From: Corbicula japonica | Taxonomy: Eukaryota; Mollusca; Bivalvia; Venerida; Cyrenidae | Direction: 5' to 3' | Length of the DNA: 64,000 nucleotides | Assembly: GCA_038501625.1 (NCBI GenBank) | Contig: JAZAYU010000009.1 | Location: 12,018,396 to 12,082,395, forward strand | Shown here: positions 1 through 64,000 of the stretch, piece after piece | Layout: each line of letters starts with the position of its first letter | Numbering within the stretch: the first letter of the stretch is position 1 | Notes under the pieces: generated by a model | Databases searched by the model: none | Told to the model about the DNA's origin: nothing | What the model saw: only the letters and a program-made list of their open reading frames with translations | Translations under genes and position numbers: made by a program

Positions 1-747
1 ACTATGTATAGTGGATACTATTGATGATGAAATCCGATTGATGTCATGTTTATTTACTACAATGTATTTAAATGATGAAACTGTGACGTGGCCCATCTAA
101 TATTTATACTTCACTGACCTGTTTACAAACTTGAAATTAAGTGTTTTGTTTGAACAACAGGACTTCATTATCAACACATTGTCAAAGTCTGTAGTATTAA
201 AATACAAATTATCTGTTGGAATATTTAAATTCAGGGATATATGATAATTAAGAATAAAACTAACAAATCAATTTTATATGTGCATGAGGTTTTAAAATTG
301 ATTTCAGATTTATTTTAAGCTCAATTGACTTATTATGAAAACTGCCTTTAGTAGAAGAGGGGAAATAGCCACTTAACTTTTGTAATACGTCTTACGTTAC
401 ATAATTAGCAGCTACTTTCAGTGTTACAAGACTGTACAAATTTCTTCCTGTCACATGTACTTTAAATAAACTGTTCTTGAAATGAACACAGTCTTATTTA
501 TAACTGGAGTATTGAAATGTTTATTTTACCCAAGTAGTAAATTGTGGAAGTAATTTACCTGTAAAACGTGTCTTCAGTTTACCTGTACTAATTGTACCAT
601 TAACTGTGCTATTCATAGATTTTATGAAAACATGTGTCTTGGTTATATAGTAGGATCACTACAGAGCGATTAATTAAAACTATTTGACCATAACTATGTG
701 TAATTTGTGGACAGGATAGTCAATCAATAGTGTGTGTAAATTGTGAA
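1..747. other. Non-coding upstream stretch
   Basis: AT-rich DNA with no coding signal. It may be the ACSL promoter region, or an intron if further 5' exons lie outside the window. No known repeat was recognised here. Confidence 0.4.
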
Positions 748-790
748 CAACTATAAAAACAGGTGTGTACAACTATAAAAACAGGTGTGT
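748..790 (+). promoter_or_regulatory. Tandemly duplicated TATA-box segment upstream of ACSL exon 1
   Basis: A 22 bp block containing TATAAAA occurs twice head to tail, with TATAAAA at 752-758 and 774-780. Start sites about 30 bp downstream would fall near 782 and 804, just before the ATG at 823, giving a very short 5' UTR. The duplication is seen directly; promoter function is inferred from position. Confidence 0.5.
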
Positions 791-822
791 TAACTTAAGA
801 AAGTTTCATTAAGTGTGCAACA

Positions 823-894
823 ATGGGAGGATCTACCAGCAAGTTTAATCCTAACACTGAGGACTTTCTGGATAACCAGGCACTTGATGTGAAG
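823..894 (+). CDS. ACSL: ACSL exon 1 (start codon)
   Basis: Encodes residues 1-24, beginning MGGSTSK, and ends in phase 0 at a GTAAAT donor. Gly2, Ser6 and Lys7 fit an N-myristoylation consensus. It replaces the transmembrane anchor found at this position in vertebrate ACSL1/5/6. Confidence 0.8.
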
Positions 895-3800
895 GTAAAT
901 ACATGTTATAAACATAATATGACGATTAGTAAGCATTGAACACTCTGCCATGTGACTGCAATAACTTATACATGGAATTTCAATTGTTATATTAATAGCT
1001 GCATTAAAATTTAATTTGATTTCTAATTAAACATACATGTAAATGTAATAACAATTTGATTTGTCACCTTAGTGCAGTAATGGTATAACTCCTTATTTCA
1101 ATGGTACTTATACTGTTTCTGCACTAAGGTAACATTGTGGGTTTTTCTGAAATATTTTATTTATTTTGAAATTTCCTGCTGTGCATTCTTTCCTATAATA
1201 TGTCTATCAAATACTTTTTGTTGTATGCATGTTCCTGGTCTACATGACTATACATTTTACAATGTGTGTGATTTATCAATCAGGAAGATAGCTTCCAGTG
1301 TTTGCTTGATGTATTGAATAAGGACACCATATAAGAATATTTTCCCTTGAGGGATTCAAACAAATAATCTCCATTCAGAAATCAAGTACAACATTTCGAC
1401 CACCCTCTGTTCCAGAGTAACAAGTTCTGAGGAAATCAGGGCTGGAGGTTATAAAACTGAGCATGGAAACCAGTCTCAAATCTCAAGCATCTGATTGGCT
1501 GAAATGGCGACTGGTCGCCATTTCAGCCTATCAGGTGCTTGAGATTTGAGACTGGTTTCCATGCTCAGTTTTATAACCTTGGCACAAGAGCTTCAGACTC
1601 CCTGGGAGTAAGAGAGCATGAGACTCCCTTGCGGAGAGGAGTGGAGCTATGGGTGGAGGGAGGGTAGGGTCCCAAGGGAATAAGCCTTATTTCCCCCCAA
1701 AGTGATCTTATTTTCCCCAAAGTGTTGGGCAGAAGCATTGAAGTCTTGAAGCATTGGCTACTACCTGCATCAAGCTTGACCATGCTGTCTGTATGAGACC
1801 TGAACGGTTCATGGTTGAGTCCCACATTGATGAGATTGTATTCACAGAGTGGGTACAGGTTTGATTCTTACAAGGAAGCAGTGATTCAGTAGACCAAACT
1901 AGTCAACTACTTACTTTGACAATTCTTGTTACTGCTGACTGTAAAGGGAATTGGAGGTTGCTGGTTTGAGTCTCACATGGGCAGATTCTATTCCCCAGTT
2001 TTACAAGAGAGGAGTACAGGTTTCACACTTGTAATAAAGCAATGATTTGCAAGACTAAATAATAGTAAATTGTCAACTACTTCCTGCAACAACCCATGTT
2101 ACTGCTGTCTTGACAAGAATTGGAGGTTGCTGATTTGAGTCACACATAGACAGAATCCCACATTAGATAGTGAATACAGGTTTGACACTAGCAAGGAAGC
2201 ATGAATCATATATACTATTATTGTCAACTACTTCGTGCAACAACCCTCGTTCCTGCTGTCTTGGAATATGCTGGTTCAAGTCCCACATGGACAGAATCCC
2301 ACAAGATAGTAAAACAGATTTGACACTTTCAATGAATCAATTATTCATAGCAGGAAGAAACTTGCAATGACTATTTAAAGGAACTATAGCCAGAGTCTGT
2401 ATTGATATAGATTTTCTGTTTATATCCTTGGTATGGCTTGAGATTATTAAAAAAAATTGTAGAAAAAATGGAAAACTACTACAAATTTATTCATATGCCA
2501 ATGGTCCTAATTTTGGGCAGATTAATCCAAAAATATAAAACATAACAAAAATAATGAACTTTTGGTAAACATGAATTATTAAGAGATTTGAAAACCACAA
2601 AGTTAAGTATCCACGTAAATCCTGTTTTACTGATTACCACTAACATTTCATGTTCACAAACTTATATGCATCACACTATCATGATTAACCTCATGTTGGA
2701 CCTCTCAGTTCACCACTCCCAATTATTTTATTGATAATCATCATTTCATAAGTTAAATTTTGTTATTGGTCAAACTTTAATTTTCTGTTTTCATGATTAT
2801 AAGCCATGTTATTTGTATATCAAGTGTCTTTACAAAAATGTTGTGCTTCAATTTTGTAAACCTAGAAAATCTGCACTTGAAAATTTAATTTGAAGTGAAC
2901 AGTTCTGAACTTTTATTTTGGTTTCATTTGTATAATGTGTATTTGAATATATTTTATTATTATTTACATCTGACTTAACACTAAACGTCTTTTTATTACA
3001 TTTTTTTTCATAGTTAGATGCGCTTGAATTTTCTTGAGGGGCATTATAACCCACATAATAGAGGAACACAGGGAAGATTGGGCAAACTCTTTAAATGAAT
3101 GAAATGATACTCTTATTTAGTTAACTGTTATTATTATTCTTTATAATTTTATTATAATTATTATTATTATTATTATTATTATTAGTCATATTAACAGTAT
3201 AATTTTCTGGCCATTAATATGATAAGCATTATCAAATGTTGATCGCCGCCTTGTCCTAAATCTGGACTTAGTTCTGAAAAGTACTTTTTTGAAAAGTACA
3301 AAAACAACTCATGATCTTCGTACGTAGTAGAGCACTTGAAAGTTTAGGACAACTTCCACTTGGAGTACTTATATCCAGTTTGTGTCTTGGCAGTACAGCA
3401 GAAAATTTGAGACTATTACACCAGCAATAGTTCGATAGTTAGAATCTCACATATTAAGATTGTTATTGTCATAATTGTGCTTATAAACCTGCCATGATGA
3501 CCAGTGTAGACCCAAATCAGCCTGAAACCATCGATTTTGATGTGTGTCTACACAGATTGCTGTTAGTTTACAAAATGCCTGTTACAGTATATCAATGAAC
3601 AGATCAGAATATTTTCTATTAATGTTGTGTCTTAAATAAGGTCTTCAGTCAGTGACCTAATTTCATAGTACTGACTACATACAAAATAACTGTTTAATTA
3701 ATCATTCATGTTATGTTTTATATTGGCAAAAACAAATATTATAGCCTTGATAAGTACTTTATGTCATATATAACAAAATTGGATGTCAGGCATTAATTAA

Positions 3801-6800
3801 CATTAAATGACTCAGATTCACATGACATTTGTTAGGATAAAGTGTAAAACTTGCACAGTATTGAGTATTCTTAATACCTTGGCTGAGGTTTGAGTCCAGA
3901 AAACCTGGCAACAAGATTGTAGAACTGAGATTGGAAACCAGTCTCAAATCTGAAGCATCCATCAGATGCTTGGGATTTGAGACTGGTTTCCATTCTCAGT
4001 TTTATGATTCCCAGTGCCAGAGAACTGCAAAGAGGGGGACATGGGAAAACCAGACCCCAATTTCTCTGAACTTAGCCATGGGACTTATGTTTTACAACTT
4101 TTGTCATATAAAGTTGAAAACATAACATTAATTCCCCTGGTAACCCCAGAATCTCTTGCAGTTAATTACCTAACAGAGTTTTAGTTTTGGGCTCCATGTA
4201 ACAGTGCGTAATAATTATGCTTTAGACAAAGGTTGTTGCACATAATTATAAACTGTTTATGATTATGTACATTATCTTGGTCCAGATGTTCTAGCAAAAT
4301 TTATATATAATAATTATAACCTTGGCAGAAAAGAATATAGGCCTCAGATTTTGTTTTGAAACAATTTCATATAATTGTATGTTTTTCTTTTCAGGGACTA
4401 AACTATCTTTAAATTAAAGTGCTTTTTATGCTGTCAGTATCAAAACCCTATCTAATGGATTATATTACTTAAGTAATGTTCAGTTTTCCATGTACTTTTT
4501 GCTTATGATACCATCATAAGGTGGCTATAAGGTCTCAGATGTCAAATTTATTGAGACTGTAAAAATGTTACTGATATGTTGTTAAAAATGTTTTTTGTCA
4601 ATACAGGCCATTAATTCTGAATACTCCATCACAGATTCTACCTGGGCCCAACATCATAAAAAAAAACTTGAGATCAGTTTCAAATCTCAGTGAACAGTGT
4701 AGATCCTGTTCAGAAGGTGCAGATCTTTTCTACACTGTTCGCGCAATGCCATAATTTCATTATCCTCAATAGCTATTCCATTTTTAAGACATTACTTAGA
4801 AAATTATTATTTGGAACTTTGATCAATAAAAAATATTTCAAGCATTCCATCAGGGTGAACAGAAAATAGTTTTTTACTTTGGCCATAAAAATCCATCAAT
4901 GTTGGGTTTTTATTGACGTTAACCATTACCATTAAAAGTTAGCTAAACTTGCATCACTGCTCAGATATTGGTTGAGTAGATCTAGAACATAATTATATTT
5001 AACAAACATTCCCAAACTTTAGACATTGATATGCTCCAAACTAGTGATTACCAGTATTAACTTCAAAGTACTAAAGATTAAGTATGATCTACACTGTTTG
5101 CTTTTTGTCAGAAATAACATAATGAATAAAAAAGCAAATCCTGATCATTCAGCATGAATGTGCCATCTGATCTGGATCTGCACTGGTAACACATGCAAAA
5201 AAACTAAGTATATAATTTATGCAGCAAACCATAAAGATCTTAAAAAAGCCACACTTTGAATCTTTGAGTTTGCCAACTTCTCCATCTTTGCCAGCTTAGA
5301 CTAAGATAGTTTGCCAAATTCTCCATCTTTCCCAGCTTAGACTAAGATAGTTTGCCAAATCCTCCATCTTTCCCAGCTTAGACTAAGATAGTTTGCCAAA
5401 TTCTCCATCTTTCCCAGCTTAGACTAAGATAGTTAGCCAAATTCTCCATCTTTCCCAGCTTAGACTAAGATGGTGTCAAATAAATCTGCAAACACTCAGG
5501 ACCCCTATTTCAACAAATATTTGATATTCTTTTTTATGGTTTTGGTCATTTGAGCTGAAAGAAATCAATACTTTATAACTCCTGCTATTATATTGTATTA
5601 TTATGTTAATGGAAATGTAAGCTGTACTGAACAATTTTATTGATATCAAATTTCCTGAAAAATCCATAAAGTTTTGACCCCATAAAATTTCATGATTTCA
5701 CAGTTTACAGTTACATATACACTGACAGTAAATGTGATTACAAATATTTCATTTATTTTAATTTCAGGATGAGAAAGAAGCAAAGATTGGTCGTCAGGCA
5801 GAAGGTGGCAAGCCAGTGGCATATGATGACGAGAACTGTAGAACATTGTTTGAGGCTTTCAATAGAGGAGCAAGATTATCAAGTAAACACATTTCAAAAT
5901 AAACTGTTAACCCTTTACTTAATAGATACTCTTGTGGCATAGGTGAACAGTGTTGATCAAGTGCTGTCTGATCAGAATCAACACTGCTTTTTATTCATTA
6001 GGTTATTTCTGACCAAGATATGAAGTGTAGATCCTGATCGGATGGCATGAATATGCTGGCGGAAATGGATCTGCACTGTTTGGATGTCGGATAGAACCTT
6101 TATATATGAGTTAACAAGACTTTCTAGGCCCAAGATCATATAACTAATCTGAAATCTCATACAACTTAATGGCTGAAATCTTTCAGAATGACCAGTTAGA
6201 AGCTATAGTTTAACTCTTTCCTCAGTATATACACAATTTTATTCATGTGCGACCAGTGTAGATCAAGATCAGCCGGCGCATCCGTGCTATCTGATCAGGA
6301 TCTGTACTGGTAGCATTTTGGTCAGACATAATGTTACGAATGAAAAAAAGCAAACAGTGCAGATCCTGATCAGATGGCACAGATGTGCTGGCTGATCTGG
6401 ATCTACACTGTTCGCCCTCACAATAAAGGTGTGTCTATGGAGGAAAGGATTAACATAAGTGCTAAGCACAGCATTTGTCACATTCAGTATCTGTTAAATC
6501 CAGATTAACCTCCACATCAGTCTAAGTCTACATTGTTTGCTAATGAGAAATTCTTTAAACCTCTATGAATGGACCCACAAGAGTCCAATACATTAAATTA
6601 GCAGGGTAAGTGTTAAAACAGGTGTGCAGTTAAAGCATCTATGTATTGTTATTAACCCTGTCAAATTTTTTTGGAGCCATAAAATTTGTGGGCTTTAGTT
6701 AATCAGGGGTTGAATCCAACAGAAAGCACAGTAGGGAACCTGAGTCAGTAATAGGGTAACTAGTTCATGCAAAATCAGTGCACTAATTTTGTTGATTTCA

Positions 6801-9800
6801 CATAGCGATTGAGACATAACTTTAAAATTCTCAAGAAATGTAGTATTGTAATTTAAAAAAATTGAAAACAACAAAAATTAAACAATCTTGATACTGAAAC
6901 TTTACCAAAATCTGCCCACAAATACAAATTAGCCATGTCTTGTGAAAATGTTTCTGTAAAATACTGTCATAAAGATGAGCTGACAACATTGTTTTTTGTC
7001 AGTTTTGTGGAAATGTTTTTAACGTAGTCGACAATTGCAGCATAATCACCTAATATCTAAAGGATAAGTATTCATATTTTTCTAAAATTAGCTAAAACTA
7101 AAGTGTCAGAAATTATAACCACATTCACAGTATCTTCTTTTGCATGAAGATGATTAATGTAGGATATATTGCAGGGTAGTTAGTTGGATAAGGTGATTGT
7201 TTGAATTTCTTAGAAAAGCCTTCTCCCTTTATTTCTTATGTTGTAGTGGCCAGTCCACAGAATTTGTAGATGGTTTGTTTCGTGCAATTTTGATACTTAA
7301 AGGGGCCATCTTTGATTTGGTAATTTTCTTGTTCATTGAATTAGAACATGAAATGATGACTGTAGATGGCCGTTAAATCTATTCTTGACATTTGTTGTGT
7401 ATACTATGCTGTTTATTAAGAACTATTGCTTTATGTAATTAACTTTCACAGATAATCTAAATTACAGAGACATATTAAAAATTTTATTTTACTTATTTCT
7501 AAATAAAAAATTCAAAGAAATGGAAAAATTACACCCACCATATTTGAAAATGAGAAGCTCATCTCCTTGCTTTTGACATTTATTGCATTATGTATCATAA
7601 ATTCTATGATTGAATGACATGCATCAAAATAGAAAGCAATCAAACAGCTTTAAATGCATGAAGAGGACTTAAAACAACAAAAAGTGGTCTTAGTGACAGT
7701 TATAAGCACACAAAATTTTAATGACCAAAATCTGTTGTTTTTTTTTCAGCAACATATTTTGAAGTTTTTAGCAGCAAAAATACCTTTGCATAGACATTAA
7801 TTTTGTCTTCAGTAGTTGATTAAGTACAAGTCTTGTACTTTTAATTTGAGTACTGAGCCCTGTAGAGTACTTGAAAAATAGTACTTGAGTAAGGACGAGA
7901 ACAAGTTATAGTACAAGTAGCGCAAACCTGATACAAAAGTTTATAGTATCCAAATAATAATTTTTAAAAGAATTATGCATACCCTAAAAATAATTTAAAA
8001 ACTGTTTTGCTACTAAGCCCTGCTTTCATTTGGTACGGACAGATAATGTTGTACCATTTTCTCAGCGAATATTGCTGCAGTGTGCAGGTGATGCAAGTTT
8101 GGAAGAAAGGAAACAATCCAAGAAAATGTTGATATAATGCATTCCCAGATTATTTTAAGATTTCTAAGAAATAGCTTATAGGATGTTTATTGTGTAACAT
8201 GACATATTTAATTTCTCAGAAATTATGCTGTTTATATTATACCAAAAAGATCTCACTGAACAATGTAATGTTATGATACTGGGTATTTTGTTTATCCCGG
8301 TAATGCACTATCATAACAATTGTCATTCATTCTCATAACAGCTAACTTGCAGAGGTGTGGCTTATTTTATAACTCTCTACTCAATGGATATTTCTTTTAT
8401 CACACGGGTGACTAGTTTAGATCCAGATCAGTTGGCACACCCATTCCTTTGGATCTGGATCTACACTTTAATCCTCTTGGTCAGAAATATCTTAAAGTTA
8501 TCTGTGTTGATCCTGATCAGACAGCACAAATATGCCATCAGTACAAATAAAAAGGGTAAGGGGTAGTATTATTTTTGTTGATCACGCATCTAGCAGTTTT
8601 AATGATTCTAGGTTCACTTAGGTTTTCTATGACTGTTCCTTTTTATGATATTGACAAAGTGTGCCAATATTTTGCCACCCTGACCACAATTGCCAGACAT
8701 CCAACCATAGCAATGTGCAGATAGCAAACACCATTAAACTATGCCACAGACTATTGACACCAATCAAAGATAATTTCAGGGAATAATAATTTCAGAAACT
8801 GCATTACAGAGATAATTATACTGCTTCTATTCAATTGCTATCAGATGCTTTTGAACAGTGTTCAAGATTGCTAGGTGATTATTTCATTGTAAAAAGGTTT
8901 ACAAAAGTTGTCTGGATTCTTCATTGTATAATACAGGAAAGAACTGTGAAGTTTGTTCATTAATACCCTTTACTCCATAGGATATGTTTGTTATCTATTT
9001 TCAAACTGTAGATCCAGATCAACTTGTACATCTGTGACATCTGATCAGGATCTACACATTTTGATTCATCAGGTTATTAACACTGTAAGCTCAATAATAA
9101 TAAAAAGTCATAATATGTGTTATATTTCTCAAGAATATTGTTGTGAAGGTTTACATTTGAAAATGCTATTTATTCTCGGGATTTCTGGAGTTAATAAATA
9201 ATAAGTATATATATACCTTTCAGATAATGGCAGATGTTTGGGATGGAAGCCTGCACCAGATCAGCCATTTACCTGGATCTCATATAATGATGTAAGTTAG
9301 CATACTGTTTGATATTCAGCTTTATGTATAATACATCAGTTCTTTTTGATAGACTTTTTTTTAACACTATATCTGCTGAATTAATGTAATGAACTCGTCT
9401 TTTCAGTATAATATAGTCCATTGGTTATTTAAAGGGTTATTTAAAACCAAAATTTGTTAATTCAATTTATTAACTAAATCAGATTGCAAAGGCGCACAGT
9501 CTGATTGCAAATGTTATAGATGCTGTTCTTAGCACTTAGATAAGGTTAAATATTGTTGGTGGTTGCAGGCATCGTGTATTTGTGTTTTCATGGAATCAAT
9601 TTTTAGCTCACCTGAGCTGGCTCAGGGTGAGCTATTAGGATCGATGAATGTCCGTCGTCCGTCCACACTTAGTTCGTTAACACTCTAGCGGTCACATTTT
9701 TGCTCCGATTGTCATGAAACTTGGTCAGGATGTTTGTCCCAATGATTTTTTGGACCAGTTCGAATATGGGTCATCTGGGTCCAAAAACTAGGTCACTGTT

Positions 9801-12800
9801 ACTAAAAATAGAATTTTCTTGTTAACACTCTAGCTGTCACATTTTTGCTCCGATTGTCATGAAACTTGGTCAGGATGTTTGTCCCAATGATTTCTCTGAC
9901 GAGTTCGAATATGGGTCATGTGGGTCCAAAAACTAGGTCACTGTTACTCAAAATAGAATTTTCTTGTTAACACTCTAGCGGTCACATTTTTGCTCCGATT
10001 GTCATGAAACTTGGTCAAGATGATTGTCCCAATGATTTCTCGAACGAGTTTGAATATGGGTCATCTGGGTCCAAAAACTAGGTCACTGTTACTAAAAATA
10101 GAATTTTCTTGTTAACACTCTAGCTGTCACATTTTTGCTCCGATTGTCATGAAACTTGGACAGGATTTTTGTCCCAATGATTTCTTGGACCAGTTCAAAT
10201 ATGGGTCATCTGGGTCCAAAAACTAGGTCACTGTTACTTAAAATAGAATTTTCTTGTTAACACTCTAGCGGTCACATTTTTGCTCCGATTGTCATGAAAC
10301 TTGGTCAGGATGTTTGTCCCAATGATTTCTCGGACGAGTTCGAATATGGGTCATGTGGGTCCAAAAACTAGGTCACTGTTTCTAAAAATAGAATTTTCTT
10401 GTTAACACTCTAGCGGTCACATTTTTGCTCTGATTGTCATGAAACTTGGAACTTGGTCAGGATGTTTGTCCCAATGATTGCTCTGACGAGTTCGAATATG
10501 GGTCATGTGGGTCCAAAAACTAGGTCACTGTTACTAAAAATAGAATTTTCTTGTTAACACTCTAGCGGTCACATTTTTGCTCCGATTGTCATGAAACTTG
10601 GTCAGGATGTTTGTCCAAATGATTTCTTGGATGAGTTCGAATATGGGTCATCTGGGTCCAAAAACTAGGTCACTGTTACTAAAAATAGAATTTTCTTGTT
10701 AACACTCTAGCGGTCACATTTTTGCTCCGATTGTCATGAAACTTGGTCAGGATGTTTGAGCCAATGATTTCTTGGACGAGTTCGAATATGGGTCATGTGG
10801 GTCCAAAAACTAGGTCACTGTTACTAAAAATAGAATTTTCTTGTTAACACTCTAGCGGTCACATTTTTGCTCCGATTGTCATGAAACTTGGACAGGATTT
10901 TTGTCCCAATGATTTCTAGGACGAGTTCGGATATGGGTCATCTGGGTCCAAAAACTAGGTCACTGTTACTAAAAAAAGAATTTTCTTGTTAACACTCTAG
11001 CGGTCACATTTTTGCTCCGATTGTCATGAAACTTGGTCAGGATGTTTGTCCCAATGATTTCTAGGACGAGTTTGAATATGGGTCATCTGGGTCTAGGTCA
11101 CTGTTACTTAAAATAACTTTGTTGTACTCAGGTGAGCGATAAAGGGCCATCATGGCCCTCTTGTTTCTTGTATTGGGCACAAGGAAAAAGGACTTAAGAC
11201 ACTCTTTTGATTCGTAAATTTAAAGAGACATTTAGAAAGGATTTCAAATATAGTTTTGTACAAAATTTTGATGGCAAAGATGGTGGAAATGCAGCCTGTT
11301 TTTGTTTTAACATTTGGTTACCTCATTGTCGAATATTGGTTATAATAGGTAACATACATTGCAGGTTAGATAGCTACTCTCATGTCATATATACAATAAT
11401 TAAATTGCCATTTATGGTCATTTGACATAAATTTGCTTCTCTAGGTTTTGACCCGAGCCAGTAAAACTGGTGCTGGTTTGATTGCATTGGGTCAGGCAGC
11501 AAATAATTCTACACACATTGGAGTCTACTCACAGAATAGAGCCGAGGTAAGTCCCATTTGTATCGATGTAGATAAATCTCGTTATTATCCACAGTTACCC
11601 ATAGGAATACCAGAAATGTCTCCATATACTACAGGTTATTTCCCCTAGCTAGCTCAGGTGTCAAAGCTTTAAGATACAGATTCCAGTTCATATTATGCAG
11701 CGTTTTCTTTTGATGTGTTTGAAGCAAGAAGCAATACATCTTTTGTTATAATTTAAAAATGTTTTTCTCTTATGTTATGTAGTGATCAGTTTAGTGCAAA
11801 ACGCTAATCTTTGCAGATTTAAATCTAGGTTTAATATTTACCGCACTTAACTCATATGGAAAAACAGGTTGTAAAACACTTCACTGCAGTCATACAAATT
11901 GGTAAATTAAGCAGATTTTAATTCTTCAAAAACATGTAAAGCACCTTGACAACCAATATCTTTTCTGCAGTTTCCTTTATGTATCTGAAATGTCATTTTA
12001 TTTCTTTGGAATAAATAACTAATTATCATATTTGTTGTTGGTGTTACTTTGATTATGAACACCATTCAGAAGATTAGCACACTTAGTTTTGTGAAACTCA
12101 GAGGGCTAGTAGCTCATGTTGAACTTTGACAGATACTTTTGCCACACATTTAATTTGAACTTACAGATAAGAAAAAGCTGAAAAGATAATCATTTGAGAT
12201 AAATTGCTTAAATTTACAAATCCGTTTTTTTTTATTTCAAATAAAAACAAATCCCTGAATCAGTATAGATTAAAGCTTTATAGATTAAAGCTTTAAATAA
12301 AAAATTAATTTTAATTTGTTCATTGAGGGTAATAAAATCTTTTTGTAGTTTAACCTTTTCCTCGATATACACACCTTTATGGCATATATGAACAGTGTAG
12401 ATCCAGGTCAGCCAGCACATCCATGCCATCTAATCAGGATCTGCATTGTCTGCTATTTATTAGGTTATTTTTTACCAAATATTGACCAGTGCAGATCCTG
12501 ATTAGATGGCACAGATGTGCTGGCTGATCTGGATTTACACTGGTCGCACGTGTGTAAAAATGCGTATATATGGAGGAAAGGGTTAACCCTTCACATTTAC
12601 TATAACATTGACCGAAGTTTGAATGACAACAAGCTTTTTCAGAGCAAGGAGTGGCAAAACATCACAAGTCAGAACATTGTCCAAAAGTCCAGTAGTCTAT
12701 GAGATGCATAATTCATGTCCCAAGCAAATGTTTGTCAAGAAAGAGCTTCTTTTTTTTTTTAAAAGCAAGATGAAAGTTAAATTTGTTGTTTTTACCTTAA

Positions 12801-15800
12801 ACATGATGTGAACTTTCAATTTTGAACTTATTCTACAAAACATCTTTGAGTCTACATCTTGTATTTGAGACTGTTAGTTTGTCAGAAAATCATTTAATTT
12901 TTGTTTTTATGAGTCAAAAACTAAAGTACTCCTTATATTTACTCTCTTGATCACAAAACAAGAACAGTGTAGACCAGATCAGTCATGCCATCTGTTCAGG
13001 ATACTCACTGATCACTTTCTTATTTATTAGGCTATTTCTGACCAAGTAGCACATGGTTTAGATCCTGATCAGCCAGCATGTACATGTACATGCTGGCTGA
13101 TCTGGATCTACACTGTTTACACATGCAATAAAATGTGTATGTAAATTTGGAGTAAAGGGTTAACAAAACGATCATTTTGATTTTATGTCCTATGTTGATG
13201 AAATTAACAAATAATATTGTTGATTACAAAACATTTTAGAATCAGTTGCATATGTCCGAGTTGAAATAAACTTTCTTGTTTATCAAAGAATTCAATACTT
13301 TGAGTTTCGTTTTCTTTCAGTATTTCATAGCAGAGCAAGCCTGCTACATGTACTCTATGTGTATAGTGCCGTTGTATGACACCCTCGGTGTGGAGGCTTG
13401 TAACCATATCATTGTACAAGGTGAGAAGCATGCTTTTACAATCATTATATACATGTAATATGTTAAAACTGGTTATATACATTCATATCAATTTGCAAGT
13501 AGAATGTTAATGAAATTTACTGACTAGGGTAAAATGCAAGAGTGCCAGTCAATATTGTTGAACAATAAATGTTGAGAAATGTTGACTCACAATCATTGTT
13601 GAGTGTGAGAATTGTTGTTCAACAATATTGCTTAAGATTATCATCCTGGTTTTAACAATCAGTATATAAAGTAAGAAGTAAGAAGGTTTTTGCAGAAAAG
13701 CATGTAGTCTCCTATATTCATGACTTCCTTAAGACAAAATAATAGATGAATAATTGTTCATGAGAATTTAAATTTATGCAGTTGCATGAGAAAAATTAAA
13801 TCTCAGGAAATAAATTGATGCATTGCTACACATTGATAGCTGATAATGTTGAAGAGTTGCTTATAAGTAGCATTGTAAACTTCTTATTATATCTTTAATA
13901 TATCTTTTTACCCTTAACCCACTGAATTCCCGTTTCCTTTCTTTATATCTGGTTCTTCTATTCCTAGTATATAGGAATGTTTTGCTGGAAAAAATACTGA
14001 TTGAATAGCTCACAATGTAGACTCTGATAGTACCATGATACTTTGCCTTTCTTCCTATGACAGTATATTTAAGTTTGGGGCTTTTAGAGAAAGATGCCAA
14101 GTACCTCTGTGGGCATTGTCTCTGGCACAGAAGGGGGACCATGGTTGAAAGCTTTTAAATTAATACTGGTTTTGGACCTATAATTCAAAGTGAACAACCA
14201 CTAGTCCTCTTCTGGGTTCCATCCGATTGCATGGCACTGATATGCAGGCAGATTAATGGGTCTTAAGTTGTTAGAAATGCATGTAGAATCCAGCATGCTG
14301 TTAAGCCATTCCTCCATAGATAGACTCCATTATTGCATGGGCGAACAGTTTAGATTCAGATCAGCCAGCACAGCTGTGCCATCTGATCAGGATCTAAACT
14401 GTTCACTTTTTGATTCGTTAGGTTATTTCTGACAAAAATGCGACCAGTGCAGATCCTGATGAGACGGCACGGATGTGCCAACTGATCTTGATCTCACTGG
14501 TCGCACATGCGTAAAAACACGTATTTATGGAGGAAAGGGTTAACTTAGATACAGACATGTATTTGAATAATAACAAGAAAATCAACATCCTAGCTGCATG
14601 AATATTTAAAGTACAAATTTAAATTTTGATTAAAAACACAATCAGGATGTTAGATTGAGATATTGATGCAAGTTGGTAAATATTTATCTTTTTAAGTAAA
14701 CAAGTCTCAATACAGGTTGTATGACATTCATGATACCAGTTATAAGTGAGCCAGCAACTATTGTTACTGGAATAAAAGTTTGTTGATACCAACATAAATA
14801 TCTCTACCAAGTTTTGCAAGTAACTTAAAATTTAAAAAACTGCAATATTTGCACAAGACTGATGAATTGACATCAGAACTTGTGCCCATAAAGCTCATTA
14901 TACATTTGTACAGTAAAACGTTGTACAGTTAAAGCTGTTTAAACGTTCACATATTTCTAGCCACCACATGTCATTATCAGCTAATGAAAATATCTTTTGT
15001 ATAATATATAATATTTTATTAAGCAACTTTATGTTGTTACTCTGACAGGTTTGGCCTTGAAAGTCTATAGTTAAAAACTGTGTGATACAAACATGAAAAT
15101 ACTGCACCTATGCATTTGCAAGGGGTTGGAATTGAATGCTTTGAAATGTAAAATATGATTTTAAATGTTAAGAACAGCCCAGTGACCAGTGGATGTAGAA
15201 GTTACATTAAAACCATGCCCTACAGATCGCCAGTATAAGTTAACTTTTTCTCTGTACCATTTTAAAGATAAATTTGCTCTATATTATGCCACCCAAAAAA
15301 GACCACCCTTCCATTAACAACACATTTTCCCCAGTTTAAGCCATGGCTTTAGTAAGACGTTACACTGTATATCACCAACAACCATTTTATGCAAGAAGTT
15401 GCAGTTTTTGGTGAAGAATTTTAAATTTAATTTAGCATGTTCTGTTTGATGACCACTTTTTAGAACTAAACATTCTAAACAACTATAAATTGTTTTTTGC
15501 ACTGCAGCTGAACTCAACCTTATTATTTGTGACAAAAATGAGAAAGTTAAGAATCTCCTCGGCCGAATGAGCGCAACTCCCAATCTCAAGACAGTAGTTG
15601 TCATGGAGCCCATTACAGAAGAAAACCAAGGGCTAGCACAGAAACATGGCGTACAAATTATCACATATGAGGACCTAGAGGTAAATCTTAGTGACCTTTG
15701 AAGAGTATGTAACAACAGAAGTCACATTATTGTCATGTGGTTTTGGTAGTCCCTTCTAAAAAAATGGGCAAATGTACCTCCTAAAAACAGAATAGTAGAA

Positions 15801-18800
15801 CAGTTCCTCCTGAAAACTGTTTTTGGCAAAACAGTCTAAATTGTTGGATAGTTTCTACGTAAACAGTCAAAATTGTATACCTATTTGCTGAAAATACCTT
15901 GATATGTTATTTTAGACACTGGTGTCAGCTGATCTGGATCTACACTGTTTGCCAACACCATTAATGCATAAGTACGGAGGAAAGGGTTAATCAGAGGTCA
16001 AAATAGAAGAAAACGATTGAAAACATCATTTAAAACCTGTGGTATTCTGTTTTGTGATAATAAAAAAAAGTTGTAACCTTGAATCCTGGTTGAACAATTA
16101 GCCATAAATCTTATCTTTATTCCCACTGAGAGATCTTGATCACTTATTTATGTAATGGTTTATTGAAGACCAACATTGATAAGTTTACAAACACAAGACT
16201 TGTATGTTTACTAAACATTATTGATTTTGAGAACATATTCTCAAATAGACTATTATTTTTCCTTGACTTATAGGCAACATTTCTCTAACATTGTATGTTG
16301 TAAAATGTATATTAAGTGGAAATAATCTGTATATGCTGTGAAAATATGTGGCAAATAACCGAAAAGTTAATAACCCAACCTCCAAGAAAACTGGCTTAAC
16401 ACTTAACACCATGGATATAGCTTTTATTCCATGTGATTCCAGTATAGTCTAGATCTAAATCAGTATGAACATATGTCTTCTGATCAGGATCTGCACCGTT
16501 TGCTTTTAGATAGATTAGGTTATTTCAGATCAGGCTGCTCGGATGTGCAGACTGATCAGGATCTACACTGGTTGTTCATGTGATGTAAGCCATAACTCCT
16601 GGAGTGAAGGTTCAACTAAAATATTGCTTCAAAATTATATTCTATAAGAAAGGGTTAGTATGAATTTTGTTACATGCTATAAATAAAAAGTGTTGTCATT
16701 AAGACATGTTTCAATACAAGCTAAAATATTTATTCCCATTTCAGAAAAAAGGCGAAGCATCTCCACAAGAACCAAAGGTAATTGATATAATTATACACCA
16801 GATTTTATTGAATAAGAATCTAGTTGATAAGTTAAAAGTTTTAGTCTTCCAATTATATATTATCTTCTGAATTTTAGACCCATGGTATAAATCTTTCGAT
16901 CATATATAAACTCCTGAATATTAGGCACTTGAAGTTGTTTGCGTTTGACAGCATATTTTCAGGATAAAGCTTATTGTTGAATCCTTACAAGATAACAGGT
17001 CCATTATTTGGATGATTTTATCAAGGATGTGGACATTTGGATTAGTAGATTATTTACTGACTGGTTGTTTAGGGATAAGATGTCATAAATCATGTCAAAG
17101 ATTAGCAAGCTTCCTGCAGTGGTTACCTCCCCTTACAATTAACCTTCCCTGTAACAAGTTTTAGCCCCATCAAAGCTTATTCATTTGTTTATTGTTGATA
17201 TTTAGCTTACTTGAGACAGAGGCTCATGGTTAGCTATTATGACAAGCCTTTGTCAGGCATCCAACAGTACATAGATTCAAGGTCCCCCTCTATGTTTACT
17301 GATTATCATTGTAAGTCCATTGAAGAGCTGTGGTCAGAATTTAAGAACCTTATCCATGAGGGAATAAACCTCTTCATTCCCTCAAAGAGATTGGGATCAA
17401 AACCATCTCTCCCCTGGATCACCCAAAGCATCAAAAGACAAATTAGAAATAGAAGTAAATTATACGTTAAAATGAAAAAAGGTTCTTGTCCCAAGGTCAA
17501 ACAGCATTACAAAAATTTAAGAAACAAGGTTAAACATGAAATAAAACAGGCCCATACAAACTACCTGGAATACGTCCTAGAAACTCAGTCTGGTGATCCA
17601 GATAACCCCCAATCAGGTCAAAATTTCTCTCGTAAAAAGCTTTTCTCCACTATTAAAAATGCTAAACAGGATACCCAAGGCATCGCCCCCCTATTGGAAA
17701 ATGATAAACTTATCACAGATAGTAGGGGCCAGGCAAATGTCCTTAACCGTCAATTTCAGTCCGTCTTCACTCCAATGAATCCCCTCAAACTAGGCCAACT
17801 CTGCTCCATGAAAACTAAACACCTGTTTAGCACCACCAAATTACCCCAATACCCCAAGATGCCTGATATATCCATAAGTGTAGGTGGTGTCCAAAAGCTC
17901 TTGTCCACTTTACAGATTGGCAAAGCTTGCGGCCCAGACGACCTTAAACCTATAGTTCTAAAAAATTTAAGTGTACAAATTGCCCCTTTGGTCACCAAGC
18001 TCTTTCAAAAGTCATTAGATACAGGCACCATCCCTTCCGACTGGACCAAGGCGAATGTCACTCCCCTCTTTAAGAAAGGGGATAAAAGTAACCCCGCAAA
18101 CTATAGGCCAATATCCTTGACATGTGTTCTTTGCAAATTAATGGAACACATTGTCGCCTCAAACATCACTAAACATTTCCAGGTCAATAGTATTCTTTAT
18201 CACCTTCAGCATGGTTTTAGGTCCAAAATGTCATGTGAAACTCAACTTTTAGGGCTTGTCGAGGACCTATCCCGAAATTTAATCCAAGGTCACCAAACAG
18301 ATCTAATTCTCCTAGACTTCTCTAAGGCATTCGATAAGGTCAACCACCTCAAGCTGTTATACAAACTTCATCAACATGGCATTCAAAACAACACTCTTCA
18401 ATGGGTCAAATCATTTCTTATTGGTCGCCGTCAGTCTGTCTTGGTCAGTGGTGAAAAGTCAGACGAGGTACCTGTCACCTCAGGAGTCCCTCAGGGTTCT
18501 GTTCTTGGCCCTCTGCTCTTCTTGCTCTACATAAATGACCTGCCTGAAAATATTATTTCACAGGTCCGGTTATTTGCAGACGACACAGCTGTATACATCT
18601 TGGTCAAAAATGATTCAGACCAGACTTTGCAAGAAGATCTAAACAGGTTACAAAAATGGGAACACACTTGGGACGTGGAATTCAATCCCTCCAAGTGCAC
18701 GGTTATAAATATCACAAGATCAAAGCACCCTCACAAAACAAATTATACATTGCATGGTCAAACCCTAGCCACAGTCAGTGATGCCAAATACCTTGGTGTT

Positions 18801-21800
18801 TGCATCACTTCTGATCTTAGCTGGAACAAACACATAAATCAGGTCACCACAACAGCTAGCCAAACACTAAATTTTATCAAACGGAACATTCCCACTAAAC
18901 ATCAAAACATCAGGCAGTTCGCTTACAAAACCCTTGTCCGACCACAACTTGAGTTCAGTGTGGAGTCCCCATACACAACAAAACATCCATAAGATCGAAA
19001 TGGTTCAGCACAGGGCCGCTCGATGGGTCACCAGTGATTACTCACATTATAGCAGTGTCACAAGCATGCTAGAAAAGCTGGGGTGGCGTTCCCTTGGTAA
19101 CAGAAGGTGTGATTCCAGACTACTTATGTTCTTTAAAATTGTCCATGGACTGGTTGCTGTTCCAATGCCTCAGTATGTTTTACCCACTACTCGTCTCACT
19201 TGACACATGCATCCCCTCTCTTTTAGGCAAATCCAAACTCCTTGTAATTACTATAAATGTTCATTCTACCCTGCCACTATTGTACTGTGGAATTCTTTGC
19301 CAGCAAATGTTGCACAGGCACCCACCCTGGACCAGTTTAGGCAGGGGGTAACTAAACTGTGCCATAATTTCTAAGCGACTATGCTGTTTTTACTCTTTTT
19401 AACTGTAAATCTAGTCTTTTAACTAACACTATCAGCTTTAATTCAGAACTCTCACAAATACATTATGTATTACTTTTTTTCTCCTGTACATTTCTTCTTT
19501 TAATATTTCTTGTACAGACGCGCACCTGCATAAAATGCTAAACAATAGTGTCATGCAGTATTTATAGATAGATAGATAAATCCAAGCGGATTCTCTCATC
19601 CGTTTGCATCGGACAACATCTCCTTTGAAACCACTGGGTAATAGAAAAATATTGTTTGAAGCATCCTGGCTTTGATGGCTTTAGAAATTTTAAGGTAATG
19701 TGGTGTTAATCATTCCCCAATGAAGGGCTTTTAAGCAAAATCTTATAGTATTCTCCCAGACACTGCACACAACATTAAAAAACTCATAGAAATTTTCCTT
19801 GGAATACCCTCTTCCAGTGCTGTTCAGGCTAAGTCATTTGTTTAAAAGATAGCAGGGGCATTAAAACTCAAAGCCAAGAACAAGCTGTGAACTCAAAATT
19901 GAATGTTTGTCATTTTATTACATAACTGAATGTTATTGTGTTTTTATTACAGCCATGTAAACCAGAGGATTTGGCTGTGATTTGTTACACCAGTGGCACC
20001 ACAGGTAAGTCCTACAGTGGGATAAGTTTCTTGATGGGGTAGTTAAACTAAATAAAACTACACTGATAAGACTCTCATTTCATAAATATTGAAAGTTATT
20101 TCAGAATTATTTTTAAAAGTTTAATATAATTTGATTAATTAAGAATAGGAAAATGGTTTGAAATTGACATTAAAACCTCTCATTGAGCCTACCCCAGTAA
20201 GACCACTGTTTTAATGTCCTTTAATAGTTTCCTAAAATTCAGACCACCCCACTATTTAGGCCACTGTTATTCAGTCCCACAGGTGGTCCTTATAGTATGG
20301 TTCACTGTACTTCTGTAGAATATTTATGGGCCAATGAATCTGTTAAGGTGATCATCAAAAATGCCCCCCCTACCCAAGTCGGATGATGGCCTTTAAGGAA
20401 ATATTCCTTGCATCTTATTTTATGAGCTGTTTAAACTGCATTTGCCTGTCAATCTATTCACTTGAAATGCAGATAATGGAAACTTTGTTTTAAAAAAATC
20501 TTGCTTAAAATTATCATACACAGGAAGAATGTTTGGTTTGGAATTTTGTTACTTATGACATACTTCAGTTTTCAGTTAAATTTATTGCTTTCAGGTTTAC
20601 CAAAAGGGGCCATGCTTACACATGCAAACATATTAGCACCAGTTCTAGCTTGCTTGCATTTGTTTGTGAGTATTTGAATATATTGTATATATTTAACTAT
20701 TGCAAATTTTAGGGTCTGTACATGACTATTATAACAAGGATGTTTATTTCCAGGCATGCATTGTACAGTTCTAAATGACAAAGACTTTATGTATAATTTT
20801 AAAATTACTCAAGTGGTATAGAAATAAATAACATTGAACAGGGTTTGGTTCTTCCATGTTTAACCCTTAACTCTTTATATATGCATTGTTAATTGTGTGC
20901 CAATAGTTTTGATCTAAATCAGCAAGCACATCTGTGCCATCTAATCCAGATCTGCTATAGTTGTATCTTGGTAGGAAATATCCTAATTAATCTATAAGTG
21001 AGCAATGTAGATCATGATAACAGGGCACAGATTGCTGTCTGTTATGGATCTACACTGTCCGCCCTTGCAGTAAAGGTGTATCTATGGAGTAAAGGGTAAG
21101 GCTCACAGAGCTATGCATTTTGATAAAGTTATGCAATTGACATCAGAGCACTACATATTGTAAAACATGTTAAAATGTGACTTATGAAAATGTTGCAGTA
21201 ATATATTTCAGATTAATTAGAAATAACACTGTAAAATTACAATGGTTTTTATTTCCTTAATGATTTTCTCTATGTTAATGTATTTAAACAGAGTCTGCAA
21301 AATTAAAGAAGCATTAGATAATTCTCTGTATGTAAAGGTTGGGGCTTTTGGACATCTTTTAACAATAGTTTTTACTGATGTCAAAACATTAAAATTACAG
21401 TAGAAAAAGCATCTGTATGTTGACACATTTTATTGCATTGCAATACAAAGTGCTTGTTAACCATCTAAGAGAAAACATATAGTTGTGTAGAAGTTAAACA
21501 ACTTATTATTCTAAAAGAAAGAACTAATTTTTACATATTTGGATTCATTTTAGAACACAAACAACTTGAAGGTTACGCCAGATGATTCATTTATATCTTA
21601 TCTACCTTTAGCACATTCTTATGAAAGGTTGTGTGAGGTAAGAATGATTTTTTACACTTTTTATACTTTTATGCTAAAAAAAAGTCACCTTTCTGGCCAG
21701 TGTAGATCCGGATCAGCCTTTTTATCCTCACAATCTGAACAAAGTTTACACTGATTGCTTTTCAGTGTATAGATTTCTGCAAGACTTCCCATTGACCAAG

Positions 21801-24800
21801 GAATATGCTAGCTAATGTTGCAAGGAAGTCATATCCAGTGCACAATAATCTTCTGTTGAAGATGCTTTGTATTCTCAATTTCAATTTCCTTCAAACTAAT
21901 ATTATTTCAGTATTTTAACCTTTTACTTCATTGATAAGGCTATTAACCCATATGTGAATCATATGATCAGGATCTACACGTTTTGCTTATTAGTTAGAAA
22001 TATCCTAATGGATATCAAGGCACAGTGTAGATCAAGATCAGATTTACAAGCTGATCTGGATCTACACTGGTTGCACATGGGATAGAAGCTCTATCCGTGC
22101 AGTGAAAGCTATGTGGTAGTGACAATAAGAGATTTTTTATTATTAAACTCTAAATTATTCTTAAATGCAGCATATAATTATCTGAAAGGCAACATGGTTC
22201 ATGTCTGTTTAAGGGCTTACCACACTCCTCCCTATCACGTTCATTGATAAAACATAAATTATCAAAATCTCAATAACAGCAAAACGCAGTTAAATGAAAC
22301 TTTGCACAAATGAATGTTATTTATGTATCTTTATTTTGCTTATGGTAAGACGCGTTGGAACAGTAAAGAAAAATAGAGAGATCTAAAAATTCCCTCAACT
22401 TCTATTTACATAAATTCACAAATACTAAACAACACAAAACATCTTTTGAATGTCCACATGAGTAATATGATACTGACAATAATTTTTTGTGTCCTTGTGA
22501 CTTACATATGTAAACCTTACGAGATATTAGTAAAAGTGTGTTTGACCTTCAATTTCCTGGTCGCTACTTGGTCGCGTAAACGGATGACAATCACTGATTT
22601 CTCTTTAAGTAGCTGAAAGTTCTTTACAAAGTACAAAACATTTTCTTGTCAGTATCATTATATTCATGTGGGAATTTAAAATTATGTTTTGTATTGCTTA
22701 GTTTTTGTGAATTTATGTAAATAGAATTTTAAGGAATTTTAGGTCTAGCTTTTTTTCTTTACTTTTCTAACATGTCTTACTGTATGCAAAATAAAGATAC
22801 ATTAGTAACATTCATTTGTGCAAAGTTTCATTGGACAGCATTTTGCCATTATTGAGATTTTGATAATTTTCTTTTTATCGATAAACATGCTTGCTAGGAG
22901 TGTGGTAAGCCCTTAAAACCACATGTATGGTCATATGCATTACACATATAGATAATATTTTCTGAAAATCAGATTTTCTGGTTCTTTTGTCTTCGATAAC
23001 AAACTAATCCTATTTCAGGGCTGTGTGTACACTAGTGGAGGGAGGATAGGGTTTTTCCAGGGAGATGTACGAAAATTGTTAGATGATATCAAAGAGTTAC
23101 AGCCGACAGTGTTTCCCTCTGTTCCTAGATTGCTGAACAGAGTCTATGATAAGGTAAACTAATCCTTTGTTTAAATTTTTCTTTTTCTTCTTTTTAATTC
23201 TTTCAATTTTAGTTGTGAAATAATAGATATCTATGATGATTTATCTTAGAATATATAACTGGGCGGAGTTCAGGCTCTGTGCCTTTCATGATAAATATCT
23301 AAGAATCTGAACATCACCCTGTGATATGTTTGAAGATATATCTATGATAATTATTATTTCAATTATTCTAACAAGAATTAGCTTCAGAGAGCTTTTAAAA
23401 TAATGTAACTAGGTCCCTTTGAACATTTTTCAGGTCAAAATGTTGTGTTTCAGAAATATCACAATAAAAAGTTTTAATAAAAGCTCATGAAATTTACATT
23501 AGTAGAAAGGGAATTGATTCTATACAGTACAAAAAAAAACACAAAATGGAATATTCAAAAGACATCAGAATTGTAACAATGAATGTCTTACATTAGTGGC
23601 CATCTTTGAATACCTGTATCTTTGAGACAAATCCAAATATTAGATGAGATATTCATTTCCATAATGGCAATACTTCACCCTCAGTTCTTGATAACTATAT
23701 GAGTGACCAAAATGTAGAGAAACCCCTTTTATTTATTACGCTTCCGCCAATATGAAGACTTACTCCAAGTTAGTCTCCCTCACATGAACACAAGCCTCAC
23801 TGGATTGTCTCCCTTTTATGATCACAACTTTTACAGTAGTAGTTGTATTGGCATAGTTATGATCTCTTTTTTTCGGAATAGTTGCAAATGCAGTAATATT
23901 TCCGTAAAAGTACAAAAATTGCCTACAATACCATTTTAGGCCTGGCAAAATGAAACACATTTATTTTTAAACCTATGTAACCAGGGTTATGCATTGAGAG
24001 TTATTGCAGTTCTACCATTTTTTTTGAATCAGTTAGAAGACTAATACAATTACAATATCATGATCAATAAATCGTAAAAGTGGTTCATACAATTCCAAAT
24101 GATGTATCCCAGTATGATCTACAAATATCATCTTTAAACAACTTTAAAATCTTTCATTTATAACTGTACTTTAAAATCTGTCTTGCAAAATGTATGAGAT
24201 TGCAAATAATGGATAACAGTAAAAACAATAACATTTTATAGTAGTTAATAATTGTATTTTTCCTTTTTACATGCAAGATTACAACAACATAAAAACATTC
24301 ACTTAGCACTCAGAATATCTTCATAGATGATGTTTATTATCCAGGATGTAAAAATCTACAAGCATAGTGAACAAAATGGAAAGAAATAAGCACATTGTAA
24401 GAAAACATTAAACACATCTTTGAACTGTGTGGATATATTGGCACTTAGCCATTGGAAAATATTAACTCGTGAAGAGTTAATTTTATTCCTTGAAATGATG
24501 TCATGAAGTAGAGTCGATGACATTGCATATCATTAGGTAAAAGCGAAAAGGTTCTATCTATTTCTTAAGTTTTTGTGCCGACTGAGATAGGCAGGTAGAC
24601 ATATAGGGATCCTATAGTTTGGCCACGTGGTGGTGGCAGTGGCAGTATTGTCCAGTAGTCCCCCAATTTTAATATGAAACTTAATGTTGCTTATAACTTT
24701 GAAAGTACTTGACCTGTTAACTAAATACTTGGTATACATCATGTGCATGAACTAAACTGGCAATGACAACAATAATGATAACTCCTGTTTCACTATTTTA

Positions 24801-27800
24801 TTTAGTTACCGGTATGCCATGTTTCCATTGATCACTGCGCTTTGTTTTTCAACAAAATTGAACAGCGCGCTAGCGCTTTATGGTAAATTTGCCAGCTCTC
24901 GCATGCACGTCAAATCTGCATGAACCGCACCAAAATAAGAATCATTACTTATATTTACATTTTATTCATTTTTTTCTTTAAATAAACTTAAGTCGAACGC
25001 TTTCAAAAATAAGTATTAAGTGAAAAGGGAGAGTAATACGTGGGAGTTTTCAATAGTAACAGCCATGACGTTACTGACGTCATTACGGGTCATGCGGTTC
25101 ATGCAAAATGACCCGAATTTTTTTAAACGAAGAAATCAATAGGAATGTAAATATCACATGTATAACAGGCACCTACGAATCTTGCAGGATGTATTAGGAT
25201 GTAAAAATACGCACAATGGAATACGGTAGTGCCAATGACCCATTGTTAATTCAAATAATTAAAATTTATGGCATGAACTTCTCATTTACTGTCTGGTGGA
25301 TTTCTTTGAATTTTTTAATGCGCATAGATAATTAGGCAAACTGATGGTGTAGATGGTGGTTAACAAAGTGATGGTTTCTTACACAAATATTTATATCTAG
25401 ATGGTTGTAAAGAAAGGATTTTTTTCTTACAAAATTTTTATTACAGTTATGACAGTTCCTTATTTTGAAACACAAAAAGTGTCTTATTTCACTATGGACC
25501 CAACAAGGACCCTAGAAGATCCAAGCGAAATTCTTAGGTGTTCAAGTTTTAAAAACTTTTCACCTGTGTTATTAACAGTTTACTCCATAGATACAATTTT
25601 TATCCCATGTGTGATCATTGAAGATCCAAGTCAGCAGGCACATCCATGTGTTCTTATCAGAATCTGCACTTTTCATGTTTTGATTTATTTGGCTTTCTTT
25701 ACCAAGAAGCAGTGTAGGTCTATTTCAGATGACTGGCAGATCTGGATCTAAAAGATTACTCATGTGATATATGACATAACCATGGAGTAAAGGAGTTATT
25801 CTATTTGATACTCATCTATAAAATTACCTATTAAAGCAACGTAAAGCCTGTCTCTTTGGTCACAGTAGCACAAATAGCGAGGCTCATAAATTACAGCTCC
25901 TGTATAAATCAACTGATGTAACATGTCAAGGTCATCAGATATTTGGAAGATAAAGCCAAGGTAGTCACCCTCACTTAGTTCTCTAAGTGCAGCTAGATAA
26001 ATTGCTCCCGATTTGTCAAAAGCCATATCTGATACAAGAAAACCAGTACATTGTGAAATCTGAGCTTCATTTAAAGTGTTTCCATTCCAGTCAATTTTAG
26101 AAATTTTGTTGGTTATACAAATGTAAAGTGCATTTGAATTTGCTAAGATACATCCATGTGCAAATCCAAATGTGTGGCTGAAGGTTGTGGTGTATATGAT
26201 AGTTTTTTTAATTTCGCCTTCAGTGCTTACAATTTTCACTTCAGAAGTTTTAGGAAATAAAACTATTAGATTTTTGTCAATGGAATCCATTCCAGTGCAT
26301 TTTCCTTGAAGCATGAACATCTTTTTTAAAGTCAACTGGCAATCATGTGAAATATGGAAAATTTGAATTTGTGTCTTTTTATCTTGTTTAATAAATGCTA
26401 AAGCTACTTGGCAATCACTTATCTTTGTTAAAGCTTTAAACTCTAATGAAAATGGAAATGTTCTCTTTGCTGTTGTTTTCCTTGTTTCTAGATCAACCAG
26501 TTCTAATATGTTTTTACCCCTTTGTACAAAGGCAATTATCATTGAATCAGATAATTTACGGATACCATATATTGTACAATAATCTGGAACTTTGTTTTTA
26601 GCTCACCTGTCACATAGTGACAGGGTGAGCTTTTGTGATCACCCTTTCGTCCGTCGTCCGTCCGTCGTCCGTTCACAATTGTTGTCCGCACTCTAGCGGT
26701 CATAATTTTTATCCGATCTTCTTCAAACTTGGTCAGAATGTTTATCTCATTGATATCTAGATCAAGTTCGAAACTGGGTTATGTGACCTTGAAATCTAGG
26801 TCACTAGGTCAAATTATAGAAAAATCTTGTCCGCACTCTAGCAGTCTCAATTTTGGTGTGATCTTCTTTAAACTTGGTCAGAATGTTTATCTCAATGATA
26901 TCTAGATCAAGTTCGTACCTGGGTCATGTGACCCTTAAAACTAGGTCAGTAGGTCAATTTAAAGAAAAAGCTTGTCTGCACTGTAGAGGTCTTAATTTTG
27001 GTCCGATCTTTCTGAAACTTTGTCAGAATGTTTATCTCATTGATATCTAGGTCAAGTTTGAAACTGGGTCATGTGACCTTGAAATCTAGGTCACTAGGTC
27101 AAATTATATAAAAATCTTGTCTGCACTCTAGCGGTCTTCATTTTGGTGCAATCTTCTTTAAACTTGGTCAGAATGTTTATCTCAGTGATATCTAGATCAA
27201 GTTCGTAACTGGGTCATGTGACCTTGAAAACTAGGTCAGTAGGTCAAATTAAAGAAAAAGCTTGTCTGCACTCTAGAAGTCTTAATTTTGATTGGATCTT
27301 CTTCAAGCTTGGTCAGAAAGTATATTTCGAGGATATCTAGGTCAAGTTTGAAACTGGGTCATGTGACCTTGAAATCTAGGTCACTAGGTCAAATTATATT
27401 AAAATCTTGTCTGCACTCTAGCGGTCTTAATTTTGGTCCGATCTTCTTCAAACTTGGTCATATGTTTATCTAAATATGTCTAGGTCAAGTTTGACAGGTG
27501 AGCGATTTAGGGCCAATTGGCCCTCTTGTTTATCATGTCAGTGCAAGATAGATATCTAATATTTCTTCTAACTTTTGATTTTTCTGTCAAATAACCAAAT
27601 ATGATTTGATCTATGTTACTATCAATACTAACATCTTTGCCAACTGAAAATCCAAAGTTATAGAAGTTGTTTTCTTGAGCCACATGTTTTATGTCCATAT
27701 TCAGCAGTGTTAACTTCTTTGATGTACTTTTCATAGCAACAAAAAGTCTGACTTTGTCTCCGGCAAACTCCTTACTCTTTATGTTCTGCTGTTAGTTAGT

Positions 27801-30800
27801 TTTCATTGTGTTTGTTCTTGTACACAGAGACTTGAGTTTAGCTTCATTATTATTGTGATATGTTTCAGTTTCTTTGTTCAGTTCAGCTTGTGATTCATCA
27901 ATTTTTTTTGTTATCAACAGTTCTTGTCTGTCAAAGTGTTCAAGCGTTTCCTTCTTTTCTTGCTCAAGTTTTTTAAACATTTCTTTCCTTTTCTTATCTA
28001 GCTCTTCTAATATTCTTTGCCGTTCAAGTTTTAGATCTTGTTTTATAAATTCCTTATGCTTTTCTATTGCATTGAGTGCATCCTGTCTGATGTTTGAGAG
28101 AGTCTTTGAATTTTCATTAATTCTGCTCTCAGTATTCTGTAGCTCATCTTGAAATAGTGTCATTTGCTCCATTAGATGTGCTAATTCTCTTCGAAAATTA
28201 CCAGACGTCACAAGTTTTGGAATGTATGTAATGTCTGAACAACCATTGTGGCAGCTTGTTTTACAATTTCTACATGCAGTGGTATCACAAGATCTGCAAT
28301 AAAATTTCAGAATTTGTTCTGGGTGAACAGAACATTTATCCACACAGAAAACCGTTGACATAGATGCTTTACCTTGAATTACATGTCCCTCTTTATATAT
28401 GTTATGATAATGAACGCAGGTGGCGCACATGTATTCATAACAGTCCTTACAGAATCCTTCTGCTGTAACAACAGTGTTCTTGACCTTGTCACAACATTCA
28501 CAGAACATTTCCCGAAGTTCATCAGATTCTCAAATATCTGAATGTCCTTGGTCAAAAGATGTCATGTTATTAACAGATTCAGCAATTTTATTTGGCAATG
28601 TTGAATATCATGCAGCTGTAACTTGTTGGGAAAATGGCAATCCTGAAGTTGTACATTTTGAATTACTTTCAAGGGTAATTTTCATTTCCAATCATGTTGT
28701 TTTAACATGTTCCAGGTATGCTTCCACAGTTGTTTGTTTTCATTAAATCAACATGCACAGTTAACAACATGCCATATCAGATGTTTTTTCATTATAATTA
28801 GTACTCGCACAGCACAGATCAATTTGAATTCAATAGATGCACTTGGTTACTAAACTACAATTCCTAGCTGTATTATTTAAAACAATTAGTTTTGGCAATG
28901 TAACTTGGCCAATAGAAACTGTTTAAAATTAATTTGTTATGCACAACTGCTTATTAAAAGTAGAAATTCCTGTTCATCGGCATTTGTCCCTCACCTCTGA
29001 TTCAAGTGAGGAAGCAGTCAGTCGCTTGCGGAGGAATTGGTTAGTACTGGTTGGAGACCCAGGAACACCGGTTAGGTGGACTGACCGCCGGGATATAACC
29101 TAGCTGTTGAAACCAGGCGTTAAACCCGAAACAAACAAACAAACAAATCCTGTTCATCGGGTTACAGGTAGATCATGTGATCACATTCAGTAGTTAAAAT
29201 ATATCAACTCTAAGCAAATCTTCATTCTAAAGTATTGTAAAAAATGTACCAAAAACTGCTAAAACCAGTAGTTATTTGTAAGTTGTGGTTGTTCTTTCAA
29301 GCATTAAGAGATATTTGAGAGTGATTTTACAACCAGTTACAGGTAAAATACAGCAGGAGATTGCCTTTACCTTTTTGTCAAGCTGTCATCAAACATTTTT
29401 CTTGTTTCTAGAGTTCAAAGTCACTAAAGGCAATCAAGTAAAACAAAATCTTTTCTGTCTGCAATTAACTTTGCCTTAATCCATACATTTTGTACTTCAT
29501 CTTGTAAGAGAAAATTGTACAGAGACTTTGACGATCTGTTTAAAATCAAGACATGTTCTATCACTATATTTAGCTGTTCTGTCAATAGGTCTGGCTTAAC
29601 CATGTTGAGGGTCATGTCAAGTTTATCCCAGAAACGACCAATAACATGTGTAGAGAGCACAAGATTTTCTATCTAAGGAAAATTATCCTTGGCATTTAAA
29701 ATGTATAAAAATACTAACAACTACCCTTTAGTTCTTTTGTAATAATTGTTTAGATTGGTTTAGCATTTTCCCCAGTTGAAGATTAAATACTGCTTGTTTT
29801 GTGTCCCTCACGACATGGTGTTTATTGTTATTTAGTAAAATCTTCATTCTGTGGGATAGATGAGGGCCTAAGATTATAAAACTGAGATTAGAGACCAGTC
29901 TTAAATCTCAATCATTTGACTGGTTGAAATGGTGACGTATTGCCATTTCTGCCGATCAGATTCTTGCAGGTTGAGTCTGGTCTCAAATCTCAGTTTTATA
30001 ATATTTGGATATGAGATTGGGAACTCTACATCTGTTGTTGTTTAACTTCCAGGTGATGGCAGGGGCCAGTGCAAGTGCTGTAAAGGCCAGGATGCTAGCC
30101 TGGGCTCTGGGATCTAAAGAGAAGGAAATCAAAGGGTATCAGATTGTAAACTTCTTGTAACACCAACATCTGAATCAGAACTACTTTATTGAAAAATGAA
30201 AGATGACCCTTATTAGCTAATCAGATATGTGCTTTTCTGGAAAACATTACAAGCTTATAATTATTTTGGAATCAAAACATCAAATTTTAAGGTCATAGTG
30301 AAGTTCTGATTGAATGAATAACAAAAGAACAGTTGTCAATAGTGTCACAAAATTTTGTTCAGAGATTGCTTGTGGTAGCCCATGACCACCATTTTGTTTT
30401 GGGAATATAGGTCTAAGGTTGAACATCTTCGATCATTTTTTAATTATAGTCTGTTTCAACCACCATTATTATGCATGTTGTTTTTTTTTACTGTGGAACT
30501 TGACTTACCTCTTTGGAAATTGTTATTTTGCAAGAATTTAAAATTAAATTACTTAAATCTTTCTCTTGTTTTCAGTGGCATTATCAGGAAAGACTCGTGG
30601 TGGGATAAACTGGTGTTCAGTAAGGTACAGCAGTCACTGGGTGGTAAAGTCCGACTGATCACGACTGGGTCAGCACCACTCTCTCCTAAAATACTCATGT
30701 TCCTGCGCTGCTGTGCAGGATGTCCTGTAAGCATATACTTTTGTTTGTTTTCTGTTGTTTAATTTCTGATTATTAAAGAAAAACTAGAAACTTACAGCAT

Positions 30801-31186
30801 GCACAATTAGTGCCCACAGTAGTATTAGATTTTTTATGCCCCCACAAAGAGGGAGGCATATAGAGTTGCACTCATCTGAACATCTGTCAACATCCAGCTG
30901 CCCGTACTTACGTCCCCGAAATCTTGTGACATTAACATCTCATTAACTATTGAGTGGATTTCTTTCAAACATGCACAGATGATGTAGCAGGATGTGTAGA
31001 TGATCGTTAGGAAAAGATTTTTTCCTGCGACCACAGTTATGGCCCTTTGTTACAGATATTGTTGTAGCAGTGGGGGCATCAATGTCCGAGTACACATTCT
31101 AGATCTTTCAAAAATATTTTTCACAAATGTTGCTCCAGCTTAGTTTGAGAAGTTTACACTATTTATGGATTGACAAGATTTTGGGA

Positions 31187-31217
<31 letters not shown>

Positions 31218-34200
31218 GCGAGGGTTAAGGACTTGCATTTTTAGTCCAGCCTGCCAGCACAGTAACACTAATACAATCATGCATAGTAAAGATTTTTTGG
31301 TTAGTATTGGTATTTAAGAAGTCTATTGTAAGTTGAAACGTGATAATGATCGCTACAGTTTCGTTTGACAGGTGTTGGAAGGATATGGCCAAACAGAATG
31401 TTCCGCCATCTGCAGTTTGCAAGTACCCGGTGATGGTGAAATTGGTAAGAAATCAAATTGTATGTTTTATTTTAGTTAAGTTAAAATATCTTTAAAATAT
31501 CTTCCTCTCTTCTTTTTCGTTGCTTGTGGAGGCTGTGTTTTGTGAGTTTGGCGATTCCTGATATGTATATTTCACTTTTTTAAAAATTAATGTGAAATAT
31601 ATGACAGTTTGATATGCTAAAAGAAATAAACTGGCAATATCAGAGACTGTGATTGAGACATTGGTAATAAAAAAAAACATTCATAGGATTTCTTTCAAAG
31701 TTATTAATTTTTTAATTATATATGTAAAAAATAAGTGATTAAAAGTATACTAAAACCTAAAATAGATAGAACCAGTATCTAAATATGGATGGACAAAAGT
31801 TAGTTCACTTTATGATTTGTTAGGTTATTTCTGACCAAAATGCGACCAGTGCAGATCCTAATCAGATGGCATGTGGGTGCCAGCTGATTTTGATCTACAC
31901 TGGTCGCACATGTGTAAAAATGCGTATATATGGAGGAAAGGGTTAACTGATATGTGTAATGGCTTGCAGGTAATGTGGGACCACCATTGAGGTGTAACTA
32001 TGTGAAGTTAGTAGATGTTCCAGACATGAACTACATGGCAAAGGATGGTAAAGGAGAGGTGGGTAATCATTCACATATTTTTACACTCTTCTTTAACTTT
32101 GCTTCTGAGAACATCTTTCTTGGGACCTATAAAGAATTATCTGCTCTTTGGAACTGCTACAGTTTGAGCTGCCAAATACCTAAAATCCACAGTAAACTCA
32201 CTGGTTTCCAGCTGTATATAGTAATATATTGATTTTCTTGCATTTTGCTTTCTTGAGACTGTATTTATTTTACAATAAAAAACATAAGCTTTGGAGTGAA
32301 GGAAAAATTGAATTATTTTCATTCTGTATATCATGTACAGAAATGTGTTTTTCAAGAATCTCCATCTCATTATTACAAAATAAATGTTGGAAATGTGAAA
32401 CAATTTTTGTTGTTGTTACTTAGTCTGATTACAAGGGTAGGTCAGAACAAAATGTTGAACTAATTCTGAATTATCTCTCTATATATAGGTGTTTATTGAA
32501 GGCTAGATGTTAAAATAATTGTGATTGTTGCTGATTGCAGGTGTGTATAAAGGGACCGAATGTGTTCAAGGGCTACCTGAAGGACCCTGAGAAGACCAAG
32601 GAGGCGTTAGATGACGATGGATGGTTACACAGCGGCGATGTGGGCCAGTGGATGCCGGTGAGTGTAATATGAACACAACTGGTCAATATGGAATATTATA
32701 ACTGTATGATGGGTGCGGTTGATAATTGTTTTTGTTTTGTTTTTCTCAGTATTATAAGAATTTAATCAGTAGTTTATTGCATTTATCAAAGTATGAAACC
32801 ATTTGGGTTTTTTTTAAGGAAATACATACTTCCATTAAACAACCCATGTTTTTCATAACAAAATGAATGCAAAAAATTATTAATGTAAGTTAAATGCACT
32901 CCTAATAATTTTATGTAAAAATTATGGAAAAATTATTTTGTAGGTGGCTATATATATCCACAAATTCAAACCTACCACAAAAATGTGCAAATTTTAACTG
33001 GAAATCCACACAATTTTGTCCACAATGAATAGTTGTTATTATGAATAGGGCAAAATTTAATGTGCAATAATTAGTTTACAGTATAATGTCAAAGTGTGTT
33101 TTGACTGTTTCAGAATGGTTGTTTGAAGATCATAGACAGGAAGAAGAATATCTTCAAGCTGGCACAGGGAGAGTATATCGCTCCGGAGAAGATAGAAAAT
33201 GTGTACGTTAGGTCACCACTAGTTGCTCAAGTGTACATACATGGCGAAAGCTTAAAGGTAATAGGAGAATTGAATATGGCTCAGGGAATGTATATATTGT
33301 GCCCTAGAAATGACGAAAATGTCTCAAGTTTAAACTTTAGACTCAGCTTTTTGCTGAAGTGTGCATGCATGGCCATAGTCAAAATTAGATGGAAACAAAA
33401 TATTGTTTTGCAAATAACAATATTGCAAATGTGGGAATGAAGTAAGAGAGAATTGTTTTAAACATTTCAGCCCTGGAAGAGCTCCTGAGTGAAATATATT
33501 GTTTTCCTGTACTGAGAAAATGTCGAAAAAGACAAGTTTTGTTAACCCTTGACATAGTTTATTATAAGTATCTTTTATTACAGAATTTATTATGGAATGC
33601 TTCAGCTGCTGAAGGAGAACTGTGTTCATACTGGTGTTGATATTAGAGCTAAAAATTATAAAACTGAGATTGGAGACCAGTCTCAGATCTCATCCATCTG
33701 ATTGTCTTGCATTTCCTTTGGCCCAGCTGAAAGATTGATGAAAAGCACATGTTAAAAGCATCATAAAAGGCTTGAAAGTGACCAGTTCTAATCATATTTC
33801 AGGCAAGTCTGGTAGCTGTTATTGTGCCTGATCCAGAGACGCTGCCCGGCTATGCCAAGGAAAAACTGAACCTGTCAGCAACCATGGAAGAACTCTGCAA
33901 AAATAAGGTCTGATTATATCCTAAACTACTCAAAATTTGATAAGGTCACTAAAAATATTGTGTTTATTCCTTACATAAAGTTGAAGCGATAAAATATTTG
34001 ATGTGATTCTCAAAATGTGCTCATTTGACATTTGCTATGAGCCAAAGAAGAAATGAGCCGACAAACTGTTGAAGCGGAACAGCGGTTGAAACTTGGTAGG
34101 GGCAATAATTCGAGATAAAACGGAAAGCAATCCCTATCCAATTTTGAGTAGTATATTATTTTGTTGTTTGGTGTTGGTCAGTTTTATTAAACTCTAAAAT

Positions 34201-36939
34201 AATTGCAGTGGTGCTAATGAATCGGAAGTGGGGGAGTAGAATAATCGCAATGACATCAATTATTATGTCAAAGAAACCATGAGTGCTTACTATGTTCAAA
34301 CTTTGATCATTGACACATTGAATAAAAATCGTATAGTCAGTGTCCCAACCCAATGTTTGTATAATTGATTTTCACTCTCTATGGTTTCTTACTTGGTCTA
34401 AGTTACAAATAATAATGAAGTCCAAGTCCTGGACCAGTATCAGGGCCATTAGTGACACTATGTTGATCTGCTTCTTTATTTTGCTAGTACCTATGTACTT
34501 CATAATTGGTACAATAAATAAATAGATTATACGCATCAAGCTGTGTGTTTTCACCTATTCAGTGCTTCTGCTAAAATCAGGTATGTTAAAAAAATACAAA
34601 AAAAATTATGGCCGGCTAGCTCTCAGGTTGACAGTTTCTGTTTTACTGCCAATTATCAGCCTGCAAACTGCATTCTTTTCAATCCATATAATATGCAGAT
34701 TGAACTGTAATTATTACAAACTGGACTTTTTAAATTTAATAATTATATTCAATTATAATTTCATCCATCTTTAGGATGTGAAGAAAGCCATCTTGGATGA
34801 TGTGATAGCTGTCGGCAAGAAAGGAGGCCTTGCTTCATTTGAGCAGGTATGTTTGATTGTCTTTAGTTGTGTTTTACACTGCAACTCCATTATATCGCGG
34901 ACCTCGGGGTCCAAGCCCGCCAACCGCGATATAAACGGAGTGCGATATAAGTAAATAATCGCGCTAAAACAAGGAGAATTCATTTGTTTTTGCTGTCAGA
35001 TGCATGTTTATCGCGGTGTTGCATAATTAACACGCCGTGAAATCTACAGGTACGTCAGGGAGTACATTCTTTGCTGGAAAAAAATGTTTAAAAAAAAATT
35101 TTGGTCGGTCATGCTCGGCGATGTTAGTTCGTCGTTGTCCATCGTTTACCAGCTTGATATGTCGATGAGCAGGTAATGTCAAAACAATAAACTGTTTTGA
35201 CGTTTCCTGCTCATGCCTATTATGGTTAGCAACTTGCATTAATTGTCGCTAATTTGCGGTTTGTCTCGTGAACGACATTCTGCCAGTACCGAATTAGCTT
35301 GGTGTTTTTTGCACCTATTGTTCGTCACAAGGGGTTTCATGTCAAATCAGAAGCTACAGAATTGTAAAAAAAAACTCATCTATTTTCGTACGTTTGATGT
35401 TAAATTGTATCTGCTGGTGAACATGTACATCGCCTCTTAAATCCCTGCATACAAAATGTAATCAACAGCCTTCGCCGATAATGATGTAATACGACACGGA
35501 AAAAGTGTGCGTTTTGTGAATTTGTCGCCAACGTTGATTTAATCATTTGATCTTTTTTTACCACCCACGAAGAATGAACAAACATATACATTGTCAATGT
35601 ACAAAAAATTGGGATCCACGGACCAAGCGTGATATATTGGATATCGCGATATAACGGAGTTGCAGTGTATAAACAGTCGAACTTCGATGGCTCGAACACC
35701 GTTCACTCAAACACCACCCTTCCCTTGAACAGTTTGTCCGGTCCCGAACTAGAACTCTTAATTTTCTATATTGTTCTACCTCCGATGGCTCAAACTATCC
35801 ATAACTAGAACAGTCGAACACCAATCAAGGTCCCGACAGTTAGTTTTCAATGTTTTTGACATCAATGTTTTTGACACCCTTTGGCTGGAACAGACTGTTG
35901 TGGGTAATCAACAAAGGTGCAAACAAAGGCGAGAAAATGTCTTGCCAATTAGAACGATGCGCTTTTTAAATTAGTCTTGTAAAGAACACATTAAAGCGGA
36001 TGAAAATATCTTGATTGTCGTGTTAATGTATACAACACTAATTATAATTATAAACAAACTTTGTAATTGTTTTGTCGTATTTATAAAATTAATTAGAAAA
36101 TTATGAAGTTTTTTCATGAGTACGTCATGTCGTATTTATTTTTGAATATAAGCTTACAAATTCTAAAATGCGGCTCAAATTAAAATAAGTTCGACAGATG
36201 ATGAACTAGCCATTCAACTTGGTGAAGGACCCGATAACGGAGGGATAGCTAAGTTGGCAGTAAAGAAGACATGCACTAAACGAAAATTGAAAGCAAATCT
36301 CTAGGATTCAAATCAGTGTAATCACAGAGGTTGAAAAGGGGCAAAATAGAGTTTTAATGAGATAGTATATTAATTACATACCAATAAGCAATATTATGAA
36401 TTGTTATGTGTTCGCTTAGTTTAGTGAACAGAAACCCATTCTTACATACCAATCACGGATCGCTCGAACTACCGATGGCTCGAACAAATCTGCAGGTCCC
36501 GTGGAGTTCGAGCCATCGAAGCTTGACTGTACTACCATTATGTGTTATTAGGTTGAAATTAACATTAACATTTAGGGATCTGCATCAACTCCTCCTTAAC
36601 TATCAGGCGGATTTCTCTCAAACTTGCACAGATGATCAAGCAGGATGTGTAGATGATCGTAAAGAAAGGGTTTTTTCTGCAACCATTTTTACCAGAGTTA
36701 GGTCCCTTTGTTTTTACAAATGTTATTGCAGCAGTGGGGGCCTCAGTGTCTGAGGACACTTTCTAGTTTACTCTGATTTTTATGTTACTGATATTTTTCA
36801 GGCCAAGGATATTTACCTGCATGCAGATCTGTTTTCTGTAGAGAATGGACTTCTAACACCAACATTCAAGGCAAAGAGAAATGAACTGAAAATATTCTTC
36901 AAGTCACAAATAGAAGAAATGTACAAAACATTGGATTGA
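823..36939 (+). CDS. ACSL: Long-chain-fatty-acid--CoA ligase, ACSL1/5/6 type (20 exons, gene span)
   Basis: Activates long-chain fatty acids: ATP forms an acyl-AMP, then CoA gives acyl-CoA for lipid synthesis or beta-oxidation. Family members sit on ER or outer mitochondrial membranes. Twenty exons with GT-AG introns join without any frame break into 658 codons plus TGA. Visible motifs are the AMP-binding P-loop YTSGTTGLPKGAM (residues 233-245), the adenine motif GYGQTE (417-422), the fatty-acid signature [12 protein letters not shown] (493-504) and the linker [14 protein letters not shown] with IAPEKIEN (514-535). [16 protein letters not shown] separates ACSL1/5/6 from ACSL3/4. Vertebrate relatives have about 680-700 residues because of an N-terminal membrane segment; here the first exon encodes MGGSTSK instead, with no hydrophobic anchor. 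An in-frame TAA at 796-798 and a good Kozak context (A at -3, G at +4) support the ATG at 823. Other first exons outside the window remain possible. Confidence 0.95.
1447..1582. mobile_element. Palindromic MITE (family P), full copy
   Basis: Near-perfect foldback with about 65 bp arms. It begins ggttataaaactgagcatgg and ends with its complement; the centre is ggcgactggtcgcc. Both arms share the variant GCATGG where other copies read GATTGG. Confidence 0.88.
3128..3185. repeat. (ATT)n microsatellite
   Basis: Run of TTA/ATT triplets, interrupted once. Confidence 0.85.
3909..4008. mobile_element. Palindromic MITE (family P), shortened copy
   Basis: Arms read gattggaaaccagtctcaaa and its complement around a short centre. 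The subterminal part CTGATTGGCTGAAATGG is missing from both arms. Confidence 0.8.
4646..4697. mobile_element. Palindromic MITE (family P), one-arm remnant
   Basis: Only the left arm is present (gggcccaacatcataaaa, then gagatcagtttcaaatctca). No matching right arm follows. Confidence 0.6.
5260..5475. repeat. 41 bp tandem repeat, about five units
   Basis: AGCTTAGACTAAGATAG recurs at 5293, 5334, 5375, 5416 and 5457, exactly 41 bp apart, with TTGCCAAATTCTCCATCTTT between. Near-identical copies in ACSL intron 1. Confidence 0.93.
5768..5882 (+). CDS. ACSL: ACSL exon 2
   Basis: Residues 25-62 plus one base. It corresponds to the region ahead of the AMP-binding domain and includes [16 protein letters not shown], matching the family's conserved YDD..T.YE.FQRG block. 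Acceptor TTTCAG, donor GTAAAC. Confidence 0.88.
5907..6085. mobile_element. TTAA MITE (family T), 3'-incomplete copy
   Basis: Starts TTAACCCTTTACTTAATAGA and holds both GATCCTGATC-type half hairpins; the far TTAA end is lost. It begins 24 bp after ACSL exon 2. Confidence 0.7.
6210..6453. mobile_element. TTAA MITE (family T), full copy
   Basis: TTAA at both ends. The inverted ends read CTCTTTCCTC.. and ..GGAGGAAAGGA. Inside are two hairpins built on GTGTAGATC(C/A)AGATCAGCC and its complement. Confidence 0.85.
8340..8570. mobile_element. TTAA MITE (family T), diverged copy
   Basis: Carries ACTCAATGGATA, GATCCAGATCAGTTGGCACA and GATCCTGATCAGACAGCACA in family order. The terminal TTAA sites have decayed. 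Confidence 0.65.
8960..9075. mobile_element. TTAA MITE (family T), left half
   Basis: TTAATACCCTTTACTCCATA followed by the first hairpin only. Confidence 0.6.
9224..9291 (+). CDS. ACSL: ACSL exon 3
   Basis: Residues 63-85. Contains [10 protein letters not shown] and [10 protein letters not shown], equivalent to the NNGPCLG..P..PYEWLSY.. block of ACSL proteins. The GTAAGT donor leaves phase 0. Confidence 0.93.
9605..11166 (+). mobile_element. Array-bearing hairpin element (family A, Helentron/HINE-like)
   Basis: The 5' hairpin is agctcacctgagc with its arm gctcagggtgagct; a CCGTCGTCCGTCC microsatellite follows, then a tandem array. The 3' end is ctcaggtgagcg plus the hairpin agggccatcatggccct and CTTGTTT. 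There is no coding content. The layout (hairpin, microsatellite, core repeat, 3' hairpin) resembles non-autonomous Helentron elements of molluscs; that assignment is inference. Confidence 0.75.
9681..11110 (+). repeat. 145 bp tandem array, ten units
   Basis: CACTCTAGCGGTCACATTTT-type unit starts fall at 9681, 9826, 9971, 10116, 10261, 10406, 10558, 10703, 10848 and 10993. All steps are 145 bp except one of 152, caused by a 7 bp AACTTGG duplication. Confidence 0.95.
11445..11546 (+). CDS. ACSL: ACSL exon 4
   Basis: Thirty-four codons, residues 86-119, ending [10 protein letters not shown], the counterpart of IGIFAQNRPEW. Both ends are phase 0. Confidence 0.93.
12350..12586. mobile_element. 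TTAA MITE (family T), full copy
   Basis: TTAACCTTTTCCTCGATATA at the left and TATGGAGGAAAGGGTTAA at the right, with both internal hairpins intact. Confidence 0.88.
12930..13163. mobile_element. TTAA MITE (family T), right end intact
   Basis: Ends GGAGTAAAGGGTTAA at 13163. Both hairpins are present; the left terminus is degraded. Confidence 0.7.
13321..13420 (+). CDS. ACSL: ACSL exon 5
   Basis: Residues 120-152. Contains the near-invariant VPLYDTLG block ([12 protein letters not shown]). Acceptor TTTCAG; donor GTGAGA in phase 1. Confidence 0.95.
13553..13632. repeat. Short foldback repeat
   Basis: CAATATTGTTGAACAA is repeated inverted as TTGTTCAACAATATTG, about 80 bp in total with a secondary GACTCACAATC/GAGTGTGAG inverted pair inside. 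No other copy was recognised in the window. Confidence 0.65.
14301..14543. mobile_element. TTAA MITE (family T), full copy
   Basis: TTAAGCCATTCCTCCATAGA at the left and ATGGAGGAAAGGGTTAA at the right, with both hairpins. Confidence 0.86.
15508..15680 (+). CDS. ACSL: ACSL exon 6
   Basis: Residues 153-210, [18 protein letters not shown] onwards, matching the AELSLVFVD..EKAKLLL segment. Ends in phase 0 at GTAAAT. Confidence 0.93.
15915..15992. mobile_element. TTAA MITE (family T), right-end fragment
   Basis: CAGCTGATCTGGATCTACAC through GGAGGAAAGGGTTAA. Confidence 0.65.
16410..16615. mobile_element. TTAA MITE (family T), diverged copy
   Basis: Begins at a TTAA before CCATGGATAT. The GATCAGGATCTGCAC and GATCAGGATCTACACTGG arms are both visible. 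It lies 130 bp upstream of the micro-exon. Confidence 0.65.
16745..16777 (+). CDS. ACSL: ACSL exon 7 (33 nt micro-exon)
   Basis: Eleven codons ([11 protein letters not shown]) between consensus acceptor TTTCAG and donor GTAATT, in phase 0 at both ends. It covers the variable, charged linker before the AMP motif. Skipping it would not shift the frame. Confidence 0.8.
17205..19580 (+). mobile_element. 5'-truncated non-LTR retrotransposon (LINE, CR1/Jockey-like)
   Basis: Lies in ACSL intron 7, sense orientation. The main open frame (17211-18992, read from a TTG because the true start is missing) has the endonuclease-RT linker and then a reverse transcriptase. Visible RT motifs are the NYRPISL block, [13 protein letters not shown] (motif A), [19 protein letters not shown] (motif B) and LFADDTAVY (motif C, FADD). 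The apurinic endonuclease and any first ORF are missing, so the copy is 5' truncated. A frame break near 18955-18965 moves the C-terminal part to the frame of 18934-19203, and a second break near 19203 moves the last part to a frame ending with TAA at 19374. The element ends in a (TAGA)n-like tail near 19562-19577. No clear target duplication was seen. Inactive copy; clade is a best guess. Confidence 0.9.
19953..20004 (+). CDS. ACSL: ACSL exon 8 (AMP-binding motif, first half)
   Basis: Residues 222-238 plus one base. Encodes [12 protein letters not shown], the first half of the AMP-binding P-loop. The intron splits the final Gly codon. Confidence 0.96.
20595..20665 (+). CDS. ACSL: ACSL exon 9 (AMP-binding motif, second half)
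   Basis: Residues 239-262. Continues the P-loop as [13 protein letters not shown]. Donor GTGAGT, phase 0. Confidence 0.96.
20860..21098. mobile_element. TTAA MITE (family T), diverged copy
   Basis: Starts TTAACCCTTAACTCTTTATA and ends TATGGAGTAAAGGGTAAG, with the terminal TTAA mutated to GTAA. Confidence 0.7.
21554..21637 (+). CDS. ACSL: ACSL exon 10
   Basis: Twenty-eight codons, residues 263-290, containing [17 protein letters not shown], the SFLPLAHMFER block of the family. Confidence 0.95.
21915..22113. mobile_element. TTAA MITE (family T), diverged copy
   Basis: TTAACCTTTTACTTCATTGA at the left, then GATCAGGATCTACAC and GATCTGGATCTACACTGG arms. The right end is decayed. Confidence 0.65.
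22213..22912. mobile_element. 700 bp long-inverted-repeat element flanked by TTAA
   Basis: TTAA at 22209-22212 and 22913-22916 flanks GGGCTTACCACACTCCT and its complement AGGAGTGTGGTAAGCCC. Inverted similarity continues for roughly 300 bp inward, for example the TTCATTTGTGCAAAGTTTCA region and the TCAGTATCATTATA region. No coding frame. TTAA targets with GGG ends point to a piggyBac-type transposase (inference). Confidence 0.82.
23019..23153 (+). CDS. ACSL: ACSL exon 11
   Basis: Forty-five codons, residues 291-335. Contains [14 protein letters not shown] and [18 protein letters not shown], both highly conserved in ACSL. Confidence 0.96.
24575..24815. repeat. Dispersed repeat G, copy 1
   Basis: Shares order and sequence with 40900-41310, for example the GGCAGGTAGACA block, GTAGTCCCC..AATTTTAA, CATGAAC/CATGAGC..GGCAATGACAA and AATGATAACTC.TGTTTCACTA. 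Confidence 0.65.
25565..25795. mobile_element. TTAA MITE (family T), diverged copy
   Basis: Contains GTTTACTCCATAGATACA, GATCCAAGTCAGCAGGCACA and ATGGAGTAAAGG. It abuts the stop codon of the TRIM-like pseudogene. Confidence 0.6.
26600..27528 (+). mobile_element. Array-bearing hairpin element (family A, second lineage)
   Basis: The 5' hairpin is agctcacctgtcac with its arm gtgacagggtgagct; a CCGTCCGTCGTCCGT microsatellite and a tandem array follow. The 3' end is ttgacaggtgagcg plus the hairpin agggccaattggccct and CTTGTTT. Inserted within the coding frame of the TRIM-like pseudogene, in its T-rich (AAACAAA on the coding strand) tract. Confidence 0.8.
26688..27494 (+). repeat. 145 bp tandem array, about 5.5 units
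   Basis: GCACTCTAGCGGTC-type unit starts lie at 26688, 26833, 26978, 27123, 27268 and 27413, exactly 145 bp apart. The sequence is diverged from 9681-11110 but alignable (ACTCTAGCGGTC, AAACTTGGTCAG, TCTAGGTCA). Confidence 0.93.
28981..29147 (+). mobile_element. SINE-like retroposon with perfect 13 bp target duplication
   Basis: TCCTGTTCATCGG occurs at 28968-28980 and again at 29148-29160, bracketing a 167 bp body that ends in (AAAC)n. The 3' part (CCGCCGGGATATAACC, CAGGCGTTAAACCCG) has the look of widespread bivalve SINE 3' ends. An internal GGTTGGAGACCC resembles a B-box but a tRNA head is not certain. Confidence 0.82.
29864..30008. mobile_element. Palindromic MITE (family P), full copy
   Basis: Left arm gattataaaactgagattag, right arm ctcaaatctcagttttataa; the arms are more diverged than in the other full copies. 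It ends about 45 bp before ACSL exon 12. Confidence 0.8.
30053..30135 (+). CDS. ACSL: ACSL exon 12
   Basis: Residues 336-362 plus two bases, matching the less conserved helix after PRLLNR. It joins exon 13 across a split Gly codon. The preceding intron 11 is 6.9 kb and holds the TRIM-like pseudogene. Confidence 0.9.
30576..30726 (+). CDS. ACSL: ACSL exon 13
   Basis: Residues 363-413, with [18 protein letters not shown] and the acyl-AMP contact region [16 protein letters not shown]. Confidence 0.96.
30833..31104 (+). mobile_element. Dispersed element F, copy 1
   Basis: Begins with the hairpin TATGCCCCCACAAAGAGGGAGG-CATA and ends GTGGGGGCATCAATGTCCG. The interior (CAAACATGCACAGATGATG, GCAGGATGTGTAGATGATCG) is shared with 36560-36768. 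Confidence 0.7.
31189..31218. repeat. Thirty-base G homopolymer
   Basis: Uninterrupted run of 30 G in ACSL intron 13, within a 31184-31223 G-rich stretch. Its length may be unreliable in any assembly. Confidence 0.9.
31372..31444 (+). CDS. ACSL: ACSL exon 14 (adenine-binding motif)
   Basis: Residues 414-437. Encodes [11 protein letters not shown], the YGQTE adenine/ATP motif with the Glu expected to coordinate magnesium. The donor splits a Gly codon. Confidence 0.96.
31800..31946. mobile_element. TTAA MITE (family T), right half
   Basis: From GGTTATTTCTGACCAAAATG through TATGGAGGAAAGGGTTAA, ending 24 bp before ACSL exon 15. Confidence 0.78.
31970..32058 (+). CDS. ACSL: ACSL exon 15
   Basis: Residues 438-467: [20 protein letters not shown] then [10 protein letters not shown], equivalent to GHVGAPMPCN..KLVDV..MNY. 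A half copy of the TTAA MITE ends only 24 bp before this exon. Confidence 0.96.
32541..32657 (+). CDS. ACSL: ACSL exon 16 (signature motif)
   Basis: Thirty-nine codons, residues 468-506. Contains [16 protein letters not shown] and the fatty-acid signature [12 protein letters not shown]. Confidence 0.97.
33114..33257 (+). CDS. ACSL: ACSL exon 17 (hinge and catalytic linker)
   Basis: Forty-eight codons, residues 507-554. Carries [18 protein letters not shown] followed by IAPEKIEN, the hinge diagnostic for ACSL1/5/6, then [12 protein letters not shown]. Confidence 0.97.
33645..33745. mobile_element. Palindromic MITE (family P), left arm only
   Basis: AATTATAAAACTGAGATTGG, then GAGACCAGTCTC and CATCTGATTG; no right arm. 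Confidence 0.65.
33803..33907 (+). CDS. ACSL: ACSL exon 18
   Basis: Thirty-five codons, residues 555-589, [13 protein letters not shown] onwards: the start of the C-terminal subdomain. Phase 0 at both ends. Confidence 0.95.
34775..34846 (+). CDS. ACSL: ACSL exon 19
   Basis: Twenty-four codons, residues 590-613: [19 protein letters not shown] then ASFEQ, matching DVKKAILEDM..LGK..GL..FEQ. Confidence 0.95.
34877..35667. mobile_element. pogo/Tigger-like non-autonomous element 1
   Basis: TA-flanked, 791 bp. Terminal inverted repeats CACTGCAACTCCATTATATC-GCG and CGCGATATAACGGAGTTGCAGTG differ at one position. No transposase frame. The TIR style (a GCGATATAACGGA core) is typical of pogo/Tigger elements; the superfamily is inferred. 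Confidence 0.78.
35674..36529. mobile_element. pogo/Tigger-like non-autonomous element 2
   Basis: TIR CAGTCGAACTTCGATGGCTC-GAAC versus the complement of GTTCGAGCCATCGAAGCTTG-ACTG, followed by TA. It is 856 bp with no coding frame, and its left end lies 6 bp from the right end of element 1. Confidence 0.78.
36560..36768 (+). mobile_element. Dispersed element F, copy 2 (5' end missing)
   Basis: Shares CTCAAACTTGCACAGATGAT, GCAGGATGTGTAGATGATCG and AGCAGTGGGGGC with 30833-31104. It ends 33 bp before ACSL exon 20. Confidence 0.7.
36802..36939 (+). CDS. ACSL: ACSL exon 20 (stop codon)
   Basis: Residues 614-658 and TGA at 36937-36939. Contains [14 protein letters not shown], the conserved NGLLTPT.KAKR ending. 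The open frame stops normally, so the C-terminus is complete. Confidence 0.96.
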   Translation, partial: AKDIYLHADLFSVENGLLTPTFKAKRNELKIFFKSQIEEMYKTLD

Positions 36940-36983
36940 ATCCACTAGATTAAAAATAAAATGGCTTCATTTGAGCCATGTAC

Positions 36984-37089
36984 CCAAGATTATAAAACTT
37001 AAACTGGAGACCAGACTCAAATCTAAAGCTGATTGGCTGAAATGAGACTCCAATCTAGTCTCCATTCGCAGTTTTATGATCTTGGGCCG
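36984..37089. mobile_element. Palindromic MITE (family P), shortened copy
   Basis: CCAAGATTATAAAACTTAAA on the left and GCAGTTTTATGATCTTGG on the right, in the putative ACSL 3' UTR. Confidence 0.78.
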
Positions 37090-38731
37090 TGGAATGGGAA
37101 CATGTGTTTTGAGAAGCTGGATTCATGATGTCAGGAAACTATATTGCGATAAATTCTATCTATGGCATGAGAAAAGAACTGGTTATTGTTAAAACAGCAT
37201 TGTACAAATCTTTAAAAAGTAGTAACGATTTGACGGTCTTTGAAGAAAATCAGAGACTTTAGAAAAGTATGAATAAAATGAGAAGATGAATTAGACAATT
37301 TAGAAGAAAATGAATGAAAAATTAGGAAAAGAAAATTGAGAATCAAGAAGAATATGTGTTAACAATTAGTGGACAATATCAGTTAATGTAGAAGCAGATG
37401 AAATGAACAATGAGAAGAAAACGGAGATAATTTAGAAGAATATGATGACAAATGATCTGATCAGAGCATGCACAAGACAGATGTTCTTATGGCTACCATC
37501 ATCTATTTATACAATTTCTCTAAACATGTTTTTTCACCATATCAGATAGAAGTGCTATACTGTGTCTAAAACAATGTAATACTCAGAGATTAACAAATTT
37601 TTCAGTATTTTTACCTTCCTAGCACTTGTATATGTTTCTTTAATGGCATTTGTGTATAAAATATTATTTTGTAATACATTAAACCGTGAGGTTCAGCACT
37701 GCTTATTTAATTCTCAATTAATAAACATCAAAATGTGCTTTGATTAGAAATATGATCATCTTCCGTTATGTCGGTGGCTTTATCTTGGCTTGAATATTCA
37801 TAAATTGCAGATCTGGCCCTGTGATAATAAAACTTTATTCATGCTCAACTTGGTTCTATGCTCAAAATTAAATTGCCCAGAAATTTAACAGCCTTCATAA
37901 ATAAGAAATAATAATTGTCTGTTCTACAGTTGTTATTGAGATCAATTACCGTATGTCATATTTTCTGTTTAAAATATTTTATTTCATATAATGAAAGGAA
38001 TTGAAGCCATCAAATTCTCTTGCTCAAATTGAGTTGAGCATGAAGAAGCTTTTATAATCACAGGGCAGGTTTGATAGTTTACTCTGAGATCGATAACAAA
38101 TCCACAACCAAAATGAAGGGAGAAGTAATATGGAAGCAATTGATTTTTTTTCTGTGTTGCAATGTTTAACAAAAGTATTCTAAGCCAAAAAAGGTGTTTT
38201 ATCTTGAAGTCTGATAAAATTATGATTTGCTTTGATCTGTCAGCACCAATTATTACTCTCATGTTATCAAGAGAAAATGGCAATGTTATCAAGAGAAAAT
38301 GGCATCAATTTACTTTCTGATGGCATCATTTGGAGCAAATTTCATTTTGTTTTTGTCTTGTTAACAGATTTTAACTATGTGTGTTTGCTTATTACAGGTA
38401 CTTTTGTTAACTGATTAATCTGCACTCTGTGGGCATTTTGTATGTACACTATACCATGTTCATATGTAAACAAGGAATACATGTATTATTTAATATATAA
38501 TTGTCAATGGAATCCACAAGTTTTACAAAAGATCATATGAAATTGTGTTGATATGCTTCATAATTTACAAATTACCTGTTTATTTTATTTGTTTACCTTA
38601 TTGGCACAGTGTTTATGATTGGTATACTTCTAAATGTTGTCCAGTGAACATTGTCTTTATAACAACAATTATACAAGCTTGTCTTTCAACAAGGACTCAT
38701 GGGATCAAATATTTTCCATCATCAGTTACAT
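37090..38731. other. Intergenic stretch, ACSL 3' side
   Basis: AT-rich DNA likely to hold the ACSL 3' UTR (AATAAA at 37720). A GTTATCAAGAGAAAATGGCA duplication is seen near 38265-38302. No gene recognised. Confidence 0.5.
37720..37725 (+). promoter_or_regulatory. Candidate polyadenylation signal for ACSL
   Basis: AATAAA 781 bp past the stop. A second AATAAA at 36955-36960 is only 16 bp after the stop and would leave almost no 3' UTR. The choice between them cannot be made from sequence. Confidence 0.3.
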
Positions 38732-38940
38732 TTAACCTTTCCTCCATATATATATATGCCTTTTATTGCCTGAGCAAAACGTATGGATCCTGATCAGCTG
38801 GAACATCTGTGCCTTCTGATCAGGATCTAAACCATTTGCTTTTTTATGTATTAGGTCATTTCTGACCAAGAAGTAAACAGAGCATATCCTGATCAGATGG
38901 CACATATTCAATAAAAGGCTTAAAATGGAGGAGAGTTATG
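38732..38940. mobile_element. TTAA MITE (family T), right end decayed
   Basis: Starts TTAACCTTTCCTCCATATAT; both GATCCTGATCAG-type arms are present; the right TTAA is lost. Confidence 0.72.
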
Positions 38941-39529
38941 ATAGATTACATGTATGTTCATTCTTTTGAAAGTTTTCTATTACATTTATATTCCTGACTG
39001 TTTTAGACTTTGTATGCCCGATCATATGATGTTTTGACAAATTGTATGCAGAATATTTAAGTGTATCAATTATGAAAACATTGACATTGGGTGTTCGTCC
39101 GATTTGTGTACTGTTTAAACTCCAGGCTTAAAACTGGAGTGTTTCTAACTTAAATGGAATATTTCAAACATATGTTCAAAACAGCAGTTTCCCTGCTTGA
39201 ATTAGGTAACTATATAAAACTGATAAAACTAAGCCCAGTCATGTTGATTATTTTACAATATGTTATGAATATTGTGATCAAGGCAGCAATGTTTAAATTT
39301 GAATTGTTATAATATTATCAGAACATCACCAGTTTGAAGGGCAAGATTTATCTTCATAAACATATGAGCCACTTACAGAAAAACATGTTTTCTATGTCAG
39401 ATTTTTTTGACAATTTTAGCTGGGGTTTTTTTTTTGGAAGTAATCAACAATTGTCTCCTGCATTTTCTAAGGGATATTATGGAATTTTGTTTTAATTCTT
39501 TCTTACATTATATAAAAAAAATCTACAAA

Positions 39530-40200
39530 CATTTATCAACAGTAATGTTTTAAACTTCATAAGCAGGGATGTTGTCAAAGTATCGACTGTAGTAAACTTC
39601 ATAAACAGGGATGTTGTTAACTTATCAACTCTAGTCAACTTTATAAACAGTAATGTTGTCAACATCATAAACAAGGATGTTGTCAACTTCATAAATAGGA
39701 GTTTTGTCAACTACATAAACAGGGGTGTTGTCAACTACATAAACAGGGATGTTGTCAACTACATAAATAGTAATATTGTCAACTACATTAACAGGGATGT
39801 GGTCAACTACATTAACAGGGATGTTTTCAACTTATCAACTCTAGTAAACTTTATAAACAGTAATGTTGTCAACATCATAAACAAGGATGTTGTCAGCTTC
39901 ATAAATAGGAGTTTTGTCAACTTCATAAACAGGGGTGTTGTCAACTACATAAACAGGGATGTTGTCAACTACATAAATAGTAATATTGTCAACTACATTA
40001 ACAGGGATGTGGTCAACTACATTAACAGGGATGTTTTCAACTACATAAATAAATGTTGTCAACTGCATAAACAGGGATGTGGTCAACTTCATAAACAGTG
40101 ATATTGTCAACTTATGAACTGTAGTCAACTTTATAAACAGTAATGATGTTAATTTTTTCAACTGTAATGTCAACTTTATCAACTGTAATATTGTCTACTC
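39530..40200. repeat. 24 bp minisatellite with 210 bp higher-order repeat
   Basis: Units of the type GTTGTCAACTACATAAACAG-GGAT repeat every 24 bp. A larger block starting CTTATCAACTCTAGT recurs at 39621 and 39831, 210 bp apart. Because 24 is a multiple of 3, long frames stay open on both strands (39799-40101 + and 39841-40182 -); these are taken as by-products, not genes. Confidence 0.9.
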
Positions 40201-40544
40201 ACCTTTTAGGAACAACTCCAGCTTTCAGAAGACACATTTTCATATTGTTTGTTTCTTTAATGCTTTTTATTGTCCGATTATTTTATTTGTTTAACATGAA
40301 CATACTGCTCCTTCAAAATAGTTAGGTGCTTCTATGTTTAGGTCTTAGAATAAACAAGTCATTTGTAATACTATAATGGTAGAAATTAAAAGCAAACAGT
40401 TTATTCCAGTTGCTGCCAAATATAGTATTTTATCTACATTAGTGAATCTGTTCATATTGAAATCTGTTCATTCAGAACCCTCGAATTTACTGTAGACATC
40501 TGTGTAGTGTTTTTTTATGATTCACCATTTACTATATAGATATG

Positions 40545-40728
40545 ACTTTTATGCTTTGGTGTTTATTTTAGATTCAGATCAGCTGGTAGATCTATGTCAT
40601 CTACACTGTATTTAGACCAAGGAGCAAACAGTGAAGATCCAGATCAGACAACACTGATGTCCTGGCTGATCTGAATCTACACTGGTCACCCATGAAATAG
40701 AAATTATATCCACGGAGTAAAGAATTCT
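40545..40728. mobile_element. TTAA MITE (family T), diverged copy
   Basis: GATTCAGATCAGCTGG, GATCCAGATCAGACAACAC and GATCTGAATCTACACTGG arms in family order; ends are decayed. Confidence 0.62.
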
Positions 40729-40894
40729 GTGCTAGATTCCATTTTGTTGCTGTTGTTTATCTTTGTTATTGTCCTAGCAGATTTTTTATTTGTGGTTTCA
40801 ACAAACTAAGCATTATTTTGCCTAGATTAAAACTAATACAAATTAGTGTTCCTTATGATTACTCCAATCATTTATGTTGGGCTTCAAGTAGAAT

Positions 40895-41310
40895 TTTTAT
40901 GATGCCTGCGATAGCAGGTAGACAAATAGGAATCATGTTGTCCAGCGATCCTGTTGTTTGGTGGCAGCAGCCGGTAGTCCCCAATTTTAAACAGGTAACT
41001 CAATGTTGCCTGTAACTTTAACAGTACTTGTCTTATTCACTTAATACCTGGAAGATATCATCTGCATGAGCAAAGCCATTGGTGACAATAAGAATGATAA
41101 CTCTTGTTTCACTAATTTTTTAGTTTATGCCACTTTCAAATGCAATTTTAACATGAACTTTATGTTGCCTTAACTGAAAAAATACTTGTCCTATTCACTT
41201 TAAACTTGGAATGTATCATCTGCATTAACAAAGGCATCAGTGAAAACAAGAACTTTGATTCATATTTCACTACTTTTTTAGTAATGTCCCTTTCAAATGC
41301 ATTTTAGGCA
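40895..41310. repeat. Dispersed repeat G, copy 2 (two internal units)
   Basis: Matches 24575-24815. The part from about 40990 (CAATGTTGCCTG..ACTTGTC..TTCACTT) is repeated in diverged form from about 41150. Confidence 0.62.
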
Positions 41311-41329
41311 ACACACCAAATTCTAGTAT

Positions 41330-43470
41330 TAAAATGTGTTAATTGTTAATAAACCCTTAACAGGATAAGGCTTATATCCTAACAATTGTAGTCGAGACAA
41401 TAACTTTACAAGTATAAAAGTCACAAACTTCAAATTTGTGGGCTGCCCAAGAACCATAACTCTGCCTTACATATTTAATTACTTCCCTTCATTGGCTTCA
41501 TTTGCCCAGATCATAACTCAATAACTATAAAAGGTACTTTAGTCATCTCCACACAGAAATAAAGGACAGTAAGAGCTAGTGCACTGTACAATTGTCATAT
41601 CTCTGCCTGACTTGAAGTCTGAATTATTTCCCTTTGTTATATTCAAAGCTATTTGAGGGAATTTGTCAAAACTTTAAACATTTTTAAGCGACATTAAGTA
41701 GAAGTGTAAAACTTCAGAAAATGATAAGGGACATTAAGCAGAAGTGAACTGTACGAGGCCTATTCTTGCTTGAAGCTTAAAATCAACATGAATGTCTAGG
41801 TTATAACCCAGCTCACAGTGAACATTTGTGCCAAGTTATTTTAAAATCCAAATATGCACAACAAAATTACAGAACGGACACATTCCTGACTTTTGACCTT
41901 ATGTGGCCTTTTATTTTTAAATCCTTTAGATCCTTCAAGTTACTGAGTGGACACGATTTTAACCTTTGATCACTCCACGAGGCCTTGACCATCTGGATAT
42001 AAAAAAGTGTTACATGCAAGACATTGTCTTGGTGCTTTTATTTTGAAATCCAGTAATGCAAAACAGTTGTAGAGCGGACATTACAATTAAGGACTGAATT
42101 AGGAATGATTGACAGGCCAAGTGGAATCCTCAAGTCCCTAACCAGTATATACTAGACAGGTAGGTAACTAATAACATTTTCAACACTGATTCTGCTTTTA
42201 CAATATTTAACTTTATTGTTTGACGATTCACATGTAAGAAATTCATTTTACAGTTCTGTCTAACTGGTACATAGTCATACATTGTATGAATGCTATTTAA
42301 AATTTAAACACACCTGTACTACAACACCTGTACTACAATCAAAATTTAATTTCCAATTTATGTACATGCACAAACGGCATTTATAATTAAATAAAAAAAG
42401 CAATAACCAATCATTACTGAATTTAATAAAAATTACTAAAAATGTCAAAATCCATTTTAACATTAAAATATATTTCAAAAAGTTAGAATTCATGCAAAAT
42501 GTAATATTTGCATTTATATTTATTACACATTTTCAAAATATCTTAACAATTTCAAAATAAAAATTTTAAACATTGATATATTAAAAAATACAATTGCCTG
42601 CTTCACCAGTGTAAGCTAATTTTAAAGAAGAAAGATCTTTCAAATTGTGGCACAACATTTTGCAAGCACCTGCTAACTATAAAACAATGTTATCAATCTT
42701 AACTACATATGCTTTCACAAATACAATGTATTTAAAAGAAAATTTAAATTTAATTTTTTGTCGTTTACTGATTGGATGTCCTAAATCATGGTGAAAAATC
42801 AAAATTTGATGTTTTTCAGATGTATAATGTTTATGATTTTCTTCAAAAATTATCAAGATTCATCATCCATAATGTGAACTATTAAAATTATTTCAATATT
42901 GAAAGTATTGTGTGTGCATATGTTTATATTTTGTGAATATACAAACATCATTCATTTAAATGTTGGTTTTATTTTCTAAAATATTTTCATCCGATAAATT
43001 ATACATGCCCCCCTTAAACACTGTGACACCATCTTCCAAAAAAATTCTACATGCTCCACATAAATAAAATAGTAAAAACATAACTTAGGGCTTAAGCTTA
43101 GCTGAAGATCCACAACAGTAGGTTATCATGAAGCCAATATAGTCGGAGAATTTACTGTATTAGTTTGATTAGTAGCTTGAATTTGCATGAAAAAAAGCCA
43201 TTTTAACAATTCTTGGAAAATTTAACTTCACATTACTGTGAATACACTGAATTTGTTATAATGTATACCCGCAGTAAATGGTCCTTTATAGCATATGCAT
43301 ACAAATATGTACTTAACTGCTTAACAATGTCATGTAACATTGTCAAAACACTATCCATTAATACTTGAAAGAATTTTATCATATTTTTTTTCAACTTGAG
43401 CCTGCATATTCCTTCACTATGTGTGGTTACACAGACTGACCTGGGTGTGCACTGGCTGCAAATGCTTACT
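41330..43470. other. Intergenic stretch without recognised gene
   Basis: Very AT-rich. 41440-42000 has the worn look of an old array-type repeat (CATAACTC.., GACCTTGACC-like phrases) but no clean period. Nothing coding seen. Confidence 0.4.
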
Positions 43471-43473
43471 GCT

Positions 43474-43867
43474 TTAACCGTTTACTCCATGGATACACCA
43501 TTTATTGCAAAGGACATGATTGTAGATCCAGGGCCCAAGATCACAAAACTAACTTTTGAGATCAGTCTCAAATCTCAAGCATCTGATTGGCTGAAATGGT
43601 GACTGGTCGCCATTTCAGCCAATCAGATGCTTGAGATTTGAGACTGATCTCCAGATTTTAGTTTTATGATCTTGGGCACAGATCACCTTGCAGATTCTTG
43701 CCGTCTGATCTGGATGTACACTTTCGCTTCTCAGTTATAAATGACCTTATGAATCTAAAAGCCAACAGAGCAAATCCTAATCAGAAGGCACAGATGTGGC
43801 GTCTGATCAGATGTATTCTGTTCACCCATTGGACCAAAGCAATATCCCCATGGAGTAAAAGGGTTAA
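43474..43867. mobile_element. TTAA MITE (family T) interrupted by a family P palindrome
   Basis: TTAACCGTTTACTCCATGGA at the left and CATGGAGTAAAAGGGTTAA at the right. The first hairpin arm is broken after GTAGATCCA by the palindrome at 43533-43677 and resumes GATCACCTTGC. Confidence 0.78.
43533..43677. mobile_element. Palindromic MITE (family P), full copy nested in a TTAA MITE
   Basis: GGGCCCAAGATCACAAAACT at the left and AGTTTTATGATCTTGGGC at the right, around CTGGTCGCC-type centre arms of about 70 bp. The best-preserved terminus in the window. Confidence 0.88.
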
Positions 43868-43943
43868 AAGTTGCATGATATTTCAGAATAAAACTGCTTT
43901 GCATGCAACTATAATGAAAGCACAATAAATATACATGTTACCA

Positions 43944-44003
43944 TTTCAGCCAATCAGATTCTTGAGATTTGAGACTGGTTTCCAATCTCAGTTTTATAAC
44001 CTT
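43944..44003. mobile_element. Palindromic MITE (family P), right arm only
   Basis: CATTTCAGCCAATCAGATTC through CAATCTCAGTTTTATAACC. Confidence 0.68.
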
Positions 44004-44122
44004 CTCCTGATCTGGATCTGCATTGGTCACAAATAATCTAAATAAATAAAATAGCACCAGCTGATCTGGATCTACTCTGTTCGCAGATGTCATAAAGGCT
44101 AATATATTGAGTAAAGGGTTTT
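44004..44122. mobile_element. TTAA MITE (family T) fragment
   Basis: GATCTGGATCTGCATTGG and GATCTGGATCTACTCTGTTC arms, ending GAGTAAAGGGTTT. Confidence 0.55.
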
Positions 44123-44317
44123 AAATACACATCGCTGTTTGGACTGTGCTACTTGTACACATTATTTCTATAAACAGGGAGACAAATAAAACAAATAATA
44201 ACTGGATATGTTCATGCAATAAATTTAAGGTATATATTATGAGAAGGAGTATATAAGTTCAAACAACAGGCATTTCAGTTATTGAATACCTAAAAAGTTA
44301 CATGTTAATGAATGGCT

Positions 44318-44555
44318 TTAACTCTTTTCTCCACAGATATGGTTATATCCCATTTGCAAACAGTGTAGATCAAGATCAGCCTGTACATTTGTGCAGTCTG
44401 ATCAGGATCTACAAGGTTTGCTTCTAGGTCTGAAATAACATTGTTTATCTAAGAGCGACCAGTCTAGATCCTGATCAGACTGTATTGACAGGCACATCTT
44501 GAACTACACTGGCCACACATTGGAGATGTGTCATCTCCATGGAGTAAAGGAATGA
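44318..44555. mobile_element. TTAA MITE (family T), diverged copy
   Basis: TTAACTCTTTTCTCCACAGA at the left; CATGGAGTAAAGGAATG marks the decayed right end. Confidence 0.72.
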
Positions 44556-44999
44556 GATACATATAAATGATTCAGGAAACAAATGAACACATCTTCAGAT
44601 ATACAGAGACGTAATCTAAGCACAAGTTCATGTATTTATACAGATCAAATCTTATACTGAAAGACTTTGGTATAACATTATAAGATGATTATAAAATATA
44701 CACAAATAAGTATCTAACATACATTCTAAATCTATTTCATAACACAGGTAACACACAATATAGTTGAAACACAAAACCAAATATTCTGATGGAGGAAAAT
44801 GAGTTTAAAGGTATACATTGTCATATATCATCACCTTATTACAAAAATGGTATAAATACCAGTAAAAATTTAGAAAGAACAAGTTAGAGCATTTTCGCAT
44901 CAAGGTGATGATATAAAAATAAATAAGAACCATCTCTATACCCTTGCACTTGGAGTCTCAACATAACTGGTACTATTTCCAGAAAACCTTATCAATACC

Positions 45000-45241
45000 T
45001 TAACCCTTTCCTTCATATTTACACATTTTTACGCATGTGCGACCAGTGTAGATCCAGATCAGCCGGCACATCCATGCCGTCTTATCAGGATCTGCACTGG
45101 TCGCTTTTTGGTCAGAAATAACCTAATAAATCAAATAGCGAACAGTGCAGATCCTGATCAGCTTGCACGGATGTGCCGGCTGATCTGGATCTACACTGTT
45201 CCCCAACGTAATAAAGGTGTGTCTATGGAGGAAAGGGTTAA
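45000..45241. mobile_element. TTAA MITE (family T), full copy
   Basis: TTAACCCTTTCCTTCATATT at the left and CTATGGAGGAAAGGGTTAA at the right. Both hairpins are well preserved; a good reference copy. Confidence 0.9.
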
Positions 45242-45674
45242 TTGCCTAAAGATTATCCAATTAACAATGAGATATGGATATGATAAATCTCAAACTACTT
45301 CCTGAATTTCAGAACTTTTAATTTAAAAAAGTAAAATCTTCATCAATAACTGACAATAGAAGAGTGTTTGTTCAATTTGATGCAATGATATGGTAATAAC
45401 AAAACTTATTGTTGTTTTTTTAATTGCAAAAGGCAACAAACATTTGAATAATAGTTGATCGAGTATTCAATTCATATTTATTGTTCAAAAAATGAAACTT
45501 TAACACTGCACTATCAATAGTCAAGTATTTTACATTTATATTTAAAGCTGAAAGTGTCATTTTGGATTGTCAGTACGATATACTGGCCATTTGGTATTGT
45601 ATAAATAGCTACATCAGCTAAATTGTTAGCAATCTACACAAGATAACAAGTTGCAAAGTGAAGTGCAGGAAATT

Positions 45675-45780
45675 AATCCTTTACTCCATATAAAACGCAA
45701 TTCATCACATGTGAGACCAGTCTAGATCCAAATCAGCTGGCACATACATGGAAAGCATTTATATGGAAGAAAAAGGTTAA
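45675..45780. mobile_element. TTAA MITE (family T), internally deleted
   Basis: Both ends are present (TTAATCCTTTACTCCATATA; GAAGAAAAAGGTTAA) but only part of the first hairpin remains. Confidence 0.65.
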
Positions 45781-46739
45781 AGAAAAACAAAACCCTATAT
45801 ATTATTTACGAAAAATGATCGTTCGAGGGTTAAAACACATATCATAGACCTTTAAGAATGGGGAGGCATTTTTGATATTAATGATAAAGCAGATATTTTA
45901 CATCATTTTACATATTTCATAGCTAATGTGTGTTTTTATTTGTAAGATTCAAATGTGCATAGTTATGAAAAGTTGTTGCCAAAGGTGCTTCACTCTGCAA
46001 TGCTTAGGTTGACTCGTTCATCATTTTACAGATCAGTGGTTTTGTATTTTACTGAAAAAGGGATTGTAACCCACAAATCTATCTTACAGATAGTTGGTGG
46101 AGTAAAAATAAACCAAATGCCTAATGCCAATTTGTGACCTGTTTTCATCCCCCAAAAAATATTAACTCAACTTAAGAACTCTTGAGTTTTTTAATCTTGT
46201 ATTGAGAAACATGTTCTTGTAGGCCTTTCAACATAACAAACTAAGCACCAGTACCATGTGATACATCCGGCAAGAAGTACAAACTTTCTCATGAACTCAT
46301 GGATGGATGAATATTCACAACCTCATTTGCATATACATGACAAGAAATGATTATCATGCTTCATAATGATGAGACAAAGTATTGTCTTTACCACGGTTCC
46401 ATGTAGCAAACTCCTCTCCACTAGTTTACACACCATAATTAACACATGTTATTTACAGTAATATTAATCACATATTTTTAAGTTATTTCATTGTCTTTGG
46501 CATCTTCAGAAACTTCTTCTATAGGTATAATAATCACACTTATTTCATATAATATTTCAAACAAGTTCTATCACTGTAATTATATCATACACACTCAACA
46601 ACTGCATCCCAACATACATCCAGTACCAGCAGAATGTGTTGGCTCATGAAACTAACAAATTTCTACCATGTTGGAATTAACACCTGCGATCTCCAAACTA
46701 TCTGACATTGTCCTCAAAGGAGGTTAATTGCTCTCACAG
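45781..46739. other. Intergenic stretch without recognised feature
   Basis: AT-rich sequence with no coding signal or repeat that I can place. Confidence 0.4.
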
Positions 46740-46865
46740 TTAGCCCTTTACATCATGGTATATATCTGTTATCCTATGGGTCAACAATGTAGATCCCAAT
46801 AGCACATCCATGCCAAGCAACCAGTGTAGATCTAGATCAGATGGCACAAATAAGCCAGATATTCA
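46740..46865. mobile_element. TTAA MITE (family T), degraded copy
   Basis: TTAGCCCTTTACATCATGG, then AATGTAGATCCCAATAGCAC and GTGTAGATCTAGATCAGATG; ends not preserved. Confidence 0.5.
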
Positions 46866-47746
46866 ATGTTACAATATAAATATTAAAACATGTCAAAGTT
46901 GACATTCAATGTCATACAGTGATGACTGTCTACTTAGTCAACATGTGAATCTTGTGTATCTAGGTCTAATCTTAATCTAAGCTGTCTTCATCACCACAAA
47001 TGTATACTTTGTTTGAACATGAACCTACTATCCCTTTTCTCGGAGCAAGCTGGAATGTCCCAAGGATGACTTCAGAGAGAGTCTACCAAATGTCCTCAAC
47101 TTCTCTCTCTATAGAGACAAAAGAGGTTATTCACAGAATGGTTTGAAAAATGCTGGGAAACAGAGGTAGTGTCTCCTTAAAACAGACGATAGTTTTTGCC
47201 GACTGTTGAGGATGATCTCATTTGTGCACCAGTTTACTTACTAAATTTGATAGGGCTGCAATGAAGTATTCAATTTTAAGTCAAATACTCTAATTTTCTA
47301 TTTCATGTACAGTCAATTTGCTAACTGTCCTTCATGCAGTCACATCTTTCTGTTTCTGACCAAGCATGTTTGTCATACGAGGTAAAATTGTCAAATTGGT
47401 AGGTCTATGAATATCTCATAAGAAACATTAAACACAACCACCTGGGCTACGACTTTCAACCTCCAGGGTCTTCAGCTGTATATCTATAAAAAGTTGTCCC
47501 GCAAACCTATAAAAGCAATGTTAGTACATGTATCACAGACATTAATTCATTGCTTTGAAGCCTGTCTAATTTGAACAATGTATCTAAACAGTCAAGACTT
47601 CAATTAACCATTTCTGACAAATCTTGAAGTCTCACAACCTCAAAGAATTCATATTTTAACCATTTTTACATTCAGGATTTTTCTATTTTAGCTGTTCTCC
47701 TTTCACTTTCAGACCTCCAGTGTCTTATTTGAACGGAGGAGCATTT

Positions 47747-47966
47747 TCACTGATTTTTGAGTTCCTCTTCTAGCCAGGCTGGTTGAAGTACATTCATCTT
47801 GTCTAACAAATGTGACAGAGCCACATTGTGCTTCCGGTAGAACTGTCGAAGGTATTCCTCAGACTTCTGGTCCATGGGAAGATACTGTCGGCCCTTACTG
47901 CCCCCTAGACATCTGTTCTTGCCTTCTGACAGAACCTGACAGTAAAACCCCTTCTTTAGATCAAAT
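47747..47966 (-). CDS. NDST1: NDST last exon (stop codon)
   Basis: [32 protein letters not shown] and an alpha-helical tail ending [11 protein letters not shown], then TGA at 47747-47749. Complete C-terminus. Confidence 0.96.
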
Positions 47967-50900
47967 CTGAAAATAGATAGGATTTTATTTTGATTTTATG
48001 TATTATCTGTTAAGCAGCCCCCCTCTCTGTCCCTGGCAGCCATGTTTTTCCATGTTATCAAATGGCTTGAATAACTTTAATAGGGTGTCTTTCAAGGAAG
48101 ATTTTCAAACTAGAGTGCTAAATTAATGTTTATTTTTTCCATTTTTATATGAAAATATCTTTATGACAATGAATATTTGTTTCTTAAGAATTTCTGCCAT
48201 TTTAGAAAGTTACAAATTGAACATGGTAAAAAATATCCACATAAAATGTAAAGTCTTAAGAACATCACAAATTGAACTTGGTAAAAATTATCTACATAAA
48301 AAATATAGTGTAAAAGACGTCACTTGCATACATTTGTATCACTGAAAAAATATTTTGTAGTGGTTTACTCATACGTTACATACAAGTACCTTAGAACTGA
48401 TCCATAATCATAGTATTGTTGAACCCCTAGGAACTTCTGTACTTTATCCATCACATCCAGAGGGTTGTTCTTCAAACTGTCTCCATCAATAATGTAGATC
48501 TGAAAACAACCAACATCAACTGTGCTGAACATTATAAAACTGAGATTTGAAACCAGTCTGAAATCTCAAGTTTCTGATTGGCTGAAATGGCAACCAGTCG
48601 CCATTTCAGCCAAACTGATGCTTGAGATTTGAGACTGGTCTCCAGATTTTGTTTTATGATCTTGGGCCCTAAAGTCTTCACTTACAGAAAAAAGGGATAG
48701 AACAGAACTTTTCAACAAATGAAACCAAATATAAATCAAACCACGCTATTCATGCTCCTCAAATTATTGGCAGGTGGTGGGAACCTTGGGCACTTTAATA
48801 CATTTTTATTTTAAACACATATAAGAGCTCGGACACCACACATGTTTAGAACTAGATTAAAGTTATTTCTTTTAACAGTAAGTCAAATTTTTCAACCAAG
48901 TAACAAAGGACTTTGCAATTAATAATTTTCAATAAATTTCAATTGTGAGTATTATGCTTAAGATCTACCTTTTCAGAAATTTAAAGTATAATATGAGTAT
49001 TGAGTAGAAAATTAAGATTTTTAATGTTGTTTATTCTTGATTATCTATTGATCTCTTTTCTATTTGACATACTTTTGATGAACTTTTTGTGGTACTTAGT
49101 ACATTAATAAATGTTATAAATTAGACAGAATGTTAAAAGAACCGATTAGTAAAAACTGTTTGCTTTACTAATATCTTGCTTTGCATGCTGCCTTGTGTAT
49201 TTCTTGTACCCAATATATTGCAAGTTATTTGTCCTGTTTACACACATTATTGATTCTTAGTTCAGTATTGTGCAAGATGTTTTCAGTACAAAAAGTCCAA
49301 TATAAGCACATTTAGTTCCTTTGTAAATTAAAAATTAAACATCAATTTGTCATAATAATGAAATCTGAAGCTTAAACAACATATCAATATAAAGTACAAT
49401 GTATTACAAAACTCCTGAATACCTTTTAAATGAATTGGCTAACTGAGCCATAACTGAAAACAAAATAAATGCACTGATTTTTCATTGAACTTCACTTCAG
49501 AATCACTTTTAACCAAAAGCAATTATAGACAAACCAGCTGAAATTTTCACAGAAGAAAATAAGATAAATCAGTAAGCATTGACTGTGTTAACAGCAGCAC
49601 AGTTTAAACAGCAGTCAGAACTGGAACAATATACCGTTTTTTGGCATTTAATCCTAAAATTTGAATAACAAATTTATACAAAATTAGCGACTGAATCCAG
49701 CAATTTTAAACATTTCATGGCTACTACTAATAAGTTAGTTTATTTTTCAAATATTGGCACCAACGTAGTATCAAGGCAATCTCTCGAACACAATGAGGCT
49801 TGAAATTTAACCTGAGCAAATGAAAATTAAGTTATAGTCAGCTGTTAATTAATACAGCAATATCCTAATTATCTATAGGTTCTACATACTTGTCTAGAAG
49901 GGAAATAATCCAACCAGCTCTCAAGATGGTAGTCATATATCCCAGGGTTCAGACTTCTGTTCCGTAGGGCTTTTACTTTTTGTGGGGCAGTGTCAAGGGC
50001 TGTGATGATGTCATAGAAAGAGTAGTTCATGGCTACAGGGTCTCTATGTGCACGCATATGCTGCAAGACAGGAAATCTGGATCTATTTCCAACTGTTGCA
50101 CATAATCAAGTATCATTTTTTTCAGTTGGAATGTTCATTCCTGGACAGGCATCAATTTGCAGCATAATTTTAAATGTATTTCTAAAAAAACATAATAAGC
50201 AATGGCTAAAGTTTTAAAAAAAGTTTAAATTTAAACACAAGACCAAGTAAAAAAAGAGAAAATTAAAGCAATGCAAAATCAATTAAACCGAGTATCAACA
50301 CCACAGGCTTTGAACGGATCAATGACCAGCAGACAAGTTTTCAGACATCTTAACACTGCTTCATAGTTGCCTATACAGTACTATCAGTGTAAATTGCAAG
50401 GAAATAATTGCCTTCCCAAGGAAATTAACTCAGGTCTTTGGGATTGAAAGCTCTCACAAATAGATCATGTTCAGTACCTACGATAAATCTTCTTGCTGTT
50501 CATCACTTTCAGTAATTCTAAGTATAAATTAGTATAATTTGAATTTCACATTTTTATTTGGTGATTCCTTTAAAACACAAGAGCCATGTTGCACATGGAC
50601 AATCCCCCCGCCTGAAAAAAAGTTACCTGAAGATTGTACTTTCGTATTATTTACCTGGAGAGGAAATCCTTTTAAGTTTTGGAGTTAAGCTACGGACAAA
50701 ATTTATCAAGTAAATCTGATAAAGGGGAATAACTCTAAAAAAAAAGGGAAAGGTAGAGTTATTGGACTTGCACACTGCACTACCTACCAATGTGCGCTGT
50801 CAGTATATAAAATCTGAATAAAATCCCTCAAGTAGTTTTTGAGTTATGCTCCGGACAAAATTTATCAAGTAATTCTGATAAAGGGGAATAACTCTAAAAA

Positions 50901-53900
50901 TAGGCAAGGTAGAGTTATTGGACTTGCACACTGCACTACCTACCAATGTGCTCTGTCAGTGTATGAAGTTTGAAAAAAATCCCAAGTAGTTTTGGAGTTA
51001 TGCTCCGGACAAAATTTATCAAGTAAATCTGATAAAGAGGAATACCTTTAAAAAAAGGCAAGGTAGAGTTATTGGACTTGCACACTGCACTACCTACCAA
51101 TGTGCTCTGTCTGTGTATTAAGTTTAAATAAAATCCCTAAAGTAGTTTTTGAGTTATGCTCTTGAAAAAATGTATCAAGTAAATGTGATAAAGGGGAATA
51201 ACTCTAAAAAAGGCAAGGTAGAGATATTGCACTTGTACACTGCACTATCTACCAATGTGCTCTGTCAGTGTATGAAATTTGAATAAAATCCCTCAAGTAG
51301 TTTTGGAGTTATGCTCCGGACAAAATTTATTAAGTAAATATGATAAAGAGGAATAACTCTAAAAATAGGCAAGGTGGAGTTATTTTTCTTGCCCACTGCA
51401 CTACCTACCAATGTGCTCTGACAGTGTATGAAGTTTGAATACAATCCCTCAAGTAGTTTTGGAGTTATGCTCCGGAAAAAATTTATCAAGTAAATATGAT
51501 AAAGAGGATTAACTCTTAAAATAGGCAAGGTAGAGTTATTGTTCTTGCACATTGCACTACCTACCAATGTGCTCTATCAGTGTATGAAGTTTGAATAAAA
51601 TCCCTCAAGTAGTTTTGGAGTTATGCTCTGGACAAAATTTATCAAGTAATTGTGATAAAGGGGAATAACTCTAAAAATAGGCAAGGTAGAGTTTTTGTTC
51701 TTGCACATTGCACTACCTACCAATGTGCTCTGTCAGTGTAGGAAGTTTGAATAAAATCCCTCATGCAGTTTTGGAGTTATGCTCCGGACAAAATTGATCA
51801 AGTTAATGTGATAAAGAGGAATAACTCTAAAAATAGGCAAGGTAGAGTTATTGTTCTTGCACACTGCACTACCTACCAATGTGCTCTGTCAGTGTATGAA
51901 GTTTGAATAAAATCCCTCAAGTAGTTTTGGAGTTATGCTCCAGACAAATTTATCAAATAAATATAATAAAGGGGAATAACTCTTAAAATAGGCAAGGTAG
52001 AGTTATTGTTCTTGCACACTGCACTACCTACCAATGTGCTCTGTCAGTGTATGAAGTTTGAATAAAATCCCTCCAGTAGTTTTGGACTTATGCTCCGGAC
52101 AAAATTGTTTCGGACGGACGCACGGACACAGACGCACGGACGGAGGGCATTTCTAATATCCCCCTCGCCTTTGGCGCGGGGATAATAATGAAAATTTGCA
52201 TTTATTTCAATTAAGTTAATTAAATAAAGAAAGAAGTAAAATGTGATATAAAACTTTGATAATGAAAAACAACTTAATTAATCATTATTTAAGCGAACTA
52301 CTTAATTAATAATTATTAAAGCGAACCAAAATCAGTTGTTTAAAAAGTTAATTTAAGATCTACGATGACAAGATATTCACCTGATACCAGGAGTATGCCC
52401 TTTTGGCTGGGCTTATCAGTATACAGATCAGTTTGGCATCTGGGAGGAGGGCGTGAGCTCGGCGAGGAGCCATTGAGCTATCAAAATAACCAGCACTCTT
52501 CTCAAACAGGAGCTCAGTACTGGCATTGCTTGGTGTAGGAAAGTGGTCAAGGTACCTGTCAAGAAAACAATTATTATACCTCTAACCCTTTACTCTATAG
52601 GATGTGGCTTATATTACACCAGTTAACCCTTTCCTTGACATATACCCATTTTTACGCATGTGCGACGAGTGTAGATCCAAATCAGCCGACACATCCGTTC
52701 TGTCTGATCAGGATCTGCACTGGTCGCAGTTTGGTCAGAAATAACTTAATGAATCAAAAAGCGAACAGTTTAGATCCTGATCAGATGGCACAGATTTGCC
52801 GGCTGATCTGGATCTAAACTGTTCACCCTAGCAATAAAGGGGTATCTATACAGGAAAGGGTTAAAATCCAGATCAAAGCAGTCTGGATTGAATCTACAAT
52901 AGTCGCTTTTGCATTCATTAGGTTTTTTCTGACCAACATGCAAACAGATGACACTGCAGGATGTCAATTTCGCAGGAAATTCTGTCAAGTAACTGATATC
53001 CTTTTTTATAGTGCCATCAAGTGCATTTTGTAATAGAAACAGAACAGTTTTGTGCTAGTTAGTGATGAAAATATGTAAGAAAATATATATTCCAGATCTT
53101 AAAAATTTAGCTTGAGACATTCCTTCTTTGATTTTGAAAATTATTAAATACAAAATTAAATTTCCAAGTATACATGTATAATTTTAGTTGTCTAATATAA
53201 CAACACTAAACTAAAAAACTCATGACTTCTCGAAAGTTGAAAAAAAAAGTGTCAGACATTTGGTCAGACAAGATGTGAAAATCTGTCTGACTGAAACAAA
53301 TTCTGTCAGACCGAAACATGTTAAAAAGGTATAAGGAAGTATTAGTTCAAATTTTGTCTGACATTTGGACTGTTAAGGTAGTCTAACTGTAATACAATTT
53401 TTTTCTAAAGTCTAAAAATCATGATGGTTTTGGTATGTATGCATTGCAATTGTTCACTTTTTGTCAAATAAACATCACTTGCTCACCTTTGTGTTAAAAA
53501 TCTGATTTTAATAATATTTTTCTGTCATCAACTATTTTTTTAATTTTTACAAATATCAAAATTGAAAAAAATAATAAAAATAATGAAAACAATAGTAAGT
53601 CTTTACTTTTTACTATTCATTATTAAATAATAATGATATAGCAACCATAAAAACCCAAAGACATAACTATTCTGACATGATATATGGGTGAATTTTATAG
53701 AAAACTAAAAAATTCGAGTCTCGGAAATCCCCAATTTTCCATAATGTTAGGTAAAAGATCTAAGAAATAATTTTTTTTCATAAATGGGGCATAGAATTTG
53801 AGTGTATTAGAGAAAAATATGATATATAGAGAGTTAACAAACAAAATATGGACATACATTTCCAGGAAAACAACTGATATATAGACACCTAAAAAATATT

Positions 53901-56900
53901 GGTACTTCAGTTTTAAAATTTGTAATTTCTCTGTCATTATCACATTATATCATTATTAGTAACATTCAACATGAGTTAAGCATACAATTCTTACTAGTTT
54001 CACTTCACATTGTCAAAAAGTATTAGAAAAGTTGCATAATGCAAAGTCTACACACAGAATGACATAAAATTATTGTCTAAACAGGCATTACCCCACCCCC
54101 CATTTTTTCCGACTCCAAATATTCCCTAAATTTTGGTATCACCATATCTAGAATCCTCTTTTGATTGGTAATTCTAGGTTGCCCTTCACTGCTTTTTCCA
54201 TAAACACATCTCCTCCTCTTTTGCATATGGTCCTAATGTGTTGTAGACTTAGTCCGGAGCCTGCAATATTCTCGGCCGAAGGTCTCTTGAAAACACCTTT
54301 GGCCATCAGCATATCTCAAGATTGAATATCAAGGCTTTTTTGTTTGTTGTACAAGATATTGTTGTGCACTGCCTCTGGGCTAAAAGTAAACCCTGTTATG
54401 CTATTAACTTGAGGCAATGTATGTTGAATTAGTCTTCCTAGACTGTCCACATCAGCCATGGCATTGTGCACATCATATCAAATAGTAACACCAAGGACAC
54501 TTTTCACCAAACTCTCCTGCTTCAAGCACTGAGAAATACTTTCCTGAACAAGGCCATAGAATCACAAAATGCCATCACACACTGCATTAACTGCTCTTTT
54601 AGATTGTTTTTCACCAGAGCAGTTATCATCACTGGAAAGTCGAAACGACAACCATCGTGTGCAACTAAACATACATCCTTAAATTTCTGAACCCAGGAAT
54701 ACAGTTGCTGAATACCGGTTTTTATATAAAAAGATTCAACTTCTTTGCCATTTACTGCAATTGATGTTCCATTGGTTGTTATTCATGTAACTCTCTGGGC
54801 TTCTGCTGAAATTGGACAACAGGTTCAATTTGTCACAAGTCTGAAGATTGGTGGCAGCAATCCGAGTGATGTGAGGTATTACTCCACCATGAACTGAAAC
54901 ATGTACAAAAACTATACAGAAACAACTGACTACATTATTAAACATATTTCTTTTAAATAATTATCTTTTTATACATTAATAATATTTGGAAAAAATGGAC
55001 TGAAATGTCATTTATAAGCATTTTGAAGAATAAAAGTTCAATTATTGTAAAATACTATAACACTAATGAAAGTAGAAAGTATTTGATAAAATAATCTTGC
55101 TAAAATATACTAGTACTATTATGTGAAAGATCTTACTCAAATCATTACTCTGCATTGTTTTGAATATCTAGAGCATATATACGCCCTTTAAGAGGTAAGG
55201 TGCATTCCTTTACTTCATTACTTGTATAATTATGAACAAATTTTTTGAATTATGTATAAAACAAAATTTTATGAATTTTTATGATCATGACTTACCATCC
55301 ACAAGGAACGATTAACGGTTGATAGGAAATTGAAACTACATTATGATCTTTCTCTTGATGCAGTGAGTTTGTTCACTTATTTACTGCACAAATTATAATG
55401 GCTGATTTCTAAGCATCAAGGATTCATATCACATGCATGCTTTTTGACATGTGCTGACATAAGGATTTGAACATGGGGCATCCAATACTCAGAGGAGACA
55501 ATCAGCTACCAAGGCCAAACAATTACAATTATAAATAAAAAAGAAAAAACACCTCATTTTCATGGAAAATGCATCTTGGGCTGCGGCTTTAGACAAATCC
55601 TCCAAGAGTCTGATCATTACCTCACCGCAACGAGTCTCCATGTTTTTGAGGTTAGGACTACTTATTGGCCTTAGGTTCAGAGCGGCCAGGACATTGTTGA
55701 CCTTTTCTGCTCCACCGATGGTATCAATCATAGCTGGAATTATAAATTCAGAAAAATAAGACTCATTCAATGACTGCTTTATACTGATTTATTTAAGGTA
55801 GATAAATACAGTGGTCTGATATTGAACTCACAACTTCCCATGTACCGGTATGTATAGCAAATGCTTTACCACTAGGCAACTGCTGTGGTGATTGATTGGT
55901 ATATATCAAATAAATTTAATTGGATTCCATAGTCTACAAGTATAATAAAACAACAAGAAAAAAAGACATGCTGATATTTTAAAAATAAAATTGAGACAAG
56001 AAGTGCTAATATTTTCAAATTCTAGACATAAACATTTAATAATACATGTGTTAACAATATTCTGTACATGTAAAAACACTCTTACCTGCACCGAGTTTTG
56101 TGCTTATGACAAAACATGGCATGCCCTTCTTCTTGATCTTATGGGTTGAACCATATGGTACACGATTTACGTAATTGCAGTCAGGATATTCACATCTGAC
56201 ATAAAAGTAACCAGATCGTCCTTTTATAAGTTCACCCACTAAACAGCTAAAGTCTCGTGTGACAAGGCAACTGGACTCAGGCGGCATTGTTGACACAATG
56301 ACACGACTGCAAATTCGACAAAAGCACGTCAATTTCGACAATCCTCCTGCCGATACAGCATTTTTCAATTCTCGGTGATGTTCTTTCGCTATGTGCATTG
56401 TAATTATGTTCAATAATTGAACATTGTTTGCCAGATTTGCGTTTCCCTTGTGGAAACAAATCGTCCCTGGCGGTCGCGAAAACTCATGACTACAGATTCC
56501 GGAAGTGCAGTTACAACGGTGGGAACAGAGACAGACCAAATAATCCGAACGATCCCGAGGTGTTACGGTGTTTGCCGAAGTTTCAAAAATTTGGCGGGAA
56601 AGCATTACAGTTCGACTACCTTAACATAGGAAATCATGGCTCAAATTTTACCAGACTGGTCTTTCGGTCCGGCAACTTTCCAGACGTCTGGTTTGAAATA
56701 TTAGTTAAAGTTATTTAAACAACATATTTTGCTGAAAAAATTATGATAACAAATAAATTTCATTATGTACTGGCCAATATAAAGACTTCCACAATGTTAG
56801 TACTACATACTGTTTATTATACCGCCTGCCTACAACAGATATTTCCACATCTTTACCCAAGCATGTAAATGATACTTATAATACAAGCACAAAACAACAA

Positions 56901-59900
56901 CAGATATTATAACTATCTACAGCAGATATTAGTTCTATCTACAACAGATATTAATTCTATCTACAACAGATAATAATACTATCTAAAGTACCTGCAGATG
57001 TCAACACTATTAACAACAGATATTAATACTATCTACACCAACATCAATACTACCAACAGCAGAATTTATTACCATCTACAGCAGATACTGATACTATCTA
57101 CAGCAGATATTAAAACAACAATCTTACCAGTCTATTCCCTGGAAATAGTTGTTACCACTGAAGAACTGAACCTCCTCAAAAGTTTCTGTGCTGGGAAGAT
57201 TGCTCCTGATCAATGGATGCATCGACAAGAATGTGTACAGAGCAGTCGTACCTGCAGGAGAAAATCAACATTTTCATCTACTGAGCAAAACTCAAATTTC
57301 AAAATGAAAGTCATCAAGTTATAATCGTTTTATGTTCCATGTAAACAAATGAGCTAAAAATTGACTATGTTTGTTTGTATGTTTGTGGTCTGATTTTTTC
57401 AAATTCTTTTCAATCATGTTCCAAAAGTCACTTTCCTAAAACACATTTTCTGAGTTTTGTGCATGTAATATAAGTATCATTTACATGCTTGTGTAACGAT
57501 GGGGAACTCAGGCCTAAAAGAACTGTTTAGGGGTGGTAAAGAGGCTCTACCAATATCTTTAAAATCATGCAGTTTTCCCAAAAAATTTAATTAATATAAG
57601 GATATTTCTTCCCACTTTGAGGAAAAATACTGCATTATTTTTCCCAAATAATTATTTTTCTCCTAGCATTTAGTGAGGGGAGTTAAATAAATATTGTTAA
57701 AGTTGGTAATGCATGATTAAACAAGCAAATTCGTTGAATTTATATCCCCCGCCGAGTACTGGTTATTACTAACACAACAGCTGAAGTCAGGGCTTTATTT
57801 AGATATTTATTATGGATGGCAAAAAAGGTGAAAAAACTAGAATAATCACTGAAAGTGATTAAATACCCCCACATGTATGCTTGATAATTGAACTGGGAAT
57901 GCTTCGAATCAATGGCATAATGTGCCCCACTTTCAATCCAAAGTGTCTTCTTCACAGTAGCCACATATTCAGCAAGTTTCATCACAATATCTCATTCCTT
58001 CTAAATTTATTGAGCAGAAATGGTTTAAATATGTTAGTAACAGTGGCCTTTATCTAACTTTTATCTAAGAACTGTGTGCCAAACATTGCTTATGAGAAAT
58101 CATCCAGAAACAATTTTTTCTATTTTTAGTAACAGTGACCTTGACCCCATCAGGCCCAATTTCAATACCAAGTTTCGTCTTCACAGACACTACCTATATA
58201 GCAAATTTCATCACAATATCTCATTCTGAACCAAAGTTATTGAGCATACAGTTTATTTTCTATTTTTAGTAACAGTGACCTTGACCCCACAGGCCTTGAA
58301 TCCCAAAAGTCATCTTCACAAAAACCATCAATACACCAAATTTCATTTAAGAATCTCATTCCAAGCTATAGTTACTGAGTGGAAACGAAGTTTTGAAGTT
58401 TAAATAACAGTGACCTTGACCTTGAACCCACAGGCCCCAAAGTCAAACCTAATCTTTATCTTGTCATGTTACATCTGTGTCCCAAAAAATAATTAAATCT
58501 ATGAAGTATTTCATGAGTTATAGTCCAGAAACAATTTTTCTTTTTTAAGTTACAGTGACCTTGACACTGACCCCTCAGGCCCCAAAGTCGAACTCGACCT
58601 GTATCTTCTGATATTACATATATGTACCAAAAAAGGATTTAATCTGTGAAGTTTTTCATGAGTTATTATCTGGAAACCCTTTTTCTATTTTTAGTAATAC
58701 TGACCTTGACATTGACCCCACCAGCCCCAAAGTCGAACTTGACCTGTATCTTGTGATGTTACATCTATTTACCAAACAAGGATTAAATCTGTGAAGTGTT
58801 TCATGAGTTATCATCCGGAAACCATTTTTCTATTTTTAGTAACAGTGACCTTGACACTGATCCCACCAGCCCCAAAATCGAACTTGACCTGTATCTTATG
58901 ATGATATACCTGTGTACCAAAAATTATTTAATTCTGTCAAGCCTTTCATGAGTTATCATCTGGAAACGAAGAATCCGACCGACCGACCGACAGACCGACC
59001 GACCGACCGACAAGCTCACTCCTATATACCCCCTCAAACTTTGTTTGTGGGGGTATAAAAACTTCAGATGGTGAAAAGGGTTGGGCAGCTCACCAGAATA
59101 TAAAAATGAGACAAAAAGTCTTCAAGTTGTTGAAATGAAGAATGCAGTAGTAAAAATATAGTGCTGTATTTAAAAGAAATCTATGCAGAAGTTGCATAGA
59201 AGTAGCATATAAACGAATACTACTCTATATGCATAGTGCATAACTTATCAAAGGCCATAACTCTGTGTTAAACGGTCAGACCAGAACAGGACAACAATAT
59301 GGGCATCTTGTCTTGGTATTGATGGTTTCCATAGATTCCTGCTGAGAAATAGCAAGGAAACAAATACTGCTCTACAAGCAAAATGCATAACTTATCAAAG
59401 GGCTATAACTCTGTGTTAAAGGATCTGACTGAATCAAGATGACAATATGTGCGTCTCCTCTTGGTATTGATGGTTCCCAGAAAGTTTCATTAAAATCCAT
59501 CCAGTAGTTGCAGAGAAATAGCGCGGAAACAAATTCTGCTCTATTTGCATAAGGTATAAGTTATCAAAGGGCAATAACTCTGTGTTAAACAGTCTGACCG
59601 GAACAAGATGACAAAATGGGCATCTCGTCTCAGTATTGATGTTTCCCAGAAAGTTTCATTTCAATCCATCGAGAAGTTGAAAAGAAATAGAGCGGAAACA
59701 AATACTGCTCTATTATGCATAAGTCATCAAAGGGCTATAACTCTGTGTTAAACAGTCTGACTGGAACAAGACAACAATATACACATCTCTTCTTGGTATT
59801 GATGGTTCTCAGAAAGATTAATTGAAATCCATCCAGTAGTTGCAGAGAAATAGAGGAAAAGAATACTGTTCTATAATATGCATAATGCATAAGCTATCAA

Positions 59901-62900
59901 AGGGCCATAACTGTGTTAAATAGTCTGACAGGAACAACAGGATGATATGCACATTTCCTCTTGGTATAGATGGTTTCAAGAAAGTTTCATTGAAATCCAT
60001 CCAAAAGTTGCAGAGAAATAGCGCGGAAATAAATACTGCTATATATGCATAATGCATAAGTTATCAAAGGGCAATAACTCTGTGTTAAACAGTCTGACTG
60101 GAACAAGACCATGACATGCGCATCTCTTCTTGGTATTGATGTTTTCCAGAAAGTTTCATTGAAATCCATTCAGTAGTTGCAGAGCAATAGCATGGAAATG
60201 AATACTGCTATATATGCATAATGCATAAGTTATCAAAGGGCCATAACTCTGTGTTCAACAGTCTTCGGCGGGGGATAATAATCTTAATTAACTAAATATC
60301 AGTGAATAATACTGGTATAACTATACTACTAACATAAGTTAATAAAAGCTGTCTTTGTCTTACCCGTTTTCTGAGGTCCAATGACCAAGAACTTTGGCCA
60401 TTTGTCACAGGTTTTATTGGGAGACCAGATTTCCAGATGTTTATCATGATCACATGGATTCTGAAACAGAAATAGTAATCTTTATTAATGGTATATAATT
60501 AGGTAAATTGTTAATTTATACATTTACATGGTAATTTATTCCATTTTTAATTAATTGTTATCTAATTTACATATAAATAAAACCCACCAATGTTGATGAA
60601 AACCTCAATCAAATTAAGAAGGAAATTTACAGACAACTTACCTTCCATATTGGATTCTGTTCCTCAGGAAACATATGGAAATATCTGATGGCACTGTCCA
60701 TGGGAGATTCCTGCCTCAGTTTGAGATTGGTCCAACATTGTACAAACTTGATCACACTCTCAAACGTGTAAAGTGCTAGTCTATCATTTCCATAGTTAGA
60801 CAGATGTGTCATAAATATGTTTAACTGAAATAACAAGTGTAATCTTTCATTGTTTAAGAAAGCTAAAATAAACATCACCAGCAAAAGAGAGTCATGGTAC
60901 CAGTAATTCAAATCGATATGTGGTAAAATAAACCTACTGTGGTATCTTTTTATTTTGCGTACACTTACCTTGAGAATGGAAGCTGCATAAAAAACATTTT
61001 CATTAACAAACAATTCATAAAATACGCTATTGTAAGGCGAAATCTGGATTCCGGCCCCAAGATCATAAAAACAAACTAAAGACAAGTCTCAAATCTAAAG
61101 CATATGACTTGTTAATATGGATACTTGTATTCATTTCAGCAATCATATGCTCGAGATTTGAGACGAGTCTCCAAACTCAGTTTATCATCTTGTTCCCGGA
61201 TCTTGAAGAACAAGCATGAGTGACATAAGCCTCTTTTCAGGTTAATCCTTTCCTCCATAGATACACCTTTATTGTGTGAGGGACTAGTTTGGATCCAGAT
61301 CAGCCGGCACGTCCGTGCCGTCTGATCAGGATCTAAACTGTTCGCTTTTTGATTCATTAGGTTATTTCTTACCAAAATGTGACCAGTGCAGATCCTGATC
61401 AGACGACATTGATGTGTCGGCTGATCTGATCACTGGCACTCAATGAAACAAGAAATATATTCCCGTAAGTGACCAGTCGAGTCCTTATGGAATTCAGCTT
61501 GTACTGTCATGCTCATTTACATTTCATAGTGAAAAATATTTCTTACTGGATTGTACAGGAAGTTTTTGAAGAGTTCTCCCCCATGAATACTCCTCTCCAG
61601 TCGTTTAGGCCCTCCTGGGTACAAGTGAAGGTATATTGTGTGTGTGAACAATCCACAAGTCTGCCGAGGTAACACCTGCACAAACGCAACAAACATGTCT
61701 TTAGAAATGTACATTGCTAAACAATTAAAACATATTTCATTAAAAGAGACTGAACAAATAATAAAGAGATTAATGGGGAATATGGTTGTCTGGCATTTTT
61801 AAGAGGAAACTCAACACGTTAAACTATTTATGGTGCAAACAGTATAAATAAGACTGCTCAAGAGGTTTCAAAATCTAAGACTTAGACAGAACCACTGTAA
61901 CCCAATTTTAATACTGGGATTTAATTTATATTCTTAAACTACACACTGTCAGATGAAAAACTCCTATTCTTTGTTGATTTTATCTCTGCTTTTGATAAAT
62001 AAGTTTTTCATACCCTGAAGAATGCAAAACAAAAATTGATTCAGTCCTTAACAGAAAAATTGGAATATCCTTTTCAAACTTTAATATCTTTTTTTAATAC
62101 ACTTTAAAAAACATATTTGTCCAAGAAAATCCTGTTTATTATTTGCTATTACCAGCATACAGAAAAAGAACCAAACACCATGCAATCTAAAATGTACTTT
62201 TACCCTTTCACTGTCATAAGGACAGCATATGCCGTCCCTATTATTTTCGGGGGTTTCTATGCTGACGTAGGCAGATCATTGAAATATTGACCAATAATCT
62301 TATTGCTTTGGTTTTCACATGTAAATATAGTAATTACGTCGATATATCTATAAATAACCAGCCTCATTCTGACCTCGGTATTGGTAAATATAGAATATAT
62401 ATATAGAAACAGCAAAAGCCATCCATACGGCAAATCCACAAATGTACATGTTGGAAATATTATGACAATCAAATCTGAGCAACTTATTCAATTCTCATGC
62501 AGAAATATATAGGTTTTGTTGGGATATCTTGAAAAATAAAAAAGTTATTCATAAAATTTATAACGCACTGTAATTTCTTAGAAAACCCTCTGGCAAATAG
62601 GTGAGCAATTAATCAATAACCCTCTGGCAGCGAAAGGGTTAATGGCATACCATGATCCCACTGTGCAAAAATCCCCTGTGACCCCAGCTGGGGTACAGTC
62701 GGGGATACTCCTCTGTGCTGGTCACCCTGATATCCCAGATTTGCTTCCAGGCTGTATACAGCGGCTCGTGTACCGGGAACACACCAGAGTGGTGAGGTGC
62801 AACAGCATACTGGTGTAGTACGGGTATACCATGTTCCTAGCAACAGAAATATGTCATTATGTAGACTAGATATTTCATGAATATCAAGATTCTAAAAAGA

Positions 62901-63508
62901 AATTATTAACTGTAAATTGTTGATAAATATCCCAAGAGATTATCTAAGCAGGATTAATTTTGATCTACATTACAAAAATGTATAGAAAAAACTACTCAGA
63001 TGATGAGCCAAAAATGTTGAAATCTTAGCTTAGGGAAAGTACTGCTCAATGACATCACAAAATTACTTAAACAACATGACATTTAACATAAAAAATATTA
63101 CAATAAAAATGCTTCTTTTGGCCAACAGAAAATCACCTAATTCATTACCATGCAATTCCACAAATAAATTCACTAATTATTTTTTGCGACTGTAGTTTAC
63201 TATCAACAGTCAGAGTGAGAGCACATGAACAAGCTTTATGTCATAACACTTAAAACAGGGAACCAGATCTTATTTTATGACAGCTGACGAGTCAGAATTG
63301 ATCTTATCCCAAAACTGACCAATCACCAGCTGAAGTAAGAAAACAGGACTCTTAGAGTAGTCTTACAGGGGTAATATTTGATATTTCTGACTTACTTTAG
63401 CAAACTGATAGTTGAGGCTCATACTTTTAAGAAGTTCATCTTCTGTAAACTTATGAGGTTGTTCATGACGCCACATGTGCGGAAACCAGTGAAAATGATC
63501 CTTGTACT
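47747..63508 (-). CDS. NDST1: Heparan sulfate N-deacetylase/N-sulfotransferase (NDST), last ten exons
   Basis: A Golgi type II membrane enzyme that removes acetyl from GlcNAc in nascent heparan sulfate and adds sulfate from PAPS to the free amine. Ten GT-AG exons join in frame into 1,508 nt (502 residues here). In order they give the N-deacetylase part ([49 protein letters not shown]) and the sulfotransferase part. The latter has GPQKTGTTALY (PAPS-binding loop with catalytic Lys), FEEVQFF (the catalytic-Glu position of NDST1), AYSWYQH (3'-phosphate region) and FYCQV...RCLG with KGRQY (disulfide Cys pair and PAPS-contact Lys). The start, signal anchor and first half of the deacetylase domain lie right of the window. 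The symbol marks the family; the exact paralogue is unresolved. Transcribed towards ACSL. Confidence 0.95.
48390..48499 (-). CDS. NDST1: NDST exon
   Basis: Thirty-six codons plus two bases, [20 protein letters not shown] to [15 protein letters not shown]. Confidence 0.95.
48527..48668. mobile_element. Palindromic MITE (family P), full copy
   Basis: ATTATAAAACTGAGATTTGA at the left and TTTTGTTTTATGATCTTGGG at the right. It starts 28 bp upstream (NDST sense) of the exon at 48390-48499. Confidence 0.86.
48669..49889. other. NDST intron without recognised feature
   Basis: AT-rich; no repeat family of this window and no coding signal recognised. Confidence 0.4.
49890..50060 (-). CDS. NDST1: NDST exon
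   Basis: Fifty-seven codons, [20 protein letters not shown] to DYFPSRQ, continuing the SWYQH.RAH.DP motif from the previous exon. Confidence 0.95.
50578..52189 (-). mobile_element. Array-bearing hairpin element (family C, Helentron/HINE-like)
   Basis: Read on the - strand: TTATTATCCCCGCGCCAAAG with GGCGAGGGGGATA forms a 5' hairpin; a CCGTCCG-type microsatellite follows (+ strand 52109-52145), then a tandem array. The 3' end is the hairpin CCATGTGCAACATGG plus CTCTTGTG. The 3' hairpin followed by CTCTTGT is the same terminal plan as family A. Confidence 0.75.
50616..52108 (-). repeat. ~156 bp tandem array, about ten units
   Basis: GAGTTATGCTCCGGAC-type anchors lie at 50682, 50841, 50995, 51151, 51306, 51462, 51618, 51774, 51930 and 52085, mostly 154-156 bp apart (first step 159). 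Confidence 0.93.
52381..52555 (-). CDS. NDST1: NDST exon
   Basis: One base plus 58 codons: [10 protein letters not shown]..., [19 protein letters not shown], ending [14 protein letters not shown]. Confidence 0.96.
52623..52864. mobile_element. TTAA MITE (family T), full copy
   Basis: TTAACCCTTTCCTTGACATA at the left and ACAGGAAAGGGTTAA at the right, with both hairpins. It lies 68 bp upstream of the NDST exon in transcript sense. Confidence 0.88.
52870..54100. other. NDST intron, mostly featureless
   Basis: Apart from a weak family T fragment at about 52860-52945 (GTCTGGATTGAATCTACA..), only AT-rich sequence with TCTGTCAGAC-type short repeats near 53250-53370. Confidence 0.4.
54110..54905 (-). 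pseudogene. Decayed DEDDh (DnaQ-like) exonuclease
   Basis: One reading frame, with one local frame change near 54580, shows exonuclease motifs: [14 protein letters not shown] (Exo II, Asp in FD) and [20 protein letters not shown] (Exo III, His and Asp). The first catalytic motif (Exo I) would lie in an upstream exon that I could not place. The frame is broken by three TGA codons (in the contexts VT-TGA-ITT, VTI-TGA-YD and IQS-TGA-DML) and by the shift. An acceptor-like TGTACATGTTTCAG precedes it. Similar domains occur in PML-type exonucleases and in invertebrate transposon-derived proteins. It follows the Mutator-like fragment on the same strand and may have belonged to the same element or gene. 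Confidence 0.68.
55553..56605 (-). CDS. Mutator-like transposase fragment, two exons
   Basis: Exon 1 (56605-56086) opens at ATG and runs 173 codons; exon 2 (55733-55553) joins across a split Ala codon and gives 59 full codons. The joined protein shows a Cys-rich segment and then [40 protein letters not shown] and [20 protein letters not shown]. This matches the pattern of the Mutator-like transposase domain found in many invertebrate proteins (C..C..N, then GAG...VNN.LA.L..P.IS...LK). The DDE catalytic part is not seen downstream; the third exon, if any, was not found. Inside an NDST intron, same strand. Either a captured transposase-derived gene or a dying element. Confidence 0.6.
57128..57251 (-). 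CDS. NDST1: NDST exon
   Basis: Begins [20 protein letters not shown] and includes [19 protein letters not shown]. Both end codons are split. Confidence 0.96.
57741..57760. repeat. Inverted terminal match to the 60264-60283 end
   Basis: ATATCCCCCGCCGAGTACTG here is the inverted counterpart of TCTTCGGCGGGGGATAATAA near 60264. The two may be the ends of one composite element of about 2.5 kb. Confidence 0.5.
57960..59060 (-). mobile_element. Array-bearing hairpin element (family D)
   Basis: Read on the - strand it starts TTTTTATACCCCCACAAACA with a pairing arm GTTTGAGGGGGTATA, then a TCGGTCGG microsatellite ((GACC)n at + 58976-59011), then an array. Anchors AACAGTGACC at 58131, 58271, 58406, 58551, 58696 and 58841 give steps of 140, 135, 145, 145 and 145. 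The other end is not clear. Confidence 0.68.
59200..60283 (-). repeat. ~148-169 bp tandem array (family E), about seven units
   Basis: ATAACTCTGTGTTAAAC-type anchors lie near 59261, 59409, 59578, 59741, 59911, 60078 and 60247. The right end CGGCGGGGGATAATAAT resembles the family C end GGCGCGGGGATAATAAT. Confidence 0.85.
60364..60460 (-). CDS. NDST1: NDST exon (PAPS-binding loop)
   Basis: Thirty-two codons plus one base, NPCDHDKH... to [11 protein letters not shown]: start of the sulfotransferase domain with the catalytic Lys. Confidence 0.96.
60642..60824 (-). CDS. NDST1: NDST exon
   Basis: Sixty-one codons beginning [20 protein letters not shown], the most conserved deacetylase block, ending QNPIWK. 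Confidence 0.96.
61052..61196. mobile_element. Palindromic MITE (family P), diverged full copy
   Basis: GGCCCCAAGATCATAAAAAC at the left and AACTCAGTTTATCATCTTG at the right; the central arms are more diverged than in other copies. Confidence 0.78.
61242..61440. mobile_element. TTAA MITE (family T), right end missing
   Basis: TTAATCCTTTCCTCCATAGA at the left, both hairpins present, broken after GCTGATCTGATCACTGGC. Confidence 0.78.
61547..61675 (-). CDS. NDST1: NDST exon
   Basis: Forty-three codons from [15 protein letters not shown] to [12 protein letters not shown]. Contains the conserved Cys in [10 protein letters not shown] that is linked to N-deacetylase activity in mammalian NDST1 (from memory of the literature). 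Confidence 0.96.
61690..62640. other. NDST intron without recognised feature
   Basis: AT-rich sequence. AACCCTCTGGCA occurs twice at about 62583 and 62619, flanking a short AT stretch. No gene or known repeat. Confidence 0.4.
62651..62836 (-). CDS. NDST1: NDST exon
   Basis: Sixty-two codons, [20 protein letters not shown] onwards to GFLHSGIM, including [12 protein letters not shown]. Very strong match to the NDST N-deacetylase region. Phase 0 at both ends. Confidence 0.96.
62840..63395. other. NDST intron without recognised feature
   Basis: No coding signal, no member of the repeat families above. Confidence 0.4.
63396..63508 (-). CDS. NDST1: NDST exon (first in window)
   Basis: Two bases, then 37 codons. 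Contains [17 protein letters not shown], the deacetylase-domain block FPHMW.H.QPH.F. The 5' neighbour is outside the window. Confidence 0.93.
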
Positions 63509-63655
63509 CTACAAAGAAATATAGAGTTATATATTACTATAAGCCAATATTAAGTTATATTCTACAAACCAAATTAATATTGAGTTATATAAATATTTTA
63601 TCCCAAAGTTTTTAATCCAATATTATTTTAAAGCATATTTGATACCGAGGTGCAT

Positions 63656-63897
63656 TATAACCCTTTCTCCATAGATACTCCTTTATTGCGTAGGTAAACA
63701 GTTTAGAACCAGATCAGCCAGCACATCTGTGCCATCTGATCAGGATCTAAACTGTTTGATTTTTTATTCATTAGGTTATTTCTGACCAAAATGCAACCAG
63801 TGCAGATCCTGATCAGAGGACATGGATGTGCCAGCTGATCTGGATCTAAACTGGTCGCACATGCATAAAAATGCATATTTATGGAGGAAAGGGTTAA
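63656..63897. mobile_element. TTAA MITE (family T), nearly full copy
   Basis: Left end TATAACCCTTTCTCCATAGA (TTAA changed), right end TATGGAGGAAAGGGTTAA, with both hairpins. Confidence 0.85.
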
Positions 63898-64000
63898 CTA
63901 AGGGTTTCAATACTGTAACAATGGTCAGATAAATCTACATATCATTAACATTCATACCAATCGGATGCACATTTCAGACAATGCTGGTTGATATTAGATT

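What the first reader, a model, noticed from the sequence alone, without database searches (positions are those of the whole stretch)
9605..27528. Three-way covarying ends in two copies of an array-bearing element
At 9605 the 5' end reads CACCTGAGC, its hairpin partner GCTCAGGGTG and the far 3' end CTCAGGTG. At 26600 the same three places read CACCTGTCAC, GTGACAGGGTG and TGACAGGTG. All three segments changed together, keeping both the local 5' hairpin and the 5'-3' terminal pairing. This points to selection for alternative base pairing (5' with its loop arm, or 5' with the 3' end), perhaps as a switch in mobilisation.
Basis: partly seen in the sequence, partly recalled or inferred. Interest (0 to 1): 0.75.

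Follow-up and report, generated by a model that had tools for sequence, protein, structure and literature searches.

The report
Helentron-type jumping elements with hairpin ends
The two matching sequences are copies of a well-known kind of non-coding jumping DNA element; their paired ends are real, but in many other copies the far end no longer matches, so the proposed three-way switch is doubtful.

Summary
Window 9605-11166 and 26600-27531 each have a 5' end, an adjacent hairpin arm and a far 3' end that are mutually complementary, and all three differ between the copies. The anatomy is that of a HINE/DINE-1-like element (non-autonomous Helentron). This three-part layout, with end repeats that differ between types, is already published for Drosophila and oyster.

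I tested the prediction in the window's own 1.07-Gb genome (5,424 exact 5' hairpins). In 50 copies with both ends, the variable dinucleotide agrees between 5' end and hairpin arm in 48 of 50, but between 5' end and 3' end in 33 of 50. For TGTC-type 5' ends it is 27 of 27 against 12 of 27. Mismatched subfamilies include copies with long clean arrays at different sites. The hairpin and a short shared core persist; the 3' tail often does not follow.

A selected three-way switch over the variable tail is not supported. Only about three 5' states exist, so no covariation statistic is possible. Genome-wide 3' counts did not complete, and the autonomous partner was not searched.

The parts
9605..11166 (+). 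HINE copy 1 (TGAGC-TG-GCTCA type) from hairpin to CTCTTGTTT end; preceded by a T-run at 9600-9604
9605..9633 (+). 5' hairpin of copy 1: subTIR 9605-9617, loop 9618-9619, IR arm 9620-9633 with one extra G
9650..9664 (+). GTCC-type microsatellite of copy 1
9676..11093 (+). Central array of copy 1, 145-bp unit, 9.7 copies
11127..11137 (+). 3' subTIR of copy 1, complementary to the 5' subTIR over 11 bp
11144..11158 (+). 3' palindrome GGGCCATCATGGCCC of copy 1
26600..27531 (+). HINE copy 2 (TGTCAC-ATA-GTGACA type) from hairpin to CTCTTGTTT end; inserted in a host coding frame
26600..26631 (+). 5' hairpin of copy 2: subTIR 26600-26613, loop 26614-26616, IR arm 26617-26631 with one extra G
26648..26672 (+). 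CGTCCGTCGTC microsatellite of copy 2
26682..27491 (+). Central array of copy 2, 145-bp unit, 5.6 copies
27492..27503 (+). 3' subTIR of copy 2, complementary to the 5' subTIR over 12 bp
27510..27523 (+). 3' palindrome GGGCCAATTGGCCC of copy 2

Best explanation
Both copies are HINEs, that is, non-autonomous DINE-1-like Helentrons, from two of several subfamilies in one, probably bivalve, genome. Inferred mechanism: a Helentron Rep/helicase supplied in trans nicks in the T-run at the 5' end, recognises the 5' hairpin (subTIR plus IR) and the short core shared with the 3' subTIR, displaces one strand by rolling circle, stops at the 3' palindrome and inserts the strand between Ts. The hairpin and the core GCTCACCTG/CAGGTGAGC are the parts that persist. 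The variable tail beyond the core agrees at the 3' end when both ends descend from one lineage, and disagrees when 5' and 3' modules have been exchanged or the 5' hairpin replaced. Shown by calls: the anatomy, the pair counts, the mismatched groups at different sites, and an in-frame empty site for copy 2. Inferred: the enzyme, nicking, strand displacement, termination, and module exchange as the cause of mismatch.
For: Layout of the two copies matches the published HINE/DINE-1 parts. The flanks of copy 2 rejoin in one open frame with 3 (or 0) T and no duplication. 5' end and hairpin arm agree in 48 of 50, 5' end and 3' end in 33 of 50. Mismatched copies form groups: TGTC 5' with AG-type 3' tail in 8, TGTC with AGCAGG or CGCAGG 3' in 5. 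Arrays are long and clean in for example L055 (14.2 x 166 bp, 0.89 of the stretch) and L057 (13.2 x 145 bp, 0.92), and flanks differ. The same 5' hairpin type occurs with both array classes, and the same 3' end occurs with both hairpin types.
Against: No autonomous Helentron was searched for, so the partner is assumed. Retention of the 3' core is partly by construction: 3' ends were sought allowing up to 2 substitutions in CAGGTGAGC, and 40 of 50 carry both cores exactly. The hairpin arms are about 25 nt apart, so their agreement is partly linkage. About 30 of 81 distinct 5' ends had no recognised 3' end. Sampling is one contig, C1, plus the window. TGAG-type copies do agree in 21 of 22, which three-way selection would also predict.
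Confidence: 0.8

Rival explanations
1. One reading: selection keeps two alternative pairings of the 5' segment (with its loop arm, or with the 3' end) over the variable tail, acting as a mobilisation switch.
For: Both window copies and 32 of 50 copies agree in all three segments. Published DINE-1 types also differ in both subTIRs together.
Against: 17 of 50 copies lack 5'-3' agreement at the variable dinucleotide, in groups found at different sites. Oyster HINEs mostly have one mismatch between subTIRs in nine of eleven elements (PMC7492417 passage).
Confidence: 0.08
2. Pure descent: a few founder subfamilies arose once, and agreement of the three segments is only inherited from them, with no selection on pairing.
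For: Only about three 5' states occur at the tested positions, and copies within a group are alike.
Against: The hairpin dinucleotide is paired in each group of two or more copies, although the stems differ (TGAGC, TGAGCAC, TGAGCC, TGTCAC). Two elements with other end sequences in the window have the same layout.
Confidence: 0.2
3. Fold-back copy correction: the single-stranded intermediate folds, and repair or template switching copies one arm onto the other, so the arms agree without selection.
For: Would explain why the hairpin arms agree more often (48 of 50) than the distant ends (33 of 50).
Against: One extra unpaired base in the 3' arm is present in 73 of 81 distinct 5' ends; copying one arm from the other should remove it. 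Isolated single-arm mutations are left uncorrected in copies such as L017, L041 and L054.
Confidence: 0.08

Closest known systems
Cg_HINE elements of Crassostrea gigas (PMC7492417; passages and part 1 of 2 of the Discussion seen)
   Same: 5' subTIR of 11-12 bp, complementary IR, GTCY/GTCC microsatellite, repeats averaging 140-180 bp, 3' subTIR, palindrome; oligo-T insertion without target duplication; related flanks with unrelated arrays.
   Different: The sequences were not compared here. The passages seen do not count 5'-IR against 5'-3' agreement per copy, though they report perfect subTIRs in under half of the flank pairs for most elements.
DINE-1 of Drosophila (PMC2374699, passages seen)
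   Same: 13-bp subTIRs, partial and/or interrupted IR beside the 5' subTIR, GTCY microsatellite, central repeats, 3' stem-loop, TT insertion; subTIRs differ between species and between three D. willistoni types. The authors take kept structure despite sequence change as a sign of function.
   Different: A conserved core of about 90 bp was described there; I did not look for it here.
HINEs and Helentrons of the mite Metaseiulus and others (PMC4067079, passages seen)
   Same: SubTIRs, 3' palindrome, T-rich insertion, central repeats in some copies.
   Different: Mite HINE subTIRs are themselves palindromic and lack the separate IR; here there is a separate IR.
Pearl (CvA/CvE) and MgE elements of bivalves (only as cited in PMC7492417; originals not seen)
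   Same: Short arrays of about 160-bp repeats between HINE-like ends.
   Different: Sequences were not compared here.

Membership tests
HINE / DINE-1-like (non-autonomous Helentron) | Inverted subTIRs of about 11-15 bp | tested here: met
   11 bp in copy 1, 12 bp in copy 2; not kept at the variable tail in 17 of 50 copies
HINE / DINE-1-like (non-autonomous Helentron) | IR beside the 5' subTIR, complementary to it | tested here: met
   Both window copies; dinucleotide agrees in 48 of 50 copies
HINE / DINE-1-like (non-autonomous Helentron) | GTCY-type microsatellite in the left flank | tested here: met
   9650-9664 and 26648-26672; it was also a search condition for the other copies
HINE / DINE-1-like (non-autonomous Helentron) | Central tandem repeats | tested here: met
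   145 bp x 9.7 and x 5.6
HINE / DINE-1-like (non-autonomous Helentron) | Palindrome downstream of the 3' subTIR | tested here: met
   GGGCCATCATGGCCC and GGGCCAATTGGCCC
HINE / DINE-1-like (non-autonomous Helentron) | Insertion at T-T without target site duplication | tested here: met
   Copy 2: flanks rejoin in frame with 3 or 0 T; copy 1 not tested
HINE / DINE-1-like (non-autonomous Helentron) | No coding capacity | tested here: met
   No open frame of 110 aa or more lies within either copy; shorter frames were not examined
HINE / DINE-1-like (non-autonomous Helentron) | Autonomous Helentron partner sharing the ends | not tested
   Search not sent; the tool was busy
One Helentron family by the rule of PMC4067079 | At least 11 bp identical subTIR between the two window copies | tested here: not met
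   They share AGCTCACCTG, 10 bp; by that rule they are two families, although their arrays are about 69-74% alike

The most novel reading that the evidence does not exclude
The 5' hairpin is a self-contained cassette that is swapped between element lineages. Elements with a foreign 5' cassette, whose tail no longer matches the 3' end, still multiply, so only the roughly 9-bp core has to pair with or resemble the 3' end. The extra base in the hairpin arm, seen in 73 of 81 5' ends, would keep hairpin arm and 3' end distinguishable.
Probability: 0.3. Interest if true: 0.45.

Novelty: new member of a known kind. Interest (0 to 1): 0.3.

Why it matters
A genome with thousands of copies that carry matched and mismatched ends is a natural experiment on which end sequences the Helentron machinery needs; PMC4067079 itself says biochemical studies are still needed (passage). 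It also corrects a two-copy inference: agreement of three segments in two copies was not a rule in fifty.

Tried and rejected
Viral and prokaryotic collections. The 3' pattern gave 0 matches in viral contigs and 0 in genome contigs. The 5' pattern gave 1 in viral contigs and 0 in genome contigs. The one hit, L001, has no tandem repeat, and by my reading it is dense phage-like coding sequence; I took it as chance and left it out of all counts. The hairpin of a second family gave 0 in viral contigs. Rfam gave no match in the window.

One search was badly designed: the pattern was not oriented, so it mostly re-listed the same hairpins from the other strand. Its ten loci largely duplicate earlier ones and were de-duplicated before counting.

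AGAGCC-type elements would have been a third state for the 5'-3' test. No 3' end of theirs was found in five copies read over about 2.5 to 4.8 kb (L008 with L081, L026 with L080, L082, L083 with L085, L084), so this is unresolved. L008 and L084 also hold another element in that stretch.

Genome-wide counts of 3' types were asked for 20 times with one pattern and never answered. The search for the autonomous Helentron was not sent.

Rows dropped before the count of 50: 78 loci plus the window gave 89 5' ends, 56 of them with a recognised 3' end; removing duplicates left 50. 81 distinct 5' ends were counted, so about 30 had no recognised 3' end (locus ends, long array, or 3' end lost or diverged). 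L080-L085 are not in the count of 50.

Fold-back copy correction and pure descent were considered and are kept as rivals.
Full report
Observation. Copy 1 reads AGCTCACCTGAGC / TG / GCTCAGGGTGAGCT at the 5' end and CTCAGGTGAGC at the 3' end. Copy 2 reads AGCTCACCTGTCAC / ATA / GTGACAGGGTGAGCT and TGACAGGTGAGC. The 5' and 3' ends match over 11 and 12 bp. The hairpin has one extra unpaired base in its 3' arm (fold). The 3' subTIR-plus-palindrome motif occurs at these two places only, against 0 in 100 shuffles. A de novo scan for the three-part layout followed by a stem of 5 or more gives 26 rows, against a shuffle mean of 1.0 and a maximum of 3 in 60 shuffles. Many of those rows lie inside tandem arrays and are not elements.

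What it is. Each copy has a T-run, the 5' hairpin, a GTCC-type microsatellite, an array of 145-bp repeats (9.7 and 5.6 units), a 3' subTIR, a GC-rich palindrome and a terminal CTCTTGTTT. This is the published anatomy of HINEs and DINE-1-like elements (PMC7492417: passages, and Discussion part 1 of 2; PMC4067079: passages; PMC2374699: passages). No open frame of 110 aa or more lies within either copy. Copy 2 lies inside a host coding frame on the minus strand: the flanks read ...SCTDMINK and NKVPDYC..., and they rejoin in one open frame with 3 T (or with none), with no duplication. The upstream part of that gene has a weak B-box match (E 0.00018, 22 bits, under the 24.1-bit cut-off); the downstream part has no Pfam match.

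Host. The genome has 1,069,688,145 bases in 1630 contigs and is unnamed. Among the 120 listed matches of the window's reverse transcriptase the only organism names are metagenome bins of Thiodiazotropha and Sedimenticola, which I recall as clam symbionts, so those hits may be host contamination. With the HINE type this suggests a bivalve; I did not test it.

Testing the covariation. The pattern AGCTCACCTGN{0,20}GGTGAGCT has 2627 + 2797 exact matches in the genome and 0 for the reversed control. I read 78 loci on contig C1 plus the window and obtained 50 distinct elements with both ends. I scored the two bases that follow CACCTG. 5' end and hairpin arm agree in 48 of 50; 5' end and 3' end agree in 33 of 50. 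All three agree in 32, only the hairpin in 16, only the 3' end in 1, neither in 1. For 22 TGAG-type 5' ends the hairpin agrees in 21 and the 3' end in 21. For 27 TGTC-type ends the hairpin agrees in 27 and the 3' end in 12; the remaining 15 have a 3' tail of AG type (8), AGCAGG or CGCAGG (5), or single other forms (2). One further copy (L058) has neither type.

Are the mismatched copies single elements? In L055, 14.2 units of 166 bp cover 0.89 of the stretch, and in L057, 13.2 units of 145 bp cover 0.92. The array ends 19 bp before the 3' core in L040, L042, L055 and L077, the same as in the matched L014, L054 and L061. The flanks of the mismatched copies shown differ from one another. Coverage by the array is lower in L072 (0.62), L053 (0.57) and the L017 copy (0.57), which are weaker examples.

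Modules. The 166-bp array class occurs with TGAGCAC and with TGTCAC hairpins, and the 145-bp class with TGAGC, TGAGCC and TGTCAC hairpins; the right end AGTACTTTTGTACTCAGGTGAGC occurs with both hairpin types. L067 and L072 (TGTCAC-GAA-GTGACA, 3' CTCAGG) share loop and left-flank wording with the TGAGCAC-GAA-GTGCTCA elements. This fits replacement of the hairpin in an existing lineage, but exchange of a larger left module is as likely. Shuffling of HINE flanks and arrays is already described for oyster.

The extra base. Of 81 distinct 5' ends, 73 have one extra base between the two half-stems of the 3' arm (G 30, T 26, A 17); 5 show no inner pairing in either register; 3 did not fit the frame of the test, two of them AGAGCC-type with an extra A one step further out. 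PMC2374699 already calls the DINE-1 IR partial and/or interrupted. One listed copy, C21:522723, has an added C in the 5' arm that would pair with it, so it is not absolute.

Number of independent changes. With position 9 other than T, 247 oriented matches exist (124 + 123). By my count of the capped listing about four in five are one further subfamily, AGAGCC-GAA/AAA-GGCTCTG-A-GTGAGCT; the rest are scattered single forms. So about three 5' states exist at the tested positions. Copies within a subfamily are not independent, so I give counts and no P value. The hairpin arms are about 25 nt apart, so their agreement is partly linkage. Single-arm mutations stay uncompensated in individual copies (for example L017, L041, L054), as expected of decaying copies. 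Better support for the hairpin comes from different stems in different subfamilies and from two elements with other end sequences in the same window that share the layout (57.8-59.1 kb and 50.6-52.2 kb, minus strand); in the second of these the 5' and 3' ends differ at one base.

Verdict. The finding is a correct reading of two HINE copies. The local hairpin agrees with its 5' arm in nearly all copies scored. The third partner often does not follow: mismatched ends are common among TGTC-type copies and occur in several-copy groups. A switch between hairpin and terminal duplex over the variable tail is therefore unlikely; one confined to the short core is not excluded. The kind of element, and end repeats that differ between types, are already in print, and imperfect subTIRs are reported as the majority state in most oyster HINEs. 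I found no paper that counts the pairings per copy in the listings, which cover only the held open-access library.

Noticed in passing
window 57844-59057, minus strand: A third HINE-like element with other ends: 5' TATACCCCCACAAAC..GTTTGAGGGGGTATA hairpin, CGGT microsatellite, 145-bp array, 3' TGTGGGGGTA followed by a palindrome.
   Followed up: partly
window about 50584-52190, minus strand: A fourth HINE-like element: 5' TATCCCCGCGCC..GGCGAGGGGGATA, 156-bp array of 9.2 units, 3' CAGGCGGGGGGATT with palindrome and CTCTTGTG; its 5' and 3' ends differ at one base.
   Followed up: partly
window 59200-60290: A 169-bp array ending in CGGCGGGGGATAATAAT without the hairpin or microsatellite, perhaps a truncated relative.
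   Followed up: no
window 17199-18992, plus strand: Reverse transcriptase frame (RVT_1, 6.4e-37) of a retroelement.
   Followed up: partly
window 25796-28529, minus strand: Host gene with a weak B-box match, interrupted by HINE copy 2; the stretch before the element also changes frame near 27792.
   Followed up: partly
L083 (G000:C1) and L084 (G000:C4): Two stretches 99.4% alike over 2525 bp; where L084 has a TGAGCAC-type 5' end in a T-run, the continuation of L083 (L085) has plain Ts: a paralogous empty site for that end.
   Followed up: partly
L026, minus strand, 7979-8015: The 3' end of one element runs straight into the 5' end of another (CTCTTGTTTAGCTCACC): insertion into the terminal Ts of an earlier copy, or a head-to-tail product.
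   Followed up: no
L058: Hairpin arm (GCACAG) and 3' end (ACACAGG) carry the same T-to-A change while the 5' arm changed elsewhere (TGACC); a single copy, possibly chance.
   Followed up: no
G000:C21:522723-522759: A copy whose 5' arm has an extra C that would pair with the usual unpaired G of the hairpin arm.
   Followed up: no
window 39551-40199 and 5267-5471: Other tandem arrays (units of about 24, 42 and 210 bp; 41 bp) without visible HINE ends (the first stretch read).
   Followed up: no
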